Assembly (NCBI GenBank): GCA_024762925.1
Contig: JANTGM010000002.1
Location: 1 to 64,000 of the forward strand
Origin: Kofleriaceae bacterium
GTDB lineage: Bacteria; Myxococcota_A; Polyangia; Haliangiales; Haliangiaceae
DNA length: 64,000 nucleotides
Reading direction: 5' to 3'
Under the pieces are notes generated by a model. That model saw only the letters and a program-made list of their open reading frames with translations, did not search any database and was not told where the DNA came from. Of the stretch, positions 1 to 64,000 are shown piece by piece (position 1 is the stretch's first letter; the number at the start of each line of letters is the position of its first letter). The position numbers were made by a program, and so were the translations under genes.

Positions 1-164
1 CAGGCCGCGGTGGCTCTCGTCCAGTTGCTCCCGCTCCAGGCCGTGCCAAGCCTCCCAAGGCTCAGACGCCAGGTCGCGGTGGGGCTCGTCCGGCGGCTCC
101 CGCTCCTCGTCCAGCCAAGCCGAATCCCGATCGCGTTCGGCACCGACCCGGTTCTCCGCGCTAG
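1..164 (+). CDS. C-terminal tail of a truncated gene, Pro/Ala/Arg/Gly-rich
   Basis: Reading from base 3, there are 53 open codons ending at TAG 162-164. The 5' part lies outside the window. The peptide is low in complexity: two near-copies of a Gly-Arg-Gly-Gly-x-Arg-Pro block, each followed by Pro/Ala/Lys stretches, and a basic end. Such RGG-like disordered tails are common on RNA-binding proteins, including DEAD-box helicases, but no catalytic domain is visible, so the product cannot be named. A strong terminator follows 25 bp downstream on the same strand, which supports this being a real gene end. The alternative frame starting at base 10 runs through that terminator and is unlikely to be coding. 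Confidence 0.5.
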   Translation, partial: GRGGSRPVAPAPGRAKPPKAQTPGRGGARPAAPAPRPAKPNPDRVRHRPGSPR

Positions 165-188
165 CGAAACCACATCACAACGAAGAAA

Positions 189-213
189 GGCGCCGCAACT
201 CGCGGCGCCTTTG
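189..213 (+). terminator. Rho-independent terminator
   Basis: A perfect 8-bp GC-rich stem (GGCGCCGC 189-196 with GCGGCGCC 202-209), a 5-nt loop and a short T-run (TTTGT) follow the + strand gene that ends at 164. The structure also lies just beyond the stop of the convergent pilT-like gene, so it may help end both transcripts. Confidence 0.85.
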
Positions 214-223
214 TCGTTTCGGT

Positions 224-1300
224 CTACTCTCCAAAGTTGAGCGCGCGCTCAAATTCGTCTGGGTTGGAGCTGGCGTAGATCGCCGCCTCCACGCTGATAA
301 GCCCCGCGTTGGTGAGCTCGACCAGGTGCTGATCGAAGAGCTGCATTGAGTAGAGATCGCGACCCTTTGCAATAAGGTCACCAATGTCATTGAGCCGCCC
401 GGTGCGAATGCACTCGCGGATGGTTCGAGTCACTCGCATGATCTCAAGAGCTGGAATCCGCTGCTGTGTGTCTTTTCCAGCCAGCAACCGCAGCGAGATG
501 ACTGCTTGCAGCGCATCACCAAGTCGGTCGCGGGTGACATCTTGGGCATCTGTTGGGAACATTCCAACAAACCGTTGAACCGTTGCGACTGCGTCTGGCG
601 TGTGAATCGCAGAAATCACCAAGTGGCCGGTTTCGGCAGCCTTGAGGCAGGTTGCAGCGGTATCCGCATCGCGAATCTCCCCAACCATGATCACATCAGG
701 ATCCTGGCGCAGCGCGGCGGTTAGCGCGTCTCGAAAGCTCTCGGTATCCGAGCCGAGCTCGCGTTGGATGATCATGCACTTGCCCGGTTCGAAGAGGTAT
801 TCGATTGGGTCTTCAATGGTGATGATGTGTGCGTGCCGCGTCTCGTTGATGTAGCGAATGAGAGAGGCGATGGTGGTTGTCTTGCCATTGCCCGTTGCTC
901 CTGTGACGAGGATGAGTCCCCGCCGAGCATCGGCAATCTCTGCAATGACTGGTGGAAGGTTGAGATCGTCGAAGCTCTTCACATCAAAGGGAATCAGTCG
1001 CATGACAATCCCTACCGATCCTCGTTGCCGAAAGATCGATGCGCGAAAACGGCCCATGCCCGAAAGTGAGTAGGAAACATCCACTTCGCCAAACGGCTTG
1101 TAGAAGTCGATCTTCCGATCGCCCAGGATCATCGATGCAATGCCCTCGGTGTCCTTTGAGGAGAGGGGCGGCACGCGAATCGCGCCTAAAAGTTCGCCGT
1201 TCAAGCGGTAGTGCGGTGGATACCCCACCTCAAAGTGAATGTCGGATACGCCTCGCTCCACGCCAAACGCGAGAAGCTTGTGAAAGCTATTCTTGTCCAT
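224..1300 (-). CDS. pilT: PilT-family type IV pilus retraction ATPase
   Basis: Cytoplasmic hexameric ATPase of the PilT/PilU branch of secretion ATPases, which depolymerises type IV pili to drive twitching or S-motility. In this 358-aa reading the Walker A (GATGNGKTT) lies at about 134-142, the Walker B region with GEIRD at about 207-211, and the His box ([12 protein letters not shown]) at about 223-234. The length fits PilT. I chose ATG 1300 because AGGGAG precedes it and homologues begin this way; a GTG at 1390 gives 30 more residues but overlaps the upstream gene. The GGDEF/EAL gene immediately upstream suggests joint control of motility. PilT and PilU cannot be separated by eye. Confidence 0.9.
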
Positions 1301-1340
1301 GATTTCAGATGACTCCCTGAAGAGTGCACGATTGTAACCC

Positions 1341-3809
1341 TCAGTTAATGTCGCCGCGAGTTCTCGTGGGCTCGTCTTCAAAGTCGTCACCCGCTCGAGC
1401 TCCTTCGCTCACGGCGTGGGGGATTTTCGGCAGTTTCGCGTCTCGAGGCAAGATCATCTGTCCGGTGGTCTCTTCAATATCGTCTTCAGAGCCGATGGGA
1501 ATACCCTCGCCAACCAAGACATCCGCTTCTGTGCCCGAGGTTCGGAGCCGGGCTCGCTGGGGCTTTGAGCGAATGGCGTCAATTGCTGCCTTGCTGACTT
1601 TGGGAAAGCAGAAGTCAGGGCGGGCGAGAAAATAGCCTTGGCCGAAGCGAACGCCGAGGTCACGCAGCGTCATCAAGTCTTCGAGGTCTTCAATACCCTC
1701 GGCAACCGTGACTGCATCGATGGTGGTGGCGATACGCACGAGCGACCGAACCATCTCGCGTTTCACGGTGCTTTGAGTGACACCTCGGCAGAGAACCTCA
1801 CTTAGCTTGATGAAGTGCGGCTGCAAGTTCATCACAACTTCTAGATTGGAGTGCCGGGTTCCCACATCATCGACTGCGACTCCAAATCCCATATCCGTGT
1901 AGCGAGTGAGTGCTTGGCGAAAGGCTGCAAAGTTTTGAATGGCGAGTCGCTCGGTGATTTCAAAAACGAGGTTGGCCGGTGTGAGCCCCGCTTCTTCCAA
2001 TTGCGAAACCACCTGCGTCTCGATGAAGTGTGTATCGTAGAACGACGCAGGCAAGAGATTGAGGAAGAGGCGGTGAACCGGTTCACACCCCTTTGCGTTG
2101 CGCAGTGCCGTTCGAAAACACGCTCGGTCAAGTTCGAGCGTTAGGTCCACAGCATCGGCCACGGAGAAGAGCGTGGTTGGCAGCGCGAGAAGAGAATCGG
2201 CAGGACCACGCGCAAGAGCTTCGAAGGCAAATCGGTCGCCGGTGTCGAGATCAACAAGCGGTTGGAATGCCGTCTTCAGGCGTTGGCTAATGATCAGATC
2301 TTGAAGTTCGCCTTTGTGAACACGAGAGAGTCGTTGCCACTCAAGCCCTGCGGCCTCTTTGGTTTCTTCGACGAGCCTGTGCACCAACCGCTCGCTTCGA
2401 ATCATCGGATTGTCGAGGATGCGATTGGAGCCAACAGCGATTTGCGGACGATCGCCGGTGAGGCCCCGCATGCGCTCTGTGAGCCCCTGCTCAAGCGCTT
2501 CCGTAATACGGTGCACGATCATTCGAGCATCAACTGTTGGGGAATCACCTTGTCTTGGTGGCGCGAGAAAACAAAGGAACCCATCCGCATCATCTGTGCG
2601 GCATAAGAGGTCTTCGCGCCGAAGACTGGAGCCGCGCATCTCGGCCAACAGTTGTCCTGCGCTGGCGAGCAACTGCGCGTGCTGGGCAATGCCAAACTCG
2701 CGTTCAATGCGTCGCAATCGACTTAGGTCAACATAGAGGCATGACATCGTTCGATCTCGCTGGAGCGCATACACCAAATCTCCCATGCGATCGTGAAAGG
2801 TGGGAAATTTCTTAGCGTGAGTATTGGCGAGGTTGGAATTGTTGTCGGAGTCTCCACTGATGACAACGCAGTTTCGACCCAGTGACTTGGCGGTGCGCAC
2901 AGCTGTTTCCGCTTGGGCAAGAACCGCGGCTGCGTGTTCTCCATCTTCTGGATAGGTGGCAACTCCAACACTCGCGGTGATCGAAACTCCGCCTGGGAGT
3001 ATTGCTGAGGACACGGCTTCGCGAAGACGCTCGGCCTTGACAGCGGCTCCCTTTTTGTCTGTCTCAGGCAAGAGCACCACAAACTCTTGTCCGCCAAAAC
3101 GACACGCAATGTCGCTTTGGCGAACTGACTCAGCTTGTGCCTTCAGGATGGATGCCACTGCGCTGAGAATCTGATCACCAATCAGAAATCCGGCGCTCCG
3201 ATTTAGCGAACTGAAGTTGTCGATATCAACATAGAGAGCACTAATGGACTGGTCGTATCGACGTGCTCGGGAGACTTCCTCGCGAAAGCGTTCCTGGAAG
3301 GAGCGATGGTTGTAGAGGCCCGTGAGTCGGTCCCGATTCGCGAGGGTTCCATCAGGCGCCCAGTCATCGTCGTGATTGCTCGCCAGACGACGCAAGGTAC
3401 TCGCTTCCAAAAAATCGCCGGCTAGCCGGCGCACCGCGGGCAAGAGCGTCGCTTGCGCCAGTGGGGGAACCGCCAAGTGCTGCACATGTGCGCGGTTGAT
3501 CGCATCGCGAAGCTGTGAGGACGATTCCGAAGACGAGATGAGAATCCGCCCTGCGTGAGGAAAGCGGTGATAGACCTCGTGTAGGAGGTCAATCGATTGT
3601 GTCTCACCAAGGGCGACAAGAACGACAGCCAGATCAGAGTTATTCTCAAGGGCTGCAACGGCTTCCTCGGTGCTCTTGGTTGCAAGAACTTCAAACTCCG
3701 AGTCGAGGAGCGAGCCAATTCGTTTTGCCATCGCGGGCTCAGCGAGAACCGCCAGCACTCTCACTCTGGCGCTACGCGCATCCATACCAGCATGTTCTTG
3801 TGATTCCAC
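1341..3809 (-). CDS. Pseudo-receiver / GGDEF / degenerate GGDEF / EAL signalling protein
   Basis: An 822-aa cytoplasmic protein. Residues about 14-130 resemble a receiver domain but lack a clear phospho-acceptor Asp. A GGDEF domain follows (about 158-315) whose signature reads GGQEF rather than GG[DE]EF, so cyclase activity is doubtful. A second, strongly degenerate GGDEF-like domain follows, then an EAL domain (about 510-750). The EAL domain keeps FEALARG, the Asn of LFLNLLP, EITE, the DD pair, FIKL, AEGIE and QGY, consistent with c-di-GMP phosphodiesterase activity, although loop 6 is altered (DDVGTRHSN). The start is GTG 3809; ATG 3785 is an alternative. It directly precedes the pilus ATPase gene, so a role in c-di-GMP control of pili is a fair inference. 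Confidence 0.85.
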
Positions 3810-3984
3810 GGAGCCTCGCGTCAGTATAGGACGGCAAGACTTTAACGCGATAGAGAATGTCCTTTGTTAGACTATCAAAGCACTGTTTTGCGTTTGGCGT
3901 TCCCTAGCTTGCTGTGCGGCAAAGGGCCTATTTGAGCGGGCCTATGTATGCGCCTATGTAGATGAATGGGCGATACGGGAGCTG

Positions 3985-4206
3985 GTGTACGGCAAACGGA
4001 TCTTGTTTTTTTGATTCGGATCAGAACACTTGCAAAGCAGCCGCGTGGGCCTCAAGGCAACGAGCGCCGATGTTGACATCCGCGACACCACTCGATGAAC
4101 TGTGCACGCTACTTGAAACCAGTCGCTACGATCTCATCATGGCGTGCCCACGACCAAGCAACACGAGGGCCATCGGGAAATGATGAACCTTCTTGACAAG
4201 GGCTAA
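3985..4206 (+). pseudogene. Decayed receiver-domain (response-regulator) relic
   Basis: This covers most of the 447-bp space between two minus-strand genes. One frame reads LVYGKRILFF and then hits TGA (4012-4014) inside a run of seven T (4006-4012). Shifting one base there continues as DSDQNTCKA, a helix-like stretch, TPLDELCTLLETS and RYDLIMACPRP, which follows the beta1-alpha1-beta2-alpha2-beta3 order of a receiver domain, with Cys where the phospho-acceptor Asp should be. A second shift would continue into GHREMMNLLDKG and a stop at 4204-4206. I infer a frameshifted remnant; a chance open stretch remains possible. Nothing else is recognisable between 3810 and 4256. Confidence 0.35.
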
Positions 4207-4256
4207 GCGTGAGCATCCCAGCGCTCGTTCATAGAGACGGTTTGCTCTCATCAAGG

Positions 4257-5375
4257 CTATTGCAGCACAATCTCGCGGTAGAGCGTGCTCACCTTGCCCG
4301 CCTCCTCGACTTCGAGCTCGAGCATATGCCGACCCCTTGCCAAAGAGGGATCTGGCGTCCATAGGCCCGTGAGGAGCGCCCGGGCAGAGGCGTCAGTGTC
4401 TGCAGGAGTGATCGCAGGAAACTCATGCAATGCGACCTGTTTGCCAACGCGGGTGCGAAGTCGGAGTCGAGCGCTTGCTTGCGCCGAGATGCCTCCAACA
4501 ACGGCTTCAATTCGAAGCGGTTCGCCTCGTACTAGGAGCGCAGCCTTTGGAATGCGCAGTCTTTGGCCTCCGAAGATTTCTAAGTTGGTCAGCGTGGGAG
4601 AGCCTGCTGGGGCAAAGCTGGTGCCGGCGATTTGAATGGCAACGCTGGCTTGCTCATCTTCGGTAGCGAAATCAACTCGATATGAACCGACCCGTGCCAG
4701 CCGTGGTACGCGAAGGGGAATGTCGATCGCTACTTCACCGGCCGGGTAGCGCTGCTTGGGCATGAAGGCTCGCTCATCTTCCGCGACAATCGCTATCGCA
4801 ATGGCTTTGGGAACTGCCAGAGTGGCGCGAATTGCGATCGACTCTCCTTGAAAGAAGGTGCGGCGCGCTCGACCTGCGACATCGACGACCCGTGCATAAA
4901 GAGGTGGCTGGGCCGGCAACTGCAGAGGCGCGTCCTTGCCGACGACTTGGAAGTCCTCTGATGTGATACTCGCACTCTTCCCGTCCTGATCGCTCATGCG
5001 GATCGTGAGCGCATAGGTCCCGCTGATGACTTCCGAGCCGAGCGTGAGCTCTAGTCCTGCTGAGGTTTGAATCTGCGGATTCGCTTCCAACGTGGCGGAT
5101 GCGGTGGCGAGACGCGGATCTCCTGTCCTTGTCGCGACCTGAACTTCATAGGGCGGCCGCCCACCTCGCACGCTGAGATCGAGATGAACTGCCTCTCCTG
5201 CGATGAAGGGACGATCGCGTCTTGGAGCCACAACAGCGTCAAAGGCGATGAGTTCAAGGGATAGTGGTGAGGTATGAAGCTCCTCGGCCGGCCCACGCGA
5301 TTGGCATGCAGCGCCAACAACCAGGGCACTACACGGCGCCAAGCAAGCCAAGAGGTGGACGATCACGCGGTGCAT
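4257..5375 (-). CDS. Predicted lipoprotein with Ig-like repeats, function unknown
   Basis: About 372 aa from ATG 5375. The N-terminus (MHRVIVHLLACLAPCSALVV) is a signal peptide followed by GAAC, a loose lipobox. The rest is beta-rich and divides into about three Ig/invasin-like segments, the first with a PPYEV strand after Gly-Gly as in macroglobulin-like domains and each ending in a regularly spaced beta pattern (for example GTYALTIRMSD, GSYRVDFATED, GRHMLELEVEE). No catalytic motif is visible. It is probably an envelope-anchored binding or structural protein. ATG 5390 and a further upstream start at 5453 are possible, but these would intrude on the short divergent region shared with glmU. 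Confidence 0.65.
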   Translation of the reverse strand: MHRVIVHLLACLAPCSALVVGAACQSRGPAEELHTSPLSLELIAFDAVVAPRRDRPFIAGEAVHLDLSVRGGRPPYEVQVATRTGDPRLATASATLEANPQIQTSAGLELTLGSEVISGTYALTIRMSDQDGKSASITSEDFQVVGKDAPLQLPAQPPLYARVVDVAGRARRTFFQGESIAIRATLAVPKAIAIAIVAEDERAFMPKQRYPAGEVAIDIPLRVPRLARVGSYRVDFATEDEQASVAIQIAGTSFAPAGSPTLTNLEIFGGQRLRIPKAALLVRGEPLRIEAVVGGISAQASARLRLRTRVGKQVALHEFPAITPADTDASARALLTGLWTPDPSLARGRHMLELEVEEAGKVSTLYREIVLQ

Positions 5376-5507
5376 GGACCTGTCAACCATAGAGGCCCCA
5401 AGGTGCTTGCGTCTAGCATAGGTGGATGATTGACGTCTCGCATCTCGCCCCAAAATGACGCCCGCGAATCAGGCACTCGGCGCAAGGCTCTTGTACATTC
5501 GAAGCCG

Positions 5508-6917
5508 ATGTCCGCACCAATAGTTCTGATTCTTGCAGCTGGCCTTGGTACGCGCATGAAGAGCGCGAAGGCCAAAGTACTTCACGAGGTCGCTGGGCGA
5601 CCGCTCATCGCTTGGGCTGTTGAAACGGCCAAGGCCGCCGGGGCAGATACGATTGTCGCAATCCTTGGCCATCAACTCGAAGATGTGAAAGACGTGCTCG
5701 ACGATCGCTATGGTGAAGGTACGATTCTAATCGCTCATCAGAAAGAACAGCGCGGGACGGGGCACGCTGTCATGAGTGCTCTGCCCGCACTCGAAGGGCA
5801 ACCAGATAGCCGAACGGTTGTGGTTCTCACGGGCGATGCTCCGCTCCTTCGCGCCGAGAGAGTCTCCGACTTGGCGAATGCGTGTCAGGCATCTGAGTCG
5901 AAGTTGGCGCTCCTATCGACAATTCCACCCGAGGCCGTCGCCTATGGGCGTCTGCTCCGGGACGATTCGGGGAAGCTGCTTCGGATTGTTGAAGACGCTG
6001 ACGCAAACGATGAGCAAAAAACCATTCGAGAAATGAATGCTGGGTTCTACGCAATGAACCTAGGAGTTCTTCGTAAGATGGTCGAAAACCTCACCTCGGA
6101 CAATGCACAAGGCGAGCTGTACCTAACCGATCTTGCCGAGCAGGCGGCAGAACGTGGTGGCGCTGCGGTCATGGAGGCTCCGTTCGACGAGATCGCTGGC
6201 ATCAATGATCGTCGAGATCTGGCGAGAGTCTCTGCGAGTGCGCGGGCGCGAATCAATGACGCTTGGATGCAGCAGGGGGTTACCTTCGAAGATTCAGCAT
6301 CCACGTACGTGGGGGCAGACGTGAGAGAAATTGGGCGAGACACCATCTTGGGGCCAGGCGTTCACCTTCGCGGAAAGACAAGCATCGGTGAAGGAGTCTT
6401 TGTCGACGCTGGTTGCGTAATCACCGATGTAAGCATCGACAACGGAAGCTGGATCAAACCTTATAGCGTCATCATCGACAGCAAGGTCGGCAAGAAAGTC
6501 CAAGTTGGGCCATTCACACACTGTCGTCCCAATACCGTTTTGGACGAAGAGTGCAAAGTTGGAAACTTTGTCGAGATCAAGAAGACGCACGTGATGGCGG
6601 GAGCTAAGGCCAGCCACCTCTCCTATCTTGGAGATGCTTCTATCGGCGCAAAGGCGAACATCGGCGCGGGTACGATTACCTGTAACTACGATGGGTTTCG
6701 GAAGCACAAGACTACGATTGAGGCGGGCGCCTTCATCGGGTCCGATTCACAGCTCGTTGCTCCTGTGACAATCGGCCGCGACGCGTTTGTCGGGTCGGGA
6801 ACAACCGTCACGAAGGATGTTCCGCGCTCTTCGCTTGCTCTTTCACGCACCAAGCAGGTCAACGTTGAAGGTTGGGCGGACCGGTTTCGCGCAGCGAGTA
6901 AGAAGCGCCAGCGCTAG
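5508..6917 (+). CDS. glmU: Bifunctional GlmU: GlcNAc-1-P uridylyltransferase / GlcN-1-P acetyltransferase
   Basis: Makes UDP-N-acetylglucosamine, the precursor of peptidoglycan, LPS and surface glycans, in the cytosol. The N-terminal nucleotidyltransferase half begins with LAAGLGTRMKS and contains QRGTGHAV and GELYLTDL. The C-terminal half is a left-handed beta-helix with hexapeptide repeats, including KASHLSYLG (acetyltransferase His) and GAGTITCNYDG. At 469 aa it has the usual family length. ATG 5508 is chosen because it sits directly before the conserved APIVLILAAG strand; the longer frame from 5430 has no homologous N-terminus. It stands alone, divergent from the lipoprotein gene and convergent with the CoA transferase gene. 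The product could feed the UDP-sugar enzymes at 37918-40254. Confidence 0.97.
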   Translation: MSAPIVLILAAGLGTRMKSAKAKVLHEVAGRPLIAWAVETAKAAGADTIVAILGHQLEDVKDVLDDRYGEGTILIAHQKEQRGTGHAVMSALPALEGQPDSRTVVVLTGDAPLLRAERVSDLANACQASESKLALLSTIPPEAVAYGRLLRDDSGKLLRIVEDADANDEQKTIREMNAGFYAMNLGVLRKMVENLTSDNAQGELYLTDLAEQAAERGGAAVMEAPFDEIAGINDRRDLARVSASARARINDAWMQQGVTFEDSASTYVGADVREIGRDTILGPGVHLRGKTSIGEGVFVDAGCVITDVSIDNGSWIKPYSVIIDSKVGKKVQVGPFTHCRPNTVLDEECKVGNFVEIKKTHVMAGAKASHLSYLGDASIGAKANIGAGTITCNYDGFRKHKTTIEAGAFIGSDSQLVAPVTIGRDAFVGSGTTVTKDVPRSSLALSRTKQVNVEGWADRFRAASKKRQR

Positions 6918-6951
6918 GCGTTGCAAGCCGAGCTATCGGCAAGACCCGCTA

Positions 6952-8115
6952 TCAAACCAGCTCTGCGATTTCGTCGTCGGAGAAGCCAAACTCCGCCAAG
7001 ACTTCTGAGCTGTGTTGTCCAAGTGTCGGAGCAAGATGCCTGGCTTTCGCTTGCCCAACTGGCGTTCGAATCTGCAGCACTTCGCCACCCTCACAGGGGA
7101 CTTTGAAAAACAACCCTCGGCTCTTGTGAAGAGGATGCGACTGTAGCTCGTCCAGTTCGAGAACAGCTTCCGTGCAGCAGTCGTGGTTGTTGAAAATGGC
7201 AACCCACTCGTCGCGTGTCTTGGAACCGATAATCTCTGAGAGTTCAGCGCGAATCTCTGCTTGCCGTTCTGGGCCAGCGACTACCTCTGCCATGTCACAT
7301 GCTCTCCCAATCGCGGTGTTGAAAGCGAGCCAGAACTTGGGTTCAAGTGCTCCCACGCTCAAGTACCGTTCATCTTTCGTTTGGTAGACACCATAGCAAG
7401 CGAGACCTCCGTTGAGACTCTCTTGCCCTCGAGTGGGCGTTTGTACTCCGCAGTCGAGATTGCCGAGCTCTGCCGCCAAGAGCGCCATTGCGCCCTCGGT
7501 CATCGAGATGTCCAGGTGCTGTCCACCGTGCTTGCTGCGTCCCACGAGGGCACCCAAGACCGCTGTAGCGCCCCAAAGCGCGCCACCAGCCAAGTCCGCG
7601 ATCTGCACGCCAGGCATGACCGGTGGGCCTTTGGCAGCGCCCCCCATGGCGAGAACGCCGGCCAGCGCGATGTAGTTCAAATCGTGACCAGCCCTCTGTG
7701 ATAGCGCGCCGTCTTGGCCATAGCCCGAAATCGAACAGAGGATGATGTTTGGATTGCGAGCCTTAAGTGCCTCGAAGTCAACTCCAAGGCGTTTGATTAC
7801 CCCTGGTCGAAATGACTCGATCACGACGTCTGCTGTCTCTACCATTCGAAGAAGCGCCGCCTTGCCCGCGTCGGACTTGAGGTCGAGAACCAGAGAGCGT
7901 TTGTCTCGATTCACGGCCAAGAACCGGCCGGACATGCCGCCTTTGGCGGGGGGGATATTTCTTAGGTAATCTCCCGATCCCGGAGACTCGATTTTGATGA
8001 CGTCGGCACCCATGTCTGCCAAGACCATGGTGAGAAATGGACCTGGTAGGAGGCGAGAGAGGTCTAGGACGCGAATCCCTTCAAGACAGGGGGCTGGGGC
8101 ATTCGAGGTGCTCAT
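6952..8115 (-). CDS. Class III CoA transferase, alpha-methylacyl-CoA racemase type
   Basis: A 387-aa family III CoA transferase/racemase. The N-terminal motif [15 protein letters not shown] and the downstream [14 protein letters not shown] are diagnostic. The segment [15 protein letters not shown] matches the catalytic His region of alpha-methylacyl-CoA racemase, which inverts the 2-methyl centre of branched acyl-CoAs before beta-oxidation; this makes racemase more likely than CoA transferase. ATG 8115 is preceded by GAGGA at a good distance, so the track-length extension to 8205 is not used. It lies downstream of the SCP-2 gene on the same strand, but a terminator separates the two. The shared lipid theme suggests branched-chain or sterol-like substrates. 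Confidence 0.88.
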
Positions 8116-8196
8116 TGCTGTCCTCGATGATAGGCCCTGGAGCGACGATGTGCGCTTAAACGACTCGGCGATCTGCAAACGATCGGGTGCTTGGGC

Positions 8197-8231
8197 AAAA
8201 CGCAAAGAAGGCTGGGAGGGCGCCCCAGCCT
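8197..8231 (-). terminator. Rho-independent terminator after the SCP-2 gene
   Basis: On the minus strand an 8-bp stem (AGGCTGGG 8231-8224 with CCCAGCCT 8216-8209) and a 7-nt loop are followed by TCTTTGCGTTTT. It lies 17 bp past the stop of the gene ending at 8248 and before the start of the CoA transferase gene, so the two are probably separate transcripts. Confidence 0.75.
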
Positions 8232-8247
8232 ATGTCGTCGTCAACGC

Positions 8248-8601
8248 CTAGCCCTGTGCAGCTAGGTCGAAAAACTGCTGGAGCTTGGTCGCGAGCATGG
8301 GATCTCCACTGACCCGCAATTTGCCCTGAAAATAGAGCTGCATTCCAGCCTGAGGATCGCTGAGCATCGTTTTGAAGTCATCATGGGCAACTTCGACCGT
8401 GCATTGTGCATTGCTTGATTCGTCAACGTTGCAGGTCGGAGGATCGGCCGTTAGATCGACGCTCCACGTTCCGCCACCTTCACCGCTAATCTTGAAACAG
8501 TAGATCGCATTGACTTCACGAGCTTTGTCGGGAAATTTGGTCAACGCGACAGGAACCTGTTCGTTGAAGAGTTCTTGGGCGTCTTTGGGCGCATGTGCCA
8601 T
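8248..8601 (-). CDS. SCP-2 sterol-transfer family protein
   Basis: A 117-aa single-domain protein. The pattern with GGTWSVDLTADPPT, a Cys-containing beta strand (QCTVEVAHDDFKTML) and the C-terminal GKLRVSGDPMLATKLQQFF block is that of the SCP2 fold, a hydrophobic pocket that carries sterols, fatty acyl-CoAs or other lipids in the cytosol. ATG 8601 is chosen because AGAGGA lies 9 nt upstream; a start at 8640 would add 13 residues not typical of the family. It precedes a racemase-type gene and is divergent from a Pal-like gene. The ligand cannot be inferred from the sequence. Confidence 0.88.
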   Translation of the reverse strand: MAHAPKDAQELFNEQVPVALTKFPDKAREVNAIYCFKISGEGGGTWSVDLTADPPTCNVDESSNAQCTVEVAHDDFKTMLSDPQAGMQLYFQGKLRVSGDPMLATKLQQFFDLAAQG

Positions 8602-8812
8602 TGGTATCGATCCTCTCAAAAGTATTGCGGCTTTGGCCACAACGAGGCACGGCGTAGCACGTGCAACTCTTAGACGTCAAGGTTGTCCGGCGACGAGTAA
8701 GTTGCGGAAATTACACGAAACTACCTACTTTGAAATGCCTGAAGGGCCATGCTATGGAATGGTTAGAGAAAGCGGGCCGTCCTCTGTCCAGGCCTGGGAA
8801 AAGAGAAAAACC

Positions 8813-9310
8813 ATGCGCTCATCAACCATTTCCATGTTTCTGCTCTCCCTTACCGTCGCCGTTGCTTGTGGCGATAAGCCAAAGAAGAAGACCGTCGCTA
8901 GTTCTTCGGTTGCCACAGAGGCTCCAGGTCCAGAATCAGACTCCGAAGACGCCACCCCAGAGGAGGACACCAACGAGGTCGCGCCGGCCAGCCTGGAAGA
9001 CGTCCTGTACTTCGCGTTTGACTCAAGCGACTTGGATGAAGAGTCGAAGGCCCGACTTCAGAACAATGCTGAGTGGATGAAGGAAGATTCCTCGCGCGTT
9101 TTGACGATCGAAGGCCACACCGACGAAGCTGGAACCACTGACTACAACCTTGCTCTTGGCGAGCGCCGCGCCCGCATCACACGCGACTACTTGGTGCGTC
9201 TTGGCGTCGAAGCCGGCCGTGTGCAGATCATTACCTACGGGGAAGAAAAGCCTGCTGGAAACGAGGATTCGCTCAACCGACGCAGTGTCTTTGTTGCTAC
9301 TCGTAAGTAG
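8813..9310 (+). CDS. pal: Pal/OmpA-type peptidoglycan-associated lipoprotein
   Basis: A 165-aa lipoprotein: signal peptide with a VAVAC lipobox, an acidic linker (about 25-60) and a C-terminal OmpA-like domain. The domain shows YFAFDSSDLDEES, IEGHTDEAGTTDYNLALGE and RRARITRDYL, the Asp and Arg positions that bind diaminopimelate in peptidoglycan, and YGEEKPAGNEDSLNRR. It should anchor the outer membrane to the wall. ATG 8813 is the only start that yields a signal peptide. Pal usually belongs to a tol-pal operon; here the gene stands alone, and the tolQ/R-like pair in this window (42240-43414) is with tonB. It may therefore be an OmpA-like paralogue rather than the Tol-system Pal. Confidence 0.85.
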   Translation: MRSSTISMFLLSLTVAVACGDKPKKKTVASSSVATEAPGPESDSEDATPEEDTNEVAPASLEDVLYFAFDSSDLDEESKARLQNNAEWMKEDSSRVLTIEGHTDEAGTTDYNLALGERRARITRDYLVRLGVEAGRVQIITYGEEKPAGNEDSLNRRSVFVATRK

Positions 9311-9317
9311 CAAGGCG

Positions 9318-11330
9318 CTAGAAAACTTGGAAGTTCACTCGAATCAGCCTGGTTCGGAACTCTTCTGACGCGCTCGCCGAATCCTCTGGCGAGCCGGCCG
9401 CCACTAAGAACAATACTCTGCCTCGCCTGATAAGCTCGAATTCACCGACCAAGTCCTCTTCAGGCGAAGCGACGCTGCCGACAAGTCTACGAGCATCCAG
9501 CCACTGCATCCGCTTAATCTCGACGTCCTCAGAAGCGAGTTTCTCCGACAACTCGCTTTCTATGTCGGACTCTGCAGCACCATTGGTTGCCCGCCATGCG
9601 ATCGTTAGGACCTCGATCCTGTGACCGTTCACCGTTCCGGAGAACACCGCCTTGCCCTTCCGATCTGTTCTGCTTGTGAAGTGCGCCGGAAGCTCGATGC
9701 GATAGTTGTACGCAGGGTCGGTATAGACCTCGGTGTTCAGCGTCTCTTCAACAACTTGGTTGGAGCGCTCCTCGACACTGTTTGCTTCCTCCGCGACTTC
9801 TTCAGCGCCCTCGCGTTCCCAGGCTTCGTCGTCGAATTCTTCTTCGGTGTCGCCATGGCTCAGGAGAACGTACGCTCCGGCGCCTCCGCCTGCAAGCAAG
9901 ACAAGAATCAAGACGACCAGCAACCCTCGGTTCGATTTGGAGGGCGTGGAAACCGTTTCTAGGTGTTGCGGCTGTGGCGTGCTTGTCGGAGCCGAACCCA
10001 GTCCCATGGGAGCGACAGGTGCTGTGCCAGGGCGAGGGAAGTTGTCGCTTTCTTGCCGGCCATATGGGGAGCGCTGTGCTTGCGGGGAATGCTGTGTTTG
10101 CGGGGTACGCTGTGCTTGTGCGGAGTGCTGTGCTTGTGCGGAGTGCTGTGTTTGCGGGGCACGCTGTGCTTGTGCGGAGTGCTGTGTTTGCGGGGCACGC
10201 TGTGCTTGTGCGGAGAGTGGCCCTTGGCCTGATGCATAGCCCGTTGGGGCCTCTCCAAGAGCGACGGAGTCTTCTTGCACTGGGGAAGGTCGGAAGCTCG
10301 CAGGCGTTGGGGAGTGACCCGCCATTGACGCTGGCGGCAACATTGAGTTTAAGAGTTGTTCTATCTCATCCATCGTTCGTGGGCGATCGCTGGGCGACTT
10401 GGCCAGGCACCGCATGATGAGCTTCGAGATAGGTTCTGGAATTGCCAGTTCGGGACGCCGAGTGGTTGGTGCAACTGGGATGTCTGTGAGGTGCTTGGAC
10501 AGAAGCGCCATGACGGTTGCGCCCTCAAACGGAAGCCGGGCCGTCATCATCTCGTAGAGCATGACGCCAAGGGCGTAGACATCGGTGCGCGCATCAACTC
10601 GGTCGCCACGTATCTGCTCCGGCGCCATGTACTGAGGCGTGCCCAGGATGTCGCCTGCTTGTGTCATTGGTTGCTGGGTGATGTTTCCATGCTCATCGCG
10701 CAGCTTGGCAATGCCAAAGTCGAGTACCGATACTGCTTCTGACTGCCGACCTCGCACAAAGAGCATCACATTGTCGGGTTTAAGATCACGGTGAACGATG
10801 CCGGTCGCGTGCGCGTCTGCGAGCGAATTGCAGATTTGCGATGTGATGGCTAGCGCACGCTCTGGCGCGAGTGGACCATCCTTGACCAGCACCTGTCTAA
10901 GAGATTTTCCCTCGATGAACTCCATCGCAATAAAAAGGGAACCGTCTTCGTCTTGCCCGAAGTCAAAGAGCGTAACGGTGTTGGGGTGATTGAGCTTTGC
11001 TGCAAGTGTTGCCTCCGCATTGAAGCGGCGCACAAGGCCAGGCTCTGAGGACAGCTCTGGCTTGAGAACTTTGAGCGCAACAGTTCGCTTCAATGAGATT
11101 TGTTCTGCCCGATAGACGGCGCCCATTCCACCTTCGCCAAGCTTCGCGAGAATGCGATAGCGCCCGCCCACCTCACGACCGATCATGTCGGGAGCACCAC
11201 CGGACTGTGCGGGAAATTCCGAAGAACGTGTGGGCGCGATTGCACCACCACAGCTTCCGCAGTAGCGAGCACCAGGACCCATGGCAGCATTGCAGGTTGG
11301 ACAGCTTGCCTCTGGATGCACGGGAGCCAA
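9318..11330 (-). CDS. Transmembrane Ser/Thr protein kinase with N-terminal zinc ribbon
   Basis: A 670-aa Hanks-type kinase. An N-terminal zinc ribbon has Cys10/13 and Cys24/27 (CPTC, CGSC). The kinase domain (about 56-335) has LGEGGMGAVYRA, the VALK lysine, HRDLKPDN, DFGIAK and GTPQYMAPEQ, so it should be active. A Pro/Gln-rich linker with 12-residue repeats leads to one membrane helix (LLVVLILVLLAGGGAGAYVLL), an acidic stretch and an extracytoplasmic domain of about 150 residues of unknown fold. The frame opens after a TAG and offers only TTG 11330 or GTG 11321 before the first zinc-ribbon Cys, so the start is non-ATG. It is divergent from the Omp85 operon by about 55 bp. Targets are unknown. 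Confidence 0.9.
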   Translation of the reverse strand: MAPVHPEASCPTCNAAMGPGARYCGSCGGAIAPTRSSEFPAQSGGAPDMIGREVGGRYRILAKLGEGGMGAVYRAEQISLKRTVALKVLKPELSSEPGLVRRFNAEATLAAKLNHPNTVTLFDFGQDEDGSLFIAMEFIEGKSLRQVLVKDGPLAPERALAITSQICNSLADAHATGIVHRDLKPDNVMLFVRGRQSEAVSVLDFGIAKLRDEHGNITQQPMTQAGDILGTPQYMAPEQIRGDRVDARTDVYALGVMLYEMMTARLPFEGATVMALLSKHLTDIPVAPTTRRPELAIPEPISKLIMRCLAKSPSDRPRTMDEIEQLLNSMLPPASMAGHSPTPASFRPSPVQEDSVALGEAPTGYASGQGPLSAQAQRAPQTQHSAQAQRAPQTQHSAQAQHSAQAQRTPQTQHSPQAQRSPYGRQESDNFPRPGTAPVAPMGLGSAPTSTPQPQHLETVSTPSKSNRGLLVVLILVLLAGGGAGAYVLLSHGDTEEEFDDEAWEREGAEEVAEEANSVEERSNQVVEETLNTEVYTDPAYNYRIELPAHFTSRTDRKGKAVFSGTVNGHRIEVLTIAWRATNGAAESDIESELSEKLASEDVEIKRMQWLDARRLVGSVASPEEDLVGEFELIRRGRVLFLVAAGSPEDSASASEEFRTRLIRVNFQVF
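10067..10214 (-). repeat. In-frame 36-bp tandem repeat in the kinase linker
   Basis: About four imperfect copies of a 36-bp unit encode SAQAQRAPQTQH-like blocks, with one truncated copy and drift at the far end. All changes preserve the frame. The repeat lies in the flexible linker between the kinase domain and the membrane helix. Confidence 0.85.
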
Positions 11331-11385
11331 AGCGTGATCATCATACCACTAGTGCGCCTATGGTGCCGTGGTAGGCTGGTGTCTC

Positions 11386-12867
11386 ATGTCGCTCCAACAG
11401 CGATACCCGAAGTCCAATAGCCGTCTGCGTGCGCTCTGCATCACAACGCTTGTGATCGCCGTGATCACTCTGTCCACCAGAGCCGCTGTCTGGGCCCAGA
11501 GAGCGCCGGCAGAGCACGATGGTGCTCTCGTTGGCGAGGCGGACTTTGGTCCGCTAATTCATATTGAGGCGGTGGAGGTCTCGGGGAACTCGTCGACGGA
11601 TGCCGAGGTGATCCGCAAGGCTCTTCCAATCAAAGCCGGCGATAGCCTTCGAACGGGTAGCGCAAAGCTGGAGGCCGCTCGATACCGCGTGCTCGCTCTT
11701 GGCTTCTTTCGCAAGGTCAAGCTTTCCCTCGCCAAGGGCAGTGAGCGAGGACAGGTCATCTTGCTCGTTGATGTCGAGGAGCGCGGCACTATCGTGCTCA
11801 ACCGAATTTTCTTCGGTAACTCCCTGGTGACGCCATGGTGGGCTGGAGTCGACCTCACCGAGCGGAACTTCTTTGGCACTGGGCTCGCTGTTGGTGGCGC
11901 ATTCGTTGTGACCGGCGAGAACAAAGCCGAGGGTGGGCGGTCTCAGCACAGCGCGGTCTTGCGAGCTTCCGACTCGGCATTCTTTGCAACGCGATTTGGG
12001 TGGCAGGCATCTGGCTATCGCTTGGAGGCGAGCGAGCCGTATCGGGTTCGCGGTGAACCGGACAACGGAGAGTTTACGAACTTTTCTGCTTTCGACTACG
12101 ACCGAATTGGCGTCCGCGCTGCGCTCAGCTCTCGCTTGGGCTCACTTGCGCGCTTCAACCTCGGGGGGCGCTTTGAGAGGGTTCGGGCCGATTTGCCTGC
12201 TTCGCCCATGCAACAGCTACCCAACGGCGAGAGTCGAGTCATTGACGTACATCTTGAAAATGGAACGAGCCATGTGGCGAGCCTCTTTGCATCGTATGAC
12301 CGCGATACGCGAGCTGATCCCGTGTTGCCTTTCTCGGGCGACAGGCTGCTGTTACACAGTGAGTTCGCGAGCGACGTTGTGGCTGGCGACTATCAGTACG
12401 CGAGCTTGCGGGCAAAGTACCAGCGATGGTGGCCTGTCGTCGGCACACAACAGGTGGTCTCTGCGCACTTTAGTGGGGGCGTCGTGCTGGGCGACGCGCC
12501 CCTCTTCGAGCGCATCCATGTTGGCGATCTAAACCGAATGGTCTCAGGCCGCGCGCTCGGGCTCGTGACCTCGGCAACTCCGTCTCTCGACTTGCTCGAC
12601 TTCTCGACCGATGAGCTCACCTATGGCGAAGTTGGTGGTCTCGCAGAAGTCCAGTACAGCTACAAGCTCTTTCGTGGCAGCAACTGGATCTATGGTGGCG
12701 AGCTATTCGCAGGTGCTGGACTCTGGACCCTCATCACCACAGCTGACGTGGATCCGCGCGAGTCTCCTCCGATTGATCTTCTGGTCGATGCTGGGCTTCG
12801 GCTCGACACGGAGATTGGCATTTTTGAACTGAGCGTAGCCAACGCGCTGGGGCGCCTCCCTCTGTGA
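11386..12867 (+). CDS. Omp85/BamA-superfamily outer-membrane protein with short POTRA region
   Basis: A 493-aa protein with a signal peptide ending near AVWAQ, one clear POTRA-like domain (about 55-150: IHIEAVEVSGNSSTDAEVI and GFFRKVKLSL) and a C-terminal beta-barrel. The stretch YDRDTRADPVLPFSGDRLLL is the typical Omp85 strand motif. BamA has five POTRAs and is about 800 aa, so this is a smaller relative of the TamA/short-Omp85 kind, possibly a translocation or assembly pore. The last residue is Leu and not the usual aromatic residue. ATG 11386 gives a proper signal peptide. The next gene's GTG overlaps its stop (GTGA), implying translational coupling with the DUF4390 gene. Confidence 0.8.
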   Translation: MSLQQRYPKSNSRLRALCITTLVIAVITLSTRAAVWAQRAPAEHDGALVGEADFGPLIHIEAVEVSGNSSTDAEVIRKALPIKAGDSLRTGSAKLEAARYRVLALGFFRKVKLSLAKGSERGQVILLVDVEERGTIVLNRIFFGNSLVTPWWAGVDLTERNFFGTGLAVGGAFVVTGENKAEGGRSQHSAVLRASDSAFFATRFGWQASGYRLEASEPYRVRGEPDNGEFTNFSAFDYDRIGVRAALSSRLGSLARFNLGGRFERVRADLPASPMQQLPNGESRVIDVHLENGTSHVASLFASYDRDTRADPVLPFSGDRLLLHSEFASDVVAGDYQYASLRAKYQRWWPVVGTQQVVSAHFSGGVVLGDAPLFERIHVGDLNRMVSGRALGLVTSATPSLDLLDFSTDELTYGEVGGLAEVQYSYKLFRGSNWIYGGELFAGAGLWTLITTADVDPRESPPIDLLVDAGLRLDTEIGIFELSVANALGRLPL

Positions 12868-13514
12868 AGCTTCGAATCCTCGCTTCGCTGTTCGTAGTCG
12901 TCATCATAGTTTTCGGCGCGAGCGAATTTGCGTGGGCCAAGAGTGTCACACAGAGGAAGATGCGGTTTGTCGAGCGTGGTTCGCAGTTGACCGTGAGTAC
13001 GAGTTTTACTGATATTCTCGACCCTGATGACTACGCAGCGCTGTCTAGTGGCTTCCCCACTCGTATCGTTCTTCACATCGTCGTGTACCAGCGAGGCTCC
13101 GACATCCCAGTGGCAATTCAGCGAATCCGACGCCGAGTTGTGTACGACTTGTGGGATGAAACCTACTTGCTCGAGGTGACCGGTCCAAAAGGAACGAAAC
13201 AAACCCGCTTTGCGAGTCGCGTCCAGCTGCTTCGAGAACTCACACAGCTTCGCGGGCATCCTGTGGCAGAACTCAGCAAGGTCGGTATTGGGCCCCACTA
13301 TGTACTAGCGCTCGTGGCGCAGCTAAATCCTGTCGAAGAAGAGCGGATGGCTGAGATGCGGCGCTGGCTCACAAAGTCAAGCAGCGACTCGAACCTCGAC
13401 TCAAGCTCCTCGTTCTTCGGCACCTTTGTTTCTGTCTTCGCAAATTCCAAACTTGGAGAGGCAGACCGCGTGGTGCGTCTGCAATCTCAGCCTTTCTATC
13501 GAGTCAAGCAGTGA
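12864..13514 (+). CDS. DUF4390-family periplasmic protein
   Basis: A 216-aa protein with an N-terminal signal sequence (about 1-25) and a beta-rich body. The pattern of a basic strand (VQRKMRFVE-like), SFTDIL, a Arg-rich stretch (QRIRRRVVYDLWDETYLLEV) and a late WL segment is that of DUF4390 proteins, which are commonly encoded just before an NtrY-like kinase in proteobacteria. It probably works outside the inner membrane with that sensor, but its role is not known. Start GTG 12864 overlaps the Omp85 stop by 4 nt, and its own stop overlaps the GTG of the kinase gene by 4 nt. A Ser-rich loop lies at about 172-183. Confidence 0.7.
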   Translation: MKLRILASLFVVVIIVFGASEFAWAKSVTQRKMRFVERGSQLTVSTSFTDILDPDDYAALSSGFPTRIVLHIVVYQRGSDIPVAIQRIRRRVVYDLWDETYLLEVTGPKGTKQTRFASRVQLLRELTQLRGHPVAELSKVGIGPHYVLALVAQLNPVEEERMAEMRRWLTKSSSDSNLDSSSSFFGTFVSVFANSKLGEADRVVRLQSQPFYRVKQ

Positions 13515-15043
13515 GTGAGGGACAAAACACCGGGGTGACGCAAACCAAGCGGCGATTTGGGCTTCAGCTAAAGCTCGTCGGCGCCCTGCTCATGCTATCG
13601 CTGCTACCTCTCACGGTGAGTGCCTTGCTCGTGGGGAACATTGGCGAAGTTGCGCAGAACTTTGCGAGCCACCATGTTGAGAGTCTGCGTCCACATTTGA
13701 GCCGAGCACAGAACGCCTATCGTCAGGTCATCGCTGCGAAGAAATCTGAGTTCCAAGAGGTCGCCAGGCGACTCGCTGCAAGTGACGAGCTAGCACAACG
13801 TTTGCGCGAGCGTTCGGAAGACGGATGGGAGCCTTTAGCATCAAAACTGCTCGCTGAGCATCCGGAACTCATCTCGGTTGCGATTGTGAATGGTCAGGGT
13901 GTTGAGATGGCCAAGGCTGAGCGCGAACCTAGTCTTCCAAAGGAGCGGGTCCGCAAACTTGCTATGCCACAAGCGGTTGGAGTTGGTGGTGCGCAGCTGC
14001 AATTGGTCTTTGCTGCGGACTTGCAGCCAGTGCTCGAGTTGCAGGCAATTGGAGAGGCGCTGGAGGCATCTAGAAGGGTTGACACTGTCAAGTCCAGCTT
14101 GCCTGAGTCCTACCGCCTGGCGTTTCTTCTTTTGGTTGGTGGTGTCGTCGTCGTCGTGACCATTCTCGCGCTGTTATTTGCCAGGAGAATCAGTAGAAGG
14201 ATCGCCTCCTTGGTCGCGGGAACAAGAGAGGTTGCACGAGGCGACCTTGGTGCACGAGTCGCGCTCGATGGCAATGATGAACTGGCAGAGTTGGCGACCG
14301 CTTTCAACACCATGGTCAATGATTTGCAGCAGGAAAGGCAGAAGACTCTCTACTTGCAGAGGATTGGCGCATGGCAGGACGTTGCTCGCAAGCTCGCTCA
14401 CGAAATCAAGAATCCGCTCACACCGATTCAGTTGGTGGTGCAACAAGCAGTCTCTTCGTATCCGGGAGATGACCCCCGCTATCAAAAACTACTGGCAAGC
14501 TGCGACGAAATCGTTCGTGAGGAAGTACAAGGTCTCAGACGCTTAGTCGATGCGTTTCGTGATCTTGGTCGTTTGCCAAAAGTCGAGGCGAGCGCACTAC
14601 CTGTTGCCGATCTTCTGAGTGACCTACGAGCAAACGTAGAACTTGGGCCGTGTATGGAAATCATCGAGGATGATGACGATATGGTCGTTAGTGCCGACCG
14701 CCTGCTGTTGCGGCGGGCCTTGGTGAATCTCTTAGAAAATGGCGTTCAGGCGGGTAAGGAAGGCATGGGGCGGGTCGTGCTCCGCTGTGCGCGCAAGGGC
14801 GATCTTGCGGAGTTCTCGATCGAGGATGAAGGGCCTGGTGTTGCCCGAGAAAAACGCGAACAGATCTTCGACCCTTATGTTACGAGCAAGGAGATGGGCA
14901 CAGGGCTCGGGTTGGCGATCGCCAAGAAAGTCGCACTCGATCACCGAGGAGCACTCTTCTTGGACGAGGAGCCTGGGCCTGCAGGCGGCGCTCGATTCGT
15001 GCTTACAATTCCCCTCGTATCGAGCGCGACTACTGAATCGTAA
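13511..15043 (+). CDS. NtrY-like membrane sensor histidine kinase
   Basis: A 510-aa sensor kinase. Two membrane helices (about 20-42 and 199-222) bracket a periplasmic sensor region; a HAMP domain follows (RRISRRIASLVAG), then the H-box ARKLAHEIKNPLTPIQL, an N-box (NLLENGVQAG), DEGPGV and GTGLGLAIAKK. All catalytic motifs are intact. The architecture matches NtrY, although the periplasmic part is short. No response regulator lies next to it in this window, so its partner must be elsewhere. Start GTG 13511 overlaps the preceding stop. Its last 14 nt overlap the end of the convergent gene at 15030. Operon context suggests it senses envelope state, an inference only. Confidence 0.9.
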   Translation: MSEGQNTGVTQTKRRFGLQLKLVGALLMLSLLPLTVSALLVGNIGEVAQNFASHHVESLRPHLSRAQNAYRQVIAAKKSEFQEVARRLAASDELAQRLRERSEDGWEPLASKLLAEHPELISVAIVNGQGVEMAKAEREPSLPKERVRKLAMPQAVGVGGAQLQLVFAADLQPVLELQAIGEALEASRRVDTVKSSLPESYRLAFLLLVGGVVVVVTILALLFARRISRRIASLVAGTREVARGDLGARVALDGNDELAELATAFNTMVNDLQQERQKTLYLQRIGAWQDVARKLAHEIKNPLTPIQLVVQQAVSSYPGDDPRYQKLLASCDEIVREEVQGLRRLVDAFRDLGRLPKVEASALPVADLLSDLRANVELGPCMEIIEDDDDMVVSADRLLLRRALVNLLENGVQAGKEGMGRVVLRCARKGDLAEFSIEDEGPGVAREKREQIFDPYVTSKEMGTGLGLAIAKKVALDHRGALFLDEEPGPAGGARFVLTIPLVSSATTES

Positions 15044-15899
15044 GTGTGTAGGAGCCAGTCTCGGTAGGGTTGGTTCCGAATGCATAGGCTCGCAGGTAGT
15101 ACAGACCCGAAGTCTCGACCACTTCATCGAGGCTCTCCTGATCGGTGGACGAAAATGAGAACGCCACCAAGTCGCCTTGCTCACCAGAGCTGGTGGCCTT
15201 GTAGAGACGCAAGTTGAGGGGAAGGATGTCGTGCTCAAAATCTGCGGTTAGTCGAATGCGTTGCCCGGCCTGACGCTCGAAGGCAAACCAGTCATCGCGA
15301 CATGGACAAATCCGCAGTTCGTAGGTGCCAGGACCGATAACAGGCACGTTGACAGGGAAGTCGTTTGGTTCGAAGGCATCACTGATGCAGTCATTGCATT
15401 GCCGGTCGCAAATATCGATCCAGCCGTCGCAGTTCTCATCTTCTTCGTTGTCACAAATCTCGTTGTTGTTCTCGCACGAGTTGGGAGAGCTGCCGGAGCA
15501 GGTGGGATTTGCCGGTTGGGGAGCGGTGGCATCCTTGGTAACAAGTAAAGAGGTAGGTTCGGAGATAAGACCATTGCCGATCGCGTAGACCGTGAGGTCG
15601 GTGCCGCCTGCTCCTTCTGCCAATTCCACGTCAGTGCAGAAGCTACCGCTGGGAAGAATAGCAACGATGCTCGTGCCATCGGCGCCACCCTGTACGACGA
15701 CACGCTGACCTTTGCTCGTTCCCCGAACAGCCACCGTGTCGTTTGGTGTTGTCTCAGGGATGGCATCGAGCAGTGGGACCTCAAGAGTCTCAACCGCCCC
15801 ACCATCTTCTTGTGGGCTATTCCCCTCCACCTTGTCGGCTTTGCAGCTTGCTAGGGCTAGCGCAGCGATCACGATCGTCTGTTTGAACAGCAATCCCAC
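15030..15899 (-). CDS. Lipoprotein with MopE-type Cys motif and PPC domain
   Basis: About 289 aa from GTG 15899, which gives a compact signal peptide with lipobox LASC. A beta-sandwich-like segment (about 45-130) is followed by a Cys-rich stretch with EICDNEEDENCDGWID, the MopE-type motif found repeatedly in myxobacterial surface proteins and linked in MopE to copper binding. The C-terminal part (EPNDFPVNVP through a final strand SYTLTIQ) fits a bacterial pre-peptidase C-terminal (PPC) domain, usually a secreted binding module. A TTG at 15968 would extend it by 23 residues without improving the signal peptide. No protease domain is present. Its end overlaps the NtrY-like gene by 14 nt, tail to tail. 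Confidence 0.7.
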   Translation of the reverse strand: MGLLFKQTIVIAALALASCKADKVEGNSPQEDGGAVETLEVPLLDAIPETTPNDTVAVRGTSKGQRVVVQGGADGTSIVAILPSGSFCTDVELAEGAGGTDLTVYAIGNGLISEPTSLLVTKDATAPQPANPTCSGSSPNSCENNNEICDNEEDENCDGWIDICDRQCNDCISDAFEPNDFPVNVPVIGPGTYELRICPCRDDWFAFERQAGQRIRLTADFEHDILPLNLRLYKATSSGEQGDLVAFSFSSTDQESLDEVVETSGLYYLRAYAFGTNPTETGSYTLTIQ

Positions 15900-16024
15900 C
15901 TTCGCCAAGGTAGCACGATTGTCCGGCCAATCGGTGTTATGGACGAGTAGCGGACGAGCCTTGTCCAAGGCTGCAGTTGTATCAATGCGTTGTCGATGGC
16001 ACCAGGAATGCTCAGTGGTTGTGC

Positions 16025-16570
16025 ATGACTTCTAAGCCAGAGCGTTTCCTCGTGTCTCTCGTATGTGCTCTATGCCTCTGTTGGTCGTGCGGTGCCCAAG
16101 ACACGCCAACGCAAGACGAACCTAGGTGCGCTGGGCCCTTTGAGAAAAACCTGCAGGCCATACTGAGATTGCAAGGCGCCTCTAAGACGTATTCCTATTT
16201 GCCAAATAGCGAAGTCTTAGATCAGCTCTCTCGCTACCCGGATTCAATTTGCCCACGGGTGGCCATGGCTCGGGCCATTGTCGCGCTTGTGAACCATGAT
16301 GCCGTGGAATCCTTGGGAGCTGTGGGGCGCGAGAGGGGGGATCCAGCGTGTGGACCCTTGTGCTTGATCGGGCGTCGCTCATCGCTGTTTGGGATCGTGG
16401 CGGATCGCAACTCACCGCTTCGGAATCAGCTCTTGCCCATCGCGCCCAATCTGCAATCTGTAGAGGCGCACTGGGTGTTCTTCTTATCGGTATCAGAACT
16501 GAGCGAGCATGGGTATTGGGCGCTTGTCGCACGTGATGGCAGCGGCGTTGAGGTTGTCTCAACCAACTAG
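16025..16570 (+). CDS. Predicted lipoprotein of unknown function
   Basis: A 181-aa protein from ATG 16025. The N-terminus (FLVSLVCALCLCWSC) is a signal peptide with a Cys at the lipobox, followed by a GAQDTPTQD linker. The body is mixed alpha/beta with a Cys pair (CGPLC at about 118-122) and no recognised motif. It is divergent from the MopE/PPC lipoprotein gene and ends inside the left arm of the palindromic element. I do not recognise a family. Confidence 0.55.
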   Translation: MTSKPERFLVSLVCALCLCWSCGAQDTPTQDEPRCAGPFEKNLQAILRLQGASKTYSYLPNSEVLDQLSRYPDSICPRVAMARAIVALVNHDAVESLGAVGRERGDPACGPLCLIGRRSSLFGIVADRNSPLRNQLLPIAPNLQSVEAHWVFFLSVSELSEHGYWALVARDGSGVEVVSTN

Positions 16571-16694
16571 CGCATGACTCAAAGATGTTGAACGCGCTCA
16601 CTCGTCTTCTCGCCCGCTGGACAGACTGGCTCTGCTACGCGTCCACCGGCGAGAAGACGAGTGAGCGCGTTCTATATTCATGAATCGCGCACTA
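16569..16694. repeat. Palindromic intergenic element with a perfect 25-bp stem
   Basis: Bases 16590-16614 and 16648-16672 are perfect reverse complements around a 33-nt loop. Outside the stem the arms remain imperfectly complementary out to CTAG on the left and CTA on the right. It exactly fills the space between two convergent genes and touches both stop codons. Bases 16667-16692 are identical, in reverse complement, to 41221-41246. It could be a REP or MITE-like unit and may also act as a bidirectional terminator, though neither side has a T-run. Confidence 0.8.
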
Positions 16695-17615
16695 AAGCGA
16701 CCCAGCGAGTGTCAGCACAGCGCCACCACGCACCACCCCAAGTGATAGTGCCTGAGGAGGAGGCTCGGTGGGACGCAGAAAGAGATAGGTCGCAATGCCG
16801 CCGAGGAGTGCACCTGCTCCATATCCGGCTAGCGCGGGGCCAGTGCTGTCACGAGCATGGAAGACAACGCCGGTGCCAATCGCAACTGTGCCGAGGCTCA
16901 GCGCAAGGTAGGGGAGGGGACCCGCACCGCGTTCATCTCGCACGCTTGGCAAGGGCGTCGGAGTCGGCGCTCTTTGGTAGCGCTTGGCAAGGAGTGTCTT
17001 GAACTTCTTCGGTCTTGGATCGGCCGCGCTGGCAACTTGGCCTAGTTCGGCGCCTCGCTCTGCGGTCATGTCGATGCTTGTTTGGTTTGTTCCAGACTCG
17101 GGCTTCAAGGTTATGGGGATGAGCATGCGATCGGTGGAGTCAACTTCGATCGCGAAGCGCCCGCCTTCGAATCCCTCTGCCATCACCTCAAGCTCATAGC
17201 GTCCTTGGTGCAGCCACAGCTCGTCCTCGGTTCGAAGGTCAAGTCTCGCGTAGTCCGATGGCACGTTGGTCACAATGAGTGTGGCGTGTGCGGTTTCTGG
17301 AGTGAGCGCGAGTGAGACAGGAGCAGCCTTGGACATCGATTTTCGTATTCGTTCCCGTACCTCGTGCATTACTTGACGGGTCTCCCTGCTAGGAGTTTTT
17401 CTGTGACAGCGCTCTAGGTAGAGAAGCGCAAGTGTGTCGCTGCGTTGCTTCGAGGCGAGATCTTGGCCTAGCTCGCAAGCATCTTGATCTGTGATGGGCT
17501 GCTCGGCAATGGAGATGTTGGTATCGGGCTCGGCTCCAGTATTGGGCTCGGCCTCGGCGAGCGCAGCCCCACAGGCAAGCATGGCTAGGGCGATAGTCGT
17601 GTGTGTGAGGAGCAT
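16692..17615 (-). CDS. Secreted/membrane protein with PEGA-like domain
   Basis: About 307 aa from ATG 17615. A signal peptide (MLLTHTTIALAMLACGAALA) is followed by an acidic segment, an alpha-helical part with CELGQDLA and YLERCHRK, and a PEGA-like beta domain at about 110-170 (LIVTNVPSDYARLDLRTEDE, GRYELEVMAEGF). Two or three hydrophobic segments near the C-terminus (about 240-295) predict membrane insertion. This domain plan is frequent in myxobacterial kinases and companion proteins, where the PEGA domain sits outside the cytoplasm. TTG 17633 and GTG 17621 are alternative starts. It lies 39 bp downstream of the PhnD-like gene and could belong to that operon. Confidence 0.6.
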   Translation of the reverse strand: MLLTHTTIALAMLACGAALAEAEPNTGAEPDTNISIAEQPITDQDACELGQDLASKQRSDTLALLYLERCHRKTPSRETRQVMHEVRERIRKSMSKAAPVSLALTPETAHATLIVTNVPSDYARLDLRTEDELWLHQGRYELEVMAEGFEGGRFAIEVDSTDRMLIPITLKPESGTNQTSIDMTAERGAELGQVASAADPRPKKFKTLLAKRYQRAPTPTPLPSVRDERGAGPLPYLALSLGTVAIGTGVVFHARDSTGPALAGYGAGALLGGIATYLFLRPTEPPPQALSLGVVRGGAVLTLAGSL

Positions 17616-17654
17616 CTTCACTGTAGAGACCAAGATGAACTCTGTTGTGACACA

Positions 17655-18425
17655 CTATTGCTGCAGAGCAAGAAGTGGGCGGTAGGCATCGGGGGGGGGA
17701 ACTTCCACGTCATCAACGGCGAGAGCTGCGCAAAAAACCTGTCGGTGTGCGGGGTTGGCAGCTAGGCTGGCAAGTCGGTGGGAGACGTCATCATTGCCTG
17801 CCACCACAGGGCTCACAACAACGCCATCATTGGAGCATTCCTCGGTATAGGCAAAAACGCGCAAGTGATGAGCTTCTTCCTTGCAAACCTCGACGTATCC
17901 CACCCCACGGGCATTTGCGTACGAGGCCGTGACGTCAGCTTCGCACGCCATCACGGCTTCAAAGCATGCCTCGTATGAACCGAGCACGGACTCTTGCTCA
18001 AAAGCTTGCACGAGATCGATGCCTCGCGCACGCAGATGGTGTCGGGGCATTACATAGCCGCCCATACTCTGTGGGTCCACCCACACCGCTCGCAACCGGC
18101 GGAGCCCAATACTGCCCACTTCTTCAATCTTCAAGTCATCGTGGGAGCGGCAAAGAAGCGCCGAGCGATAGACGCTAGCGCCATAGCGAACGGCGCGAAA
18201 CACAACCGAGCCCCCAGCCTCTTGCACTCGCGCACACACCATAGGTGGGCCCCATGCAGCATGAATCTCTCCGCTCAGAAGTCTGCGCTCTAACGTCTCG
18301 TAGGAATCAACAGGCACTACGGTGGAGAAGCCCGCCTCATAGAGAATCGCTGCGAACTGACGCGCGAGGGTCCGAACGTTTTTCGCACCGAGAGATGGTG
18401 GCAGGGCGAAGCAGAGACCGGACAC
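17655..18425 (-). CDS. PhnD-like phosphate/phosphonate-binding fold protein without signal peptide
   Basis: A 256-aa periplasmic-binding-protein fold of the PhnD/TauA-like type 2 class: the pattern LARQFAAILYEAGF, SYETLERRLLSGEIHAAWGPP and the later GSYEACFEAVMACEADVTAS-like segment are characteristic (substrate-pocket regions before and after the hinge). The N-terminus, GTG 18425, begins directly in the first strand, so no export signal is seen and the protein is predicted cytoplasmic, unlike transport-type PhnD. No ABC permease or ATPase lies nearby. It starts 5 bp after the acyltransferase stop and is the fourth gene of the kinase operon. A ligand-sensing or regulatory role is inferred. 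Confidence 0.7.
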   Translation of the reverse strand: MSGLCFALPPSLGAKNVRTLARQFAAILYEAGFSTVVPVDSYETLERRLLSGEIHAAWGPPMVCARVQEAGGSVVFRAVRYGASVYRSALLCRSHDDLKIEEVGSIGLRRLRAVWVDPQSMGGYVMPRHHLRARGIDLVQAFEQESVLGSYEACFEAVMACEADVTASYANARGVGYVEVCKEEAHHLRVFAYTEECSNDGVVVSPVVAGNDDVSHRLASLAANPAHRQVFCAALAVDDVEVPPPDAYRPLLALQQ

Positions 18426-18430
18426 TCTCC

Positions 18431-19828
18431 CTAGTGTAGAACGGAGTCACGGTACTTGTCGACAAGCTCTGCAACCCGGTGGACCAGTTGCCTGCGCTCT
18501 TCACGCAAGTCGCGAATCTCCCTCCTCAGGGTGAAGATGCGAATCGTGCTCTTGGCTAGGTGCCGAAGGGCGTGCATACGGGCGATCACGTGAATCACCG
18601 CACCACCAGAGGCCGGAATGGTGAGTGCGACAAGAAGCCCTACCCAGGTTCCATGAGTGAGGAAGGCCCACGCCGAGAGCCCGAGGTAGAGGCAACCGAT
18701 GCCAAGAAATCCGAGCACAAACTTGGTGCTTGCGACCGTATCACTTCGTGGGGCAACAAAAATGCCACCAAGCTTGAGGGTCAAGCCGATGGGAAGAAAG
18801 ATTGGTGCCCCAACTAGAAAGAGCGGCAGCGAGATGAAGAGAAGCGTTAGATGCGCGCAAACATGCATCGCAATCTCGAGTGGGGCTAGCCCTCTTGCAA
18901 TGAGTGCATCGTCAAGGCTATCCGCACTAAGTCGCAACAGGTAGGCCCGTACAGCATCATACAATGCAACGACGTCGGCCTCTTTTGCGACCTTTGGGTA
19001 GGAGCTATTGAAGAGACGGGCGAGTCGTGCGCGCTCACTTAGGTCAATCCCCTCTGGCTGGTACAGTCTGCGCACTCCATCGAGAACCCAAACGTGTTCC
19101 CAGGTTTCCGCGTTGATCGTAAGACCTCGAAGACGCTCGTCGAGCGTGTCTGTGATGGAGCGAACAACCGATTCGTTGTCATCGTATGCGTTGGTGTTGT
19201 TCTTAGTGCTAGCAAGACTTCCATCTACGAGGATCGGCTCCCCAAACTGCACGAGAACCGAACTGCGAAATCGGTGTCGCGTGAAGTACACGAGACCAAC
19301 CGGGACCAGGTAAATCGGCAAGGTGCCACCATGTGCGTTGGTGGCAAGCGCGATCCTGGCGGCCCCCGTCTTCAGTGGAACAAGTTGAGATTCGTCATGG
19401 CTGATTCCCTCGGGGAAAATCCCCATGGCGCGACCTTCTAGCAGTACGTTTTCAAGTTCCCGGAATGCATCCTCGTTGCTCTGTTTGCCACCACCGTGAT
19501 CTTGGCGTCGACGAATTGCCACGGCTCCCATGATCCGCAGAAGAACACCAAGAATGGGAACCGAGAAGAGCGGGGCCTTGGCTGCAAAGTGCACAATTCG
19601 GCCGCTCCAGGCGGTTATGAGCACCGGATCCAGGAGCGAGTTTGGATGATTCCCACAAAAGATTACTGCACTGTTTTGTGGATTCGGCAGGCTTTCCCTG
19701 CCGACGACCTCGATGTTGCGAAAGAAAATCCGCGTGGCAAAGCGCAGGAGTCTTCGCAGAATCCGATAGGCGAGGAAGGAGCGTCGAGAGGTTGGGACTG
19801 CTAGGGTGGTCGGCTTAGGCGTTTCCAC
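18431..19828 (-). CDS. PlsC-type membrane acyltransferase
   Basis: A 465-aa glycerol-phosphate or lysophospholipid acyltransferase. The catalytic block I reads GNHPNSLLDP, the extended His-Asp form found in GPAT-like bacterial enzymes, and FPEGISHDE is block III. Residues about 325-415 contain three or four hydrophobic segments, and the C-terminus is a coiled, charged helix (LRREIRDLREERRQLVHRV). Two starts are possible; GTG 19828 has GGGGG at a good distance and overlaps the kinase gene's end by 14 nt, TTG 19861 would overlap more. It probably modifies membrane lipids. Direct overlap with a regulatory kinase gene is unusual and implies coupled expression. Confidence 0.85.
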   Translation of the reverse strand: METPKPTTLAVPTSRRSFLAYRILRRLLRFATRIFFRNIEVVGRESLPNPQNSAVIFCGNHPNSLLDPVLITAWSGRIVHFAAKAPLFSVPILGVLLRIMGAVAIRRRQDHGGGKQSNEDAFRELENVLLEGRAMGIFPEGISHDESQLVPLKTGAARIALATNAHGGTLPIYLVPVGLVYFTRHRFRSSVLVQFGEPILVDGSLASTKNNTNAYDDNESVVRSITDTLDERLRGLTINAETWEHVWVLDGVRRLYQPEGIDLSERARLARLFNSSYPKVAKEADVVALYDAVRAYLLRLSADSLDDALIARGLAPLEIAMHVCAHLTLLFISLPLFLVGAPIFLPIGLTLKLGGIFVAPRSDTVASTKFVLGFLGIGCLYLGLSAWAFLTHGTWVGLLVALTIPASGGAVIHVIARMHALRHLAKSTIRIFTLRREIRDLREERRQLVHRVAELVDKYRDSVLH

Positions 19829-22800
19829 CGTCAAGCCCCCATTCGCCGGCGAGCTGCACAATGCGCGCGTTGTCTTGCACTTGTTCTAAGAAGCTCAGCC
19901 TCCAGTTGGCATCGTCGATGTGCGCGACGCGCCTCCGAAGACTCTCATAGGCATCCGTGAGCGCCGCTTGTGCCTGTTCCAAGTGCATACACTGCAGCTC
20001 TGCTTCAACAAGCATCAGCCGCACAAATGATTCACCCTCTTCGACTTGCCCCAATGTACGCAGGATCCTCATCGCTTCTTGCGCTGCGGATAGGGCTTCT
20101 TCTGGTTGCCCCATCTCCAGCAAGACCGAGGCAAGCTGAGAGTGAGCTTGCATGCGTACCGTTGCCACCGTACTCGTTCCTTGGAGGGCCTCCCTCGCCT
20201 CCTTATAGGCCGAGTCGAGTGCGCCTTTGCGTTGGTGAATCTTGCTGAGATAGACCCGTGATCCATTGGCCATACGATCGTCGCCCTGGATCGTAAAGGA
20301 CTCGATTGCAATCAGTTCTAGGTCCCATGCCTCGTCGAGCTCGCCTAGCGCTAACAACACTCGCCCGAGATTGTTGCGTGCCAACGAGCCAATCGCGTCG
20401 AGCTCCATTTCAATGGCAACATCGAGAACCGAGCGGAGAATCGTTTCAGCGCTGCGATAGTCACCGAGTTCGGCGTAGGCAAAGCCAACATTGACGCGCG
20501 TGATTGCAGCGCTTCGTCGGTCGCCGCTTGCATCAAATGCGGCGGCGCTCTTTTCACTGAGCTTTAGGTAGTGTCCAGGGTCGCCCTCGCAAAGATAGCG
20601 ATTTGCTTGTGCGGAAAGTAGGTGTCCATCAACCACTGGATCCGAATCTTCGAGATTGCTTGTATCGGTCGGAAGCTCACGGAATAGGAGCTCCGCATCT
20701 TGATAGCGCCCTGCCAGAAACAGCCGGGAAGACGAACGTGCCATGGCGGATGCGAGCGCACCAGTCATTCCTCTCTCCTGGCAGGCTGAGACAAGTTCTG
20801 AACCTAGGGCCACGATGTCTGTGAATGCCCCGCAGCGACCGAGGGCTGTGACACCATCGCCTGCAGCTTCAGCCCAATCTCGTGAGCCACTTCTCAGGTT
20901 CTCAAGGGCGAGCGCACTGTGCTCGCTGGCACGGCCGTTCTCCCCCGTCCAGAGCAGCGCACGCGCGATGCTTCCATGAAGAAGTCCGAGCGTGGTTCGC
21001 TTTGCGCCGATTGCGATTCCGCGCTTTGCCAGCGATACCGCCGCCGACAAGTCGTTGCCTTCTAGGGCTTGCCGAGCAGCAGACGCGTACCAATCTGTTG
21101 CTCTCTCGTGCTCAAGGCCAAGTTCAAAGTGTTTTGCTAGCAGGAGTGCATCGCGTGAGCCTGTCTCGTGCAGCCAACGCGCAGCCAACCGGTGCCCAAG
21201 CTCACGATCGGTGTCGGTGAGGGTACTGTAGGCAGCCTCGCGCATAAGCACATTGCGAAAGCTGTACTGTTGTGTGGCGCCGGCTCGCGTCGCAGATGGA
21301 TCAACCGACTCGGTGAGGAACTCGGATTCGACAAGCGAATGCAGCGCTGGTTCAATGTCCGCTGTCGTAATCTCCTCGCCAAGAAGTCTTCTTAGTCCCC
21401 CAAATGAGAAACTCCCGCTGAAGATACTGCCCGCACGCAAGAGCTGCCTCGGCAAGGGGGCAAGCGTTTGGAGGCGTGCTTGGGCCAGCGCCAACACCGT
21501 ACCTGGAACTTGCTCTCCTTGAGAGAACTGATATGCGCGCGTTAGTTCTTCGAGGTAGAATGCGTTCCCGCCCGACAACTGGATCATGCGCTGCAGTTGC
21601 TCTTCCTTCGCAGCATGCCCCAAGATGCTGTGACTCAGTTGCCGGCACGCAGTCTCATCGAGCCCACCGAGCTTCATGACGGTGCAGTTGTGATCGGCCC
21701 AAAGAGATGGGAACACGTGCTCGATCTCAGGGCGCCCAATGCCGATGAGCATACACTGACCTCGCGTTACGCGTCGCAGAGCACCATCCATGAGACGAAC
21801 GGTAGGCAAGTCGCCCCAGTGCAAGTCTTCCAACACCAGGATTACCGGCGATCGGTTCGAGACTGCCGTTAAGAATTCTTCCCACGCTAGCCGCATCTGG
21901 TCACCCATGAGCACGGCATTTCCGCGTGCAGAGCGGAGTTGCACGCGAGCTTCGCTACCAACAAACGGCGCTTCACAAAGCTCCCCCAAGAACTCGGCAA
22001 CACGAAGGGCGCTAGAGCCCTCAATGTATTGCGAGACGGTTTGCACGAGCTTGTCCCGCCTCTTGGCGATATCGTCGTCTGGCGTGATGCCAACCGCTTG
22101 GTGCAAGAGTTGACGCAAGAGCTGGAATGCTGAGCCCTTTGCTAGGGCCTCCGCTCGCGCACTCCAGATCTTTAGATTCGGAGACTCGTTTCGAAGCAAA
22201 GAGAGAACCTGGGCGGAGAGGTGAGACTTTCCGATTCCCGGCTCTCCGATGACGAGCAGTGCCTGTGGGCGTTGTTCACGCAGGCACTGATGAAACAGGC
22301 TTGCAATCTGTGCAATCTCGGAAGTGCGCCCTACGGTTTGGGTCGTGCGGAGTTTTGGGCCGGCATTTGGCTGTTCGCCAAAGAGGTCAGTACCGTCAGC
22401 CGGCATGTCTTGCGAGCGCCTCCGAACATCAAAGCGACCATCGAGTAGTCGGGTTGTGGTCTGGTCCAAGCGAATGCTGAGCGGCCGAGCTTTGCCTTCC
22501 GTCGAAAACTCTGCCGTGCGAAGAAGCGTTGCGGCGCTTTGAATGGTCTTTGCGAGGGAGCGGCGGCCCGAGACTTCCCCCTGTCCTGTCGCGAGAGACA
22601 TCTTGCTCTCAGGTCGCATAGAGCGGAGCAGCAAGGCACAGCGCGTTGCTCGAAGCACAAGGTCGGTTGCAGCTCCGTTTTCGCTTCGAAAAATGATAAC
22701 CCCAGTTCCGTTCTCAAGAAGTTGCGCCTGCCCGCCTGCCCGCCGAAGCACATCCGCAAGGAGCCCGTCTTTCGTATCCTCAAATGCTCCCACCCCTTCA

Positions 22801-23702
22801 ATGAGAAGCACTGATAGTAGTTCCTTCTCCGAGGTGGTGAGCCCCACGGCCCCAGCCTCATCGACCGAGGGCACTGTTGCCGAGACGATTGCTCGGGCTC
22901 GTCGACTCAGAATCGTTCCATTCGCGGGGCGACGTTCCACATTGCTGGCCATCATGTCGGCGAGTAGGTCGTCAAACTCCGCACTGATGTCTGTGCGCTT
23001 CTCGCTCACCCTTGGAGGTTCATCAAACGCCGTTCGAGCCAACACGGCGACTACGTCCTCCCCGTGGAAAGGCCTGTGACCCACAAGACACTCGTAGATG
23101 ACGCAACCAAGTGCGTAGAGGTCGGCTCGTCCATCGATGTCAGCGTCGCCTCGGGATTGTTCTGGTGCCATGTATCCCGGCGTTCCGATGCTAATCCCCG
23201 TGCGTGTCATCTTTTCAACGGTGGGGCCGCGCCAGCGAGCGATACCGAAATCTAGCAGTTTGATTTGCTCAATACTGTTGTCGACCAGCATGAGGTTGCT
23301 CGGTTTTAGGTCACGATGAATAATCCCGTGGCGATGGGCAGAGTGCAGGGCCTCGCCAACACCTGCGATGATGTCAACCGCTTCCTGAAGCTCGAGCTTC
23401 TTGCGGTTCATACGCTGCCGTAGGTCTTCGCCTTTGACCCACTCCATGACGATAAATGGCGCACCGCGCTCGGTTTGGCCGTAGTCGACATACCCCACGA
23501 TGTTTTCGTGTTGTAGCTCGGCCATTACTTTGGCTTCGCGCAGAAACCGGCGAGAGTACTTGCTGGCATCGAGACTAAGAACTTTTATGGCAACTTGGTT
23601 GCCGCTCTGTTCATCAAGCGCACGGTACACCTTGCCCATACCGCCCGATCCTGCGAGAGATTGGATTTGATACCGCTCTGCGATTCGCTGCCCTATTCGC
23701 AC
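19815..23702 (-). CDS. Ser/Thr kinase fused to AAA ATPase and TPR region (PknK/MalT-like)
   Basis: A 1,295-aa soluble protein. The kinase domain (about 10-270) has AGSGGMGKVYRALDE, VAIKVL, HRDLKPSN, DFGIARW and GTPGYMAPEQ, all intact. A divergent cyclase-like or linker region follows (about 290-455). An AAA ATPase module starts near 470 with Walker A GEPGIGKSHLS and a Walker B-like VILVLEDLHWGD. From about 800 to the end there are TPR repeats (for example VGFAYAELGDYRSAETILRS). This plan resembles PknK-type kinases and the large myxobacterial kinase-ATPase-TPR proteins that integrate signals. Start GTG 23702 is 2 bp after the upstream stop. No membrane helix is evident. Substrates are unknown. 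Confidence 0.92.
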   Translation of the reverse strand: MRIGQRIAERYQIQSLAGSGGMGKVYRALDEQSGNQVAIKVLSLDASKYSRRFLREAKVMAELQHENIVGYVDYGQTERGAPFIVMEWVKGEDLRQRMNRKKLELQEAVDIIAGVGEALHSAHRHGIIHRDLKPSNLMLVDNSIEQIKLLDFGIARWRGPTVEKMTRTGISIGTPGYMAPEQSRGDADIDGRADLYALGCVIYECLVGHRPFHGEDVVAVLARTAFDEPPRVSEKRTDISAEFDDLLADMMASNVERRPANGTILSRRARAIVSATVPSVDEAGAVGLTTSEKELLSVLLIEGVGAFEDTKDGLLADVLRRAGGQAQLLENGTGVIIFRSENGAATDLVLRATRCALLLRSMRPESKMSLATGQGEVSGRRSLAKTIQSAATLLRTAEFSTEGKARPLSIRLDQTTTRLLDGRFDVRRRSQDMPADGTDLFGEQPNAGPKLRTTQTVGRTSEIAQIASLFHQCLREQRPQALLVIGEPGIGKSHLSAQVLSLLRNESPNLKIWSARAEALAKGSAFQLLRQLLHQAVGITPDDDIAKRRDKLVQTVSQYIEGSSALRVAEFLGELCEAPFVGSEARVQLRSARGNAVLMGDQMRLAWEEFLTAVSNRSPVILVLEDLHWGDLPTVRLMDGALRRVTRGQCMLIGIGRPEIEHVFPSLWADHNCTVMKLGGLDETACRQLSHSILGHAAKEEQLQRMIQLSGGNAFYLEELTRAYQFSQGEQVPGTVLALAQARLQTLAPLPRQLLRAGSIFSGSFSFGGLRRLLGEEITTADIEPALHSLVESEFLTESVDPSATRAGATQQYSFRNVLMREAAYSTLTDTDRELGHRLAARWLHETGSRDALLLAKHFELGLEHERATDWYASAARQALEGNDLSAAVSLAKRGIAIGAKRTTLGLLHGSIARALLWTGENGRASEHSALALENLRSGSRDWAEAAGDGVTALGRCGAFTDIVALGSELVSACQERGMTGALASAMARSSSRLFLAGRYQDAELLFRELPTDTSNLEDSDPVVDGHLLSAQANRYLCEGDPGHYLKLSEKSAAAFDASGDRRSAAITRVNVGFAYAELGDYRSAETILRSVLDVAIEMELDAIGSLARNNLGRVLLALGELDEAWDLELIAIESFTIQGDDRMANGSRVYLSKIHQRKGALDSAYKEAREALQGTSTVATVRMQAHSQLASVLLEMGQPEEALSAAQEAMRILRTLGQVEEGESFVRLMLVEAELQCMHLEQAQAALTDAYESLRRRVAHIDDANWRLSFLEQVQDNARIVQLAGEWGLDGGNA

Positions 23703-23704
23703 CG

Positions 23705-24502
23705 CTAGTCGTTCTTCTTCTTTTTGCCGCTCTTCTTCTTGCTATCTCTTCCGCGGAGAAACAGCGGGGTGCGGCCCTTCTTGCGATTGTACTGCCAGGC
23801 GTAGCCGAGGCCGATCGCTGACGAGGCGAGTGCGCCGACAAACATGAAGGGGGCTAGCAAGAAACTTGGGAGTACGTAGTAGGCGGCAGCGAAGGCGAGG
23901 GTGGCTGGAACCGCCTCCCGAAACGAACCCGCATAGAGCCAACCAACAGGACCAAAAATCGAGAGTGCCGCTGATGCAAGTAGGGATTTTTCTCCCTTGG
24001 CACGAGGTTTGTCGAGCATGCTCAGCGGCTTGTCGAGAGTGACCAAAGCGGTGGTGCTGGCGACCAGTGCAGCCTTACCGACCATGCCCGCAATGCTTGG
24101 CCCATCCGACTCATCGTTGTCATCATCAGATGAGTCGTAACGTTTCTTCTTTGGCTCGATCGATTCCTCGGGCTCCTCCTCGTCAAGCGTTGGATCTGGT
24201 TTGCCCGCACGCCGGGCTAGAATTCGACGCTTCGCTTCTTCTATGAGTTCGCGCTTGCGCTCATATGCTTCGCAGGTCGATGGGCCGTCAGCGGATCGCG
24301 TGACTCCGGGCATGAAGTATGTGACATCCTCGCTGTCATCAATTTCGATGTCGAGGGTGCCTGCTTTGAGCAGCTTGTCGATCCAGTTCGTGAGTTTCTT
24401 GCTCGAAACCCCCGAAAAGTACTGGAGGTTTGCGTGAGTGAGCGGAATGCGAGACTTCACCCACAACTCCAACACTTTTGACTCGAATTCGTCGCGATCC
24501 AC
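23705..24502 (-). CDS. Winged-helix-like protein with C-terminal membrane segments
   Basis: A 265-aa protein. Residues 1-65 resemble a winged helix (LELWVKSRIPLTHANLQYFS, then KKLTNWIDKLLKAGTLDIEI). A charged linker rich in Glu, Lys and Asp follows (about 85-135), then hydrophobic segments at about 170-230 that predict two or three membrane helices, and a Lys-rich tail. A DNA-binding-like head on a membrane tail suggests a membrane-tethered regulator or a scaffold for the following kinase. The start is GTG 24502. It is the first gene of the four-gene operon. I do not recognise a named family. Confidence 0.6.
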   Translation of the reverse strand: MDRDEFESKVLELWVKSRIPLTHANLQYFSGVSSKKLTNWIDKLLKAGTLDIEIDDSEDVTYFMPGVTRSADGPSTCEAYERKRELIEEAKRRILARRAGKPDPTLDEEEPEESIEPKKKRYDSSDDDNDESDGPSIAGMVGKAALVASTTALVTLDKPLSMLDKPRAKGEKSLLASAALSIFGPVGWLYAGSFREAVPATLAFAAAYYVLPSFLLAPFMFVGALASSAIGLGYAWQYNRKKGRTPLFLRGRDSKKKSGKKKKND

Positions 24503-24514
24503 GAGATACCTGGC

Positions 24515-24530
24515 CTTAGCTAAGTATACT
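24515..24530. promoter_or_regulatory. Candidate divergent promoter with a shared palindromic -10
   Basis: The 38-bp gap between the divergent starts at 24502 and 24541 holds CTTAGCTAAG (24515-24524), a perfect palindrome, overlapping AGTATACT (24523-24530), also a perfect palindrome that reads TATACT on both strands. That gives a plausible -10 in each direction with leaders of only a few bases. No clear -35 is visible. Confidence 0.35.
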
Positions 24531-24540
24531 CTGCCTACTC

Positions 24541-24885
24541 ATGCTCGCTCGCGCAATGCTTCTGGCCTTCCTCGTTGTTCTTGCCCCAACTGGCTGTGGA
24601 TCACCTGGGGCTGGGCAGGGTGAGGTGCAAGAGTCGGACGATGAAGTCCATGATTATGCCTCTGAACGCCCCAAGCGTGGCCGAGTCAAAGACAAAGATG
24701 ATGTCTCCGAGAAGGGCAAGGAATGGGGCGGTTGGCGCTGGAAGGGAGAGCGCAACAACTGTGTCTACGTTTTCAACAACAAGTGCTTCAAGGAGAAAAA
24801 GGCCGCTTGCAAGGCGGCCGGCTGTGAAGGCAGCGCATGCCTAGAGAAGCGTGGTGCGCCTTCCAAGATCAAGTGTCGAAAGTGA
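24541..24885 (+). CDS. Small Cys-rich predicted lipoprotein
   Basis: A 114-aa secreted protein. The signal peptide (MLARAMLLAFLVVLAPTGC) ends at a Cys with a weak lipobox. A charged, acidic-to-basic linker follows, then a compact C-terminal part with six Cys from about residue 74 (NNCVYV, NKCFKEKKAACKAAGC, GSACLEKRG, IKCRK), which suggests three disulfides and a small extracytoplasmic binding or toxin-like fold. It is divergent from the winged-helix gene across 38 bp, so it may be co-regulated with that operon. It ends 1 bp from the convergent lipid kinase gene. I do not recognise the family. Confidence 0.6.
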   Translation: MLARAMLLAFLVVLAPTGCGSPGAGQGEVQESDDEVHDYASERPKRGRVKDKDDVSEKGKEWGGWRWKGERNNCVYVFNNKCFKEKKAACKAAGCEGSACLEKRGAPSKIKCRK

Positions 24886-24886
24886 T

Positions 24887-25939
24887 CTATGCGCCTGTCA
24901 GCTTTGGGATTCGCACCCGAGGACCGTTCTTGAACGTGAGCTTTTTGACACGGTCGTAGTATTCGCCATCGATAATTGGCGCGAGCAGTTCGTCACCCAA
25001 GACTTCGACAGTCATGCCGCGGCATGCTTTGTCGATGAGGTTCTTGCCGCGCAGCTGCTTACCTCGATGCATGTTGCCAAGGTTGCGAAGAATTTGAAGG
25101 GGGTTTGGAGACCCGACAATTGCATGCATTTGCCCTGGCACGTCAGCGCGTGTGAAGAGCTTGAAGACGCCACCGAGATCGATGGACATCGAGGCAATAT
25201 GAACGCCTGTGAACTGTGTTTGTTCAAGCGGCTGCCCGTCTAGTGTGACACGCACGTTTGCTGGCTTAAACATATCTGTGGCATAGGTCCGCAGGTGCTT
25301 GGGCACAACAGGAAATGGAATCTTTCCAAGAGGTGAGTACGCCACCGGTAACGAGGCGATGGTATTGCCAACGACCTTTACGATGACGCCTGGGTTTGGA
25401 TCATCTTCTGCGTAGTACTTGCTAAAGAAGCGCTGACCCAAACCGCCAACCGCAGACGCGAAGCCATAGGTGCGAAACTCTTCTTCATTGCCGTGCTCAT
25501 CCAGTTGCACGCCTTCGATGAGCATCGAATCCACAAGCGCTTCCTCAAGAACGGTTCCGCGCTCAATTGATTCTCGCAGGTTGTGCAAGATGCCCTCAGC
25601 TTGGCCGGTAATGCCGACGTTGCTGGCCACAAAGTCGATGGTTCCACCGTTGGTGGGAATGGTAGTCGGAAGCTGATAGTTGCCGTCCCGAAACTCAGGT
25701 TCTTGGAGAAGCTCAAGACCGTTTCGAACAACCCAGTGAAGGGCACCGTCACCTCCGTCGGCAACCCAGTATCGTGCACGCTTGCGCAAAAACTCTCGAA
25801 GAATCGGTTTGATGGACTCCACGCTTTGGGTGCTGTGTACCTGACCGTGGTGTCCGACAATTGCTTGGAGCTGCTCGGCCCGGTGGGGGCGAGCTTTGTT
25901 CTTTCGAGAGTGTGGATTGGTGATGACGCCGATTTGCAT
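24887..25939 (-). CDS. Diacylglycerol/sphingosine kinase-family lipid kinase
   Basis: A 350-aa soluble lipid kinase of the DAGK catalytic family (YegS/BmrU-like). The N-terminal IGVITNPHSRKNK is the family opening, ADGGDGALHW is the nucleotide-binding loop in which Ala replaces the usual Thr, and PTTIPTNGGTIDFVA is the second conserved block. The C-terminal domain contains the usual beta-sandwich with a GEYY-like acidic site. It should phosphorylate a membrane lipid from the cytosolic face. ATG 25939 has a strong GAAGGAG Shine-Dalgarno. It is convergent with the small Cys-rich gene and upstream of nothing obvious. Confidence 0.88.
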   Translation of the reverse strand: MQIGVITNPHSRKNKARPHRAEQLQAIVGHHGQVHSTQSVESIKPILREFLRKRARYWVADGGDGALHWVVRNGLELLQEPEFRDGNYQLPTTIPTNGGTIDFVASNVGITGQAEGILHNLRESIERGTVLEEALVDSMLIEGVQLDEHGNEEEFRTYGFASAVGGLGQRFFSKYYAEDDPNPGVIVKVVGNTIASLPVAYSPLGKIPFPVVPKHLRTYATDMFKPANVRVTLDGQPLEQTQFTGVHIASMSIDLGGVFKLFTRADVPGQMHAIVGSPNPLQILRNLGNMHRGKQLRGKNLIDKACRGMTVEVLGDELLAPIIDGEYYDRVKKLTFKNGPRVRIPKLTGA

Positions 25940-26108
25940 AGAGCAGGCTCCTTCATGCCCTTGTGCAGCAATTGTCGGTCCATCTCTACAATTGCGCTAA
26001 CTAACCTGAATCACTTGATGGGAGATCGCGCCAACAGCGACGCACTGCGTAAGACGTTACGCAACCAGCCCCCAAGTGAGTAGCGGGCTATCCAGTGCCA
26101 ATAGCCAG

Positions 26109-26894
26109 TTATTTGCCGTGAAATTCCGGCTTGCGCTTCTCAAGAAGGGCGGCCATGCCCTCTTTGGCATCCTGCATCTTAAGCGTTGCAGCCTGTGCGA
26201 ACGATTCTCGGTGGGCCCCTGCGCGAACATCCCAGCCAAGTTGTTCGCGCATGCCCTGCTTGGTAAGGCGAACTGCAACTGGTGCGTTCGAAGCAATTGT
26301 CGTCGCCATTGCCATGGCTTCTTCTAAGACTTCTTCTGGTGTCTCGTAGGTACTGGATGCCAACCCAATGCGCTCGGCTTCATCGCCCATCACAAGGCGT
26401 CCTGTAAAGAGCAACTCGTTTGCACGCGAAACGCCAACGAGCCGTGGCAGGAGGTAGCTGATGCTCATGCCGGGGCTCAGACCAAGTTTCGTGAAGTTCG
26501 CGCCGTACTTGGAACCCCGATGCGCGATACGGATGTCGCATACCAGGGAGAGCCCAAAACCACCGCCAACGGCATGGCCATTGAGTGCACCAATGACAGG
26601 CACTTCGATATCAAGAACGCTGAGGAAGGGCTCATACATCTGAAACGAGCGCTCGTGGTCGAGCAAGTGCTCACCGCCGGTTTGAAGGTTTGACTTGAAG
26701 TCAGCACCTGCGCTGAAACAGCGACCGCGCCCAGTAATGACAACGGCGCGAAGCTCCCGGTTTTCTCGCGCCGCGTTCGCGGCATAAGAAAAACTCTCAA
26801 GGAGTTCGGGCGTCATGCTGTTGCGATTGTCTGGCCGATTGAGAGTGATGACCCCAATGCCATCGCTGCACGTGAGCGTAACTGCATCCTCCAT
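26109..26894 (-). CDS. Crotonase (enoyl-CoA hydratase/isomerase) family protein
   Basis: A 261-aa crotonase-fold protein, probably acting on acyl-CoA. Oxyanion-hole segments are present: CFSAGADFKS and NGHAVGGGFGLSLVCDI. The two glutamates of classical enoyl-CoA hydratase are not: the first is replaced in GFGLSLVCD and the second in ANFTKLGLSPGMSISYLLPR. The segment with PGMSISYLLPRLVG is typical of a crotonase subgroup often annotated as hydratase without proof. It starts 3 bp after the stop of the giant TPR gene, so it is probably cotranscribed with it. Hydratase activity should not be assumed. Confidence 0.85.
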   Translation of the reverse strand: MEDAVTLTCSDGIGVITLNRPDNRNSMTPELLESFSYAANAARENRELRAVVITGRGRCFSAGADFKSNLQTGGEHLLDHERSFQMYEPFLSVLDIEVPVIGALNGHAVGGGFGLSLVCDIRIAHRGSKYGANFTKLGLSPGMSISYLLPRLVGVSRANELLFTGRLVMGDEAERIGLASSTYETPEEVLEEAMAMATTIASNAPVAVRLTKQGMREQLGWDVRAGAHRESFAQAATLKMQDAKEGMAALLEKRKPEFHGK

Positions 26895-26897
26895 CGG

Positions 26898-29800
26898 TTA
26901 CTCCGATATCTGCGCCAAGAAGTCCTCGGCTTCGGAGTATGCGGGGTCTTCGCGAAGGGCCTTCTTCGCCCAGAGCTCGGCCTTTGCCCGATTGCCCCGA
27001 GCATGTTCGATCTTAGCCTCCCAGAGCAGCGCCATCACACGGCTCACAGGTTCCGGATCGTCCATTAGCGTGATGGCTCGCAGGGGTTTGAGTGCCAAGT
27101 CGTAGTCGCCGAGCTCTGTCGCCAAGTGAGCCAGCTCGGATGCAATGAGCCCATCTTTGCGATCGACATCAAAGGCTTTCTTGAGCCATGCAAGTTGCTC
27201 AGCCTGATCGCCCCGCGAAGCGCCAATCTTGGACATTCGGTACTGTAGCGCTGCCAACTCAGGTGACCGGCGCTTGTGTGCGGCAATGGCGGGTTCCAAC
27301 ATCGAGACCGCTTCTTCCAGCTGCCCCGAGGCGATCAGTACATCGGCCAAGAGTGCAACTGTCGCGTGATCGTCCGGACGTAGTTCCTTTGCACGTTGGG
27401 CTGGCGCGATCGCGGCTTCGGCGTCACCAAGCTCATTGACAAAAATGGACGCAGCACTTCGGAAGATTTCGTAGCGCTCATCATCATCCGTGCTGTAGGT
27501 GGCGTCGACGAGCAAGAGGTTCGCAAGTTCTCGTTGAGCGCCCAGGCCTTGATACGTCGTGCGCAATTGCTCGCGGATCTGTGCGTTGTCAGGCTGGTCT
27601 TGATGCACCCGCTCAAGGCCTGCTCGGCCATGCTCATTGGCGCCAATTTGCTCTGCGGCACTAGCGAGAAGCAGCGCACTGCTCACCTGTTCTTCACCCG
27701 TTTCCAACCCCACGAGGTGGGTGCACGCCGTAACCACGCCATCCCAACGTTCTGCGGCTCGGTCCATGTCGCGAAGTCGCTGGAGTGCAGCAAGGTCCTG
27801 CGCATCCCGCTCAATCCACGCCATCAACATCGCGCGTGCTCCCTCTTCGTTGCCTTGAGCATCATAGAGTTCAATCAGTCGCATTGTCGTTGCACGTTCG
27901 AGTTCGAGGTCCCCTTGTTCACTGGCGGTCACTCGCGACTGCTCGAGTGCTTGCATGAGTATCGGCAACACCATTTCGCGATCCAGATCGAGAGCGCCCT
28001 CTAGATCGGCAATGGCTTCGGCGTTTTGCCCCACGTTGCGATAGAGGTCGGCGCGGAGGAGCAACAAGGGAAGAGCGTTGCCGCCTGTGATGTGCTCGAG
28101 GCCAGCGGTGATTGTGGCAATGCCATCATCCATGCGCCCAGCGGCTGCGTGAGTGGACGCTTGCTCGCTGACGAGTGTTTCATCGCCAGGAGCAAGAGCC
28201 AATGCTCTGGCCAAGATGCCCGTACATCCATCGAGGTCGGAAAGCGAGTCTCGATACAGTGCACCGGCCTCGCGATAGAGGCGAACTTGTGCGTTTACAT
28301 CTTCGTGGGCTTCGGCCTGGGCGATCTTCATCTTGGCAAGAGGGGCCCATTGAGCGGTCTCTCGATACCAACCCTCAAGTCGATCGCGAATGCCTTCGTG
28401 GGTTGGGCATGCCTGTTGTCCTAGTTCCAGTGCTCGCTGGACCCCCTCGTCATCCTCCAGAACTTCTCTGAGTTCGACCAAGTGCAAGGCCAGTTCGGCG
28501 GCCCGCTCTGGATCTTCAACTCGGAGAAGTCGCTCTGAGAGCTCTGCCTGTACGGCGAAATCAGCATTATCATCGAGGCGTTCAAGAATGCCTCGCAGAA
28601 GTGGGGCACTCTCAGGGGCAACTGCAACTGCTTGCTGGTAGACCTGCATCGAATCGCCATCCAGCTGATCGAGAAGTGCTCCAAGCCGAACTGCGACGTC
28701 CGTGATGGTCTCAGGATTTCCGCGTTCCTTCGCGTCATTGAAGCGCTGCCACAGAAAATCACTGAGAGCCTCTTCATTACCTTCCTTGCGGAGAACGCTC
28801 TCAAGAAGCCCTGCTGCATCAAGGCTGTCAGGGTCATCAAGACAGGCGTCGCGAAGCACCTCGATGGCGTCATCATCGCGATTTGCGTCCACGAGATACT
28901 GCGCCTTGTGAAGGCGGAGCTGAGTGCGTTCGCTTGGATCCACTAGGCTTGGAAGCGTTGCATCGACAAGCTCGCTAAGCTGCTCACCACTCCCAGTGTC
29001 ACGATAGAGCGCCAAGAGTGGTTCCCAAATCGCACGGGCGTTTGGATCACGGCTGCGAAGAAACTCGAGTATCTCGGCCGTCATGGCGAAGTCTTCCAAG
29101 GCCTTGCTGTTTTCGGCAAGCTCGAGGCCCAAGCTCATGACGTCTTCTTGGCTTGCGAGGTAGGCGATTTCGAAGAGGAGCTCCTTTGCATCGCCAACCC
29201 GCCCGGTAGCTCCGTAGTGCCTTGCTAGATCAGCTACCGCCCAAATCGCTTGTGACAGCCCATCATCGGATACACGAGCCGCTTGCACCGCATGCTCAAG
29301 AAGGACAACGGCTCGGTCGCTTTCTTCGAGTTCGGTAGCGAGACTCACTGCTTCTCGAATTTGTGCGACCGTTGCGTCGCCGATTGCAGATTTTCGCTCC
29401 AAGAAGTCGAGCAAGATCTGCTTGTCACCGCTTTGGCGCGCGGCAGATTCATAGTGAGATAGCACCATCGGATCGTTGCCTGAACTCTCTGCGGCCTTTC
29501 GCAAGGTCATGGCTGCTTGTCGATAGCGTGGCTCGACAGAGAGGGCCTTGGTTAGAAGTTCTATGCCGCGCTCGAGCAGGTCGGGTTGCACGACTTGTAG
29601 CTCTGCAAGTCGGTAGAGAGCATCAGCTTGTGCTGCCACCGGACCGTCCACCATCGCAAGAGTGGTGAGCTTGTCTAGCGCACGAGTTTGCTCCTCGGCG
29701 TCTCCTTGTGCTGCGCAGACTCTTGCAAGAGCAAAGAGCGCATCTGCTGGGGCGCTACTACAATCCTCGGCCGCGCTAAAGTGCTCGCGCGCTTTTGCGA

Positions 29801-32800
29801 GGTCACCAATTTCGCTCTCCGCCAGTTCCCCTGCCCGCATCAGCAAACTTGCAGTCAGTTCGGCTTCTTCCGACCGTCGTTGTTGGGCGACCATATCCTC
29901 AAGGCTTTCCAGATACGTTGGAAGCATCGAGAGCGAGGCGGCGAGATTCTTTGCTGCATCGTGCAGTTCGGCATTTCCGGGCAGAAGAGCCAAACACTCC
30001 AAACGGGCTGTCAGTGCTCCCTGCGGATCGTCGAGTGGCCCTTCCAGAAGATCGGCGACAAAGCCCAGAAGGCCGGCTTTGGAGTCTGTATCCTCGCTGA
30101 GCTTGATGCGAGTGCGAAGGGTTCTTGCGAGTAGCTCGTGTTCTTTGTGCTCCAACAGCGTGCGACGCAATCGACGAACTTCGGAGTCGCTGGACGATGC
30201 TGCATCGATGACTGACTCTAAGAGTTCTTCTGCCTTGTCTTCGTCGTCGCGAACCGCTGCGATGTGCTGAAGTTCGAAGAGGACCTCGCTGACCCCGACA
30301 GCATTTTCGTCCTCTCCAGGAGGATGCCGGCGAACAATGAGCAGTAGGGCGCGAAGAGAGCGCTCTGCTTGATCGAAGTCGCCCTGTTCTCGGGCGAGAT
30401 CGGCGAGTGCTCTGAGGATGTGGGCATTGCTGCCATCCATTTTCGACGCGAGTTCCAGCTCCGCCATGGCCGCATCCAAATCGGCTTCGGCGCGAGCGAC
30501 CTGCGCCAGTTCAACATGGACGGCAGCGCGCTCCTTGGAACGTCGGCGTCCAAACTCGGCAATCAATGCTTCGAGCATTGCACGAGCTGCCGGAATGTCA
30601 CCAGCAACGCGCTGGCTGCGTGCCATCATGAGTCGCAAACTGCGATCATCCGGCACAATCTCCAGTGCACGAGCGAGTGCTGGCACCGCAGCTTCGGGAG
30701 TCTTGAGTTTGTCGTGATAGATGTCCGCAGCTTCGCGCGCAGCAACTGCCACAGCATCGTCATCTGCGATGTGGGGAAGACATGCGGTGAGCGTGTCCGC
30801 CAGGGGCTGCCAATGCCCTGCATCGCGGTGAAGATCAGCAAGCATCGAGCGGAGGTCTAGCAAGCTGGCATCGCTGGACGTGGTTGCTTCGGTGAGGCAG
30901 GCGATCGCTTCTGGAGCGTGGTCCGCCGCCAGGTGCGCTTCCGCGAGCCGCTTAACCAAAGATGGCTTGTCGTTGTCCTCGGCGAGATCAAGAGCTTGCT
31001 CAAGCCATGGCACAGCCGCACCGCTTTGTGAGCGACTGATATAGAGACGGGCGAGTGAGTCGAGTGCTTCGAGGTTGGGTGCCAAGTTTGCAACCTTGCG
31101 GTAAGCCTCCAGAGCTTGATCGATGTCGTCGAGCTCAGTCTCGGCAATGCGCGCAACTTTGTCCCAAAGATAGGCGGCGCGTGGCATCTCGGTGTTGTTC
31201 TCAAGCGTAGTGGCTTGTTCTCCAAGAAGCGTACAGAGCTGAGAGAACCTTCCCATGCTGCTGAGAAGCGAGACCACTGCGGTGACCGATGCGTCATGTC
31301 CTGGATATGCATCCAGGTTCGCCCGCAGGAGCTCAAGGCGGCCACCGGTTCGATCAATCTCATCAATCAGGCCAGAGATCTCAAGTCGCATTTCAATGGC
31401 ACGCTCAGAGTCTTCCTCGAACTCGAGTCCTTGCCGCTTTAGGCCAAGAAGTTCGGGGAGCCGTCCCTGCTCCTGGTAGAGCGCACCGAGGGCATCCAAC
31501 GCTTCTGCGTCGCTCGGCGACTGAGCCAGCACGGCTCGGTACATGTCGATTGCGCTTCCTGGATCCTTGAGTACTTCCGATGCGATGGTCGCCGCTCGCT
31601 TGCGCATGTTGAGACACGTTGCTTCATCGAATGGGAGTCGCGAGGCATCGATTAGCAAGTCGAGGGCACGCTGCTCTTGCTCCGTAGCTACATAGTGGGC
31701 AACGAGCTGTTCGATCGTCCATGCGACGATTTCTTGTGCAGGAGTCTCACTCTGTGCTGGGGCGGAACCGCGCCAAGCACCAACGGCACGCGCCTGCAGC
31801 GCTGCCAGACTCTCTTCTTGCTGCTCGGCACCAAGCGCATCGAGTGCGATCTTGGCCGCGTTCTCGAAGTGAGCGAGGTTGCCAGAATCGATCTCGCAGA
31901 GTCGCCGAACTGTGGTGTAGAGGGCAGAGTCATTGTGCTCGCTCTGCAGATCCGCGAGACGAGCATGAGTATCAACGCGACTTCGGTCCAGGTTCGTAGA
32001 GCGAAGCAGTGATTGTTTTGCCGCTTCCCGGTCTTCGAGTTTTTCTTCCTGCCAACTGGAGATGCGCCAGAATATTTCCGCTTGTAGCGCAGGGGCGAGT
32101 CCACTTTCCTCGAGTCCCTTGGCAAGCTCTTCACAGAGTTTTTCGTAGCCGCCATTGTGATCCCCCGCAAATCCTTCGATGGAAACGATCAGGTCGTCTG
32201 GCAGCGCTTGTCTTGCAGAAGCGTATCCCAGCATCGCCCGAACCATCTCGTGCATCTTTCCCTGGGGGCCAGCTAGCCGAATGGCAGCACGAACGGCTTC
32301 GTAGTTGTCTTTTTGGGCATCGACAACTTGCAGTACCGATTGAAGAGCACCTTCGCCATCACCAATCTGGTTTTCTCGAACAGATGCTTGGCGAAACCGC
32401 ATTGCGGCGAGCGCAAATGCGTCTTCCGATATCGCATCCTGAGCCTTGGCATATGCCTCGAGAGCGGCGTCCCATTGGTCACTCGCACCCGCCAGGCGCA
32501 GCATACGATCTTCCAATACCCGATCGCGGGCAGTTAGTGGAAAGAGGCGGGTGACGAAGCCAAGAGCCTGTACGGTATCTTCTGCCTCTGTCTCCGCGAT
32601 GTCTGCAGCTTCTCGCAGGATCTCGGCGTGTTTCCGCTCGTCATCGCTGCCCGCCAATCGGGCTTCGACAATATCGAGAAGCCCCACAAGGTTCCCGCTT
32701 GACTTCATCGAGTGTACTAGCGCCTCGGCAACGTCGTTTCGCAGCTCGGGAATTTCCAGGAGGTGCTTGAGTCCCTCTTGTGCGCCGGTGTGTCCAACGT

Positions 32801-34637
32801 CGACGGTAAGAGCGCGTCGGTAGCACTCAATTGCTCGGGCATTGTCCCCCAAAGAGCGCTGGTAGGCGTTGCCCAAATTGGCAAACTGGTCAGCGAGGTA
32901 TGCAACTTGTTGGGCATTAGAGCCCTCAAGTAGCGATGTCAAATCGCCCCATTGCTCAAGCTTCGTCATCAAGCGCGATAGCGCAGCAACAGTCTCCGGA
33001 TCCTCTCCATACTGTTCTTTGACGGCCACCCAAGACGCAAGTGCCTGCTCACTTTGCTCTAAGTCATTTTCGTAGATGCTGGCAATGCGAATGAGGTCGC
33101 TGCGCTTCTGGTTGGAGGGGATGGCTTGCTCTCTGCGCGCCGACAACGCTTCGATGAGCTCTGGCCAGCGTTGCTCTGAACCAAGCAACTCGATGAGATG
33201 TTCCAGTGCGCGAAGGTCACCGGCATTGGCTTCAATTCGACGACGCCAAGCTGCGAGCGCTCGATCGACCTCCCCGAGTTCTTCTGCCAAGACAGCGACA
33301 TCGCCAATCAGCGCTCTACGTGATGACTCCACCGATTCGGCATCAGCCAGGCGCTCGAGAACCGTCAGTCGCTCATTGTGTCGGTCAGCACGATCGAGCA
33401 ATTGGTTGAGTCGCTTGCCGACATTGAGTACATCGGCAGAGCGGATGCCGTCGGTCCCAAGAGCCGCGGTGAGAAGCTCGATAGCCCCCGCTTCGCCCTC
33501 AGGATGCTCCACCAACGTAAGGGCGGCTTCATTTAGCAGTGCGACACGTCGAGACGCATCTGAGGCCGAATCTGCCGCGGCAGCAAGTGCAGAGGCGTAG
33601 CGATCGAGTCGGTCGGTGAGTTGTGCTTCACGGCGGAGCGCGCGCTGCGTGGCTACGGATGAGGGATCGAGAATGAGAAGGGCAGCATAGTGATCAAGTG
33701 CTGCCGCATGCTCTTCTAAGGCCGATAGGCGCTCCCCAAGTTCGGCGTGCAAGCCCTTGCGCTGTTGATCGTCGCAAAGTGGCAACACTTCACCCAGCAC
33801 TCTGACCGTATCACCAGGGCGATCTGTAGCTTCGTAGACTTCGCGTACTGTGGTGAGTGCCGATTCGCGGAGTAATGCATCGCAGTTTTCAGATGTCGCG
33901 ATGCGCTCCAGCAGCCCGAGAGCAGCTTCTGGCTCTTGATTCTCAGAGAAAATCTCACGAAGTGATTCTAGCGCAGCCGAACCGTTTCCAAGCTTGTCAA
34001 AATAGGTTCCCGCGATTTGTGTCAGGGTTTCGATGCGCTCCTCCGGCGCCTGACTGCCGAGGGTATCGCTCCACAGACTGATGAGGTCATCCCATCGCTC
34101 ATGCCTCTCGAGTAGGCGCTCCAATGCAACAAGCTGCTTTGCGCTGGGCTTGAGCTCGAGCTTTGCCTTTAGAAAGTCGATCGCTTGGTCCGGGCGATTG
34201 GCTAGGTCTTTGGCAACCTGGTAGGCCTCATCCAGAAGTTTTATGAGCCTTGGCTTTGCCGTCGTACTAGCGATCACGTCTTGATAGAGCTTGATGACAT
34301 CATCCCAACGCTCTGCAACCGTCAGCGCAACGGTGAGTTCTTGAAACGCCCACTCACTCTTTGGCTCAAGAGCGAGGATGCGAGTGAGAAGAGTTGCAAG
34401 CCCAGCCGGGTCATCCCCAAACCACTCACGATGAAAGTGCACAGCGCGTTGGCCCAAGTCGACAGCATCATCGCCACTGATGTCTTGCTGCAGACAGTTT
34501 CGATAGGCCGCTGCGACACTCTCCGGGTCATCGAGCTGTCCAGCCAAGTCCTCGATCTGATCCCACAAAGCATCCTGCTTGGGGTCCACGGTGACGTTTG
34601 CAATTGCCTCTGCGAGCTCGCTCTGCTGTTCTGACAT
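26898..34637 (-). CDS. Giant TPR-repeat protein (2,579 aa)
   Basis: An almost purely helical protein built of TPR-like units from end to end. Units such as YREAGALYRDSLSDLDGC, LAQVARAEADLDAAMAEL and LASLLQ-type helices recur at intervals of about 34-40 residues, often as larger blocks of about 100-140 residues with a W-D-x-L or W-x-x-L start (RWDDVIKLYQDV, RWDDLISLWSDTL, RWPELIEALSARR, QWGDLTSLLEG). No signal peptide, membrane helix or enzyme motif is seen, so it is predicted to be a large cytoplasmic scaffold. ATG 34637 has AGAGG at 5 nt and homology-like polarity; 34709 is not used. The crotonase gene follows 3 bp later. Partners are unknown. It is strongly acidic. Confidence 0.9.
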   Translation of the reverse strand: MSEQQSELAEAIANVTVDPKQDALWDQIEDLAGQLDDPESVAAAYRNCLQQDISGDDAVDLGQRAVHFHREWFGDDPAGLATLLTRILALEPKSEWAFQELTVALTVAERWDDVIKLYQDVIASTTAKPRLIKLLDEAYQVAKDLANRPDQAIDFLKAKLELKPSAKQLVALERLLERHERWDDLISLWSDTLGSQAPEERIETLTQIAGTYFDKLGNGSAALESLREIFSENQEPEAALGLLERIATSENCDALLRESALTTVREVYEATDRPGDTVRVLGEVLPLCDDQQRKGLHAELGERLSALEEHAAALDHYAALLILDPSSVATQRALRREAQLTDRLDRYASALAAAADSASDASRRVALLNEAALTLVEHPEGEAGAIELLTAALGTDGIRSADVLNVGKRLNQLLDRADRHNERLTVLERLADAESVESSRRALIGDVAVLAEELGEVDRALAAWRRRIEANAGDLRALEHLIELLGSEQRWPELIEALSARREQAIPSNQKRSDLIRIASIYENDLEQSEQALASWVAVKEQYGEDPETVAALSRLMTKLEQWGDLTSLLEGSNAQQVAYLADQFANLGNAYQRSLGDNARAIECYRRALTVDVGHTGAQEGLKHLLEIPELRNDVAEALVHSMKSSGNLVGLLDIVEARLAGSDDERKHAEILREAADIAETEAEDTVQALGFVTRLFPLTARDRVLEDRMLRLAGASDQWDAALEAYAKAQDAISEDAFALAAMRFRQASVRENQIGDGEGALQSVLQVVDAQKDNYEAVRAAIRLAGPQGKMHEMVRAMLGYASARQALPDDLIVSIEGFAGDHNGGYEKLCEELAKGLEESGLAPALQAEIFWRISSWQEEKLEDREAAKQSLLRSTNLDRSRVDTHARLADLQSEHNDSALYTTVRRLCEIDSGNLAHFENAAKIALDALGAEQQEESLAALQARAVGAWRGSAPAQSETPAQEIVAWTIEQLVAHYVATEQEQRALDLLIDASRLPFDEATCLNMRKRAATIASEVLKDPGSAIDMYRAVLAQSPSDAEALDALGALYQEQGRLPELLGLKRQGLEFEEDSERAIEMRLEISGLIDEIDRTGGRLELLRANLDAYPGHDASVTAVVSLLSSMGRFSQLCTLLGEQATTLENNTEMPRAAYLWDKVARIAETELDDIDQALEAYRKVANLAPNLEALDSLARLYISRSQSGAAVPWLEQALDLAEDNDKPSLVKRLAEAHLAADHAPEAIACLTEATTSSDASLLDLRSMLADLHRDAGHWQPLADTLTACLPHIADDDAVAVAAREAADIYHDKLKTPEAAVPALARALEIVPDDRSLRLMMARSQRVAGDIPAARAMLEALIAEFGRRRSKERAAVHVELAQVARAEADLDAAMAELELASKMDGSNAHILRALADLAREQGDFDQAERSLRALLLIVRRHPPGEDENAVGVSEVLFELQHIAAVRDDEDKAEELLESVIDAASSSDSEVRRLRRTLLEHKEHELLARTLRTRIKLSEDTDSKAGLLGFVADLLEGPLDDPQGALTARLECLALLPGNAELHDAAKNLAASLSMLPTYLESLEDMVAQQRRSEEAELTASLLMRAGELAESEIGDLAKAREHFSAAEDCSSAPADALFALARVCAAQGDAEEQTRALDKLTTLAMVDGPVAAQADALYRLAELQVVQPDLLERGIELLTKALSVEPRYRQAAMTLRKAAESSGNDPMVLSHYESAARQSGDKQILLDFLERKSAIGDATVAQIREAVSLATELEESDRAVVLLEHAVQAARVSDDGLSQAIWAVADLARHYGATGRVGDAKELLFEIAYLASQEDVMSLGLELAENSKALEDFAMTAEILEFLRSRDPNARAIWEPLLALYRDTGSGEQLSELVDATLPSLVDPSERTQLRLHKAQYLVDANRDDDAIEVLRDACLDDPDSLDAAGLLESVLRKEGNEEALSDFLWQRFNDAKERGNPETITDVAVRLGALLDQLDGDSMQVYQQAVAVAPESAPLLRGILERLDDNADFAVQAELSERLLRVEDPERAAELALHLVELREVLEDDEGVQRALELGQQACPTHEGIRDRLEGWYRETAQWAPLAKMKIAQAEAHEDVNAQVRLYREAGALYRDSLSDLDGCTGILARALALAPGDETLVSEQASTHAAAGRMDDGIATITAGLEHITGGNALPLLLLRADLYRNVGQNAEAIADLEGALDLDREMVLPILMQALEQSRVTASEQGDLELERATTMRLIELYDAQGNEEGARAMLMAWIERDAQDLAALQRLRDMDRAAERWDGVVTACTHLVGLETGEEQVSSALLLASAAEQIGANEHGRAGLERVHQDQPDNAQIREQLRTTYQGLGAQRELANLLLVDATYSTDDDERYEIFRSAASIFVNELGDAEAAIAPAQRAKELRPDDHATVALLADVLIASGQLEEAVSMLEPAIAAHKRRSPELAALQYRMSKIGASRGDQAEQLAWLKKAFDVDRKDGLIASELAHLATELGDYDLALKPLRAITLMDDPEPVSRVMALLWEAKIEHARGNRAKAELWAKKALREDPAYSEAEDFLAQISE

Positions 34638-34740
34638 TCCAGCCTCTGTCCTGCGTATGTGTTGACGGTGGTTGCGTTGGTATTCACCGGATGTGGTCCG
34701 GGTAGCCAATGTCGCTCACTGGCGAGCAGCCAAAGGCGCT

Positions 34741-34749
34741 TAAGTATAC
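34741..34749 (-). promoter_or_regulatory. Candidate -10 for the giant TPR gene
   Basis: The minus strand reads GTATACTTA here, containing TATACT, about 105 bp before the ATG at 34637. The same 9-mer occurs at 24521-24529 in front of the kinase operon. No convincing -35 is present. Confidence 0.25.
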
Positions 34750-34828
34750 AGATCGACTCGCGTTAGTTCGGCTTAGGCCCAGCAAAATCGGCAGGCGTTT
34801 GTGAGGGTTTCCGCGGGCTGGTCGGGGC

Positions 34829-35680
34829 ATGTACACGAGTGTGTGCGAACCCGTCGTCGGATGGCTCCGGATTGCTTGGTCGACCAACTTGAATCTGCGC
34901 CCAATCGAGGTTCACGATGTACCTTCATTGACAGCAGCACGCAAAGTCCTGGACGAGCAGTCCGTCAAAGTACATCCGTTTGACGCGGGTTGGCGGGAGC
35001 GGGTGGTTGTGCTTGGGGGCATTGGTGCGCTGCTGATCGTGGGCTTTTTGCTTGGCGAACGCTTTGCTCAGACAAAAACGCTAGAGGTGCTTGGGCTGCT
35101 GCCGGTCACCTTCGTGGCGATAGGAAAGTTCTTACCCCTGTGGGGCGTTAGTGGGCAGAGTAGTCTGGGGCCCTACGAGCTCAGCTTGGTAATCTGGGGG
35201 CTCGACACCCTCACAGTCATTGTCTTTGTCTACTCATTTGAAGCGTTTTACAAGCTCGGTCCTCTTCGCCGGGCGCTCGACAGGCTCTACGCCAACATGA
35301 CGTTGGTGATTAAGGTCTATCCGAGCATGAAGCGAGCTTCGGTTATTGGGGTCTTTCTCTTTGTGCTCTTTCCTGTTTCGGGAACCGGGGCTCTTGGCGC
35401 CTCGGTGATCGGTGCACTCTTGGGAATGGAGCGCCTGGTCGTGATAGCGACCGTTAGTGCGGGCGGAATCGTGGGCGGGCTGCTCATGGCATTTCTTGCA
35501 GACAATTCGGCGAACGCGTTGCTCAGTCTCAAAGCGGTTGAGAACAACCCAAGCAGCAAGTATTGGATTTCTGCGGCGATCCTCTTGGTGATTGTAGCGA
35601 TTGTCCTGCTCTTAGGGCGCGCGTTTCGTCGAGCGTTGGAGCATGCAAATGCGCAGCAGAGGCTAGACTCTCAAACATGA
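34829..35680 (+). CDS. Small multidrug-export-type membrane protein
   Basis: A 283-aa membrane protein with about five or six hydrophobic segments from residue 57 onward. The segments VFLFVLFPVSGTGALGASVIGA and GGIVGGLLMAFL, with Pro and Gly in the membrane, match the family annotated as putative small multidrug export protein (Sm_multidrug_ex). The N-terminal 50 residues are not obviously needed and the true start could be a later TTG. Its stop overlaps the next gene's ATG by 4 nt (ATGA), implying an operon with the aldo-keto reductase. The substrate cannot be inferred. Confidence 0.65.
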   Translation: MYTSVCEPVVGWLRIAWSTNLNLRPIEVHDVPSLTAARKVLDEQSVKVHPFDAGWRERVVVLGGIGALLIVGFLLGERFAQTKTLEVLGLLPVTFVAIGKFLPLWGVSGQSSLGPYELSLVIWGLDTLTVIVFVYSFEAFYKLGPLRRALDRLYANMTLVIKVYPSMKRASVIGVFLFVLFPVSGTGALGASVIGALLGMERLVVIATVSAGGIVGGLLMAFLADNSANALLSLKAVENNPSSKYWISAAILLVIVAIVLLLGRAFRRALEHANAQQRLDSQT

Positions 35681-36675
35681 CGAATCGCTTTCTCGGTCGC
35701 ACCGGAGTTCGAGTCTCGCCACTGTGTCTGGGCACGATGTCCTTTGGTCAGGAATCAGATGCCAAGACCAGCGCACAGCTCTTTCATCGCGCCCGCGAAG
35801 CCGGCATCAACGTCTTCGACACCGCCGACGTCTACGGAGGTGGAGCTTCCGAACGGATTCTCGGTGGTCTCATCGCTGACTGTCGAGACGAAGTTGTGAT
35901 CGCAAGCAAGGCGTATTTCCCAACGAGCGCAGATTGCAATGCACGCGGCTCGTCTCGGTATCACTTGGTTCGCGCGGTAGAGGCTAGCTTGAGGCGGCTC
36001 GGAACAGATTGCATCGACATCTTCTATTTGCATCGCCACGATGATGAGACCAGAGCGGAGGAGACATGGCGCGCTGTCGACGATCTGGTTCGTGCTGGGA
36101 AGATTTTGTATCCGGCGATTAGCAACTTCTCTGCTTGGCAGGGCATGAAAGCGGTGTCGCTCTGCGCAGCCAAGAGCTGGGCGAGGCCGGTGTGTTTTCA
36201 GCCGATGTACAATTTGGCAAAGCGTCAGGCTGAGGTGGAAATCCTGCCAATGTGCCAGAGCGAGGGCATCGGCGTCATGCCGTACTCACCCACCGGTGGT
36301 GGCCTCTTAACAGGAAAGTATGGAACCGATCTCAGACCCGACTCGGGCCGGCTTCTCGAGAACACAATGTACGGGGTGCGCTATGCCGATCCTCGCCACT
36401 ACCAGCTTGCGGGAGACTTCACAGCGGTTGCGACGCGCCACGGATTTGAACCCGCTGCCTTGGCGATAGCTTGGGTCGCGGCCCATCCTGCTGTCACCGC
36501 TCCGATCGTTGGGACGCGGTCAGTTGCCCACCTCGATGTTGCGCTTCGCTCGCTCGATATCGGATTGCGCTATGACTCAGAATTGTACCGAGAGATTAGC
36601 TCGCTCTCAATGACGCCTCCCCCTGCGACAGATCGCAACGAGGAAACGTCCTCCCACAACTTTGGAACTCGCTAG
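35677..36675 (+). CDS. Aldo/keto reductase
   Basis: A 332-aa NADPH-dependent (beta/alpha)8 reductase of the AKR superfamily. The catalytic tetrad is visible: Asp and Tyr in DTADVYGGGASE, Lys in ASKAYF and His in FYLHRHD. RFLGRTGVRVSPLCLGTM is the usual N-terminal signature, and VGTRSVAHLDVAL the late cofactor segment. ATG 35677 overlaps the upstream stop; the longer open frame to 35563 is within the exporter gene. It probably reduces a small aldehyde or ketone. The coupling to an exporter gene is suggestive of joint stress or detoxification use, an inference. Confidence 0.92.
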   Translation: MTNRFLGRTGVRVSPLCLGTMSFGQESDAKTSAQLFHRAREAGINVFDTADVYGGGASERILGGLIADCRDEVVIASKAYFPTSADCNARGSSRYHLVRAVEASLRRLGTDCIDIFYLHRHDDETRAEETWRAVDDLVRAGKILYPAISNFSAWQGMKAVSLCAAKSWARPVCFQPMYNLAKRQAEVEILPMCQSEGIGVMPYSPTGGGLLTGKYGTDLRPDSGRLLENTMYGVRYADPRHYQLAGDFTAVATRHGFEPAALAIAWVAAHPAVTAPIVGTRSVAHLDVALRSLDIGLRYDSELYREISSLSMTPPPATDRNEETSSHNFGTR

Positions 36676-36730
36676 AGGACGATAGCGCCTCGCTTACTCA
36701 CAATGATGTCGCGCAGTCACCGCGGAGGCG

Positions 36731-37549
36731 CTACACAAAGAGATCTGGGAACAGGGGGTTGCCCGGCTCGACTGCATAGGAATCGAAATCCGTCACCCCC
36801 GCACCGAGGAGTACGTCCTCGTCAATAAAAAAGTTCCCTGTGGTCTCAGAACTTTTCTGGCTTAGGACCCAGTGCGCCGCATCAGCCATGATCGTTGGCT
36901 TGCGCGCAGATTTGGCACTCGCATCGCCCATGATCATACGGATTGCTGCTGTATCAATGGCTGTCTTTGGCCACAGAGCATTGACTGCAACTCCTTTGCC
37001 TTTGAATTCGCCCGACATACCAAGAACGCACATGCTCATGCCGAACTTGGCCATGGTGTAGGCGACATGCGGAGCGAACCAATGCGTCTCCATATTGAGG
37101 GGCGGCGAGAGGTTGAGGATGTGAGCGTTGTCTGCTTTGAGAAGATGCGGGAGGCACGCTTGCGAGCACAAGAAGGTGCCACGCATGTTCACCTGATGCA
37201 TCAGGTCATAGCGCTTCATGGTTGTGTGCAGTGTGCTCGTCAGCGAGATGGCACTAGCGTTGTTCACGAGAATGTCGATGCCACCGAAGGTATCGATGGC
37301 TCTCGCCACAGCCGCCTTCACCTGATCCTCGAATCGAATGTCCACAATGCAGGGCAGGGCCTTGCCGCCAGCTTCTTCGATTTCCTTTGCCGCCGAATAG
37401 ACGGTGCCCGGGAGCTTGGGATGGGGCTCAGCCGTTTTGGCCGCAATTACGACGTTCGCACCATCTTGGGCTGCACGAAGCGCAATGGCCTTGCCGATGC
37501 CCCGACTCGCGCCCGAGATAAACAGAGTTTTTCCGCTAAGCGTAGACAT
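36731..37549 (-). CDS. Short-chain dehydrogenase (HSDL2-like)
   Basis: A 272-aa classical SDR. GASRGIGKAIA is the cofactor loop, NNASAISL the structural motif, and the active site is Ser in ILNLSPP with Tyr-x3-Lys in AYTMAKFG. The absence of a transmembrane part and motifs such as PHPKLPGTVYSAA and LWPKTAIDTAA are typical of the HSDL2-like group, which in animals also carries an SCP-2 domain; here the SCP-2 protein is encoded separately at 8248. ATG 37549. It starts 30 bp downstream of the HiPIP-like gene on the same strand, suggesting cotranscription. Its lipid substrate is unknown. Confidence 0.9.
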   Translation of the reverse strand: MSTLSGKTLFISGASRGIGKAIALRAAQDGANVVIAAKTAEPHPKLPGTVYSAAKEIEEAGGKALPCIVDIRFEDQVKAAVARAIDTFGGIDILVNNASAISLTSTLHTTMKRYDLMHQVNMRGTFLCSQACLPHLLKADNAHILNLSPPLNMETHWFAPHVAYTMAKFGMSMCVLGMSGEFKGKGVAVNALWPKTAIDTAAIRMIMGDASAKSARKPTIMADAAHWVLSQKSSETTGNFFIDEDVLLGAGVTDFDSYAVEPGNPLFPDLFV

Positions 37550-37579
37550 GGGCCCAGCCTAACACTGACTGACCTACAG

Positions 37580-37822
37580 CTAGTCTTCGATCTTCTCCCA
37601 CCACTGGCACCACCAGTCGCCACCGACAAGAATGCGGAGCTTTGGATGCCAGCAGTAGTCAAGCTTGGCGTCAGGATCCATGTAGTAGAGACAGTTGTCG
37701 CACTTCTCATCTCCGTATGGCACTCCCTTCAGGACGTTGTCAGAGATCATGTGCTTGAGCTCAAGCGCCTTCTTCTCGTCGATTTCTTTTGGTTCTGGAG
37801 TGGGTAGCTTGTCGTCTGCCAT
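37580..37822 (-). CDS. HiPIP-like iron-sulfur protein without export signal
   Basis: An 80-aa protein with four Cys in the spacing C-x2-C-x12-C-x14-C (CDNCLYYM, DYCWHP, WWCQWW). This spacing and the GGDWWCQWWE end match high-potential iron-sulfur proteins, which hold a [4Fe-4S] cluster and shuttle electrons. Classical HiPIPs are exported by Tat; this one begins MADDKLPTPEP and has no leader, so it should stay in the cytoplasm unless the start is wrong. It precedes the SDR gene by 30 bp. ATG 37822. Confidence 0.7.
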   Translation of the reverse strand: MADDKLPTPEPKEIDEKKALELKHMISDNVLKGVPYGDEKCDNCLYYMDPDAKLDYCWHPKLRILVGGDWWCQWWEKIED

Positions 37823-37917
37823 GCTCGAAGCCTACCGCAAACAGTGGGGATCACGGCAAGTCACTGCTGCGCGAAAGTTCTCTCGGTGGACAAGCTGCTG
37901 CAGACTCAGACAGTCAC

Positions 37918-38964
37918 CTATGCGGACGAATTCTCCTTGGCTAGCGAGTCTAGGTACCAAGCCGTTGTCTCGCGCATACCGGCTGTGATGTCATGGGAAA
38001 ACTCGTAGCCGAGTAATCGTTGGATTTTTGAGATGCTCGCCTGGCTGTGTGCAACGTCCCCAGCGCGAGGAGCAGTGAAGATCGGTTCCCACTTGGCGAC
38101 CTTGGGATAGCGAACTGCCACAGCTTCACGAATCACTCGATAAAGCTCCACAAGGTCGGTGTTGCCATCGCAGCCCACGTTGTAGGTCTGATTGGTTGCA
38201 TCCGGATCTTGCGTGGTGGCCGCGAGAAGGTTTGCCTGCACAACGTTGTCGATGTAGCAGAAGTCGCGACTGTTGCTGCCGTCACCAAAGATCTTGCACT
38301 TCTCTCCATGTATAAGTGCACCAAGCCATCGCGGAATTACCGCTGCATAGGCACCGTTGGGATCTTGCCGTCGGCCAAAGACGTTGAAGTATCGCATTCC
38401 GATAACCTCGAGCCCGTAGTTGTCTTGGAAAACGCCTGCGTAGAGTTCGTCAACGCGCTTGGTGATTGCATATGGGGAGAGCTGACGTCCAATGTTCTCC
38501 TCCACCTTTGGCAAATCTGGGTGATCGCCATAGACGGAACTGGAACTCGCGTAGACGAAGCGACTCGCTTTGCAGTCGCGTGCAGCGATTAGCATATTGA
38601 GAAACCCGTTCACGTTCGCGTTGTGCGAGCTGAGCGGATCGTTGATGGAGCGCGGAACAGAACCTAGAGCAGCTTGATGCAGCACGTAGTCGGCACCTGA
38701 GCAAGCTTCTGCACAGGTCTTCGGATCGCAGATATCCCCCTCAATAAAGGTGAAGCGCTTTGCCGCTTCTTCGCCAACGATGTCCTTCACCTTGTCGAGG
38801 TTGTGGCGGTGTCCCGTCGCGAAGTTGTCTAGGCCCACGACGTGTTGGCCAAGACCTAAGAGTTCTTCGCAGAGAGCCGAGCCAATGAAGCCCGCAACAC
38901 CGGTTATAACCCAGCGCTTTGGAGTGCCCTGGAGTGTGGTGCGGAGTTCGCTGTATCGGGTCAA
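37918..38964 (-). CDS. wbpP: UDP-N-acetylhexosamine 4-epimerase, WbpP/TviC type
   Basis: A 348-aa extended SDR. The N-terminal motif ITGVAGFIGSALCEELL binds NAD; the catalytic Ser and Tyr are in ASSSSVYGD and SPYAITKRVDELYA. The opening TRYSELRTTL...KRWVITGVAGFIGS matches WbpP, which converts UDP-GlcNAc to UDP-GalNAc or the uronate forms. The start is TTG 38964, preceded by GGAG at about 9 nt and overlapping the upstream stop; the N-terminal match supports this non-ATG start. It follows the WbpO-like dehydrogenase directly, so the two should form one pathway step pair toward UDP-GalNAcA, a surface polysaccharide precursor. No glycosyltransferase lies nearby. Confidence 0.88.
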   Translation of the reverse strand: MTRYSELRTTLQGTPKRWVITGVAGFIGSALCEELLGLGQHVVGLDNFATGHRHNLDKVKDIVGEEAAKRFTFIEGDICDPKTCAEACSGADYVLHQAALGSVPRSINDPLSSHNANVNGFLNMLIAARDCKASRFVYASSSSVYGDHPDLPKVEENIGRQLSPYAITKRVDELYAGVFQDNYGLEVIGMRYFNVFGRRQDPNGAYAAVIPRWLGALIHGEKCKIFGDGSNSRDFCYIDNVVQANLLAATTQDPDATNQTYNVGCDGNTDLVELYRVIREAVAVRYPKVAKWEPIFTAPRAGDVAHSQASISKIQRLLGYEFSHDITAGMRETTAWYLDSLAKENSSA

Positions 38965-40254
38965 CTAGAGGCTCCAATAGCTGAATTCGGGCTCAACATC
39001 GCTTGGCTCGAGCATGGATTTCACATCGATGAAGACAGCGCCTTTGGCCATGCGATCAAGGAGCGCTTTGGGGCCATCCTTCACGTAGGCATCGTGTCCC
39101 ACTGCGAGTATGAGGGCATCGAGATTGTTGAGTTCATCCCAATCGCAAAGCTTGATGCCGTATTCTTCGAGCGCCTCATCTTTGTCGGCCATGGCATCGT
39201 GAATGATTGGCGTTATGCCAAACTCCAACAACTCGGTGGCGATGTCGGGAACCCGACTGTTGCGCAGATCGGGAACATTCTCTTTGAACGTCAGACCGAG
39301 AATTCCCACACGCGCCCGACGAAGAGGAACATCGGTCTTGGCGAGCATCTTCATGGTGCGTTGCGCGATGTACGCCCCCACGCCGTTGTTGATGCTGCGT
39401 CCCGAGAGAATTACCTGGGGCTGGTAGCCGAGTTGTTCGGCCTTGGCTGTGAGGTAGTACGGGTCAACGCCGATGCAGTGACCGCCAACAAGGCCCGGGC
39501 TAAACTTGAGGAAGTTCCATTTTGTGCCTGCGGCCTCGAGTACATCTTTGGTGCGGATGCCCATGCGATCGAAGATCAGTGCGAGTTCGTTCATGAGTGC
39601 AATGTTGACATCGCGCTGCGTGTTCTCGATGACCTTCGCGGCCTCAGCCACTTGAATCGTGGCGGCTCGGTGCACGCCCGCGGTAACGACAGAGCTGTAC
39701 ACGTCGGCAACGCGGTCGAGAGTGGCTTGGTCTTGGCCTGCAACCACTTTGACGATGGTCTCAAAGGTGTGCTCTTTGTCGCCCGGGTTAATTCGCTCAG
39801 GCGAGTAGCCAAGGAAGATGTCTTCACCACACTTGAGCCCTGAGACTTCCTCGAGAATCGGGCCACAAACCTCTTCGGTGACACTTGGGTAGACGGTCGA
39901 CTCATAAACGATTACCGCTCCCTTTGTGAGCGCCTTTGCAACCGTGCGAGAGGCGGCCTCAACGGGACGCAGGTCGGGGCGCTTGTCTTCGTCGATCGGT
40001 GTTGGGACTGCAACGATGTAGAAACTCCGGCCTGAAATCTCCTCGATCTTGTTTGTGAATTTCATGTTCGACGCCTGCAGGTCGGCGTCATCAACTTCAC
40101 CCGTTCGATCGTGACCAGCGTTGAGTTCATCGATTCGTGTTTGGCTGATGTCGAACCCAATGCAGTCGAATTTCTTGGCCATGGTGACAGCCACTGGAAG
40201 CCCGACGTAGCCTAGGCCAATTACCACCATTGTTTCTTTTTGCGAGTCTGCCAT
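38965..40254 (-). CDS. wbpO: UDP-N-acetylhexosamine dehydrogenase, WbpO/TviB type
   Basis: A 429-aa UDP-sugar 6-dehydrogenase. VIGLGYVGLPVAVTMAK is the NAD loop, YESTVYPSVTEEVC the conserved helix, and GGHCIGVDPYYLTAKA contains the catalytic Cys. GYSPERINPGD is typical of the HexNAc dehydrogenase branch. The enzyme oxidises UDP-GlcNAc or UDP-GalNAc to the uronic acid. ATG 40254; the epimerase gene begins at its stop. GlmU (5508-6917) could supply UDP-GlcNAc. Which hexosamine is used first cannot be told from the sequence. Confidence 0.9.
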   Translation of the reverse strand: MADSQKETMVVIGLGYVGLPVAVTMAKKFDCIGFDISQTRIDELNAGHDRTGEVDDADLQASNMKFTNKIEEISGRSFYIVAVPTPIDEDKRPDLRPVEAASRTVAKALTKGAVIVYESTVYPSVTEEVCGPILEEVSGLKCGEDIFLGYSPERINPGDKEHTFETIVKVVAGQDQATLDRVADVYSSVVTAGVHRAATIQVAEAAKVIENTQRDVNIALMNELALIFDRMGIRTKDVLEAAGTKWNFLKFSPGLVGGHCIGVDPYYLTAKAEQLGYQPQVILSGRSINNGVGAYIAQRTMKMLAKTDVPLRRARVGILGLTFKENVPDLRNSRVPDIATELLEFGITPIIHDAMADKDEALEEYGIKLCDWDELNNLDALILAVGHDAYVKDGPKALLDRMAKGAVFIDVKSMLEPSDVEPEFSYWSL

Positions 40255-40359
40255 CAGGCCGAAAGCAGAACACAGCCGCTCTCTGCCTTCAAATTGTTGT
40301 AGACGCCAAATGCGCAGAGAACTCGGAAGAGATTGTTTGGTGTAGGTGTCGCCGTCGGG

Positions 40360-40572
40360 CTAGTGCGCTCGACTCGCAAGAGCGAAGAAAACGGCAAGAT
40401 CACCTGCAAACGTCGGCTCAGTCTGAAGTTCGACCTGCAGCCGGTGTAGCCCTCTCACGTACACTCCAGATCGCGAGGCGACCTCTTGAATGCTGACTCT
40501 TCCGCTTCCGTGGTTGCGTAGATTGTGTAGAGGAACCTTTCGGGATGTGATTGGCGCCGGTTGCGGCGAGAC
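40360..40572 (-). other. Same-frame open stretch after the P460 stop, FHA-like
   Basis: This is the 318-bp gap before wbpO. After the TAG of the P460-type gene, the same frame remains open for 70 codons. The peptide contains HNLRNHGSGRVSIQEVASRS and GVYVRGLHRL, which resembles the second half of an FHA domain (strand, GR-x-S/N-G-x-Y/F-V-x-G). No start codon fits. It could be a remnant, a stop-separated domain or chance. The rest of 40255-40572 shows nothing else. Confidence 0.25.
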
Positions 40573-41118
40573 CTACGGGAGAATCGCAGGCTTCATGAAG
40601 ATCCAGTCGTTGCCGCTGACCTTCTTGTGACAGTCTCGACACTCCTCGCTGATGCTCTCGTCGGAACCATAGGGCACAAGCTCGGTTCCATTCCAGCGCG
40701 CCCAACCCCAGCCCGAGTCATTTGAGGCGTAGGTTTCGACGTCTTTGAACATGAACTCCGCGCGGATGAACTCACCGGCCGTGAGCGATTGGCTTGTGCC
40801 TTGGCCGGGGGCTTGCTTCCACAAAGTGCTTGCGATGATCGTGCCGTTGGGCCATGGATTGGTTTCACCTCGGCGCGCTGCTCGCACCGCAGTTACATTG
40901 CCCAGGACAACCCGCAACGTTTCTTTGTCGGGGCGCTGGGTCACTGAAAGCACGGGCCAGTTCTTGTACTTGCGCGGAAATTCGATGCCACCAGGAGCCG
41001 GCACAACTTGCCCTGCCTCGGCCGGTAGCGGTGCTTCGGTTGGTGCAGTCTTAACCGTGGGGCCGCAAGCTGTGGCGCATGCCAAGGCGAGAGATGTGGT
41101 GAGAACGCGGGCGCTCAT
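40573..41118 (-). CDS. Cytochrome P460-type lipoprotein
   Basis: A 181-aa protein from ATG 41118 with a signal peptide ending at a Cys (ALACATAC). The body has the beta-rich P460 pattern: YKNWPVLSVTQRP, LRVVLGNVTAVRAARRGETN, WPNGTIIASTLWK, VETYASNDSGWGWARWN, and near the end CRDCH, a canonical c-type heme motif, followed by VSGNDWIF. P460 cytochromes act outside the cytoplasm in oxidation of hydroxylamine or similar small molecules, or as heme redox or NO-related proteins. A relative with a different Cys spacing is encoded at 59083. Function here is unknown. Confidence 0.75.
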   Translation of the reverse strand: MSARVLTTSLALACATACGPTVKTAPTEAPLPAEAGQVVPAPGGIEFPRKYKNWPVLSVTQRPDKETLRVVLGNVTAVRAARRGETNPWPNGTIIASTLWKQAPGQGTSQSLTAGEFIRAEFMFKDVETYASNDSGWGWARWNGTELVPYGSDESISEECRDCHKKVSGNDWIFMKPAILP

Positions 41119-41220
41119 TGCGGCAAGCCTACCACGGGCGATAGTGCCAAGTTCAGGAGCATAGATTTGGAGCACGATTCCTGCGCGCGATTCGAACGAA
41201 CTCCAACGCCTGAAGCACTC

Positions 41221-41363
41221 GTGCGCGATTCATGAATATAGAACGCTCTGCCAGTCTTCTTCGTTGTTCATCGGTCGCTTGCCCGAGCAAACTCCCTCTT
41301 CCCACCTCGCCAGAAAACGAGCTGGCTTCGCGATCACGAATCAATGTCCATGGATCGCGCACT
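41221..41363. repeat. Second copy-type element with 16-bp inverted ends
   Basis: Bases 41221-41246 match 16667-16692 exactly in reverse complement. At the other end, GATCGCGCAC with preceding bases (41348-41363) forms an imperfect inverted repeat (14 of 16) with 41221-41236. The interior has no stem like the first element. It lies between the P460 start (41118) and the tonB stop (41386). I see no gene in this 267-bp gap. Confidence 0.6.
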
Positions 41364-41385
41364 AGCAAGATTTTTGAATCTGACA

Positions 41386-42243
41386 CTACTCTGGAAGGGT
41401 GAAGTGAAAGGTCCAGACTACCGAGGCCGGTACCGGCTTGTCGTTTGCGTCGAGGGCGGGCTTGAAGCGAAGTTTCTTTGCCAATCGCAACGCAAGCTGA
41501 TCAAGGCCACTACCGAGTTTCGTGACCAGGGAACTTCGAGCGACTCTTCCTTCCACATCCACAACGAGTCGCACTTTGATGGCTCCTTCAACCCCCGCAG
41601 CCTTTGCGGCCTTGGGATAGTTCTTGCGGGCATCGACGAAATCCGTCTCACCAATGGGAACTGGGCGTCGCTTGATCATCGCCACGGAGACCGGCGCTAC
41701 GTTGGCTCCAGTTCCCTCCTTGCCACCTTCGCCGGCCCCTATGCCTTTGCCACCTGGGCCAGGGGTCTTGCTTCGGCCTACCGCTACGGGGACAGCTCCC
41801 GTTGGTGAGAGCGAATCGAGATCGTAAGCATAGCCACCTGGCAGGGCGGAGTCAGCAGGACCGGGCGCTGGAGCACCTGTTGCCCAGTCTGGCACCGGCT
41901 CGGAGGGCACTGGCTCGCTTACCACTTCGGGTGTCGGTCGAGGCTTCGCGGTGGCGACGCGCTGTGGCTGTGGTTCGGGCTCGGGCTCGGGTTCGGGTTC
42001 CGACTCGGGCTCGGGTTCCGGTTCCGGATCGGGCTCGGGTTCCGGTTCGGGCTCCGGTTCCGGTTCGGGCTCCGGTTTAGATTCAGCGCTCTGCGTTCGC
42101 TCCACGTCAAACGTCACCTCCATTTCGCGCTCCTCGATCACACTCGGATCCACATCAATCTGCGAAACCAAGGCCCCAGCAGCACCGTGCCCAAATAGGG
42201 CAATGGCAACTGCTGTCAGCAGGTCTCGATCGCGTCGACTCAC
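41386..42243 (-). CDS. tonB: TonB-family energy transducer
   Basis: A 285-aa protein: one N-terminal membrane anchor (about 9-28), a Pro-Glu repeat arm (about 57-95) with Asp, Ser and Gln variants, a Gly-rich linker, and a C-terminal TonB fold at about 205-283 ([46 protein letters not shown]). It spans the periplasm and couples the proton gradient to outer-membrane receptors. Start GTG 42243 overlaps the exbD stop by 4 nt. It is the last gene of exbB-exbD-tonB. No TonB-dependent receptor lies in the window. Confidence 0.93.
41971..42078 (-). repeat. Pro-Glu codon repeat in tonB
   Basis: A near-pure run of GAR-CCN codon pairs (6-bp units) encodes the rigid PE arm of TonB. The unit is interrupted by Asp, Ser and Gln substitutions, and such short tandem DNA is prone to slippage in multiples of 6 bp, which keeps the frame. 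Confidence 0.9.
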
Positions 42244-42704
42244 GGAGACTTGGAAGAGTTCTTACTATCAGCCTCAGAGAGCTTGGGTTTCGTGCGAAGT
42301 GCAAACTTTTCAATGCCCACGCTGCGAACCATGTCGATAACTTCCATCACGGCGCCATGCGAGACGTCTTTGTCGCCCGCGATGATCGCCTTACTGTCTG
42401 GATGCGCGGCTTGGAACGATTTGAGGAGGGCCGTCGCTCCTAGCCGGTTCGTTGCAGCGAAGGTCTGCTCTTCGTCGTCGGTTGTCACAACGAGGCTCCC
42501 ATCATCCGTTATCGCCAAACTGAGCGTTCCCTGAACGGCAGCTCCAGTGGCAGCCGCAGGCGAATCAACGAGAATTCCTTGGGCGGCGATCATGGGTGCC
42601 GTGACCATGAAGATAACGAGCAGCACAAGCACGACATCAACGAGAGGAGTCACATTGATCTCAGAGATGGCACCACCCTCATCTTGATATCCCGAGCTGG
42701 CCAT
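42240..42704 (-). CDS. exbD: ExbD/TolR-family energy-transducer component
   Basis: A 154-aa inner-membrane protein. The opening ends with [20 protein letters not shown], the TM helix with the essential Asp (LVDV), followed by a periplasmic domain ending in [20 protein letters not shown]. This is the ExbD/TolR proton-channel partner. ATG 42704 shares one base with the exbB stop (TGATG). Because tonB follows, ExbD is preferred over TolR. Confidence 0.92.
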
Positions 42705-43414
42705 CAGTCTTTGTCCTCGGTCTCGTCGTTGCCGTCTCGTTCATCGCCGTCTCGTTCGTCTGGTGTGCGCCGTCCGTCTTGCTCCTCAGCGTCGTGCAGG
42801 TTTGTGTACATGGCACTGAGCACTGCATGGGCGAGTGCATCGCTGTGGGCAAGATGAGAACGCATCAGGCGATTGAACACGTTGAACGCAACAACTGCGG
42901 GAATCGCCACCAAGATGCCGACAGCGGTGGCAACAAGCGCCTCCGAGGTTGACTCCATGACAGCATTGATGCCGCCTGTTGGATCCGCGTGTAAGTCGTT
43001 AAAGGCCTTGATGATGCCCAAGACCGTTCCAAAGAGGCCGATGAAGGGGGCGTTGTTGCCTAGCGTTCCGAGGGTGACAGTGAGCTGCTCGTACTCTTCT
43101 TTGCTTGCGAGCTTGGCGCTGTTCATCGCCTCGGAAGCTGCGTCAATGCCATGCTGCCGATTGTCGATACCCGCAAGCGCAACCCGAGCCGCCATCGCCT
43201 TGTTGCCCTTGTAACGGTTTCGCAGTGCATTAACCGAGTCTTCCTTGATGGCACGTACCGTTTCGACTTGCAATGCGCGGTGATCGAGTCTCCGACGCTT
43301 GAAGAACATGGCGCGCTCCACCACAACAGCAATGGATAGGACGCTCAACGCGAAAAGCAGGTAGAGAACCCACTCGGCGCCTAGAAGGGCAAATGCTACG
43401 ATTTGATCAGTCAT
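42704..43414 (-). CDS. exbB: ExbB/TolQ/MotA-family proton channel
   Basis: A 236-aa inner-membrane protein with three membrane helices (about 12-35, about 125-150 and about 160-185). The segment LGTLGNNAPFIGLFGTVLGI and the third helix EALVATAVGILVAIPAVVAF match ExbB/TolQ. The C-terminal tail is long and made of DERDGDERDG repeats, an unusual charged extension. First gene of exbB-exbD-tonB. It forms the stator-like channel that powers TonB. Confidence 0.93.
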   Translation of the reverse strand: MTDQIVAFALLGAEWVLYLLFALSVLSIAVVVERAMFFKRRRLDHRALQVETVRAIKEDSVNALRNRYKGNKAMAARVALAGIDNRQHGIDAASEAMNSAKLASKEEYEQLTVTLGTLGNNAPFIGLFGTVLGIIKAFNDLHADPTGGINAVMESTSEALVATAVGILVAIPAVVAFNVFNRLMRSHLAHSDALAHAVLSAMYTNLHDAEEQDGRRTPDERDGDERDGNDETEDKD

Positions 43415-43454
43415 AGTTTTTCTTAGTCTTCACTCTCTGGTCTGTGACGCGTCC

Positions 43455-44540
43455 CTACTGCGGAAAGTCGTCAGCCCCCTTGATGATTTCACGCATGATC
43501 GCGGTGGCATAACTCCCCGATGGCAAGGCGAATCGCACTTCCAACGCATCTTCAAGTGCAGTTGCAGAGGCCTCATCTAAGATGATCGAGAGCGGCCGCC
43601 TGGCGCCATTGGCGAGCTTGCTGAGGTGAGAAAAACTCGCAAGTGTGATTTCCTCTCGCTCCAGAATGCGCGCTTCTCGCTCACTCGCTTTGGTGCCTTC
43701 GGCGGCGCACTTCATGCGATGTCCAAACATGGGGCCACTAAGTCCAACTTCTCCAGCGTCAAAACGCGCTTGATCGATAGATGCATCGTCTGAGGCAAAG
43801 ACCCCGCCCGAATCGCGCTTCTGTAACAAGTCGCCAACGAGCACGGTTGAAAAGAGGTTGTCGTTCATTCTTTCGGCGAGGCACTCATTGAACAGTTTGC
43901 TTTGGTACGCCGAGATGTAGAGCCGGCGCTGCCGACCGCGTGGGGCTTTGCCTTCAATCTTGCTCTGTGTCACGAGCGCCTTGCCGATTTTGGCATTTCC
44001 ACCCCTTCGACCAAAACGCTGTGCGCCATACCAATTGGGAGCACCAGGTACCGCAGCCAGACGTTGAAAGATTTGCTGCGCGCGGGTCTCTGCTTCTTCG
44101 AGGGAGCAGTCCATGTCACGAACCTTGAGAATAAAGCGATTGCCCTTGAGATGCCCGGTCTTGAGTTTGTTGCCGTGACGTTTCGCGCTTAGGATTTTGA
44201 GCCCTTCAATCTCGCACCCAACTACAGCTTCCGGTGTGAGAGGCGGCGGCAACGAGAGAAGCTGCCGGGTCACAGCGTACTTGTCCTTCATGCCGGCGGC
44301 GCCAATGTCGCTCTCACGAATGTCCAAGCACTTGGCAAGCTCCCGCACTGCGTTGGCCGTGGTCATCTCGCGTTTCTCGATCCACGCATAGACATGATCG
44401 CCTTCGCCACATGGCTCATACGCTGGAATTTCCTCGACTTCAAAATCTGTGAGCTGGGCACGCAACCTGCCACCAACTCCAGGCAGGTCAGCGGTGGCGT
44501 AGGGAAGGTGCAAAGCTCCGGGCGTTTCGTGGATGGTCAT
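43455..44540 (-). CDS. truD: tRNA pseudouridine(13) synthase TruD
   Basis: A 361-aa enzyme that isomerises U13 in tRNA. The N-terminal part FEVEEIPAYEPCGEGDHVYA and the catalytic AGMKDKYAVTRQ (Asp nucleophile) are diagnostic. A TruD-specific insertion with YQSKLFNECLAERM and a late FSHLSKLANG region are seen. ATG 44540. It is divergent from the ChaN-like gene and 40 bp downstream of exbB on the same strand; it has no clear functional link to TonB. Confidence 0.95.
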   Translation of the reverse strand: MTIHETPGALHLPYATADLPGVGGRLRAQLTDFEVEEIPAYEPCGEGDHVYAWIEKREMTTANAVRELAKCLDIRESDIGAAGMKDKYAVTRQLLSLPPPLTPEAVVGCEIEGLKILSAKRHGNKLKTGHLKGNRFILKVRDMDCSLEEAETRAQQIFQRLAAVPGAPNWYGAQRFGRRGGNAKIGKALVTQSKIEGKAPRGRQRRLYISAYQSKLFNECLAERMNDNLFSTVLVGDLLQKRDSGGVFASDDASIDQARFDAGEVGLSGPMFGHRMKCAAEGTKASEREARILEREEITLASFSHLSKLANGARRPLSIILDEASATALEDALEVRFALPSGSYATAIMREIIKGADDFPQ

Positions 44541-44587
44541 GACAGCTGCCAGAGGATAGCGCGCTCACTCTTTGCTAGGATGTGATC

Positions 44588-45613
44588 GTGCTGAGAATCC
44601 CTCTTGTCTGCTCGCTTCTGGCTGCAATCGCATGCGGTGGGGCCGCTCCGAAGACGACCGCACCATCGGTTTTGAAGGTTGAGGAGGCTGGACTGCCGTT
44701 TCACATCCTGCGGGCAACCAACGGTCGGGAAATTGCGCCCAATGAGTTTTTTGGTGAGCTCAAAGACGCACAAGCCATTTGCGTTGGCGAGAGCCACAAT
44801 GACTCGCATCACCATTGGGCACAGCTTGAAATCCTCAAGGTGATTGCCGCTGAGGGCGATTTTGGAATGGGCATGGAGATGTTTCAGCGACCATTCCAGG
44901 GAGTGCTGGACGACTTTGCGGAGGGCAAAATCGGCGAGGAGACAATGTTGGCTCGAACCGATTGGAAGCGGCGCTGGACCTACGATTGGGAGTTCTACGC
45001 ACCCATGGTCAGGCTCACCGTTGAGCGAGGTGGCGCTGTGCTCGCTCTCAATGTCTCCAAGGAGCTCAAAGACAACTGGAAGAGCGTTGGCACCAAAGGC
45101 CTCAGTCCCACAGACCGAGTAAAAATGCCAGAGCTCGACCTAGAGGACGAGCAGCATCGTATGTGGTTTCGCGCACTCATGGAGAGCATGAGCGAGAAAC
45201 ACGGTGCGGAAGAGCCCGGTGGGCATGCGCTGCTTGACGAGCCAGAGGCTGATGACGCACCAGAGGAACCTGCCTCGGGGGAACCCGCTGCATCTGGGAC
45301 CGAGGCACAAAAAGCGCCTGAGGCCGACTTCATCGACCAGATCTACCCGGTGCAAGTACTTTGGGATGAGACCATGGCGGATACGGCGGCAAAGTGGCTC
45401 TTGGCGAAGGCCAACCGGCGCTTGGTGATTCTCGCAGGACATGGGCACTGCCATGAGAGCGCCATAATTCGTCGGATGCGCAGACGCGGCATTACGTCGG
45501 TGGTCTCGGTTCGGCCTGTTGTCGACACCGGAAAAGGCGAAGTCGCCGACCTGCTCACAGCACCAATTCACTCGTACCTTCTCGTCATGGAGAAGGACGC
45601 TAAGAAAAAGTAG
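44588..45613 (+). CDS. ChaN-family heme-binding-type lipoprotein
   Basis: About 341 aa from GTG 44588, preceded by AGGA. The signal peptide (VLRIPLVCSLLAAIAC) ends in a lipobox. The body matches the ChaN/cofactor-heme-binding fold: ICVGESHNDSHHHW near the start, GMEMFQRPFQ, and LVILAGHGHCHESAIIRRMR. ChaN-like proteins are outer-membrane lipoproteins that bind heme and are linked to iron uptake. A long acidic-Pro-Ala insertion (about 210-245) sits before the second half. The presence of exbB-exbD-tonB on the other side of truD fits an iron-uptake theme, but no receptor is present. Confidence 0.82.
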   Translation: MLRIPLVCSLLAAIACGGAAPKTTAPSVLKVEEAGLPFHILRATNGREIAPNEFFGELKDAQAICVGESHNDSHHHWAQLEILKVIAAEGDFGMGMEMFQRPFQGVLDDFAEGKIGEETMLARTDWKRRWTYDWEFYAPMVRLTVERGGAVLALNVSKELKDNWKSVGTKGLSPTDRVKMPELDLEDEQHRMWFRALMESMSEKHGAEEPGGHALLDEPEADDAPEEPASGEPAASGTEAQKAPEADFIDQIYPVQVLWDETMADTAAKWLLAKANRRLVILAGHGHCHESAIIRRMRRRGITSVVSVRPVVDTGKGEVADLLTAPIHSYLLVMEKDAKKK

Positions 45614-45615
45614 GG

Positions 45616-46359
45616 CTACTCTTCTTTGAGAGCAGAGCCGGGCTCCGCACCATCTTGCGAGTTGACCATTCGCAGATACATGGCAGCTCTTCGGTCTGTG
45701 GGAGCGAGGGAAACACACTCTTGCCACTCGGCAACCGCTTCGGTTTTGCGCTTGAGCGAAAATAGCGTGACTCCAAGAGCAAGACGCGCTGGCAGGTAGT
45801 CGGGCTTTTCGTCCTTAACGCGTTGGTAGTGGGCTAGCGCATCTTCTGCTTGGCCCATTTCACGCAAGACATGCCCGAGTTTGGTGCGTATGTCGACGAA
45901 GGTCGGGCTCAATTCTAGCGCCTGCTCATACTCGCGAACTGCGTCCGCAAATCGTGAAATCTCCATGTATGCATCCCCAAGCTCAGCATGCATATTGGAG
46001 ATCTTGCCGCGCGCAAATGGGTCGATGCCCTCGTCATCTCGCTTCTCATACGAGTTCTTAATTGCTCGGCTATAGATGTCTCGCGCTTCTTTGTACTTGC
46101 CGCGATCGTTGTAGGTAACCGACAAGTTCAGCGCCGCATCGGTGTACTTTGGATTTATCGAGAGGGCCTTCTCGAAGGCTCTTTCGGCCTCATCGTAGCG
46201 CTCTTGGCTGTGGTAGATGACTCCCTGCATGTTGAGCAGATCGGCGTAGCTTCCGTCTTCTCGTAGCACTTGCGCAAGCAATACCTGGGCTTCGGCGTAC
46301 TCGCCCGCAGCAAAGTGCTTTCGGGCTAGGTTCATTCGTTGCCGTAGGTCTTCGTTCAT
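45616..46359 (-). CDS. Soluble TPR protein
   Basis: A 247-aa protein of about five TPRs (for example MQGVIYHSQERYDEAERAFE, ELGDAYMEISRFADAVREYE, LGHVLREMGQAEDALAHYQR). No signal peptide. ATG 46359 is chosen because the longer frame from 46476 overlaps the BamD-like gene. It starts 16 bp after that gene's stop, so the two are likely cotranscribed. It is convergent with the ChaN-like gene, 2 bp from it. It may act with the envelope-assembly neighbour, an inference. Confidence 0.85.
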   Translation of the reverse strand: MNEDLRQRMNLARKHFAAGEYAEAQVLLAQVLREDGSYADLLNMQGVIYHSQERYDEAERAFEKALSINPKYTDAALNLSVTYNDRGKYKEARDIYSRAIKNSYEKRDDEGIDPFARGKISNMHAELGDAYMEISRFADAVREYEQALELSPTFVDIRTKLGHVLREMGQAEDALAHYQRVKDEKPDYLPARLALGVTLFSLKRKTEAVAEWQECVSLAPTDRRAAMYLRMVNSQDGAEPGSALKEE

Positions 46360-46375
46360 CGTTCTTGGTCTTGAC

Positions 46376-47269
46376 TTAGCCCGAGAGGCCGGAGAGCGCG
46401 CTTTGGGCCTGCTTGGCTTTGCTATGCGTGGGATGGGTCTTGACGAGCTCGCTCCAGATTTCCTTGGCGCGGGCATGCATATTCACCTTCACATATGCCT
46501 TGCCCAGCAAGTACATGGCTGGCGCGTCCAAACGCGTGCCTTTGTTTTCCTTGAGAAGTTTTCTTAAGCGAATTACGGTGCCCATGGCACGGCCGCGGTC
46601 CCAGTAAAACTTGGCAACATACATCTCGTGTTCAGCAAGCCGCTCATTGATCTTAGTGAGACGAGCCGCTGCCTTTTCACTATAGGGCGACTTGGGATAC
46701 TTCTTGAGGAAGTTGGCAAGCTGCCGATGCGCATCGGCGGTCGCCGATTGGTCTTTTTCGTGAGAGGGAGGCAAGAGCCACCAATCACCTGGAAGCATCT
46801 TGTAATACGCCTCGCCTATACGATAGGAGCAGTAGCCGTTGATCACCATATCGTGCGTCGGGTGAAACTTGATGAACATCTTGTAGCCATCGATGGCCTG
46901 CAAATGATGGCCCGCACCAAACTCTGCATCGGCGAGTCGCAGCTCAGCAAGCACCGCAAATTTGGAGTAGGCAAAGCGCGCCTTGACGAAGGCAAAGTAC
47001 TTGGCTGCACCAACCCAAGCTTTGCCCTCCAGTTTCTTTTCACCCTTGGCGTAGTTCTCCTGGGCCGTGACTGCATACTTCACACTGTTGTCGGCTCGAC
47101 CGGCTCCGCATGCAGCGCCGCCAGCCACAAGACCCGCCAGCAGGATAGCGGCGACGACTGACTTGGCGACGAAGGACCTGGCGAGGAAGGACCTGGCGAC
47201 GAAGGACCTGGCGAGGAAGGACCTGGCAAGGAAGGCAACGGACACTGGGCTGAGGGCTCGGGTATTCAT
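46376..47269 (-). CDS. bamD: BamD-like outer-membrane assembly lipoprotein
   Basis: A 297-aa lipoprotein from ATG 47269. The N-terminus carries five tandem [F/V]-L/V-A-R-S blocks, then a hydrophobic stretch and a GGAAC lipobox. The mature part is TPR-like and matches Bam[41 protein letters not shown], and the long helix [20 protein letters not shown]. BamD guides barrel proteins onto BamA. ATG 47269 is used; 47293 adds eight residues. It is divergent from the lipoprotein gene at 47411. The Arg-rich repeat n-region is unusually long for a signal peptide. Confidence 0.85.
47160..47234 (-). repeat. Five 15-bp tandem repeats inside the BamD signal peptide
   Basis: Five near-identical 15-bp units (GACCTGGCGAGGAAG type on the + strand) encode alternating [10 protein letters not shown] pentapeptides in the n-region of the signal peptide. 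Copy changes would keep the frame and shift only signal-peptide length and charge. Confidence 0.9.
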
Positions 47270-47410
47270 CTGAAATTGCGGTGTTATGAGCATATTCTAT
47301 ATCGGTCAGGCGTTGGGCGGTCAAGGTGCTACCGCTGTGACTCCCCAAAGCCCAAATGGGTTGGCTCGCAATCATTTGCATCGGGGGCTTGCAGGGCTAT
47401 AAGGGCGCTC

Positions 47411-48088
47411 ATGCGCCGATTCCAACTCACACTTGCTATGGCCCTGATGGCTTTCGGGGCTTGCTCTGGCGCCCACACCGGACCAGCCATGCCGCCTGTG
47501 CCGGATTCCGACACCCGAGCCACGTTGGCGGGCCCGCTCTGTGAGGCCGCTGAGTGCCAATGCTCGGATGATCCTGCCAAGGTTGGGGCCGCTCCAGAGG
47601 GTTTCAAGCGGTTCAAGATCGAGCTGGGTCCCACAGAGCATGAATTGTGGGCCAGTGTCGATGGCAATCAGTTGTACAAGAGTGTCGAGCGTGCGAGCGC
47701 GTGTTTCTATCTCGATCTCGAAGAGGGTGATCATCCAATAAGCCTTCGTGCAAAAGGTGAGGCCGGTTTCGGTGCGCGTCTACAGGTGAGTGAGCTTGGC
47801 GGCAAGGGACCGTGGTGGTATCCGACATTCGACTTCGAGTGCGGAGCGCCTGGCCTGTGTGATGCGCAAGGGCTCCGTCGTTGGAAGCGCCGCTTAGCAG
47901 ATGTCGATGCTGGTAAACACGCTCCCTGCGGATCGGTGCGCGTCTTGGGGGTTGATTGGCAGACTGGTCGAATGCCCGACAATCTTCACCCCGCCGACTT
48001 CTACCTAAAGGCCAATCTCAAGGTCTACAAATTCTTACCCTCGATGGAGCCCGGCTCCTCAGAGTGCACCAAGGGCTCGGGCGAGTAG
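47411..48088 (+). CDS. Predicted lipoprotein of unknown function
   Basis: A 225-aa protein from ATG 47411. The signal peptide [18 protein letters not shown] ends with an FGAC lipobox. The mature part has eight or more Cys (for example [21 protein letters not shown]) and a beta-rich body with [15 protein letters not shown], suggesting a disulfide-bonded periplasmic domain that carries or senses a ligand. I do not recognise the family. It ends 8 bp before mnmG on the same strand, so the two may share a transcript. Confidence 0.6.
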
Positions 48089-48096
48089 GTTCTAAG

Positions 48097-50040
<1,944 letters not shown>

Positions 50041-50048
50041 GATTTACG

Positions 50049-51638
50049 ATGAATCAGAACCTCGCCCTCCTCACTGTCTTACTCACAACTGGAGGGACCG
50101 TGGCGTCTGCACATGCCGGTGGGATTACCATTCCCGGATACGGAAGCCAAGCGCAGCCAAGGGCTGGTGCCTTTGTTGCCAAGGCTGACGACCCTTCTGC
50201 CATTTTTCACAACCCGGCAGGGCTAGCGAAACTCAAGGGAACGATTGTCCAGCTCGGAATAAATCTGATCAACTTCAGTCAGACGTTTCAACGTTCAGGA
50301 ACGTATGATGCTTGTGCAGATCCAAAGTGTCCCGCCGCAGGGTTGCCCTATGAGGGCCAGCCCTATGAGAAGATCGAAAACCAGGGACACGGTGCAGCAC
50401 ACCTAGGCGACTTCGCAATTGTGCCGCTGCTTTCGGCAAGTAGCGATTTTGGGCTCGACGCGCCAATCGTCTTTGCGGCTGGAGTGTTTGCGCCCGGTGC
50501 GGCTTCCGCCGATCGAGAGTTCGCCCCGGGCTACCAGATTGAAGCAGATCCCAATCAACCGCCCCCTCCAGGGCGCTACGACATCCTGAGCCAAGAGGTC
50601 GCCGTGATCTTTCCCTCTGTTGCGGTCGCGTACTCGATTAATGACAAGATTGATGTTGGTGTGCGCGCAAGTTGGGGCATTGCGGATCTGCGCGCTGAAA
50701 CCTCGCTCTGGGGGCTTCGAAACTACGAAGAGTGGGAAGCGCTCGACGTTCAGTTCACGACGGAGGCAACCGACAAGTTTGTGCCCGCGTTTGGTTTTGG
50801 AGCGATGTATCGACCGCGTGCTGATGTCGAGCTCGGCTTCAACTTTCGCTCTGGCGCATCGATTCGCTCCAAGGGCATAGGCACTGCAGCATCGGGGTCC
50901 GCGACGCTGCAAGAAGGGCTCGACTTGTTGGAGCCAAAGACGCAAGGACCGTTTGTCTGTGGTCCGGGTGGGACGCTTGCAGCCCTAACTACCTGTCTAA
51001 ATCTCGATCTGCCGATGGTCGCCTCCATTGGTGGTCGCTGGATTCACCGCGACCCTGATGGAAGCGAACGAGCGGATTTCGAAGTGGATGTGCAGTGGGA
51101 GAATTGGTCGGCAGCTTCTGACATCTCCATCCTGGTCGACGCGCGAACGGTCACACTGCCTGGGGGATTGCCACCGGCGAACGTACACCATGGCTTCAAG
51201 GACGTCTTTTCCTTTCGAGCTGGTGGTGCCTACAAGCTACCCGTGGCGGGTGATGCGATACAGGTTCGCGGTGGTCTCGCGCACGACACCGAGACTGCTC
51301 CCAACAGCTGGACTCGACTGGACCAAGATGGGTTCGCTCGTACAACGATTGGCGCTGGGCTTGCCTACGAGATGCCGGGCTGGCGCTTCGAGTTTAGCGG
51401 CGGTGCAATTCTTGAGGGCACGCGAACCGTCGATCACGGTGGCTGCAACCCCGACATCAACAATCTCGGCTGTGAACTCGACAACCAAGAAACCCTGATT
51501 GGCGATCGCACAGCTCCGGACCCGGCCCAGCCCATTGCCTCAGAAGAGGACAACACGGTGGCGCAGTCTCCGTTCAATGCAGGCGTGTACGAGCAAGGCT
51601 ATGTCTTCTTGGGCATGGGCGTCACGGCTTGGTTCTAG
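50049..51638 (+). CDS. FadL/TodX-type outer-membrane transport protein
   Basis: A 529-aa outer-membrane barrel. Signal peptide about 1-23; GGITIPGYGSQAQPRAGAFV and the N-terminal hatch segment DDPSAIFHNPAGLAKLKG are diagnostic of the OMPP1/FadL family, which admits hydrophobic substrates such as long-chain fatty acids. The C-terminal residue is Phe, as expected for Bam recognition. It begins 8 bp after mnmG, and may be cotranscribed. In context with the crotonase, SCP-2, racemase and SDR genes elsewhere in the window, fatty acid uptake is plausible; the true ligand is unknown. Confidence 0.9.
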   Translation: MNQNLALLTVLLTTGGTVASAHAGGITIPGYGSQAQPRAGAFVAKADDPSAIFHNPAGLAKLKGTIVQLGINLINFSQTFQRSGTYDACADPKCPAAGLPYEGQPYEKIENQGHGAAHLGDFAIVPLLSASSDFGLDAPIVFAAGVFAPGAASADREFAPGYQIEADPNQPPPPGRYDILSQEVAVIFPSVAVAYSINDKIDVGVRASWGIADLRAETSLWGLRNYEEWEALDVQFTTEATDKFVPAFGFGAMYRPRADVELGFNFRSGASIRSKGIGTAASGSATLQEGLDLLEPKTQGPFVCGPGGTLAALTTCLNLDLPMVASIGGRWIHRDPDGSERADFEVDVQWENWSAASDISILVDARTVTLPGGLPPANVHHGFKDVFSFRAGGAYKLPVAGDAIQVRGGLAHDTETAPNSWTRLDQDGFARTTIGAGLAYEMPGWRFEFSGGAILEGTRTVDHGGCNPDINNLGCELDNQETLIGDRTAPDPAQPIASEEDNTVAQSPFNAGVYEQGYVFLGMGVTAWF

Positions 51639-51653
51639 GACCTAAGAAAAACT

Positions 51654-52337
51654 ATGATCAACAGAGAAGAGCTAGAAGCTGCACTTCGCGAGAGCCTTGA
51701 AGACCGTCGTCTATCGCGCAACGAACGCCACGACCTAAAGACGCTACTAGGAGACACACCATTGGGTGATGAAGAGCGCGCGTTTCTGCGAAATCGTGTA
51801 TTTGCGGTTGCAAAAGAAGTCGCGAGTGAAACACCTGCCCTGGCTCTTCTCGATTGGTCGCAAGACGTGATCAAGGCGCTTGAGTCGAAGCATGCTCGCA
51901 CAAGCCAGATGGAGGTTTGCTTCAGCCCTGGCGATGATTGCCTCGATTCGATTGCGCGCCTCCTTCGTTGGTGCCAGCACTCAGCTGACATTTGCGTTTT
52001 CACCATCACCGACAACCGGGTCGCGGAGGCCATTACGACGTGCGCAGCTCGGGGTGTGAAGGTTCGAGTGATTAGCGACAACGACAAGAGCGGTGACACG
52101 GGGTCGGATGTGGTGCGCCTCGAGAGGGAGGGCATCGCTGTTCGACTCGATCGAAGTGAACATCATATGCACCACAAGTTCGCCGTCTTTGACAACGCGA
52201 AGGCCCTAACAGGGAGCTACAACTGGACGCGTTCCGCAGCCACAAGCAACCGAGAGAACGTCCTTGTCTCGGATGACCCGCGGGCGGTAGGGAGCTTCGC
52301 GCGCGAGTTTGAGCGCCTTTGGGAAGCGTTCGCTTAG
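51654..52337 (+). CDS. Single-HKD phospholipase-D family protein
   Basis: A 227-aa protein without a signal peptide. A charged helical N-terminal part (about 1-80) precedes the PLD-like half with VCFSPGDDCLDSIARLL, SADICVFTITDNRVAEAI and the HKD motif HHKFAVFDNAKALTGSYNWT. One HKD per chain suggests a dimer, as in bacterial Nuc endonuclease and mitochondrial cardiolipin hydrolase, which act on DNA or lipid. ATG 51654, 15 bp after the FadL gene on the same strand. Substrate, lipid or nucleic acid, is unresolved. Confidence 0.85.
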   Translation: MINREELEAALRESLEDRRLSRNERHDLKTLLGDTPLGDEERAFLRNRVFAVAKEVASETPALALLDWSQDVIKALESKHARTSQMEVCFSPGDDCLDSIARLLRWCQHSADICVFTITDNRVAEAITTCAARGVKVRVISDNDKSGDTGSDVVRLEREGIAVRLDRSEHHMHHKFAVFDNAKALTGSYNWTRSAATSNRENVLVSDDPRAVGSFAREFERLWEAFA

Positions 52338-52374
52338 CGGCCCCGCCTTGTCGTCGGGTCCCTCTTGAGCAAGC

Positions 52375-53505
52375 CTAACAGCGGCAGTAGTAGATACCTA
52401 CTTCGCTGCTGCTCTGCGTTGTGAGTCCGTTGTCATCTCTGCGCATGAGCGAGCGATTGAAGCCATCGCCATGCGTGATGAAGTCGAGATCGCCATCACC
52501 ATCGATATCGGCACAAGACTCAATGTCTCCAAGGAACGGATTGTCAGAGGACAGAGCCTTCAGTGTGCCATCAGCTTGGCGCTCAAAGAGCGTACCCAGC
52601 TGGGCCTCAAACTCTCCGCAGCCACCAACCTGTGCCTCGACAAAGACAAGTTCCTGCTCAGGGCTGCGAATTACTCGAATGGTGAGATCACCGTCCCAGT
52701 AGGTGTCCCACTTGCCCTTTTGGCCATCGGCCAAGAACTCCTTCTGAAACTTGCGATAGGCTTTGGTGCTTCGAAACGCTCTTCGCGCTTCACGACGCTC
52801 TGCCTTGGTGCCTCTGGAGAGCCGACCGATGCTTGGTGCTTCCAGCTCGCTGTGTCTGCCCCAGGTCGCCCCACTGCATGAACCCTTCTCTGGGGTGATT
52901 CGCGCTGCCAATAGTGGTCCATCGGCGTACTCATCCCAGCCTTCGTTGGTCAATCCATCGCCTGCGAATTGTTCTACGAGTTCGAGGCTGGTGACCATGC
53001 CACTGCACGCAAACCCTTGAACGTCATACAAGGTCACTGTGGCCCCAAGCCAAGCTTTTTGATCGACCGGCACAGCGCTATCGAGCGTGGCTTGCCGAAG
53101 TGTCGTAAGCATCTCATCTTCGGTTGAAGCCATAATGCGCCCTGTGCCCCAGGTCGTGGGTGCCTTTGCCTGCAAGACCAGGTAGGCGTTCTTGCCATCT
53201 TGGATCGCGATTCGCGCTTCGGCGCTGGCAGCCAGAAGCTCGGGTTCCGGAGCTGGCTCTGGCTCGGAGGTTGGAATCTTGGGTTCCGATTGGTAGGCGT
53301 AGGGCCCGGGGACAACTGAGACAAACTCTGAGTCCGTTCCGGAATCGCCGAGAACCGGCTGTGTCACATGTATGTTGAAGTACGGCGGCCCATGCTCAAT
53401 GAGCACACCACCAACAAAGCCCCCCAAAGCAGCAATGACAATGCTTGTCAAAAGGCCAAGAGGAGCTGGATTTCGATGGGGCGTAACCTGTTGTGAAAGG
53501 GACAT
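52375..53505 (-). CDS. Membrane-anchored protein with acidic Ca-binding-like repeat end
   Basis: About 376 aa from ATG 53505. One hydrophobic segment (about 16-38) anchors the protein; a Pro-Glu-rich linker follows (SEPEPAPEPE). The globular part has a Trp-rich middle and near the end DIDGDGDLDFITHGDG, a Ca-binding EF-hand or VCBS/FG-GAP-like loop. Residues about 200-260 include a WDEYADGPL-like and a GTKAERREARRA helix. No known enzyme motif is visible. The start is uncertain: TTG 53523 and ATG 53505 are both possible, and the AAGGAG just before the ATG is too close for a normal Shine-Dalgarno. Function unknown. Confidence 0.55.
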   Translation of the reverse strand: MSLSQQVTPHRNPAPLGLLTSIVIAALGGFVGGVLIEHGPPYFNIHVTQPVLGDSGTDSEFVSVVPGPYAYQSEPKIPTSEPEPAPEPELLAASAEARIAIQDGKNAYLVLQAKAPTTWGTGRIMASTEDEMLTTLRQATLDSAVPVDQKAWLGATVTLYDVQGFACSGMVTSLELVEQFAGDGLTNEGWDEYADGPLLAARITPEKGSCSGATWGRHSELEAPSIGRLSRGTKAERREARRAFRSTKAYRKFQKEFLADGQKGKWDTYWDGDLTIRVIRSPEQELVFVEAQVGGCGEFEAQLGTLFERQADGTLKALSSDNPFLGDIESCADIDGDGDLDFITHGDGFNRSLMRRDDNGLTTQSSSEVGIYYCRC

Positions 53506-53570
53506 GCTCCTTGTATGGAGCAAGTGTGGAACCGAAATGATTCTCTATAATTTCAGAAGATTACGGTAGA

Positions 53571-53614
53571 GCGTGTCGGTGGTGACACGCCCGGTAGCAG
53601 GTTTTGACACGCCT
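53571..53614. repeat. Short inverted and direct repeats between genes
   Basis: GCGTGTC (53571-53577) pairs with GACACGC (53584-53590), and GACACGCC recurs at 53606-53613. The arrangement lies between the start of the acidic-repeat protein gene and the end of the PLD lipoprotein gene. It could be an operator or a terminator arm; there is no T-run. Confidence 0.4.
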
Positions 53615-53615
53615 G

Positions 53616-55382
53616 TTAGCGTGCGCAGGTGCGGTGACTCTGTGGGTTTCGGCGGAAGTCCGTGGAGTTGACCTCTGGACAATTTGCTCGAATCAGTGAC
53701 TTGAGGCTTGTTGCCTCGGAGTGGGTGAGTGCGAGGCTGTCAAACACGAGTGGGATGGATGAAGCGGTCTCGATGCGAAGGCGAAGCTCTTCAAGCTCGC
53801 CATTGCCACGTCCGGTCTCTGAGATGTCTTCGAAGTAGGATTTATACGAATCGATGACGCTGGTGAAAGTCGGAGCCTTCAGGTGCATGACGTTTTCAAA
53901 GGTTGAGTGCTCGGCGTTGATGCTCAGGTTGTAGCTGCCTGTGTAGAGCTCGTCACCGTCGATAATCATGAACTTGTTGTGCATCTGCTCGGCGTAGGAG
54001 AAGTGCCAGCGGTAAGCGTAGTACTTGTAGCGAACGTCAATGCCCGACTCGCCAATCGCTTTGCCCCAAAGGAACGACTTGTTCTCACAGTCGAAAATCT
54101 TGTTGTCGGTGGTTGCATTCGCGACGCAGGTTTCGCGCTTGGAAATCTGCGAGTTGTTGCCTGTGAAGGAGATGTACTCTTGCTGATCCAAGTAGACTCG
54201 AATGTCCATGTTTGGATTTGCTTGCTTCTTCGCGATGAGCGCTTCAGCAACCGGGCGGAGGCGCATGTGGCCAGATGCAATCCAAATTGAATCGGTAGAG
54301 TCTTCGATCGCTTTGACCCAGCGGTCGCTCATGCTCAGGTCTTGGCGTGAGCGGAGTCGGAACGTGGTGGAACCGTCAGAGATGTTGAAGTTGTCCGAGG
54401 TGAAGTAAATGTCCAAATCGGGGTCATCTGGGATGTCTGCATCGGTGATCTCGAGAGTGGAAATCGTGAAGGGAAGCGTATCATTGGAGACCAGGTCCCG
54501 AGAGTGATTCCACATCAAGTCAAACTCGCGTTGCAGCTTGAGAGCCATCTCGGGAACACCAGTGAGGAAGAGTGTGTTTTCGTCGTAGATGGTGGCGCCA
54601 CCTGTGGACCAGTTTGCACTTCCCGAGGAGATAATCGCCGTATCGGCCTCAGCGATGTCGTGACGAGGCCCATCGATGAGCACCAACTTGTGGTGCATGA
54701 TTTTGTTGACGAAGCGAACGTTTACGCCAGCCGTCTCGAGTCGACCCGATTTGGAGTTGGTGAGCGCCGTCCCATCGAGCTTCTTGTCTTTGGCTCGGGC
54801 AGTCTCAAAGATGAATCGAACATCGACACCACGTGCAACGGCATCTTCAAGCGCATCAGCAATCGCGGCGCTTGAATAACTGTACATCGCAATGTCAATC
54901 GACTGTCGCGCCTGAGCAATCATCTCGGCGACCTTTGCTGTGTGCGATTCGTCGAGAAGCTGCGGTGAGAAAATTACTGAAGCCGAGTCTGAGTCTTCAA
55001 CGAGAAGCCCCTGAGCAATGGCGTACTCTAGGAGTGCACCAAGCGCCGATGGGCCTACAAAGGAAACATCGTCCAATTCGGCGAGGTCGTCAAACGCATC
55101 GTCATCTGCGGTGCCAGGGGCGGCATCTGGACCATCGCGATGTGCAATGATGTTGCGCGCTGCACGAGCGTTGAGTCGGGCGTCGTCGTCGAGCTCTTCG
55201 AAATCGACGCTACTATCGTTGACCAAGGCAAGAACGGCTTTGGCCTCTGCGGAGCCAGCGCCAATGTCATCGGCTTTGCCAAAGGAGAAGCTGTCAAACT
55301 CCCCATCAGCGGGTTCATCGGAGGAGCAGGCAATTGTGCCAAGAGCGAGGAGGGCGGCGAGGGTGGTGGCGAGAGGCTTCAT
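53616..55382 (-). CDS. Secreted lipoprotein with two phospholipase-D HKD motifs
   Basis: A 588-aa lipoprotein. Signal peptide with lipobox TIAC; an acidic linker and a helix-hairpin-helix-like region (about 45-115, with FVGPSALGALLEYA) precede the PLD part. Two HKD motifs are seen: MHHKLVLIDG (with SSGSANWS) and MHNKFMIIDGDELYTGSYN. This is the usual two-HKD layout of a phospholipase D or PLD-type nuclease acting outside the cell or in the outer membrane. It shares the fold with the cytoplasmic single-HKD protein at 51654. Substrate unknown. ATG 55382. Confidence 0.88.
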   Translation of the reverse strand: MKPLATTLAALLALGTIACSSDEPADGEFDSFSFGKADDIGAGSAEAKAVLALVNDSSVDFEELDDDARLNARAARNIIAHRDGPDAAPGTADDDAFDDLAELDDVSFVGPSALGALLEYAIAQGLLVEDSDSASVIFSPQLLDESHTAKVAEMIAQARQSIDIAMYSYSSAAIADALEDAVARGVDVRFIFETARAKDKKLDGTALTNSKSGRLETAGVNVRFVNKIMHHKLVLIDGPRHDIAEADTAIISSGSANWSTGGATIYDENTLFLTGVPEMALKLQREFDLMWNHSRDLVSNDTLPFTISTLEITDADIPDDPDLDIYFTSDNFNISDGSTTFRLRSRQDLSMSDRWVKAIEDSTDSIWIASGHMRLRPVAEALIAKKQANPNMDIRVYLDQQEYISFTGNNSQISKRETCVANATTDNKIFDCENKSFLWGKAIGESGIDVRYKYYAYRWHFSYAEQMHNKFMIIDGDELYTGSYNLSINAEHSTFENVMHLKAPTFTSVIDSYKSYFEDISETGRGNGELEELRLRIETASSIPLVFDSLALTHSEATSLKSLIRANCPEVNSTDFRRNPQSHRTCAR

Positions 55383-55566
55383 GCCCCGGACAAGAGCAAC
55401 ATGCGATCCAACCGTGATTTTTCAGTTCTCCCCTCAAAAATCAGCAGGTTATGCTGCTTTCGTCACCAGCGCCTGGTGGCGACTGATCTCGCCGGACAAG
55501 CTGCTGTGGCTACGTTTTTGCGCTGGCAGACCTCAGGAAACCCAAGTTGCCGCAGCAGACGCCACA

Positions 55567-58500
55567 CTATTCCAAGAGTGCCAGCAAGTCATCGCGGGTG
55601 AGAGATGTGGCTTGATCTGCTTCGCCAAGGGCGGCGTCGGCCAGGCTTCGCTTGCTCTGCTGTAGCGCGAGGATTCGTTCCTCAACCGTGTCACGAGCGA
55701 CCAAGCGGTAGACCATTACAGGACGCTCTTGACCAATTCGGTGAGCGCGATCGGCGGCTTGGTCCTCGGCAGCGGGGTTCCACCATGGGTCAACAAGGAA
55801 AACGTGATCTGCGGCAGTCAGGTTGAGGCCCGTGCCACCCGCTTTCAGCGAGGCAAGAAGTACGGGCGGGCCTTCAGCATTTTGGAAGCCGTTGACGATG
55901 TCCTTGCGATTGGTCGTTGCCCCATCGAGTCGCAAGAACTCGATTCCGAGTTTTTCTAAGTGTGGCTCGATAAGGTCCAACATGGAGGTCCACTGTGAGA
56001 AGACCAGAGCTTTGTGACCATCTGCACTGGCGGTGGCAAGCGCTCCAACAAGCGTACGCACTTTCGCAGAGGTATCGGCATCCTGCCCAGGAATGAGGGC
56101 AGGGTGGCACGCAGCTTGGCGAAGACGCAGCAATGCCTCCAGGGCTGCAAGGACACTACCGCCGGCGGTCAATCGCTCAACGATGTCCTTCCGCGTTGAG
56201 GCGCGAACTGCGTCATAGACTCCGCGTTCAGTTTCGTCCAGTTCGACGTGCAGCACAGAGTCTGTTCGAGGTGGCAGCTCGGGGGCCACATCGCGCTTGA
56301 TGCGGCGCAAGACGAAGGGGCGGATCTTCTTTCGAAGGCGCTCTGCAGCTCCGTCTTCACCGCGGCTAATCGGCTTTGCATAGCGGTTTGCGAAGTCGCT
56401 GCGGGCGCCGAGGAGGCCTGGATTGCAAAAGTGCATCAGGCTCCAAAGCTCCTCGAGGCGGTTCTCCACGGGCGTACCGCTAAGTGCAACCCGGAATTCG
56501 GCATTGACTTGGTAGGCTGCCTTCGCGACTTGCGATGACGGGTTCTTAATGGCCTGGGCTTCATCCAGAACGACAACGGTCCACTTCTCTTTTGCGAGTT
56601 TTTCTGCGTCGATTCGCAAGATCGCATAGGTGGTGAGCAGCACGTCGACCTTCTTGCTGAGCTTGCGCTTTGCACCGTGATAGATGGCCGTCGAAAGGCC
56701 AGGTCGGAACTTTTCAATCTCCGCGGCCCAGTTGTGCACTACGCTTGTCGGGCAAACAACCAGGCAGCGACCCTGTAGGGCGCAGATCGTTTGCAGAGTT
56801 TTACCTAGACCCATGTCGTCGGCGAGAACCGCACCAAGCCCAGCATTTCGCAAGAAGCACAGCCAGTTGACGCCTCGGCTCTGATACTCGCGGAGGTCAG
56901 CATTGACGCCCTCTGGCAGCGGAACATCGTCAAGCGATTCGAAATCCGCAAGCAGTGGTTCGAGGCGGTCAAAGCTCACAGGGCGTGGCTGGCCCATGCT
57001 CTCGGCGAGTTGGCTGAGGGTCGGAACAGCAAAGAGCGGAAGAGCTTCGTCCGCGCGGCTTAGCTCACGGGCCGCAAGCAAGTCGGCGACTCGATGGCCG
57101 TGCTCACCAAGCCAATCACCTGGCAACGGTGCCCATCCTCCGCCCTCAACCGGAACGAGTTGCAGGCCGCCCTGCCAGGCTCCAATCACGGCAGAGGCTT
57201 CTACGCGACGCGGTTCTTTGCCGGTGTCCTTCTCCGACGTCTCAAAAAACAGTTTGTAGCTATCGCCATCGATAACCAGTCGAGGAACCAGTGCATGGCG
57301 GTAGAGCAGTTCATCGGTACCCGATTGCACTTCGCCGTGAAAGCGCCGCATTTTGGCCGTGAAGGCAGTTGCCTCTGGTCCCTCATACGTGACTCGCCGA
57401 CCGGGAACCAAGTTTAGTTGATCGCGCAGACGCTCTTTTAGCGCCTTTTCGGCTCGGTGATCACGCGCAGGAACCAAGTCGCTAAGGTGCACAAGGTTGT
57501 TGCCATCGATTCGGGCTTGCGGCGGATCACCATAGACGAGTGTCGGCAACACCGATAGCACCTGGCCCTCTTGCTCAATCGCAATGTCAATGCGAGGTGC
57601 GAGCCCTGTCTCTACGCCTGGTAGTCGGTCGGTTCGGATATCGAGAATGACCTGGTTTTCAAGAGTGGGCAGCACAGTCGTGACGAGTTCGCCCAAGCGC
57701 TCGGCGGGGTAGGCCATCGTGATTGGAAGGTTTTCGAGGCGAGTCCCGGTGACACCAGTCTCTCCGAGTACTCGAAGCGTTCCCCGAACAAGGGCGACGC
57801 CATCCACAACGAGAGAGTCCATCTCATTGTTCGCCATCACCGAAAGGCGAACCCCCTTGCCCTGGTTGCGAATGAGTGCAGACGGTAGTAGGAGTTCTTC
57901 TGAGGTCTCGATGGGCTTGCCATCTAGGCTGACCCGCTCAACGGATGAGAGTGCCTTGAAAAGCTCCAGCAGCGTTTGCAGAGGCAGAACTCGTGGAGGG
58001 CGCACTCCCAAAATACTGTCAATTTCGAGGTCGGTGTTGTTTGCGTTGACTGCTGGGCCACCATGGCTTGTGACCATAGAGTAGAGTGTCGTGCCTTCAA
58101 TGGCTGTTTCTCGTTTGCCATCGACGATGACTCGCTGAAGGGAAAGACCGCGCTTCTCGGTGTGAAAGCGATAGTGAATCGGGCCACCCATATGCGTCGA
58201 AACTGGAAGGTCATCTCCAATTTCGCGGACCTTGGCGAGTGCGATGATGGCGGCCGCAACATGAGCGCATGTCTCAATCTGGCTTGGGCAGTCGCAGTCC
58301 CATTCGCGGTCGGGGGGGTAGAGAACAACCGTCGGAGCAACTGGAAGCCCCGGGGCTTTGACGCGAAGCACAATCTCTTCGTCGGAGCTTGATTCGCCGG
58401 CCACGCTGTCGGTGCGCGCTAATTTGACACCTTGGGCCCAAAGACCACGGGGGCATTCGTTTTTTACTGATTCTAGTAGTTCGTGCACAACATCCTCAGA

Positions 58501-58605
58501 AGGAGGCGCTAGCAGTACCACGATGGCGGCCGAATTCCCCCCTCTTCTTGCTGCTCGATTGCATCTCTTGTGATGGATCTGGCTTGGGGGAGCATTGAAA
58601 TGCAC
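55567..58605 (-). CDS. SWIM-zinc-finger SNF2/RapA-type helicase
   Basis: A 1,012-aa Swi2/Snf2 DNA translocase. A SWIM-type Zn finger ([16 protein letters not shown]) lies near residue 105; a beta-rich middle follows. The helicase core includes the Walker [12 protein letters not shown], the Walker [10 protein letters not shown], and the second lobe with [30 protein letters not shown] and [12 protein letters not shown]. This family remodels nucleoprotein or transcription complexes and is often part of DNA-damage or general maintenance sets in bacteria. GTG 58605 is taken as start; later in-frame GTG codons near the SWIM domain are possible. It is divergent from the Dabb gene. Confidence 0.92.
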
Positions 58606-58732
58606 CAGGGTAGCGGTTTGGGCCCGAAAAGTTGGCGCTCAGGGCATTTCTTGCTGTGAACCGAGGCCGCTTCGCTCTAGGCTACCGAGTTGGCCGCACA
58701 TCGTCTTGTTATTGTTCCACTGGCCCCAAGAC

Positions 58733-59086
58733 ATGGCATTCGATACGTTCGCAGACATGTTTGATCGCTTTGTCTTCGTGAAACTCAAAGACCAGTGGGC
58801 CAATGATGACGGAGTCGCCGAGTTCGTCGCCGAGAGCCGTCGCGTATTGCCGAGCCTTCCCGGTGTAGTTCGCGTACGTGCAGGGCGTCCTGCAGACGCT
58901 CATGCGGGCAAGGGGTGGGATGCATGCCTAGTCCTTGGGTTCGAATCTCTCGAGGCGATCGAGACGTATCGGGTGCATCCCAAGCACCAGGCCTTCTTGG
59001 ATGACTTCTTGGGGCCGCGAGTGGAAGCCAAGCGCGTATGGAATTTCGAATCCGAAGAACTCTCAGATCCAGCGGGGCAACCGTGA
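58733..59086 (+). CDS. Dabb-type (stress-responsive alpha/beta barrel) protein
   Basis: A 117-aa protein from ATG 58733. The pattern FDRFVFVKLKDQWANDDGVA, LPSLPGVVRVRAGRP and the long C-terminal helix PKHQAFLDDFLGPRV fits the Dabb ferredoxin-like fold, found in stress-responsive and some polyketide-related proteins. A start at ATG 58757 is also possible. Its stop overlaps the GTG of the next gene, so it is likely cotranscribed with the P460-type lipoprotein. Function unknown. Confidence 0.7.
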   Translation: MAFDTFADMFDRFVFVKLKDQWANDDGVAEFVAESRRVLPSLPGVVRVRAGRPADAHAGKGWDACLVLGFESLEAIETYRVHPKHQAFLDDFLGPRVEAKRVWNFESEELSDPAGQP

Positions 59087-59544
59087 ATCGATTGGCCCAC
59101 GGCGTGGTGTTGGCAGCACTGCTACTTGCTGCCTGCGGTGAGGATATCCAGCCCGAAATGCTTTCAGTATCCATCGAAGGCTACGAGAGCTGGGACAAAG
59201 TAGAGCCGCTTCTCGGCCCTGTGCCTGGACACGGCGATACGTACCGAATCATGTATCGCAACGAATTGGCGCGCAGCTACACTGGTGCCGGTGAGTACCC
59301 TGTGGGGGCTGCCATCGTGAAGGAAATTTATTCCTTGAGTGGCGACGAAGGCAAAGGCAGTCTTTCCTACAAGGCAGTCATGCGCCGCATGGATGCCGAA
59401 GACAACCCAGGCCTTCCAATCGACGGTGGCTGGCTCTTCACGCAGATCAATAGTGGGACCGAGGAGTTTCAGCGTGACCTCTGTTGGCAGAGTTGCCATC
59501 GAGCCGCACCCTATGTGGGGGCATTCTTCGACCACGCATACTAG
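59083..59544 (+). CDS. Cytochrome P460-type lipoprotein with CxxxCH site
   Basis: A 153-aa protein from GTG 59083, preceded by GGGG and overlapping the upstream stop. Signal peptide with lipobox LLAAC. The fold resembles the protein at 40573: GYESWDKV, TYRIMYRNELARS, YPVGAAIVKEIYSLSG and GGWLFTQINS. Near the end is CWQSCHRAAPY, a C-x3-C-H site instead of C-x2-C-H. C-type hemes with wider spacing are known but rare, so heme attachment here is uncertain. Function unknown. Confidence 0.7.
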   Translation: MNRLAHGVVLAALLLAACGEDIQPEMLSVSIEGYESWDKVEPLLGPVPGHGDTYRIMYRNELARSYTGAGEYPVGAAIVKEIYSLSGDEGKGSLSYKAVMRRMDAEDNPGLPIDGGWLFTQINSGTEEFQRDLCWQSCHRAAPYVGAFFDHAY

Positions 59545-59735
59545 CAATCTGCGCACAACCAGGCGTCGCGTGCGAACCCAAGAAAACTCTGCGTGGATGG
59601 GCGCTTGCTTGGTGTCAAAGCCCAGAGCGGTAAGGCCCATACCAAAGACCTGGAGAGTCTTACTTGACGAGGGCAACTGGACCTGGGCAAGTTCGCCTTC
59701 AGAATTCGAACCCCAGATTTCACAGGAGTCTCTCA

Positions 59736-60332
59736 ATGTCCCGTATCCAAATTCTTCGCGCTGTTGCTCTCGCCACTCTCACGCTCACGGTTTCTGCATG
59801 TGACAAGGGGCCGCAAACCGGTACCCCGACACCAGCAGCCAAGGCCGGAGACAACACGGCCGTCGATAGCGAGCAGGCAAAGAGCCAACCAGCCGAAGCC
59901 GCAAAGCCCGCTCCAGACACATCAGCCAAGGGCGAGGTCTACGGCGCAGGAGTTGACAAGATGGCCACAGTTGAAATCTCAGAAATTGTCGCAGACCCAG
60001 AAGCGTTTGATGGCAAGATCGTGCAGGTTGAAGGCATGGTCACCGACGTATGTGCCAAGCGCGGCTGTTGGTTCGAGATGGCTGGCAAGGCTCCTGGCGA
60101 GAAGGCGAGATTCAAGGTGAAGGATGGGGAGATGGTCTTTCCTATGAGTGCAAAAGGAAAGAGCGCCGTTGCTCAGGGAAAGATCGTGGCTCAGAAGCTC
60201 TCTTTGGAAGATACCCGCGCAATGGAAGAGCACTACGCCAAAGAGTCGGGTCGCGAGTTTGATCCCAAGAGCATTACTGAGGGCAAGACGGTGTTCCGCA
60301 TTGAAGGCACAGGCGCCATTATTCGGGACTAA
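59736..60332 (+). CDS. DUF4920-type lipoprotein
   Basis: A 198-aa lipoprotein from ATG 59736 with AGGAG at a good distance. Lipobox VSAC; an Ala/Lys/Pro linker; then EVYGAGVDKMATVEIS, VQVEGMVTDVCAKRGCWFEM and VVFPMSAKGKSAVAQGKIV, which is the DUF4920 pattern with a Cys pair and a Trp. It likely binds a metal or cofactor outside the cell. It overlaps the PepSY gene start (TAATG), so the two are cotranscribed. Confidence 0.75.
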   Translation: MSRIQILRAVALATLTLTVSACDKGPQTGTPTPAAKAGDNTAVDSEQAKSQPAEAAKPAPDTSAKGEVYGAGVDKMATVEISEIVADPEAFDGKIVQVEGMVTDVCAKRGCWFEMAGKAPGEKARFKVKDGEMVFPMSAKGKSAVAQGKIVAQKLSLEDTRAMEEHYAKESGREFDPKSITEGKTVFRIEGTGAIIRD

Positions 60333-60910
60333 TGCCCCGCCGCAAGATACGCTGGCGAAAGCTGTTTCGGTCGCTGCATCGCGACATCGGCTACGTTGTG
60401 GCTGCGCTCACTCTGGCGTATTCCATATCGGGAATCGCTGTCAACCATATCGAAGACTGGAACCCCAACTACACCTTTGCAAACACGAGCATTGATGTAG
60501 GAGGGCTGCCTGTTGGTGACTACCAAGCCATGCAGGATCATGTTGTGGCCGCATTGAACATCAATCCAAAGGCGGTAAAGGGGCACTTTATGGAGACGGA
60601 GACGGTCTTTCGCGTCTTTCTCACCAACACAGAAGAAGTCTCAGTTGACATCACGACGGGGAAGGGGCTTTTTAAACAGGTAAAGACCCGGGCGGTGCTC
60701 TACGAGATCAATGCATTGCATCTCAACAGCATCAAAGGAATCTGGACCTGGGTCGCAGATGTCTTTGCCCTCATGCTCATCATCCTGGTTCTCACGGGCG
60801 TATTCATGATGAAAGGCAAGCGAGGAATCATGGGACGTGGCAAGTGGTTCATCGCATCGGGGCTCGCAATTCCCCTCGTGTTCATCTGGTATATGGTCGC
60901 CGGCGCCTAG
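60332..60910 (+). CDS. PepSY-associated transmembrane protein
   Basis: A 192-aa membrane protein with an N-terminal HRDIGYVVAALTLAYSISGI helix, a small central domain (YQAMQDHVVAALNIN and EEVSVDITTGKG) and two C-terminal helices (about 135-185). This PepSY-TM plan is common among proteins linked to iron or redox transport. Its ATG overlaps the DUF4920 stop, so both probably act together at the envelope. A structured region follows its stop. Confidence 0.75.
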   Translation: MPRRKIRWRKLFRSLHRDIGYVVAALTLAYSISGIAVNHIEDWNPNYTFANTSIDVGGLPVGDYQAMQDHVVAALNINPKAVKGHFMETETVFRVFLTNTEEVSVDITTGKGLFKQVKTRAVLYEINALHLNSIKGIWTWVADVFALMLIILVLTGVFMMKGKRGIMGRGKWFIASGLAIPLVFIWYMVAGA

Positions 60911-60916
60911 CCAATT

Positions 60917-61017
60917 TCTGGTGTGGAACACCAGACCACAGCGCCGAAGGCGCGAACCACCACGCTTGCTCGCAAGCGTTAGCTAGTTTTTGTCCCTATC
61001 GGGACGGAAACTAGCTA
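60917..61017 (+). ncRNA. Cluster of four hairpins after the PepSY operon
   Basis: Right after the stop at 60910 lie hairpins at 60917-60935 (8-bp stem), 60941-60953 (5 bp), 60962-60979 (7 bp) and 60980-61017. The last pairs 10 bp, two T/G positions that become G-U wobbles only on the + strand transcript, and 5 bp more, giving a 17-bp stem with a TATC loop. There is no T-run. This could be a 3' UTR structure, a small RNA or a repeat; function unknown. Confidence 0.4.
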
Positions 61018-61019
61018 GA

Positions 61020-61153
61020 GCGTATCTCACAACCTCTTCGGTCATCTGAGTCCCGAACTGCGGTGCATCTCGGCGTCGCGAAACCTTGCCATAGAGCGAC
61101 TATGCCTGCGCTCTCGCTCCGGCCCTCGATCAGTGGGTATGAATGAGATACGC
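61020..61153. repeat. 134-bp element with 10-bp terminal inverted repeats
   Basis: GCGTATCTCA at 61020-61029 and TGAGATACGC at 61144-61153 are perfect inverted repeats. Smaller palindromes lie inside (CATAG around 61093 and AGAGCG/CGCTCT). No gene is seen in the whole 60911-61173 gap. It may be a small MITE-like repeat. No second copy was noticed in the window. Confidence 0.45.
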
Positions 61154-61173
61154 CCTAAGTTGCCCGGCATTGC

Positions 61174-61674
61174 CTACTTGTTGGCTGCGGGCTTCTTGGT
61201 TTCGTCTCTGGTCTGTAGCTTTGCTAGTTTGCCGTGCACAACGCCGCTGTGGGTGGCAACAAATCGGTAGCGAGCCATGGTGTGCCCTGGTTTTATGAAC
61301 GTGAATTCGTGGGCTCGCTGATCCGCTGAGCCGCTCCAGAAGGTTGGTGTAACACCGATCTCTTTGCCGTCGATCGAAGCTGTTGCCCCGGGCGGCGTTG
61401 ATCGCAAGACAAGTTCGATGGTCTTGCCCTTCGACGCTTTGGGGACGTGTCCAAGAGGTTGGTATCCGAGCGTTCCATCGAGGTGGGTTCCAGCCGCCGG
61501 TGCGACCGTGATGGCGTTTGGCAGAGGAACTGCTGGAGCTCCTGCATCCTCTGGTGTGGCCGCACTGGGTTGCGCGGTCTCTTCACTCTCAGCTGCATCG
61601 TCGCTGTTTGCGCAGGCACAGGCGAACGCGAGGACAAGAGAGGCGATGGGGAACAGAATGCGAGTGGCACGCAT
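61174..61674 (-). CDS. PEGA-like lipoprotein of unknown function
   Basis: A 166-aa protein from ATG 61674. The signal peptide (ILFPIASLVLAFACAC) ends in a Cys; an acidic-Ala-Pro linker follows; the C-terminal part (about 85-150) has TPPGATASIDGKEIGVTPTF, a PEGA-type beta-hairpin with the PGA step and the T-P turn. PEGA domains are extracytoplasmic binding or cell-surface modules. It starts 30 bp downstream of the cystathionine synthase gene on the same strand, and may be cotranscribed. Function unknown. Confidence 0.7.
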   Translation of the reverse strand: MRATRILFPIASLVLAFACACANSDDAAESEETAQPSAATPEDAGAPAVPLPNAITVAPAAGTHLDGTLGYQPLGHVPKASKGKTIELVLRSTPPGATASIDGKEIGVTPTFWSGSADQRAHEFTFIKPGHTMARYRFVATHSGVVHGKLAKLQTRDETKKPAANK

Positions 61675-61704
61675 AGTAGGCAACCTATCACAGAGCCGAG
61701 TCAC

Positions 61705-63075
61705 TCACGACTCTTCCAGCATGTTGCCCTCGGCCACCCAGCTGCCGAGCCCTCCCATGAGGTTCTTGACGTTCTTGTAGCCCATGGCCTTGAGAAGAAG
61801 CAGCGAGCGCAGTGAGACGTTGCCAACATTGCACACCGCGATGATGGTGGCGTCCTTGCTTGGTAGCGCCGCGTGGCCGAGCTTCAGCTCTGTTTCGGGA
61901 ATGTTGATGGAGTCTTCGATGTGTCCCTCGGCAAACTGTTCGGGAGTTCGAACGTCGATGAAGACTGTGTCTTCTTCGTCCATAAGGTCTTCAACGCCAC
62001 CCATGTCGATAACATCTTCGGAGCTTCGCGCATTGTCCAGTAGCGTGCGTAGTAGGAGTTCTTCTGAACTTGCGGAATCTCCGCCGTTGGAACCATTGCT
62101 TGGCGTGACAGGGCTTTCCAGTGTAGGGAAGAGGTCGGGAAGGTGTTTGATCACCGATTCGGTGTACTTGAAGATGTTGTCGGGGAACATTACAACAACG
62201 ACCAGCCCCTCCTCATCGGGCACCATCTTAAATGCCCCCGCCAACGCCATGGCCGAACTTGGCCCCGCAATGATTCCCTCCTCGCGATTGAGGCGCGCGC
62301 AAAGCTCGTAGGCCTCCAGGTTGTCGATGTCTTGTGTGCCGTCGTATTCCTCTGGGTGGAAGAAGTCTGTGAGCATGAGCTGCCTCTTGCTTCGCACTCC
62401 AGGAATGTCATGGCCCTCAACAGGAGCCACGCCAAGGACTCTGATCTCAGAGTTTTTCTCTTTGAGGTAGCGCCCTGTGCCGGTGATCGTGCCACAGGTG
62501 CCAAGGCCGCAGACGTAGTGCGTGATGGAGCCCTCGGTCTGCTTCCAGATTTCGGGCCCCGTGGTTCGATAGTGCGCATCGGGGTTGGCGCTGTTCTTGT
62601 ATTGATTGAGCTGATGAAATCCCGGCTGCTCCGCAATGTCGCTAGCTCGCACCATCGCACCTTCGAGAGCACCTGGAGCTGGGCACAGTGTGTCGTCTAG
62701 CTCAATGACGTCGGTTCCGAAGAAGCGAAGCACAGTCTTTTTGGTCTGCGGAATGTCCGAAGAGAGTGGTGTGGTGAGCGTGTAGCCTTTGAGATTGGCA
62801 ACCATTACCAAGCCCATGCCCGTGCCGCCCGAAGTTGGCTCCACCAAGTGTTTTGTATCGCCTCCAAGAACGCCACGTTCTTCGGCATCTCGAATTAGGT
62901 TTGCGGCAACTCTGTCTTTGACTGAGCCAAACGGGTTGTACCACTCGAGTTTGGCGTAGACCTTCGTGTGCTTGTACGGTGTGACCTTGTTGAGTTGTAC
63001 GATTGGAGTTGGATTGTCCTCATTCGACAAAAGCTCCAGCATGGACTCGTAATTTCGTAGCGTGTGATTTCCCAT
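61705..63075 (-). CDS. Cystathionine beta-synthase/cysteine synthase-rhodanese fusion
   Basis: A 456-aa fusion. Residues about 1-320 are a PLP fold type II enzyme: NPFGSVKDRVA holds the PLP Lys, and PTSGGTGMGLVM and GLGTCGTITGTGRYL are the phosphate- and substrate-binding loops. An acidic-Ser linker with SNGSNGGDSASSEE joins a rhodanese domain (about 360-452) with DVRTPEQFAEGHI and the active Cys in AVCNVGN. The pair would link cysteine or cystathionine synthesis with persulfide transfer. ATG 63075. Which substrate (serine, O-acetylserine or homocysteine) is used cannot be read from the sequence. Confidence 0.85.
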   Translation of the reverse strand: MGNHTLRNYESMLELLSNEDNPTPIVQLNKVTPYKHTKVYAKLEWYNPFGSVKDRVAANLIRDAEERGVLGGDTKHLVEPTSGGTGMGLVMVANLKGYTLTTPLSSDIPQTKKTVLRFFGTDVIELDDTLCPAPGALEGAMVRASDIAEQPGFHQLNQYKNSANPDAHYRTTGPEIWKQTEGSITHYVCGLGTCGTITGTGRYLKEKNSEIRVLGVAPVEGHDIPGVRSKRQLMLTDFFHPEEYDGTQDIDNLEAYELCARLNREEGIIAGPSSAMALAGAFKMVPDEEGLVVVVMFPDNIFKYTESVIKHLPDLFPTLESPVTPSNGSNGGDSASSEELLLRTLLDNARSSEDVIDMGGVEDLMDEEDTVFIDVRTPEQFAEGHIEDSINIPETELKLGHAALPSKDATIIAVCNVGNVSLRSLLLLKAMGYKNVKNLMGGLGSWVAEGNMLEES

Positions 63076-63143
63076 GGCTCGCCCGAGATACTGTCATTGT
63101 CGCAAAACTGGCGCCAATCAAGTTGCAGCCGTTTCCCATACCC

Positions 63144-64000
63144 CTAGAGACTGTCGAGGCGAATTTCCTCGGTAACGGTTCGCGCGATGTTGCGGAAGTC
63201 CTTGCGGAGGGACTGAGATTTGCCCTGTGGCCCCGTGCTTCGACCGTCCCCTTCGTGGGGGGTTTTTGTGAGAGGGCTGGTTGGCCGGGTTGTCATATCC
63301 GGGCGGATCAGCGGGCTGCAGAAGATACGGATCAAGTCCTGGCGAGCCTCCTCGGCCTTGCGCTTGCTCTGGGTCTCGTCGGCGCTGCCCTCTAGAGCCG
63401 TTAGCAGGTCGCCAACGAGCCAGAGCGCTACACGATTCGCACTCATCGTGCTGGTCTCGATCCATCGGGTCACAATTTCGAAGCCGGCATGTTTGTCTGG
63501 GCGAAGTTTGCGGACCAGAATTTTAAGTTGATCAAACGTGGTTGCATCAATCGCCTTGGCCAAGGCGGTTGCAGTTTTTGAAACAGGAACGCCAGGCTCA
63601 CTATTTGCCAACTCGAACACAGCATCGAGAGCGTGACCCAAGGCTTTGGTATTCGGCTGCACAGCCCGAGCTAGGTATTCTCGCCGCAACATCACTAGAG
63701 CCCGTGCGAGAAGGAAACTGGTCTGTAGAGACTTGGCACTCTCTGCCGCATCCTTATTGAAGATGATCACGGGAATGAGTTGACCGCCAGCGCGCTCGGT
63801 TCCAGTCTGCACACCAATGGGAGCCTCGGCGTCCAAGTAGATGGCGGGCGGATGCACACCCAGTTGTTCTGCGAGAGCTTGCGCGCGAACGGATGCAGGG
63901 TGACTCGATGGCAGAGACTTACGACCGCCAAAGGTTGGTCTTCGCCGTTGCCGAGGAGCGGTCGTTGCAATGGCTGGTGTGAGAAGAGCGAGCAGGTGAC
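63144..64000 (-). CDS. Truncated helical protein running off the right edge
   Basis: Open on the minus strand from the window end to TAG 63144-63146, at least 285 codons; the 5' end is missing. The visible part has a basic segment (PRQRRRPTFGGRKSLPSSH), then helical repeats (AQALAEQLGVHPPAIYLDAE, TSFLLARALVMLRREYLA, VSKTATALAKAID), and a Pro/Thr-rich end. No domain is recognised. GTG 63857 is internal to this open frame and is not assumed to be the start. It could be part of a TPR or other solenoid protein. Confidence 0.6.
   Translation of the reverse strand, partial: HLLALLTPAIATTAPRQRRRPTFGGRKSLPSSHPASVRAQALAEQLGVHPPAIYLDAEAPIGVQTGTERAGGQLIPVIIFNKDAAESAKSLQTSFLLARALVMLRREYLARAVQPNTKALGHALDAVFELANSEPGVPVSKTATALAKAIDATTFDQLKILVRKLRPDKHAGFEIVTRWIETSTMSANRVALWLVGDLLTALEGSADETQSKRKAEEARQDLIRIFCSPLIRPDMTTRPTSPLTKTPHEGDGRSTGPQGKSQSLRKDFRNIARTVTEEIRLDSL

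Follow-up and report, generated by a model that had tools for sequence, protein, structure and literature searches.

A perfect inverted repeat between convergent genes in a Kofleriaceae bacterium: probable fold-back derivative of a MITE-like element with CTAG ends and a folded core

The inverted repeat and the adjacent genes

What kind of sequence fills the gap between two convergent genes of a Kofleriaceae bacterium with a long inverted repeat, and is this repeat the mark of a family? The initial annotation of the window (the whole stretch of 64,000 nucleotides that was analysed) had described two arms that are perfect reverse complements over 25 bp, ends touching both neighbouring stop codons, a repetition of the outer part near position 41221 and a missing T-run, not typical of a terminator; it had suggested a mobile or REP-like family. 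The descriptive part of this account was borne out. The arms were verified by an exact repeat check, the stop codons were located at TAG 16568-16570 (forward gene) and CTA 16692-16694 (reverse gene), the bases after 16672 are TATATTCATGAATCGCG, with no T-run, and the outer part was found at 41219-41235 (1 mismatch in 17). It occurs again at 41348-41364 (2 mismatches), and the 17-base outer part has three matches in the window versus 0.22 expected. The 25-mer exceeds in length every other perfect inverted repeat within 160 bp in the window, and 20 mononucleotide shuffles gave 11-14; the z value of the fold was -11.5 as RNA and -8.0 as DNA. The features referred to in the text are the following.

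15977-16570, plus strand: upstream convergent gene; homologue in G002, 36% identity over 191 amino acids; without Pfam family
16567-16695, minus strand: CTAG element in fold-back form, made of one left (A) half and a second, inverted A half (BLAST, 183-bp consensus)
16567-16570, no strand: left target copy CTAG, whose TAG (16568-16570) is the stop codon of the plus-strand gene
16590-16614, plus strand: stem arm 1, 25 bp (exact repeat check)
16648-16672, plus strand: second arm of the stem, reverse complement of the first without mismatch (exact repeat check)
16692-16695, no strand: right target copy, now CTAA; its CTA (16692-16694), read in reverse complement, is the stop codon of the minus-strand gene
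16692-17633, minus strand: downstream convergent gene; homologue in G002, 46% identity over 173 amino acids; without Pfam family
41218-41365, plus strand: second element with both ends (CTCG and CTAG), an internal deletion and the core kept (consensus match)
41254-41314, minus strand: core of the second element (GA strand), A-T at the covarying pair (covariance model R2, 44.1 bits, E 2.7e-12)

When the window copy was compared by BLAST with the 183-bp consensus of the element (see below), positions 1-69 of the consensus matched in forward orientation at 16567-16635 (85.5%) and positions 2-75 in inverted orientation at 16694-16623 (89.2%). The window copy has two A-type ends, and both the B end and the core are missing. 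The long perfect stem is not shared by the family: the arms of intact copies are imperfect, and the perfection stems from the inverted duplication of one half. The fold-back origin of the window copy is well supported, and its perfect stem, as read from these alignments, is a rearrangement product and not a family feature. Head-to-head composites were also recognized by eye in L002/L040, L136 and L141.

Copies in the host genome and the intact element

The genome from which the window derives (host genome) is a draft of 6,793,832 bases in 246 contigs. A search for further genomic copies, called for in the initial annotation, yielded 252 matches to the 17-base end (at most 2 mismatches) and none to the reversed control; the absence of further copies, which would have refuted a family, is thereby contradicted. 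At least 90 BLAST matches to the window copy were obtained with 40 of the 274 candidates scored, and the core sequences of the left (A) and right (B) halves had 195 and 175 matches, respectively, with controls at 0. The true copy number is uncertain because many copies are located at contig ends.

The intact element is 183 bp long including both CTAGs; its two ends, A and B, carry imperfect terminal inverted repeats (TIRs) of approximately 20 bp. The fetched stretches (772,128 bases, most of which were picked because they carried copies) contained 127 copies: 42 full-length, 43 right-truncated, 24 left-truncated, 4 with neither end and 14 at the edge of a stretch. Stretches not picked for copies (453,554 bases) contained 14 BLAST pieces at eight places. 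In the second window element, consensus 1-29 lies at 41218-41246 and consensus 63-183 at 41245-41365. Almost half of the right-truncated copies (20 of 43) stop at consensus 94-107, around the core hairpin. A CTNG was present near the break in nine of these 20 copies and in none of the other 11, thus plain two-ended insertion does not account for the latter. Since copies are truncated from either side, a one-sided, retro-type insertion was not retained as their explanation.

At least seven subfamilies could be read, with ends of the form CTAGTG-NNN-GATYCA. Those of the host genome are clearly related to one another, and hybrids between subfamilies, with swapped halves, were recognized by eye in this genome (L131, L157, L056, L048 and L150). 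With a profile built from five sequences, 56 additional places were located without overlap with copies of the window subfamily (c1), two of them in genome G052. Sequence queries against other species were nearly empty: the exact A end had no match in genome_contigs or in viral_contigs, the 126-bp window copy had none in 35 relatives, and a full copy matched in one of 288 other genomes. The wider family was revealed by the covariance model only (see below).

CTAG target and empty site

CTAG was found at 65 of 90 A ends (CTCG at 15) and at 54 of 56 B ends. The end tetranucleotides of the 42 full copies were CTAG/CTAG in 20 and CTCG/CTCG in four cases, the rest being others; CTCG on both sides was above chance in this set (Fisher p 0.02). 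Neighbouring copies chain through one common CTAG. At L046, L061 and L062, elements of the same or of different subfamilies are stacked head to tail with one CTAG common to each pair, which indicates that arrays grow at chosen sites.

An empty site was found in G002, a genome of the same genus, in which the overlap of the same convergent genes consists of the four bases CTAG. Both homologues end in that CTAG, and the alignment of the upstream one extends to its last residue. In the window the element splits the CTAG, leaving CTAG on the left, CTAA on the right and both stop codons intact. This evidence comes from one orthologous site, and the right tetranucleotide in the window is changed by one base.

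The relation of insertions to stop codons was also seen on a larger scale. Of 146 ends measured in all, 123 were of the stop type and 39 of these closed an ORF of at least 150 open codons, versus 115 of 1,420 background CTAG orientations (p 1.7e-12); in this test ORF length served as a proxy for gene prediction, and some ORFs were truncated at the edges of stretches. An insertion into CTAG returns a stop codon to both neighbours, so that elements can accumulate without breaking genes.

In these properties the element resembles a MITE. The 42 full copies are short (approximately 183 bp), have TIRs in their A and B ends and have no transposase inside; target duplication and an empty site are provided by the G002 locus, with the one changed base in the right tetranucleotide, and by the paired CTCG ends; and the TA (CTAG) target is that of IS630-type MITEs. 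The mobile nature of the element and its CTAG target are well supported.

Transposase partner

No Y1 transposase (PF01797) was detected in the host draft genome, whereas 5 of 14 control genomes gave a match. An IS630-type DDE transposase had four matches on three contigs of the host genome, all fragments. IS630 elements prefer CTAG and duplicate TA. On contig 40 (L081, approximately 1445-1890) a decayed IS630 transposase is fused directly to a B end that matches the element consensus without difference over 66 bp; the junction could be a chance insertion. The relic's own terminus was compared with ten element ends. It resembles the ends of subfamilies c5 and c4: as good a match to the left ends was reached in 0 of 2000 shuffles each, and to the right ends in 1 and 2 of 2000. 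It is unlike the ends of c1, c2 and c3, the values for the window subfamily c1 being not significant (250 and 429 of 2000 shuffles).

An intact autonomous partner with the element ends was found neither among the IS630 matches of the host genome, nor among the IS630 loci of core-bearing genomes, nor in two acidobacterial genomes. IS630 loci were sought in 25 core-bearing genomes and found in ten, in each case without the ends of the elements present in the same genome. The IS630 loci of G146 matched its element ends at the level of 10-base chance matches only, and in two acidobacterial genomes paired ends lie approximately 162 bp apart, with no larger parent among the places listed. IS630 copies in relatives are also bounded by CTAG (L315, L316 and L331), with different TIRs. 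An IS630-type transposase is the likely partner.

The suggestion of a mobile or REP-like family can thus be divided. Mobility stands, in the form of a MITE-like family with shared ends, on the dispersed copies, the common CTAG-bounded ends, the same-genus empty site and an IS630-type relic whose terminus is like those of two sister subfamilies. The REP-like character and the TnpA-REP transposase do not, as the host genome has no PF01797 match and the element has TIRs and CTAG ends, not the form of a short tagged palindrome.

Folded core of the intact copies

Intact copies, including the one at 41218-41365, contain a core of approximately 63 nt. One of its strands is predicted to form a hairpin with tandem G-A mismatches; the loops of the complementary strand are GA opposite GA. 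Seventeen cores (16 from the host genome, one from G052) could be arranged in four helices, in which 8 of 17 pairs were changed on both sides, a count as high in 0 of 500 shuffles; the structure was picked by eye on the same 17 cores, so this count leans its way.

The structure was then derived from other genomes. Covariance model R2, trained on other genomes only, is based on an alignment of 24 of 29 other-genome loci that fit a regular expression. All 29 fetched loci match R2, 24 of them being the training set. In this expression the first two G-A mismatches have set letters, so their constancy is no evidence; pair 16/47, pairs 19-20/43-44, the hairpin and the outer helix are left free. In the 24 loci 94.7% of the cells pair, and 14 of 18 pairs are changed on both sides (94 cells); covariation was 0.636 versus 0.170 in shuffled alignments, and slid versions of the structure reached at most 44.7%. 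RNAalifold recovered the same structure unaided. The third loop, free in the expression, is GA/GA in 20 of the 24 loci, and, of 53 distinct sequences, 50 have a Watson-Crick middle pair (G-C in 25, C-G in 22, A-T in 3). In 18 named records, aligned out of 29 that fit the expression, 87.9% of the cells pair, the search pattern having fixed the 5' half.

Apart from the core at 41254-41314, R2 gave no convincing match in the window. Nine matches reached E 0.01 in 437,554 bases of the host genome (bases 64001-80000 of contig 2 not included); one of them, at L088:8089-8125, was not among the copies already catalogued. Rfam covariance models matched neither the window element, nor three host-genome loci, nor the core of seven other-genome loci. 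Group II intron domain matches (RF02003, 80.6 bits) were noted at L175:2612-2867, approximately 1 kb from a core element and outside the core.

The core in other genomes and phyla

Model R1, built from the 17 cores, detected the core at E ≤0.01 in 70 of 289 genomes of the class, the host genome included; 49 of the 145 genera are represented, and no more than 13 candidates were scored for any genome. The exact core pattern was found in at least 111 stretches of genome_contigs. When R2 was applied to 100 of these, 91 matched at E ≤0.01 and nine failed, including one archaeal and one Frankia record. The titles of the matching records include Acidobacteria, Planctomycetota, Verrucomicrobiota, Gemmatimonadota, Candidatus Aminicenantes and Myxococcota (Kofleriaceae and Nannocystis pusilla, the latter with a copy at L244). 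The majority of the records are metagenome bins, and one labelled Bifidobacterium breve is doubtful. Four stretches of viral contigs with the core pattern were discarded: they are nearly identical to one another and the second half of the core is missing. A search of plasmids with one element of another genome (L187) gave no match.

The core was flanked by inverted repeats above the 99th percentile of shuffles in 50 of the 84 records (among the 111) with both flanks, and in 37 of 44 loci of a hand-picked mixed set (48 loci, four with short flanks being left out). In those 37 loci the cores had a mean identity of 0.75, compared with 0.55 among the ends and 0.54 among shuffled ends; the value for the ends is lowered by some automatic boundaries that overrun the true ends. 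Ends read by eye were also mutually unlike (CTAGTGCCGCGACC, TTAGGGCCCGG, CTAGGAGCCTGTGG and AGTGTCCTGTCCC). Across phyla, the conserved part is what would be called filler and the variable part is the ends, whereas MITEs are usually defined by their ends and the inside is treated as filler.

In the planctomycete bin NORP233 (L200, L205, L211, L220 and L228) nearly identical core elements lie at or near contig ends, which suggests that such repeats break short-read assemblies.

Proposed origin and alternative explanations

Taking these observations together, we consider it probable (roughly 70 per cent) that the window element is a fold-back derivative of a non-autonomous, MITE-like element of approximately 183 bp with CTAG ends, whose core is kept by compensatory changes and whose movement is of the IS630 type. 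An IS630-type transposase would insert and excise the element by its CTAGTG-NNN-GATYCA ends, with TA duplication. Template switching, or a break, close to the core hairpin would then have joined two left halves head to head, creating the perfect 25-bp stem and dropping the core. In the least certain step, the core would contribute to the spread of the element in the form of folded single-stranded DNA or RNA. The constraint on the fold points to such a role, and the fold would serve the element's own spread and not one host gene because the copies sit at unrelated places.

The strong predicted stem and its location between two 3' ends would also suit a bidirectional terminator or an mRNA-stabilising hairpin selected between the convergent genes. 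With hundreds of related copies elsewhere, no T-run and no element at the orthologous G002 site, we regard this as quite improbable, although a terminator-like role borrowed later by the window element is possible. Still further down ranks a REP/BIME repeat moved by a TnpA-REP (Y1) transposase, which would be palindromic, dispersed and intergenic as the element is; a length of approximately 183 bp, TIRs and CTAG ends, and a draft genome without the PF01797 match that 5 of 14 controls have, make it hardly credible, unless the enzyme is encoded in a part missing from the draft.

Two other explanations concern the core. It could be a functionless fossil of one ancestral element, alike by descent and with incidental pairing, as the clear relatedness of the host-genome subfamilies would allow. 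Yet the structure is the same in 24 other genomes with 14 of 18 pairs changed on both sides, it is recovered by RNAalifold unaided, and the ends are no more similar than shuffled sequence; we therefore find a fossil unlikely. Alternatively, the core may be a parasite in its own right, of folded DNA or small RNA, that makes use of the ends of any resident TA-specific transposase. A constant core with changing ends and the hybrids with swapped halves speak for such a parasite, but neither a transcript, a partner protein nor an end swap between genomes was observed, and we entertain it only tentatively. With similar reserve, the sequences might define a small class of mobile elements by the approximately 63-nt folded core and not by the ends, portable across phyla within TIR pairs of unrelated sequence, able to exchange these ends and usable with any TA-specific transposase; its hairpin would have up to three tandem G-A mismatches stacked between short covarying pairs on one strand. 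Such a portable core may act as folded single-stranded DNA or RNA, and the question arises whether a folded core can aid a non-autonomous element in movement or in change of host. No paper describing it was found in one open-licence library.

Comparison with known repeats

As described in the passages of PMC2229807 that deal with it, RUP of Streptococcus pneumoniae, which is linked to IS630-Spn1, resembles the present element in size (approximately 100-200 bp), TIRs, TA-containing target and high copy number, as well as in the indirect nature of the IS630 link, through similarity of the TIRs (PMC2229807). For RUP those passages report no other signature of structure or function (PMC2229807), whereas the present intact copies have a conserved folded core, which recurs with other ends in other phyla. 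Correia/NEMIS, in the same source, is a MITE of 105-155 bp with a long stem-loop and an optional internal block, as here; its internal block carries an IHF site in one genus (PMC2229807), in contrast to a folded core across phyla.

The GTAG- and CGTC-tagged REPs, according to the passages on them in PMC3733652, are also palindromic and often located at the 3' ends of convergent genes, but are 20-40 bp long and have neither TIRs nor a CTAG target (PMC3733652). A passage search of the text of PMC3733652 did not find GCGTTGC, GAGCAAC or CGTCGG. The TM-ECO intrastrand triplex repeats, as presented in parts of PMC4666352, resemble the core as a conserved folding repeat in many genomes and differ from it in sequence (CCCTC...GAGGG); no link to mobile elements is made in those parts (PMC4666352).

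Other repeats beside the elements

Window positions 60960-61090 contain a second dispersed palindromic repeat, ACGCTTGCTCGCAAGCGT, followed by TAGCTAGTTTTTGTCCC...GGGACGGAAACTAGCTA and then by a further repeat. Both repeats recur beside CTAG elements in fetched loci, with 19 and 12 matches in the working set.

Follow-up and report, generated by a model that had tools for sequence, protein, structure and literature searches.

Proteins with a binding-protein fold are normally the periplasmic part of a transport system. The binding proteins AioX, ArxX, and ArrX are each the first component of a signaling system, and the partners of AioX and ArrX are sensor kinases, not transporters (PMC5908839). 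In the GlnH-GlnX-PknG system, which is encoded in one operon, activation of the TPR kinase PknG by GlnH has been proposed to run via the membrane protein GlnX (PMC8546545). STAND proteins are switched by the binding of an inducer, as described for MalT, and PknK has been named as a STAND kinase (PMC4381067). The locus considered here lies in a window of 64,000 nucleotides, the whole stretch of DNA that was analyzed, from a Kofleriaceae bacterium (assembly GCA_024762925.1, contig JANTGM010000002.1, positions 1 to 64,000). Based on the list of open reading frames (ORFs) and, for all but the first protein, on Pfam, a run of minus-strand genes in this window encodes a wHTH-membrane protein, a Ser/Thr kinase-AAA_16-TPR protein, a PlsC-type acyltransferase, and a PhnD-like protein, which are referred to below as the products of genes 1 to 4.

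Organization of the gene run

The coordinates and strand of the four ORFs that a first-pass annotation had placed at 17655–24502 agreed with the ORF list, and its spacing of 2, −14, and 5 bp was reproduced when the junctions were read from the DNA. The wHTH stop is followed after 2 bp by the GTG of the kinase, the kinase TAA and the acyltransferase GTG (19828) lie in an out-of-frame overlap of 14 bp, and 5 bp separate the acyltransferase stop from the PhnD GTG. The acyltransferase ORF opens at a TTG (19861), with the GTG at 19828 as the preferred start. In the sister species, Kofleriaceae bacterium Ww100 (G002), the kinase and acyltransferase genes overlap by 8 bp and the gap from the acyltransferase to PhnD is about 14 bp. 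The gap between the wHTH and kinase genes varies, being 2 bp in the window, about 14 bp in the relative G001, and about 170 bp in G002; the wHTH gene was therefore left out of the tight, translationally coupled core, which comprises kinase-acyltransferase-PhnD. Downstream of PhnD, a fifth gene begins 21 bp on if a TTG is its start, or about 39 bp on if it is an ATG, and this gene probably closes the operon. Its product matched no Pfam or NCBIfam model and is predicted to be exported, and it also lies beside PhnD in the sister species (L111 1131–2099, 157 bits). A promoter and terminator scan gave no more signals than were found in shuffles. Judged on gene order and spacing, the run appears to be a real, if putative, operon, and a gene set this rare speaks against a generally conserved pathway.

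Table 1. Positions of the genes and domains of the locus in the window
Feature	Coordinates	Strand	Basis
Gene 1, wHTH-membrane protein, 265 aa	23705–24502	−	ORF list
Gene 1, winged-helix-like part, residues 1–70	24502–24293	−	By eye
Gene 1, hydrophobic domain, residues about 166–240	24007–23783	−	Conserved motif GEKS..SG.LS..FGP.GWLYAGSFREA.PA.
Gene 2, Ser/Thr kinase-AAA_16-TPR, 1295 aa	19815–23702	−	Pfam
Gene 2, middle domain, degenerate nucleotidyl-cyclase-like (ferredoxin-type), tentative	22338–22877	−	AF2 model and fold searches
Gene 3, PlsC/GPAT-type acyltransferase, C-terminal membrane helices	18431–19828	−	PF01553
Gene 4, PhnD-like binding protein, 256 aa	17655–18425	−	PF12974
Gene 5, 313 aa, N-terminal signal-like helix, C-terminal hydrophobic stretches	16692–17633	−	ORF list and helix prediction
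Gene after gene 5	15977–16570	Convergent	
Lipid-kinase-like gene, conserved neighbor of the wHTH gene	24887–25939		Pfam

Domain content of the encoded proteins

The first 70 residues of the gene 1 protein look like a winged helix. No significant Pfam match was obtained for the protein (the best was MarR, E 0.12), and a profile built from six sequences had no match in the PDB. The protein is present in the genomes of 34 of 56 relatives, at a single locus in each of the 34; where a genome gave two matches, these were two pieces of one ORF and were counted as one locus. Across genera the membrane domain is conserved, and the N-terminal wHTH is swapped for a helical segment in other genera. Within the family, the gene usually belongs to a conserved block whose other members are a lipid-kinase-like gene and one small gene resembling that at 24541–24885. 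In genus g5, the next genes encode a 250–280-aa protein and a different Ser/Thr kinase.

The gene 2 protein consists of a kinase domain (residues 11–265; Pkinase, E 1.5e-49), a middle domain (about 276–455), a STAND-type ATPase (457–653; AAA_16, E 3.9e-16), and a C-terminal TPR region (TPR_12, E 2e-11). The kinase motifs VAIK, HRDLKPSN, DFG, and APE and the Walker A motif GEPGIGKS are all intact, and the protein thus has the make-up of a PknK-like STAND Ser/Thr kinase, namely Pkinase, an ATPase with Walker A, and a TPR-type C-terminal part. This type of kinase forms a large paralogous family: many related genomes have several copies, and a single genome can give as many as eight strong matches. 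None of the neighborhoods of 20 other kinases of the type held a PhnD, acyltransferase, or wHTH gene. For the middle domain of the window copy Pfam gave nothing, and single relatives yielded no more than a scatter of matches at chance level. A profile search of the PDB returned a weak co-linear match to the adenylate cyclase 2w01 (E 0.54). The AF2 model of the domain is of low confidence (core pLDDT 65–80, overall 54). Its top matches in Foldseek were to the adenylyl cyclase Ma1120 (best E 9e-4), and in VIA-align cyclases scored Z 6–7.5 with an unrelated fold in the top row (8.5), so that this comparison did not set cyclases apart from other folds. By eye only, the catalytic residues of class III cyclases are missing. 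On the basis of this model we tentatively describe the domain as a degenerate nucleotidyl-cyclase-like (class III) fold. Assignment of the whole protein as a TOMM kinase/cyclase fusion (TIGR03903) was rejected, as it scored 239.5 bits versus a cut-off of 705.75.

Gene 3 matched PF01553 with an E-value of 4e-20 and 72.4 bits (cut-off 23). The motifs NHPNSLLDP, GAVAIRRR, FPEGIS, and VPVG are kept in its orthologues, the first of them reading H-x5-D versus the usual H-x4-D, and hydrophobic helices span about residues 325–423. The protein fell below the cut-off for 1-acylglycerol-3-phosphate acyltransferases (TIGR00530; 66.6 bits versus 102.95), and the genome contains 12 PF01553 matches, 11 of them besides gene 3, which rules it out as the sole PlsC. 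In related genera the orthologue sits at another locus, where neither kinase nor PhnD is present and an alpha/beta hydrolase follows with a 4-bp overlap. In several relatives, the hydrolase beside the orthologue is in turn followed by a PhoU-like DUF47 protein and a PiT phosphate transporter.

The gene 4 protein matched Phosphonate-bd (PF12974, the PhnD fold) with an E-value of 1.4e-23 and 83.9 bits (gathering cut-off 27), and a search for a signal peptide or membrane helix found none. The frame upstream of the GTG reads TGA-CTC-CGT-TCT-ACA-CTA-GGG-AGA-GTG, so that a stop precedes it by seven codons and none of the codons between the two is a start. A longer PhnD start is therefore impossible and no signal peptide was missed, which bears out the first-pass claim that the protein is signal-less. 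As a PhnD transporter component (TIGR03431) the protein was rejected, having scored 22.6 bits versus an equivalog cut-off of 261.1 and lacking an export signal, and none of the eight Pfam-annotated genes of 15030–26894 encodes an ABC permease or ATPase. By profile, the nearest solved relatives of the PhnD-like family are AioX (2.5e-20), PtxB, ArrX, and PhnD, with ArrX lower than AioX. The AioX pocket is formed by Tyr88, Cys106, Tyr131, Ser161, Ser163, His192, and Asp210 (PMC5908839). The pocket of the gene 4 protein retains Tyr42, Tyr86, Ser120, and Asp200, while Cys106, Ser163, His192, and Asp210 of AioX correspond to Pro60, Gly122, Tyr151, and Tyr169. S-x-S has thus changed to S-x-G (Gly122) and His to Tyr (Tyr151). 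Neither change is seen in PhnD domains fused to kinases, which have both S-x-S and His; of the other free signal-less PhnD proteins, most have the His and lack the second Ser. With two compared pocket residues lost, the ligand has probably shifted away from plain phosphonate. An AF2 model of the protein from a four-sequence alignment reached a pLDDT of 42 and was not used.

Distribution in relatives and PhnD-kinase fusions

The complete gene set was found only in this genome and in the sister species, where it is split over two contigs. One of these (L111) carries the order kinase-acyltransferase-PhnD-gene 5, and the second (L091) keeps the order lipid-kinase-like gene-wHTH-kinase start. Identity between the two species is 53% for the kinase, 72% for the acyltransferase, and 67–68% for PhnD. 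Among the 56 relatives, close relatives of PhnD (41–68% identity) occur only in G002, G016, G027, and G030, and in a 377-genome sample of the phylum all PhnD relatives were distant, save that of G030. A scan of 84,980 species genomes confirmed close PhnD relatives in three records outside this genome, and only that of the sister also has the kinase and acyltransferase. As the G001 assembly reaches 82% completeness and breaks off within the kinase at a contig end, it is silent on the absence of PhnD and the acyltransferase. Gene maps of the relatives were made with a simple gene caller that failed on low-GC loci, and the statements on neighbors are drawn from working loci or from tblastn. The check on synteny of the four families across Myxococcota that the first-pass annotation had proposed came out negative: there is no general co-occurrence, and outside the two sister species the genes lie in other neighborhoods.

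Signal-less PhnD proteins are common in the class, mostly away from kinase genes. In the same genome, a prolidase and an FKBP protein form a group with a PhnD paralogue, and one PhnD orthologue comes after a lanthipeptide-type dehydratase. A link of PhnD to lanthipeptide genes (L132) was considered and dropped, the case being confined to one genome and a contig edge.

At least 14 proteins have a Ser/Thr kinase at the N terminus and a PhnD domain at the C terminus. Thirteen of them are among the fetched PhnD-type ORFs (four were checked with Pfam), and a fourteenth is encoded in the window's own genome (L255; kinase 20–284, helix 367–385, PhnD 438–638). The kinases are of a different, shorter type than that of gene 2, without AAA or TPR regions, and some of the fusions have a transmembrane helix between the domains. 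In L011/L140, L017, L026, L029/L137 (sister species), and L030 there is no helix between the domains, which places the fused PhnD in the cytosol, so that several of the fusions are apparently cytosolic proteins. In L019 and L020, the predicted helix falls within the PhnD domain and is probably false. We found no paper in the open-access literature on PhnD-kinase fusions or on cytosolic PhnD in myxobacteria.

Candidate functions and comparison with described systems

Myxobacteria have among the largest sets of Ser/Thr kinases in bacteria, and the input signal of these kinases is mostly not known. We tentatively favor, as quite possible though short of probable, a role for the PhnD-like protein as a cytosolic ligand sensor for the PknK-like STAND kinase, as in GlnH-GlnX-PknG or AioX-AioS. 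The protein would stay in the cytoplasm, where its two lobes would close around a small ligand that is unlikely to be a plain phosphonate. One of the two states of the protein would bind the TPR/STAND part of the co-translated 1295-aa kinase, which would switch the NOD ATPase and thereby the kinase, and the latter would phosphorylate targets, among which the membrane-bound wHTH protein, the membrane acyltransferase, or both are plausible. We infer the binding of PhnD to the window kinase, the control by ligand, and the identity of the targets; the acyltransferase and the wHTH protein as outputs are conjecture. The presence of a signal-less PhnD in one tight unit with the kinase, kept in the sister despite divergence, supports this reading, and since related bacteria often fuse a PhnD domain to kinases, PhnD would most likely be the sensor of the kinase. 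The signaling role of its profile relatives AioX and ArrX and the lack of ABC transporter genes among the annotated neighbors point the same way. Counting against it, the operon occurs in two sister species only and its flanking genes are conserved too, so that shared descent alone could keep the gene order; the fused kinases are of another type and the 20 kinases of the same type have no PhnD nearby; and most free signal-less PhnD genes are not beside a kinase, and the pocket residues are changed. Of the cytosolic ligand-sensing system that had been suggested from the initial annotation, the sensing part is sustained by the missing classical export signal, the frequency of signal-less PhnD proteins, and the kinase fusions, including those without a helix, whereas the restriction of the set to two sister species goes against a general system.

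The same distribution is what would be expected of a lineage-specific assemblage, in which a common kinase paralogue, an acyltransferase, and a PhnD gene came to lie, within this genus, behind the conserved wHTH gene and are transcribed together with no common pathway. Each of the genes is differently placed elsewhere, and in genus g5 the wHTH gene precedes a different kinase unit. We regard such an assemblage as somewhat unlikely, as the out-of-frame overlaps and short gaps of the core are kept in both species despite 53–72% protein identity and the PhnD-kinase fusions argue for a functional link. If the acyltransferase is instead placed at the center, PhnD or the kinase would sense a metabolite, either a lipid or a compound containing phosphorus, and the kinase would tune the acyltransferase, thereby changing phospholipid composition. 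The intact motifs of the acyltransferase and the overlap of its start with the kinase stop fit such lipid remodeling, as do the conserved lipid-kinase-like neighbor of the wHTH gene and the finding that BstB, a PF12974 protein, binds a sterol lipid (PMC10942540), and the alpha/beta hydrolase, PhoU-like DUF47, and PiT transporter genes near the orthologue hint at a phosphate-linked lipid role. The connection to the other genes is, however, one of adjacency alone, the enzyme is one of a dozen of its kind in the genome, and in relatives it travels without kinase or PhnD; we consider this account unlikely.

A role unrelated to the kinase, in which PhnD would scavenge or buffer, for instance, some metabolite or toxic oxyanion in the cytosol, would suit the many free signal-less PhnD genes in the class that have no kinase beside them, the prolidase and FKBP company of the paralogue, and the dehydratase ahead of the orthologue. 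The kinase fusions in relatives and the precedent of signaling by AioX and ArrX (PMC5908839) speak against it, and we hold it to be very improbable. The sensor reading can be widened to the proposal that in Polyangia cytosolic PhnD folds serve as exchangeable sensors of Ser/Thr kinases, either fused or acting as separate proteins on the STAND/TPR half, with an output that here sets lipid composition and a membrane-bound transcription factor; in this full form it is a long shot. If true, a binding-protein fold of the periplasmic type would have been reused in the cell interior as a kinase sensor, and the fused or co-translated PhnD-like domains would offer, via their ligand, a testable input for a class of kinases.

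Compared with GlnH-GlnX-PknG of Actinobacteria, the unit likewise has a binding protein, a membrane protein, and a cytosolic Ser/Thr kinase with TPRs in one operon. There, the metabolite sensor is the binding protein, and the proposed receiver of its signal is the TPR region (PMC8546545). GlnH, however, is an exported lipoprotein that needs GlnX to cross the membrane. In the window, by contrast, the binding protein belongs to the PhnD family and stays in the cytosol, the kinase is combined with a STAND ATPase, and a wHTH is attached to the membrane protein. The arsenic-sensing pairs AioX-AioS and ArrX-ArrS are related through the PhnD fold, and AioX and ArrX act on a kinase and not on a transporter (PMC5908839), but they are periplasmic with a histidine kinase as partner, unlike the cytosolic protein with an adjacent Ser/Thr kinase seen here, in which Pro60 replaces the arsenite Cys106, Gly122 replaces Ser163, and Tyr151 replaces His192. 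We do not count the unit as a member of any of these sensing systems, because the binding protein is not exported and residues of the AioX pocket are missing. PknK-type STAND kinases (PMC4381067) share the combination of Ser/Thr kinase, STAND ATPase, and TPR-rich C-terminal half, and the window kinase differs in its extra middle domain, in the PhnD and acyltransferase alongside, and in belonging to a myxobacterial paralogue family. TOMM kinase/cyclase fusions (TIGR03903) are of similar length and, tentatively, of the same order of kinase, cyclase-like middle, and C-terminal half, but the best-matching stretch is the kinase domain and no TOMM biosynthesis genes are among the annotated neighbors. 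In the kinase-PhnD fusions of Polyangia, the two modules of the operon are joined in one polypeptide, with shorter kinases that lack AAA and TPR regions and a fused pocket that keeps S-x-S and His. The link between PhnD and a kinase is what generalizes, and the fusions are a more general and more interesting lead than the rare operon.

PhnD domains in kinases and in other gene groups

A PhnD domain (PF12974) was found at the C-terminal end of Ser/Thr kinases at loci L255 (in the window's own genome), L137 (sister species), L140 and L144-L148, with a transmembrane helix between the kinase and PhnD domains present in some of these proteins and absent in others. The window's genome also encodes a second signal-less PhnD paralogue (L135). 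Its gene group includes a PepQ-like M24 prolidase, an APH-type kinase and a triple-FKBP protein, and the pairing of PhnD with the prolidase recurs in the sister genome (L133). At L132/L244, a lantibiotic/thiopeptide-type dehydratase (PF04738, 4.9e-162) is followed 24 bp downstream by a PhnD orthologue, incomplete because the contig ends within it.

Neighbors of the wHTH-membrane gene and the acyltransferase

Across the bacterial family, two genes are conserved next to the wHTH-membrane gene, one small and lipoprotein-like, the other diacylglycerol-kinase-like, and the repeat-rich (TPR-like) protein adjoining this block is conserved there in several relatives. In the draft genome of one relative (L092), the wHTH and membrane halves are in separate frames, which may be an assembly error. 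At L117-L121, L128 and L129, an alpha/beta hydrolase gene comes after the acyltransferase orthologue, overlapping it by 4 bp in most cases; next come the genes for a PhoU-like DUF47 protein and for a PiT phosphate transporter.

Coordinates of the features discussed
Feature	Location	Positions	Strand
Second signal-less PhnD paralogue group	L135, G000:C3	4619-9161	-
Kinase-PhnD fusion	L255, G000:C32	12310-13041	
Lipoprotein-like and diacylglycerol-kinase-like genes	window	24541-25939	
Repeat-rich (TPR-like) protein, 2603 aa	window	26898-34709	
wHTH-membrane gene, halves in separate frames	L092, G001	8903-9634
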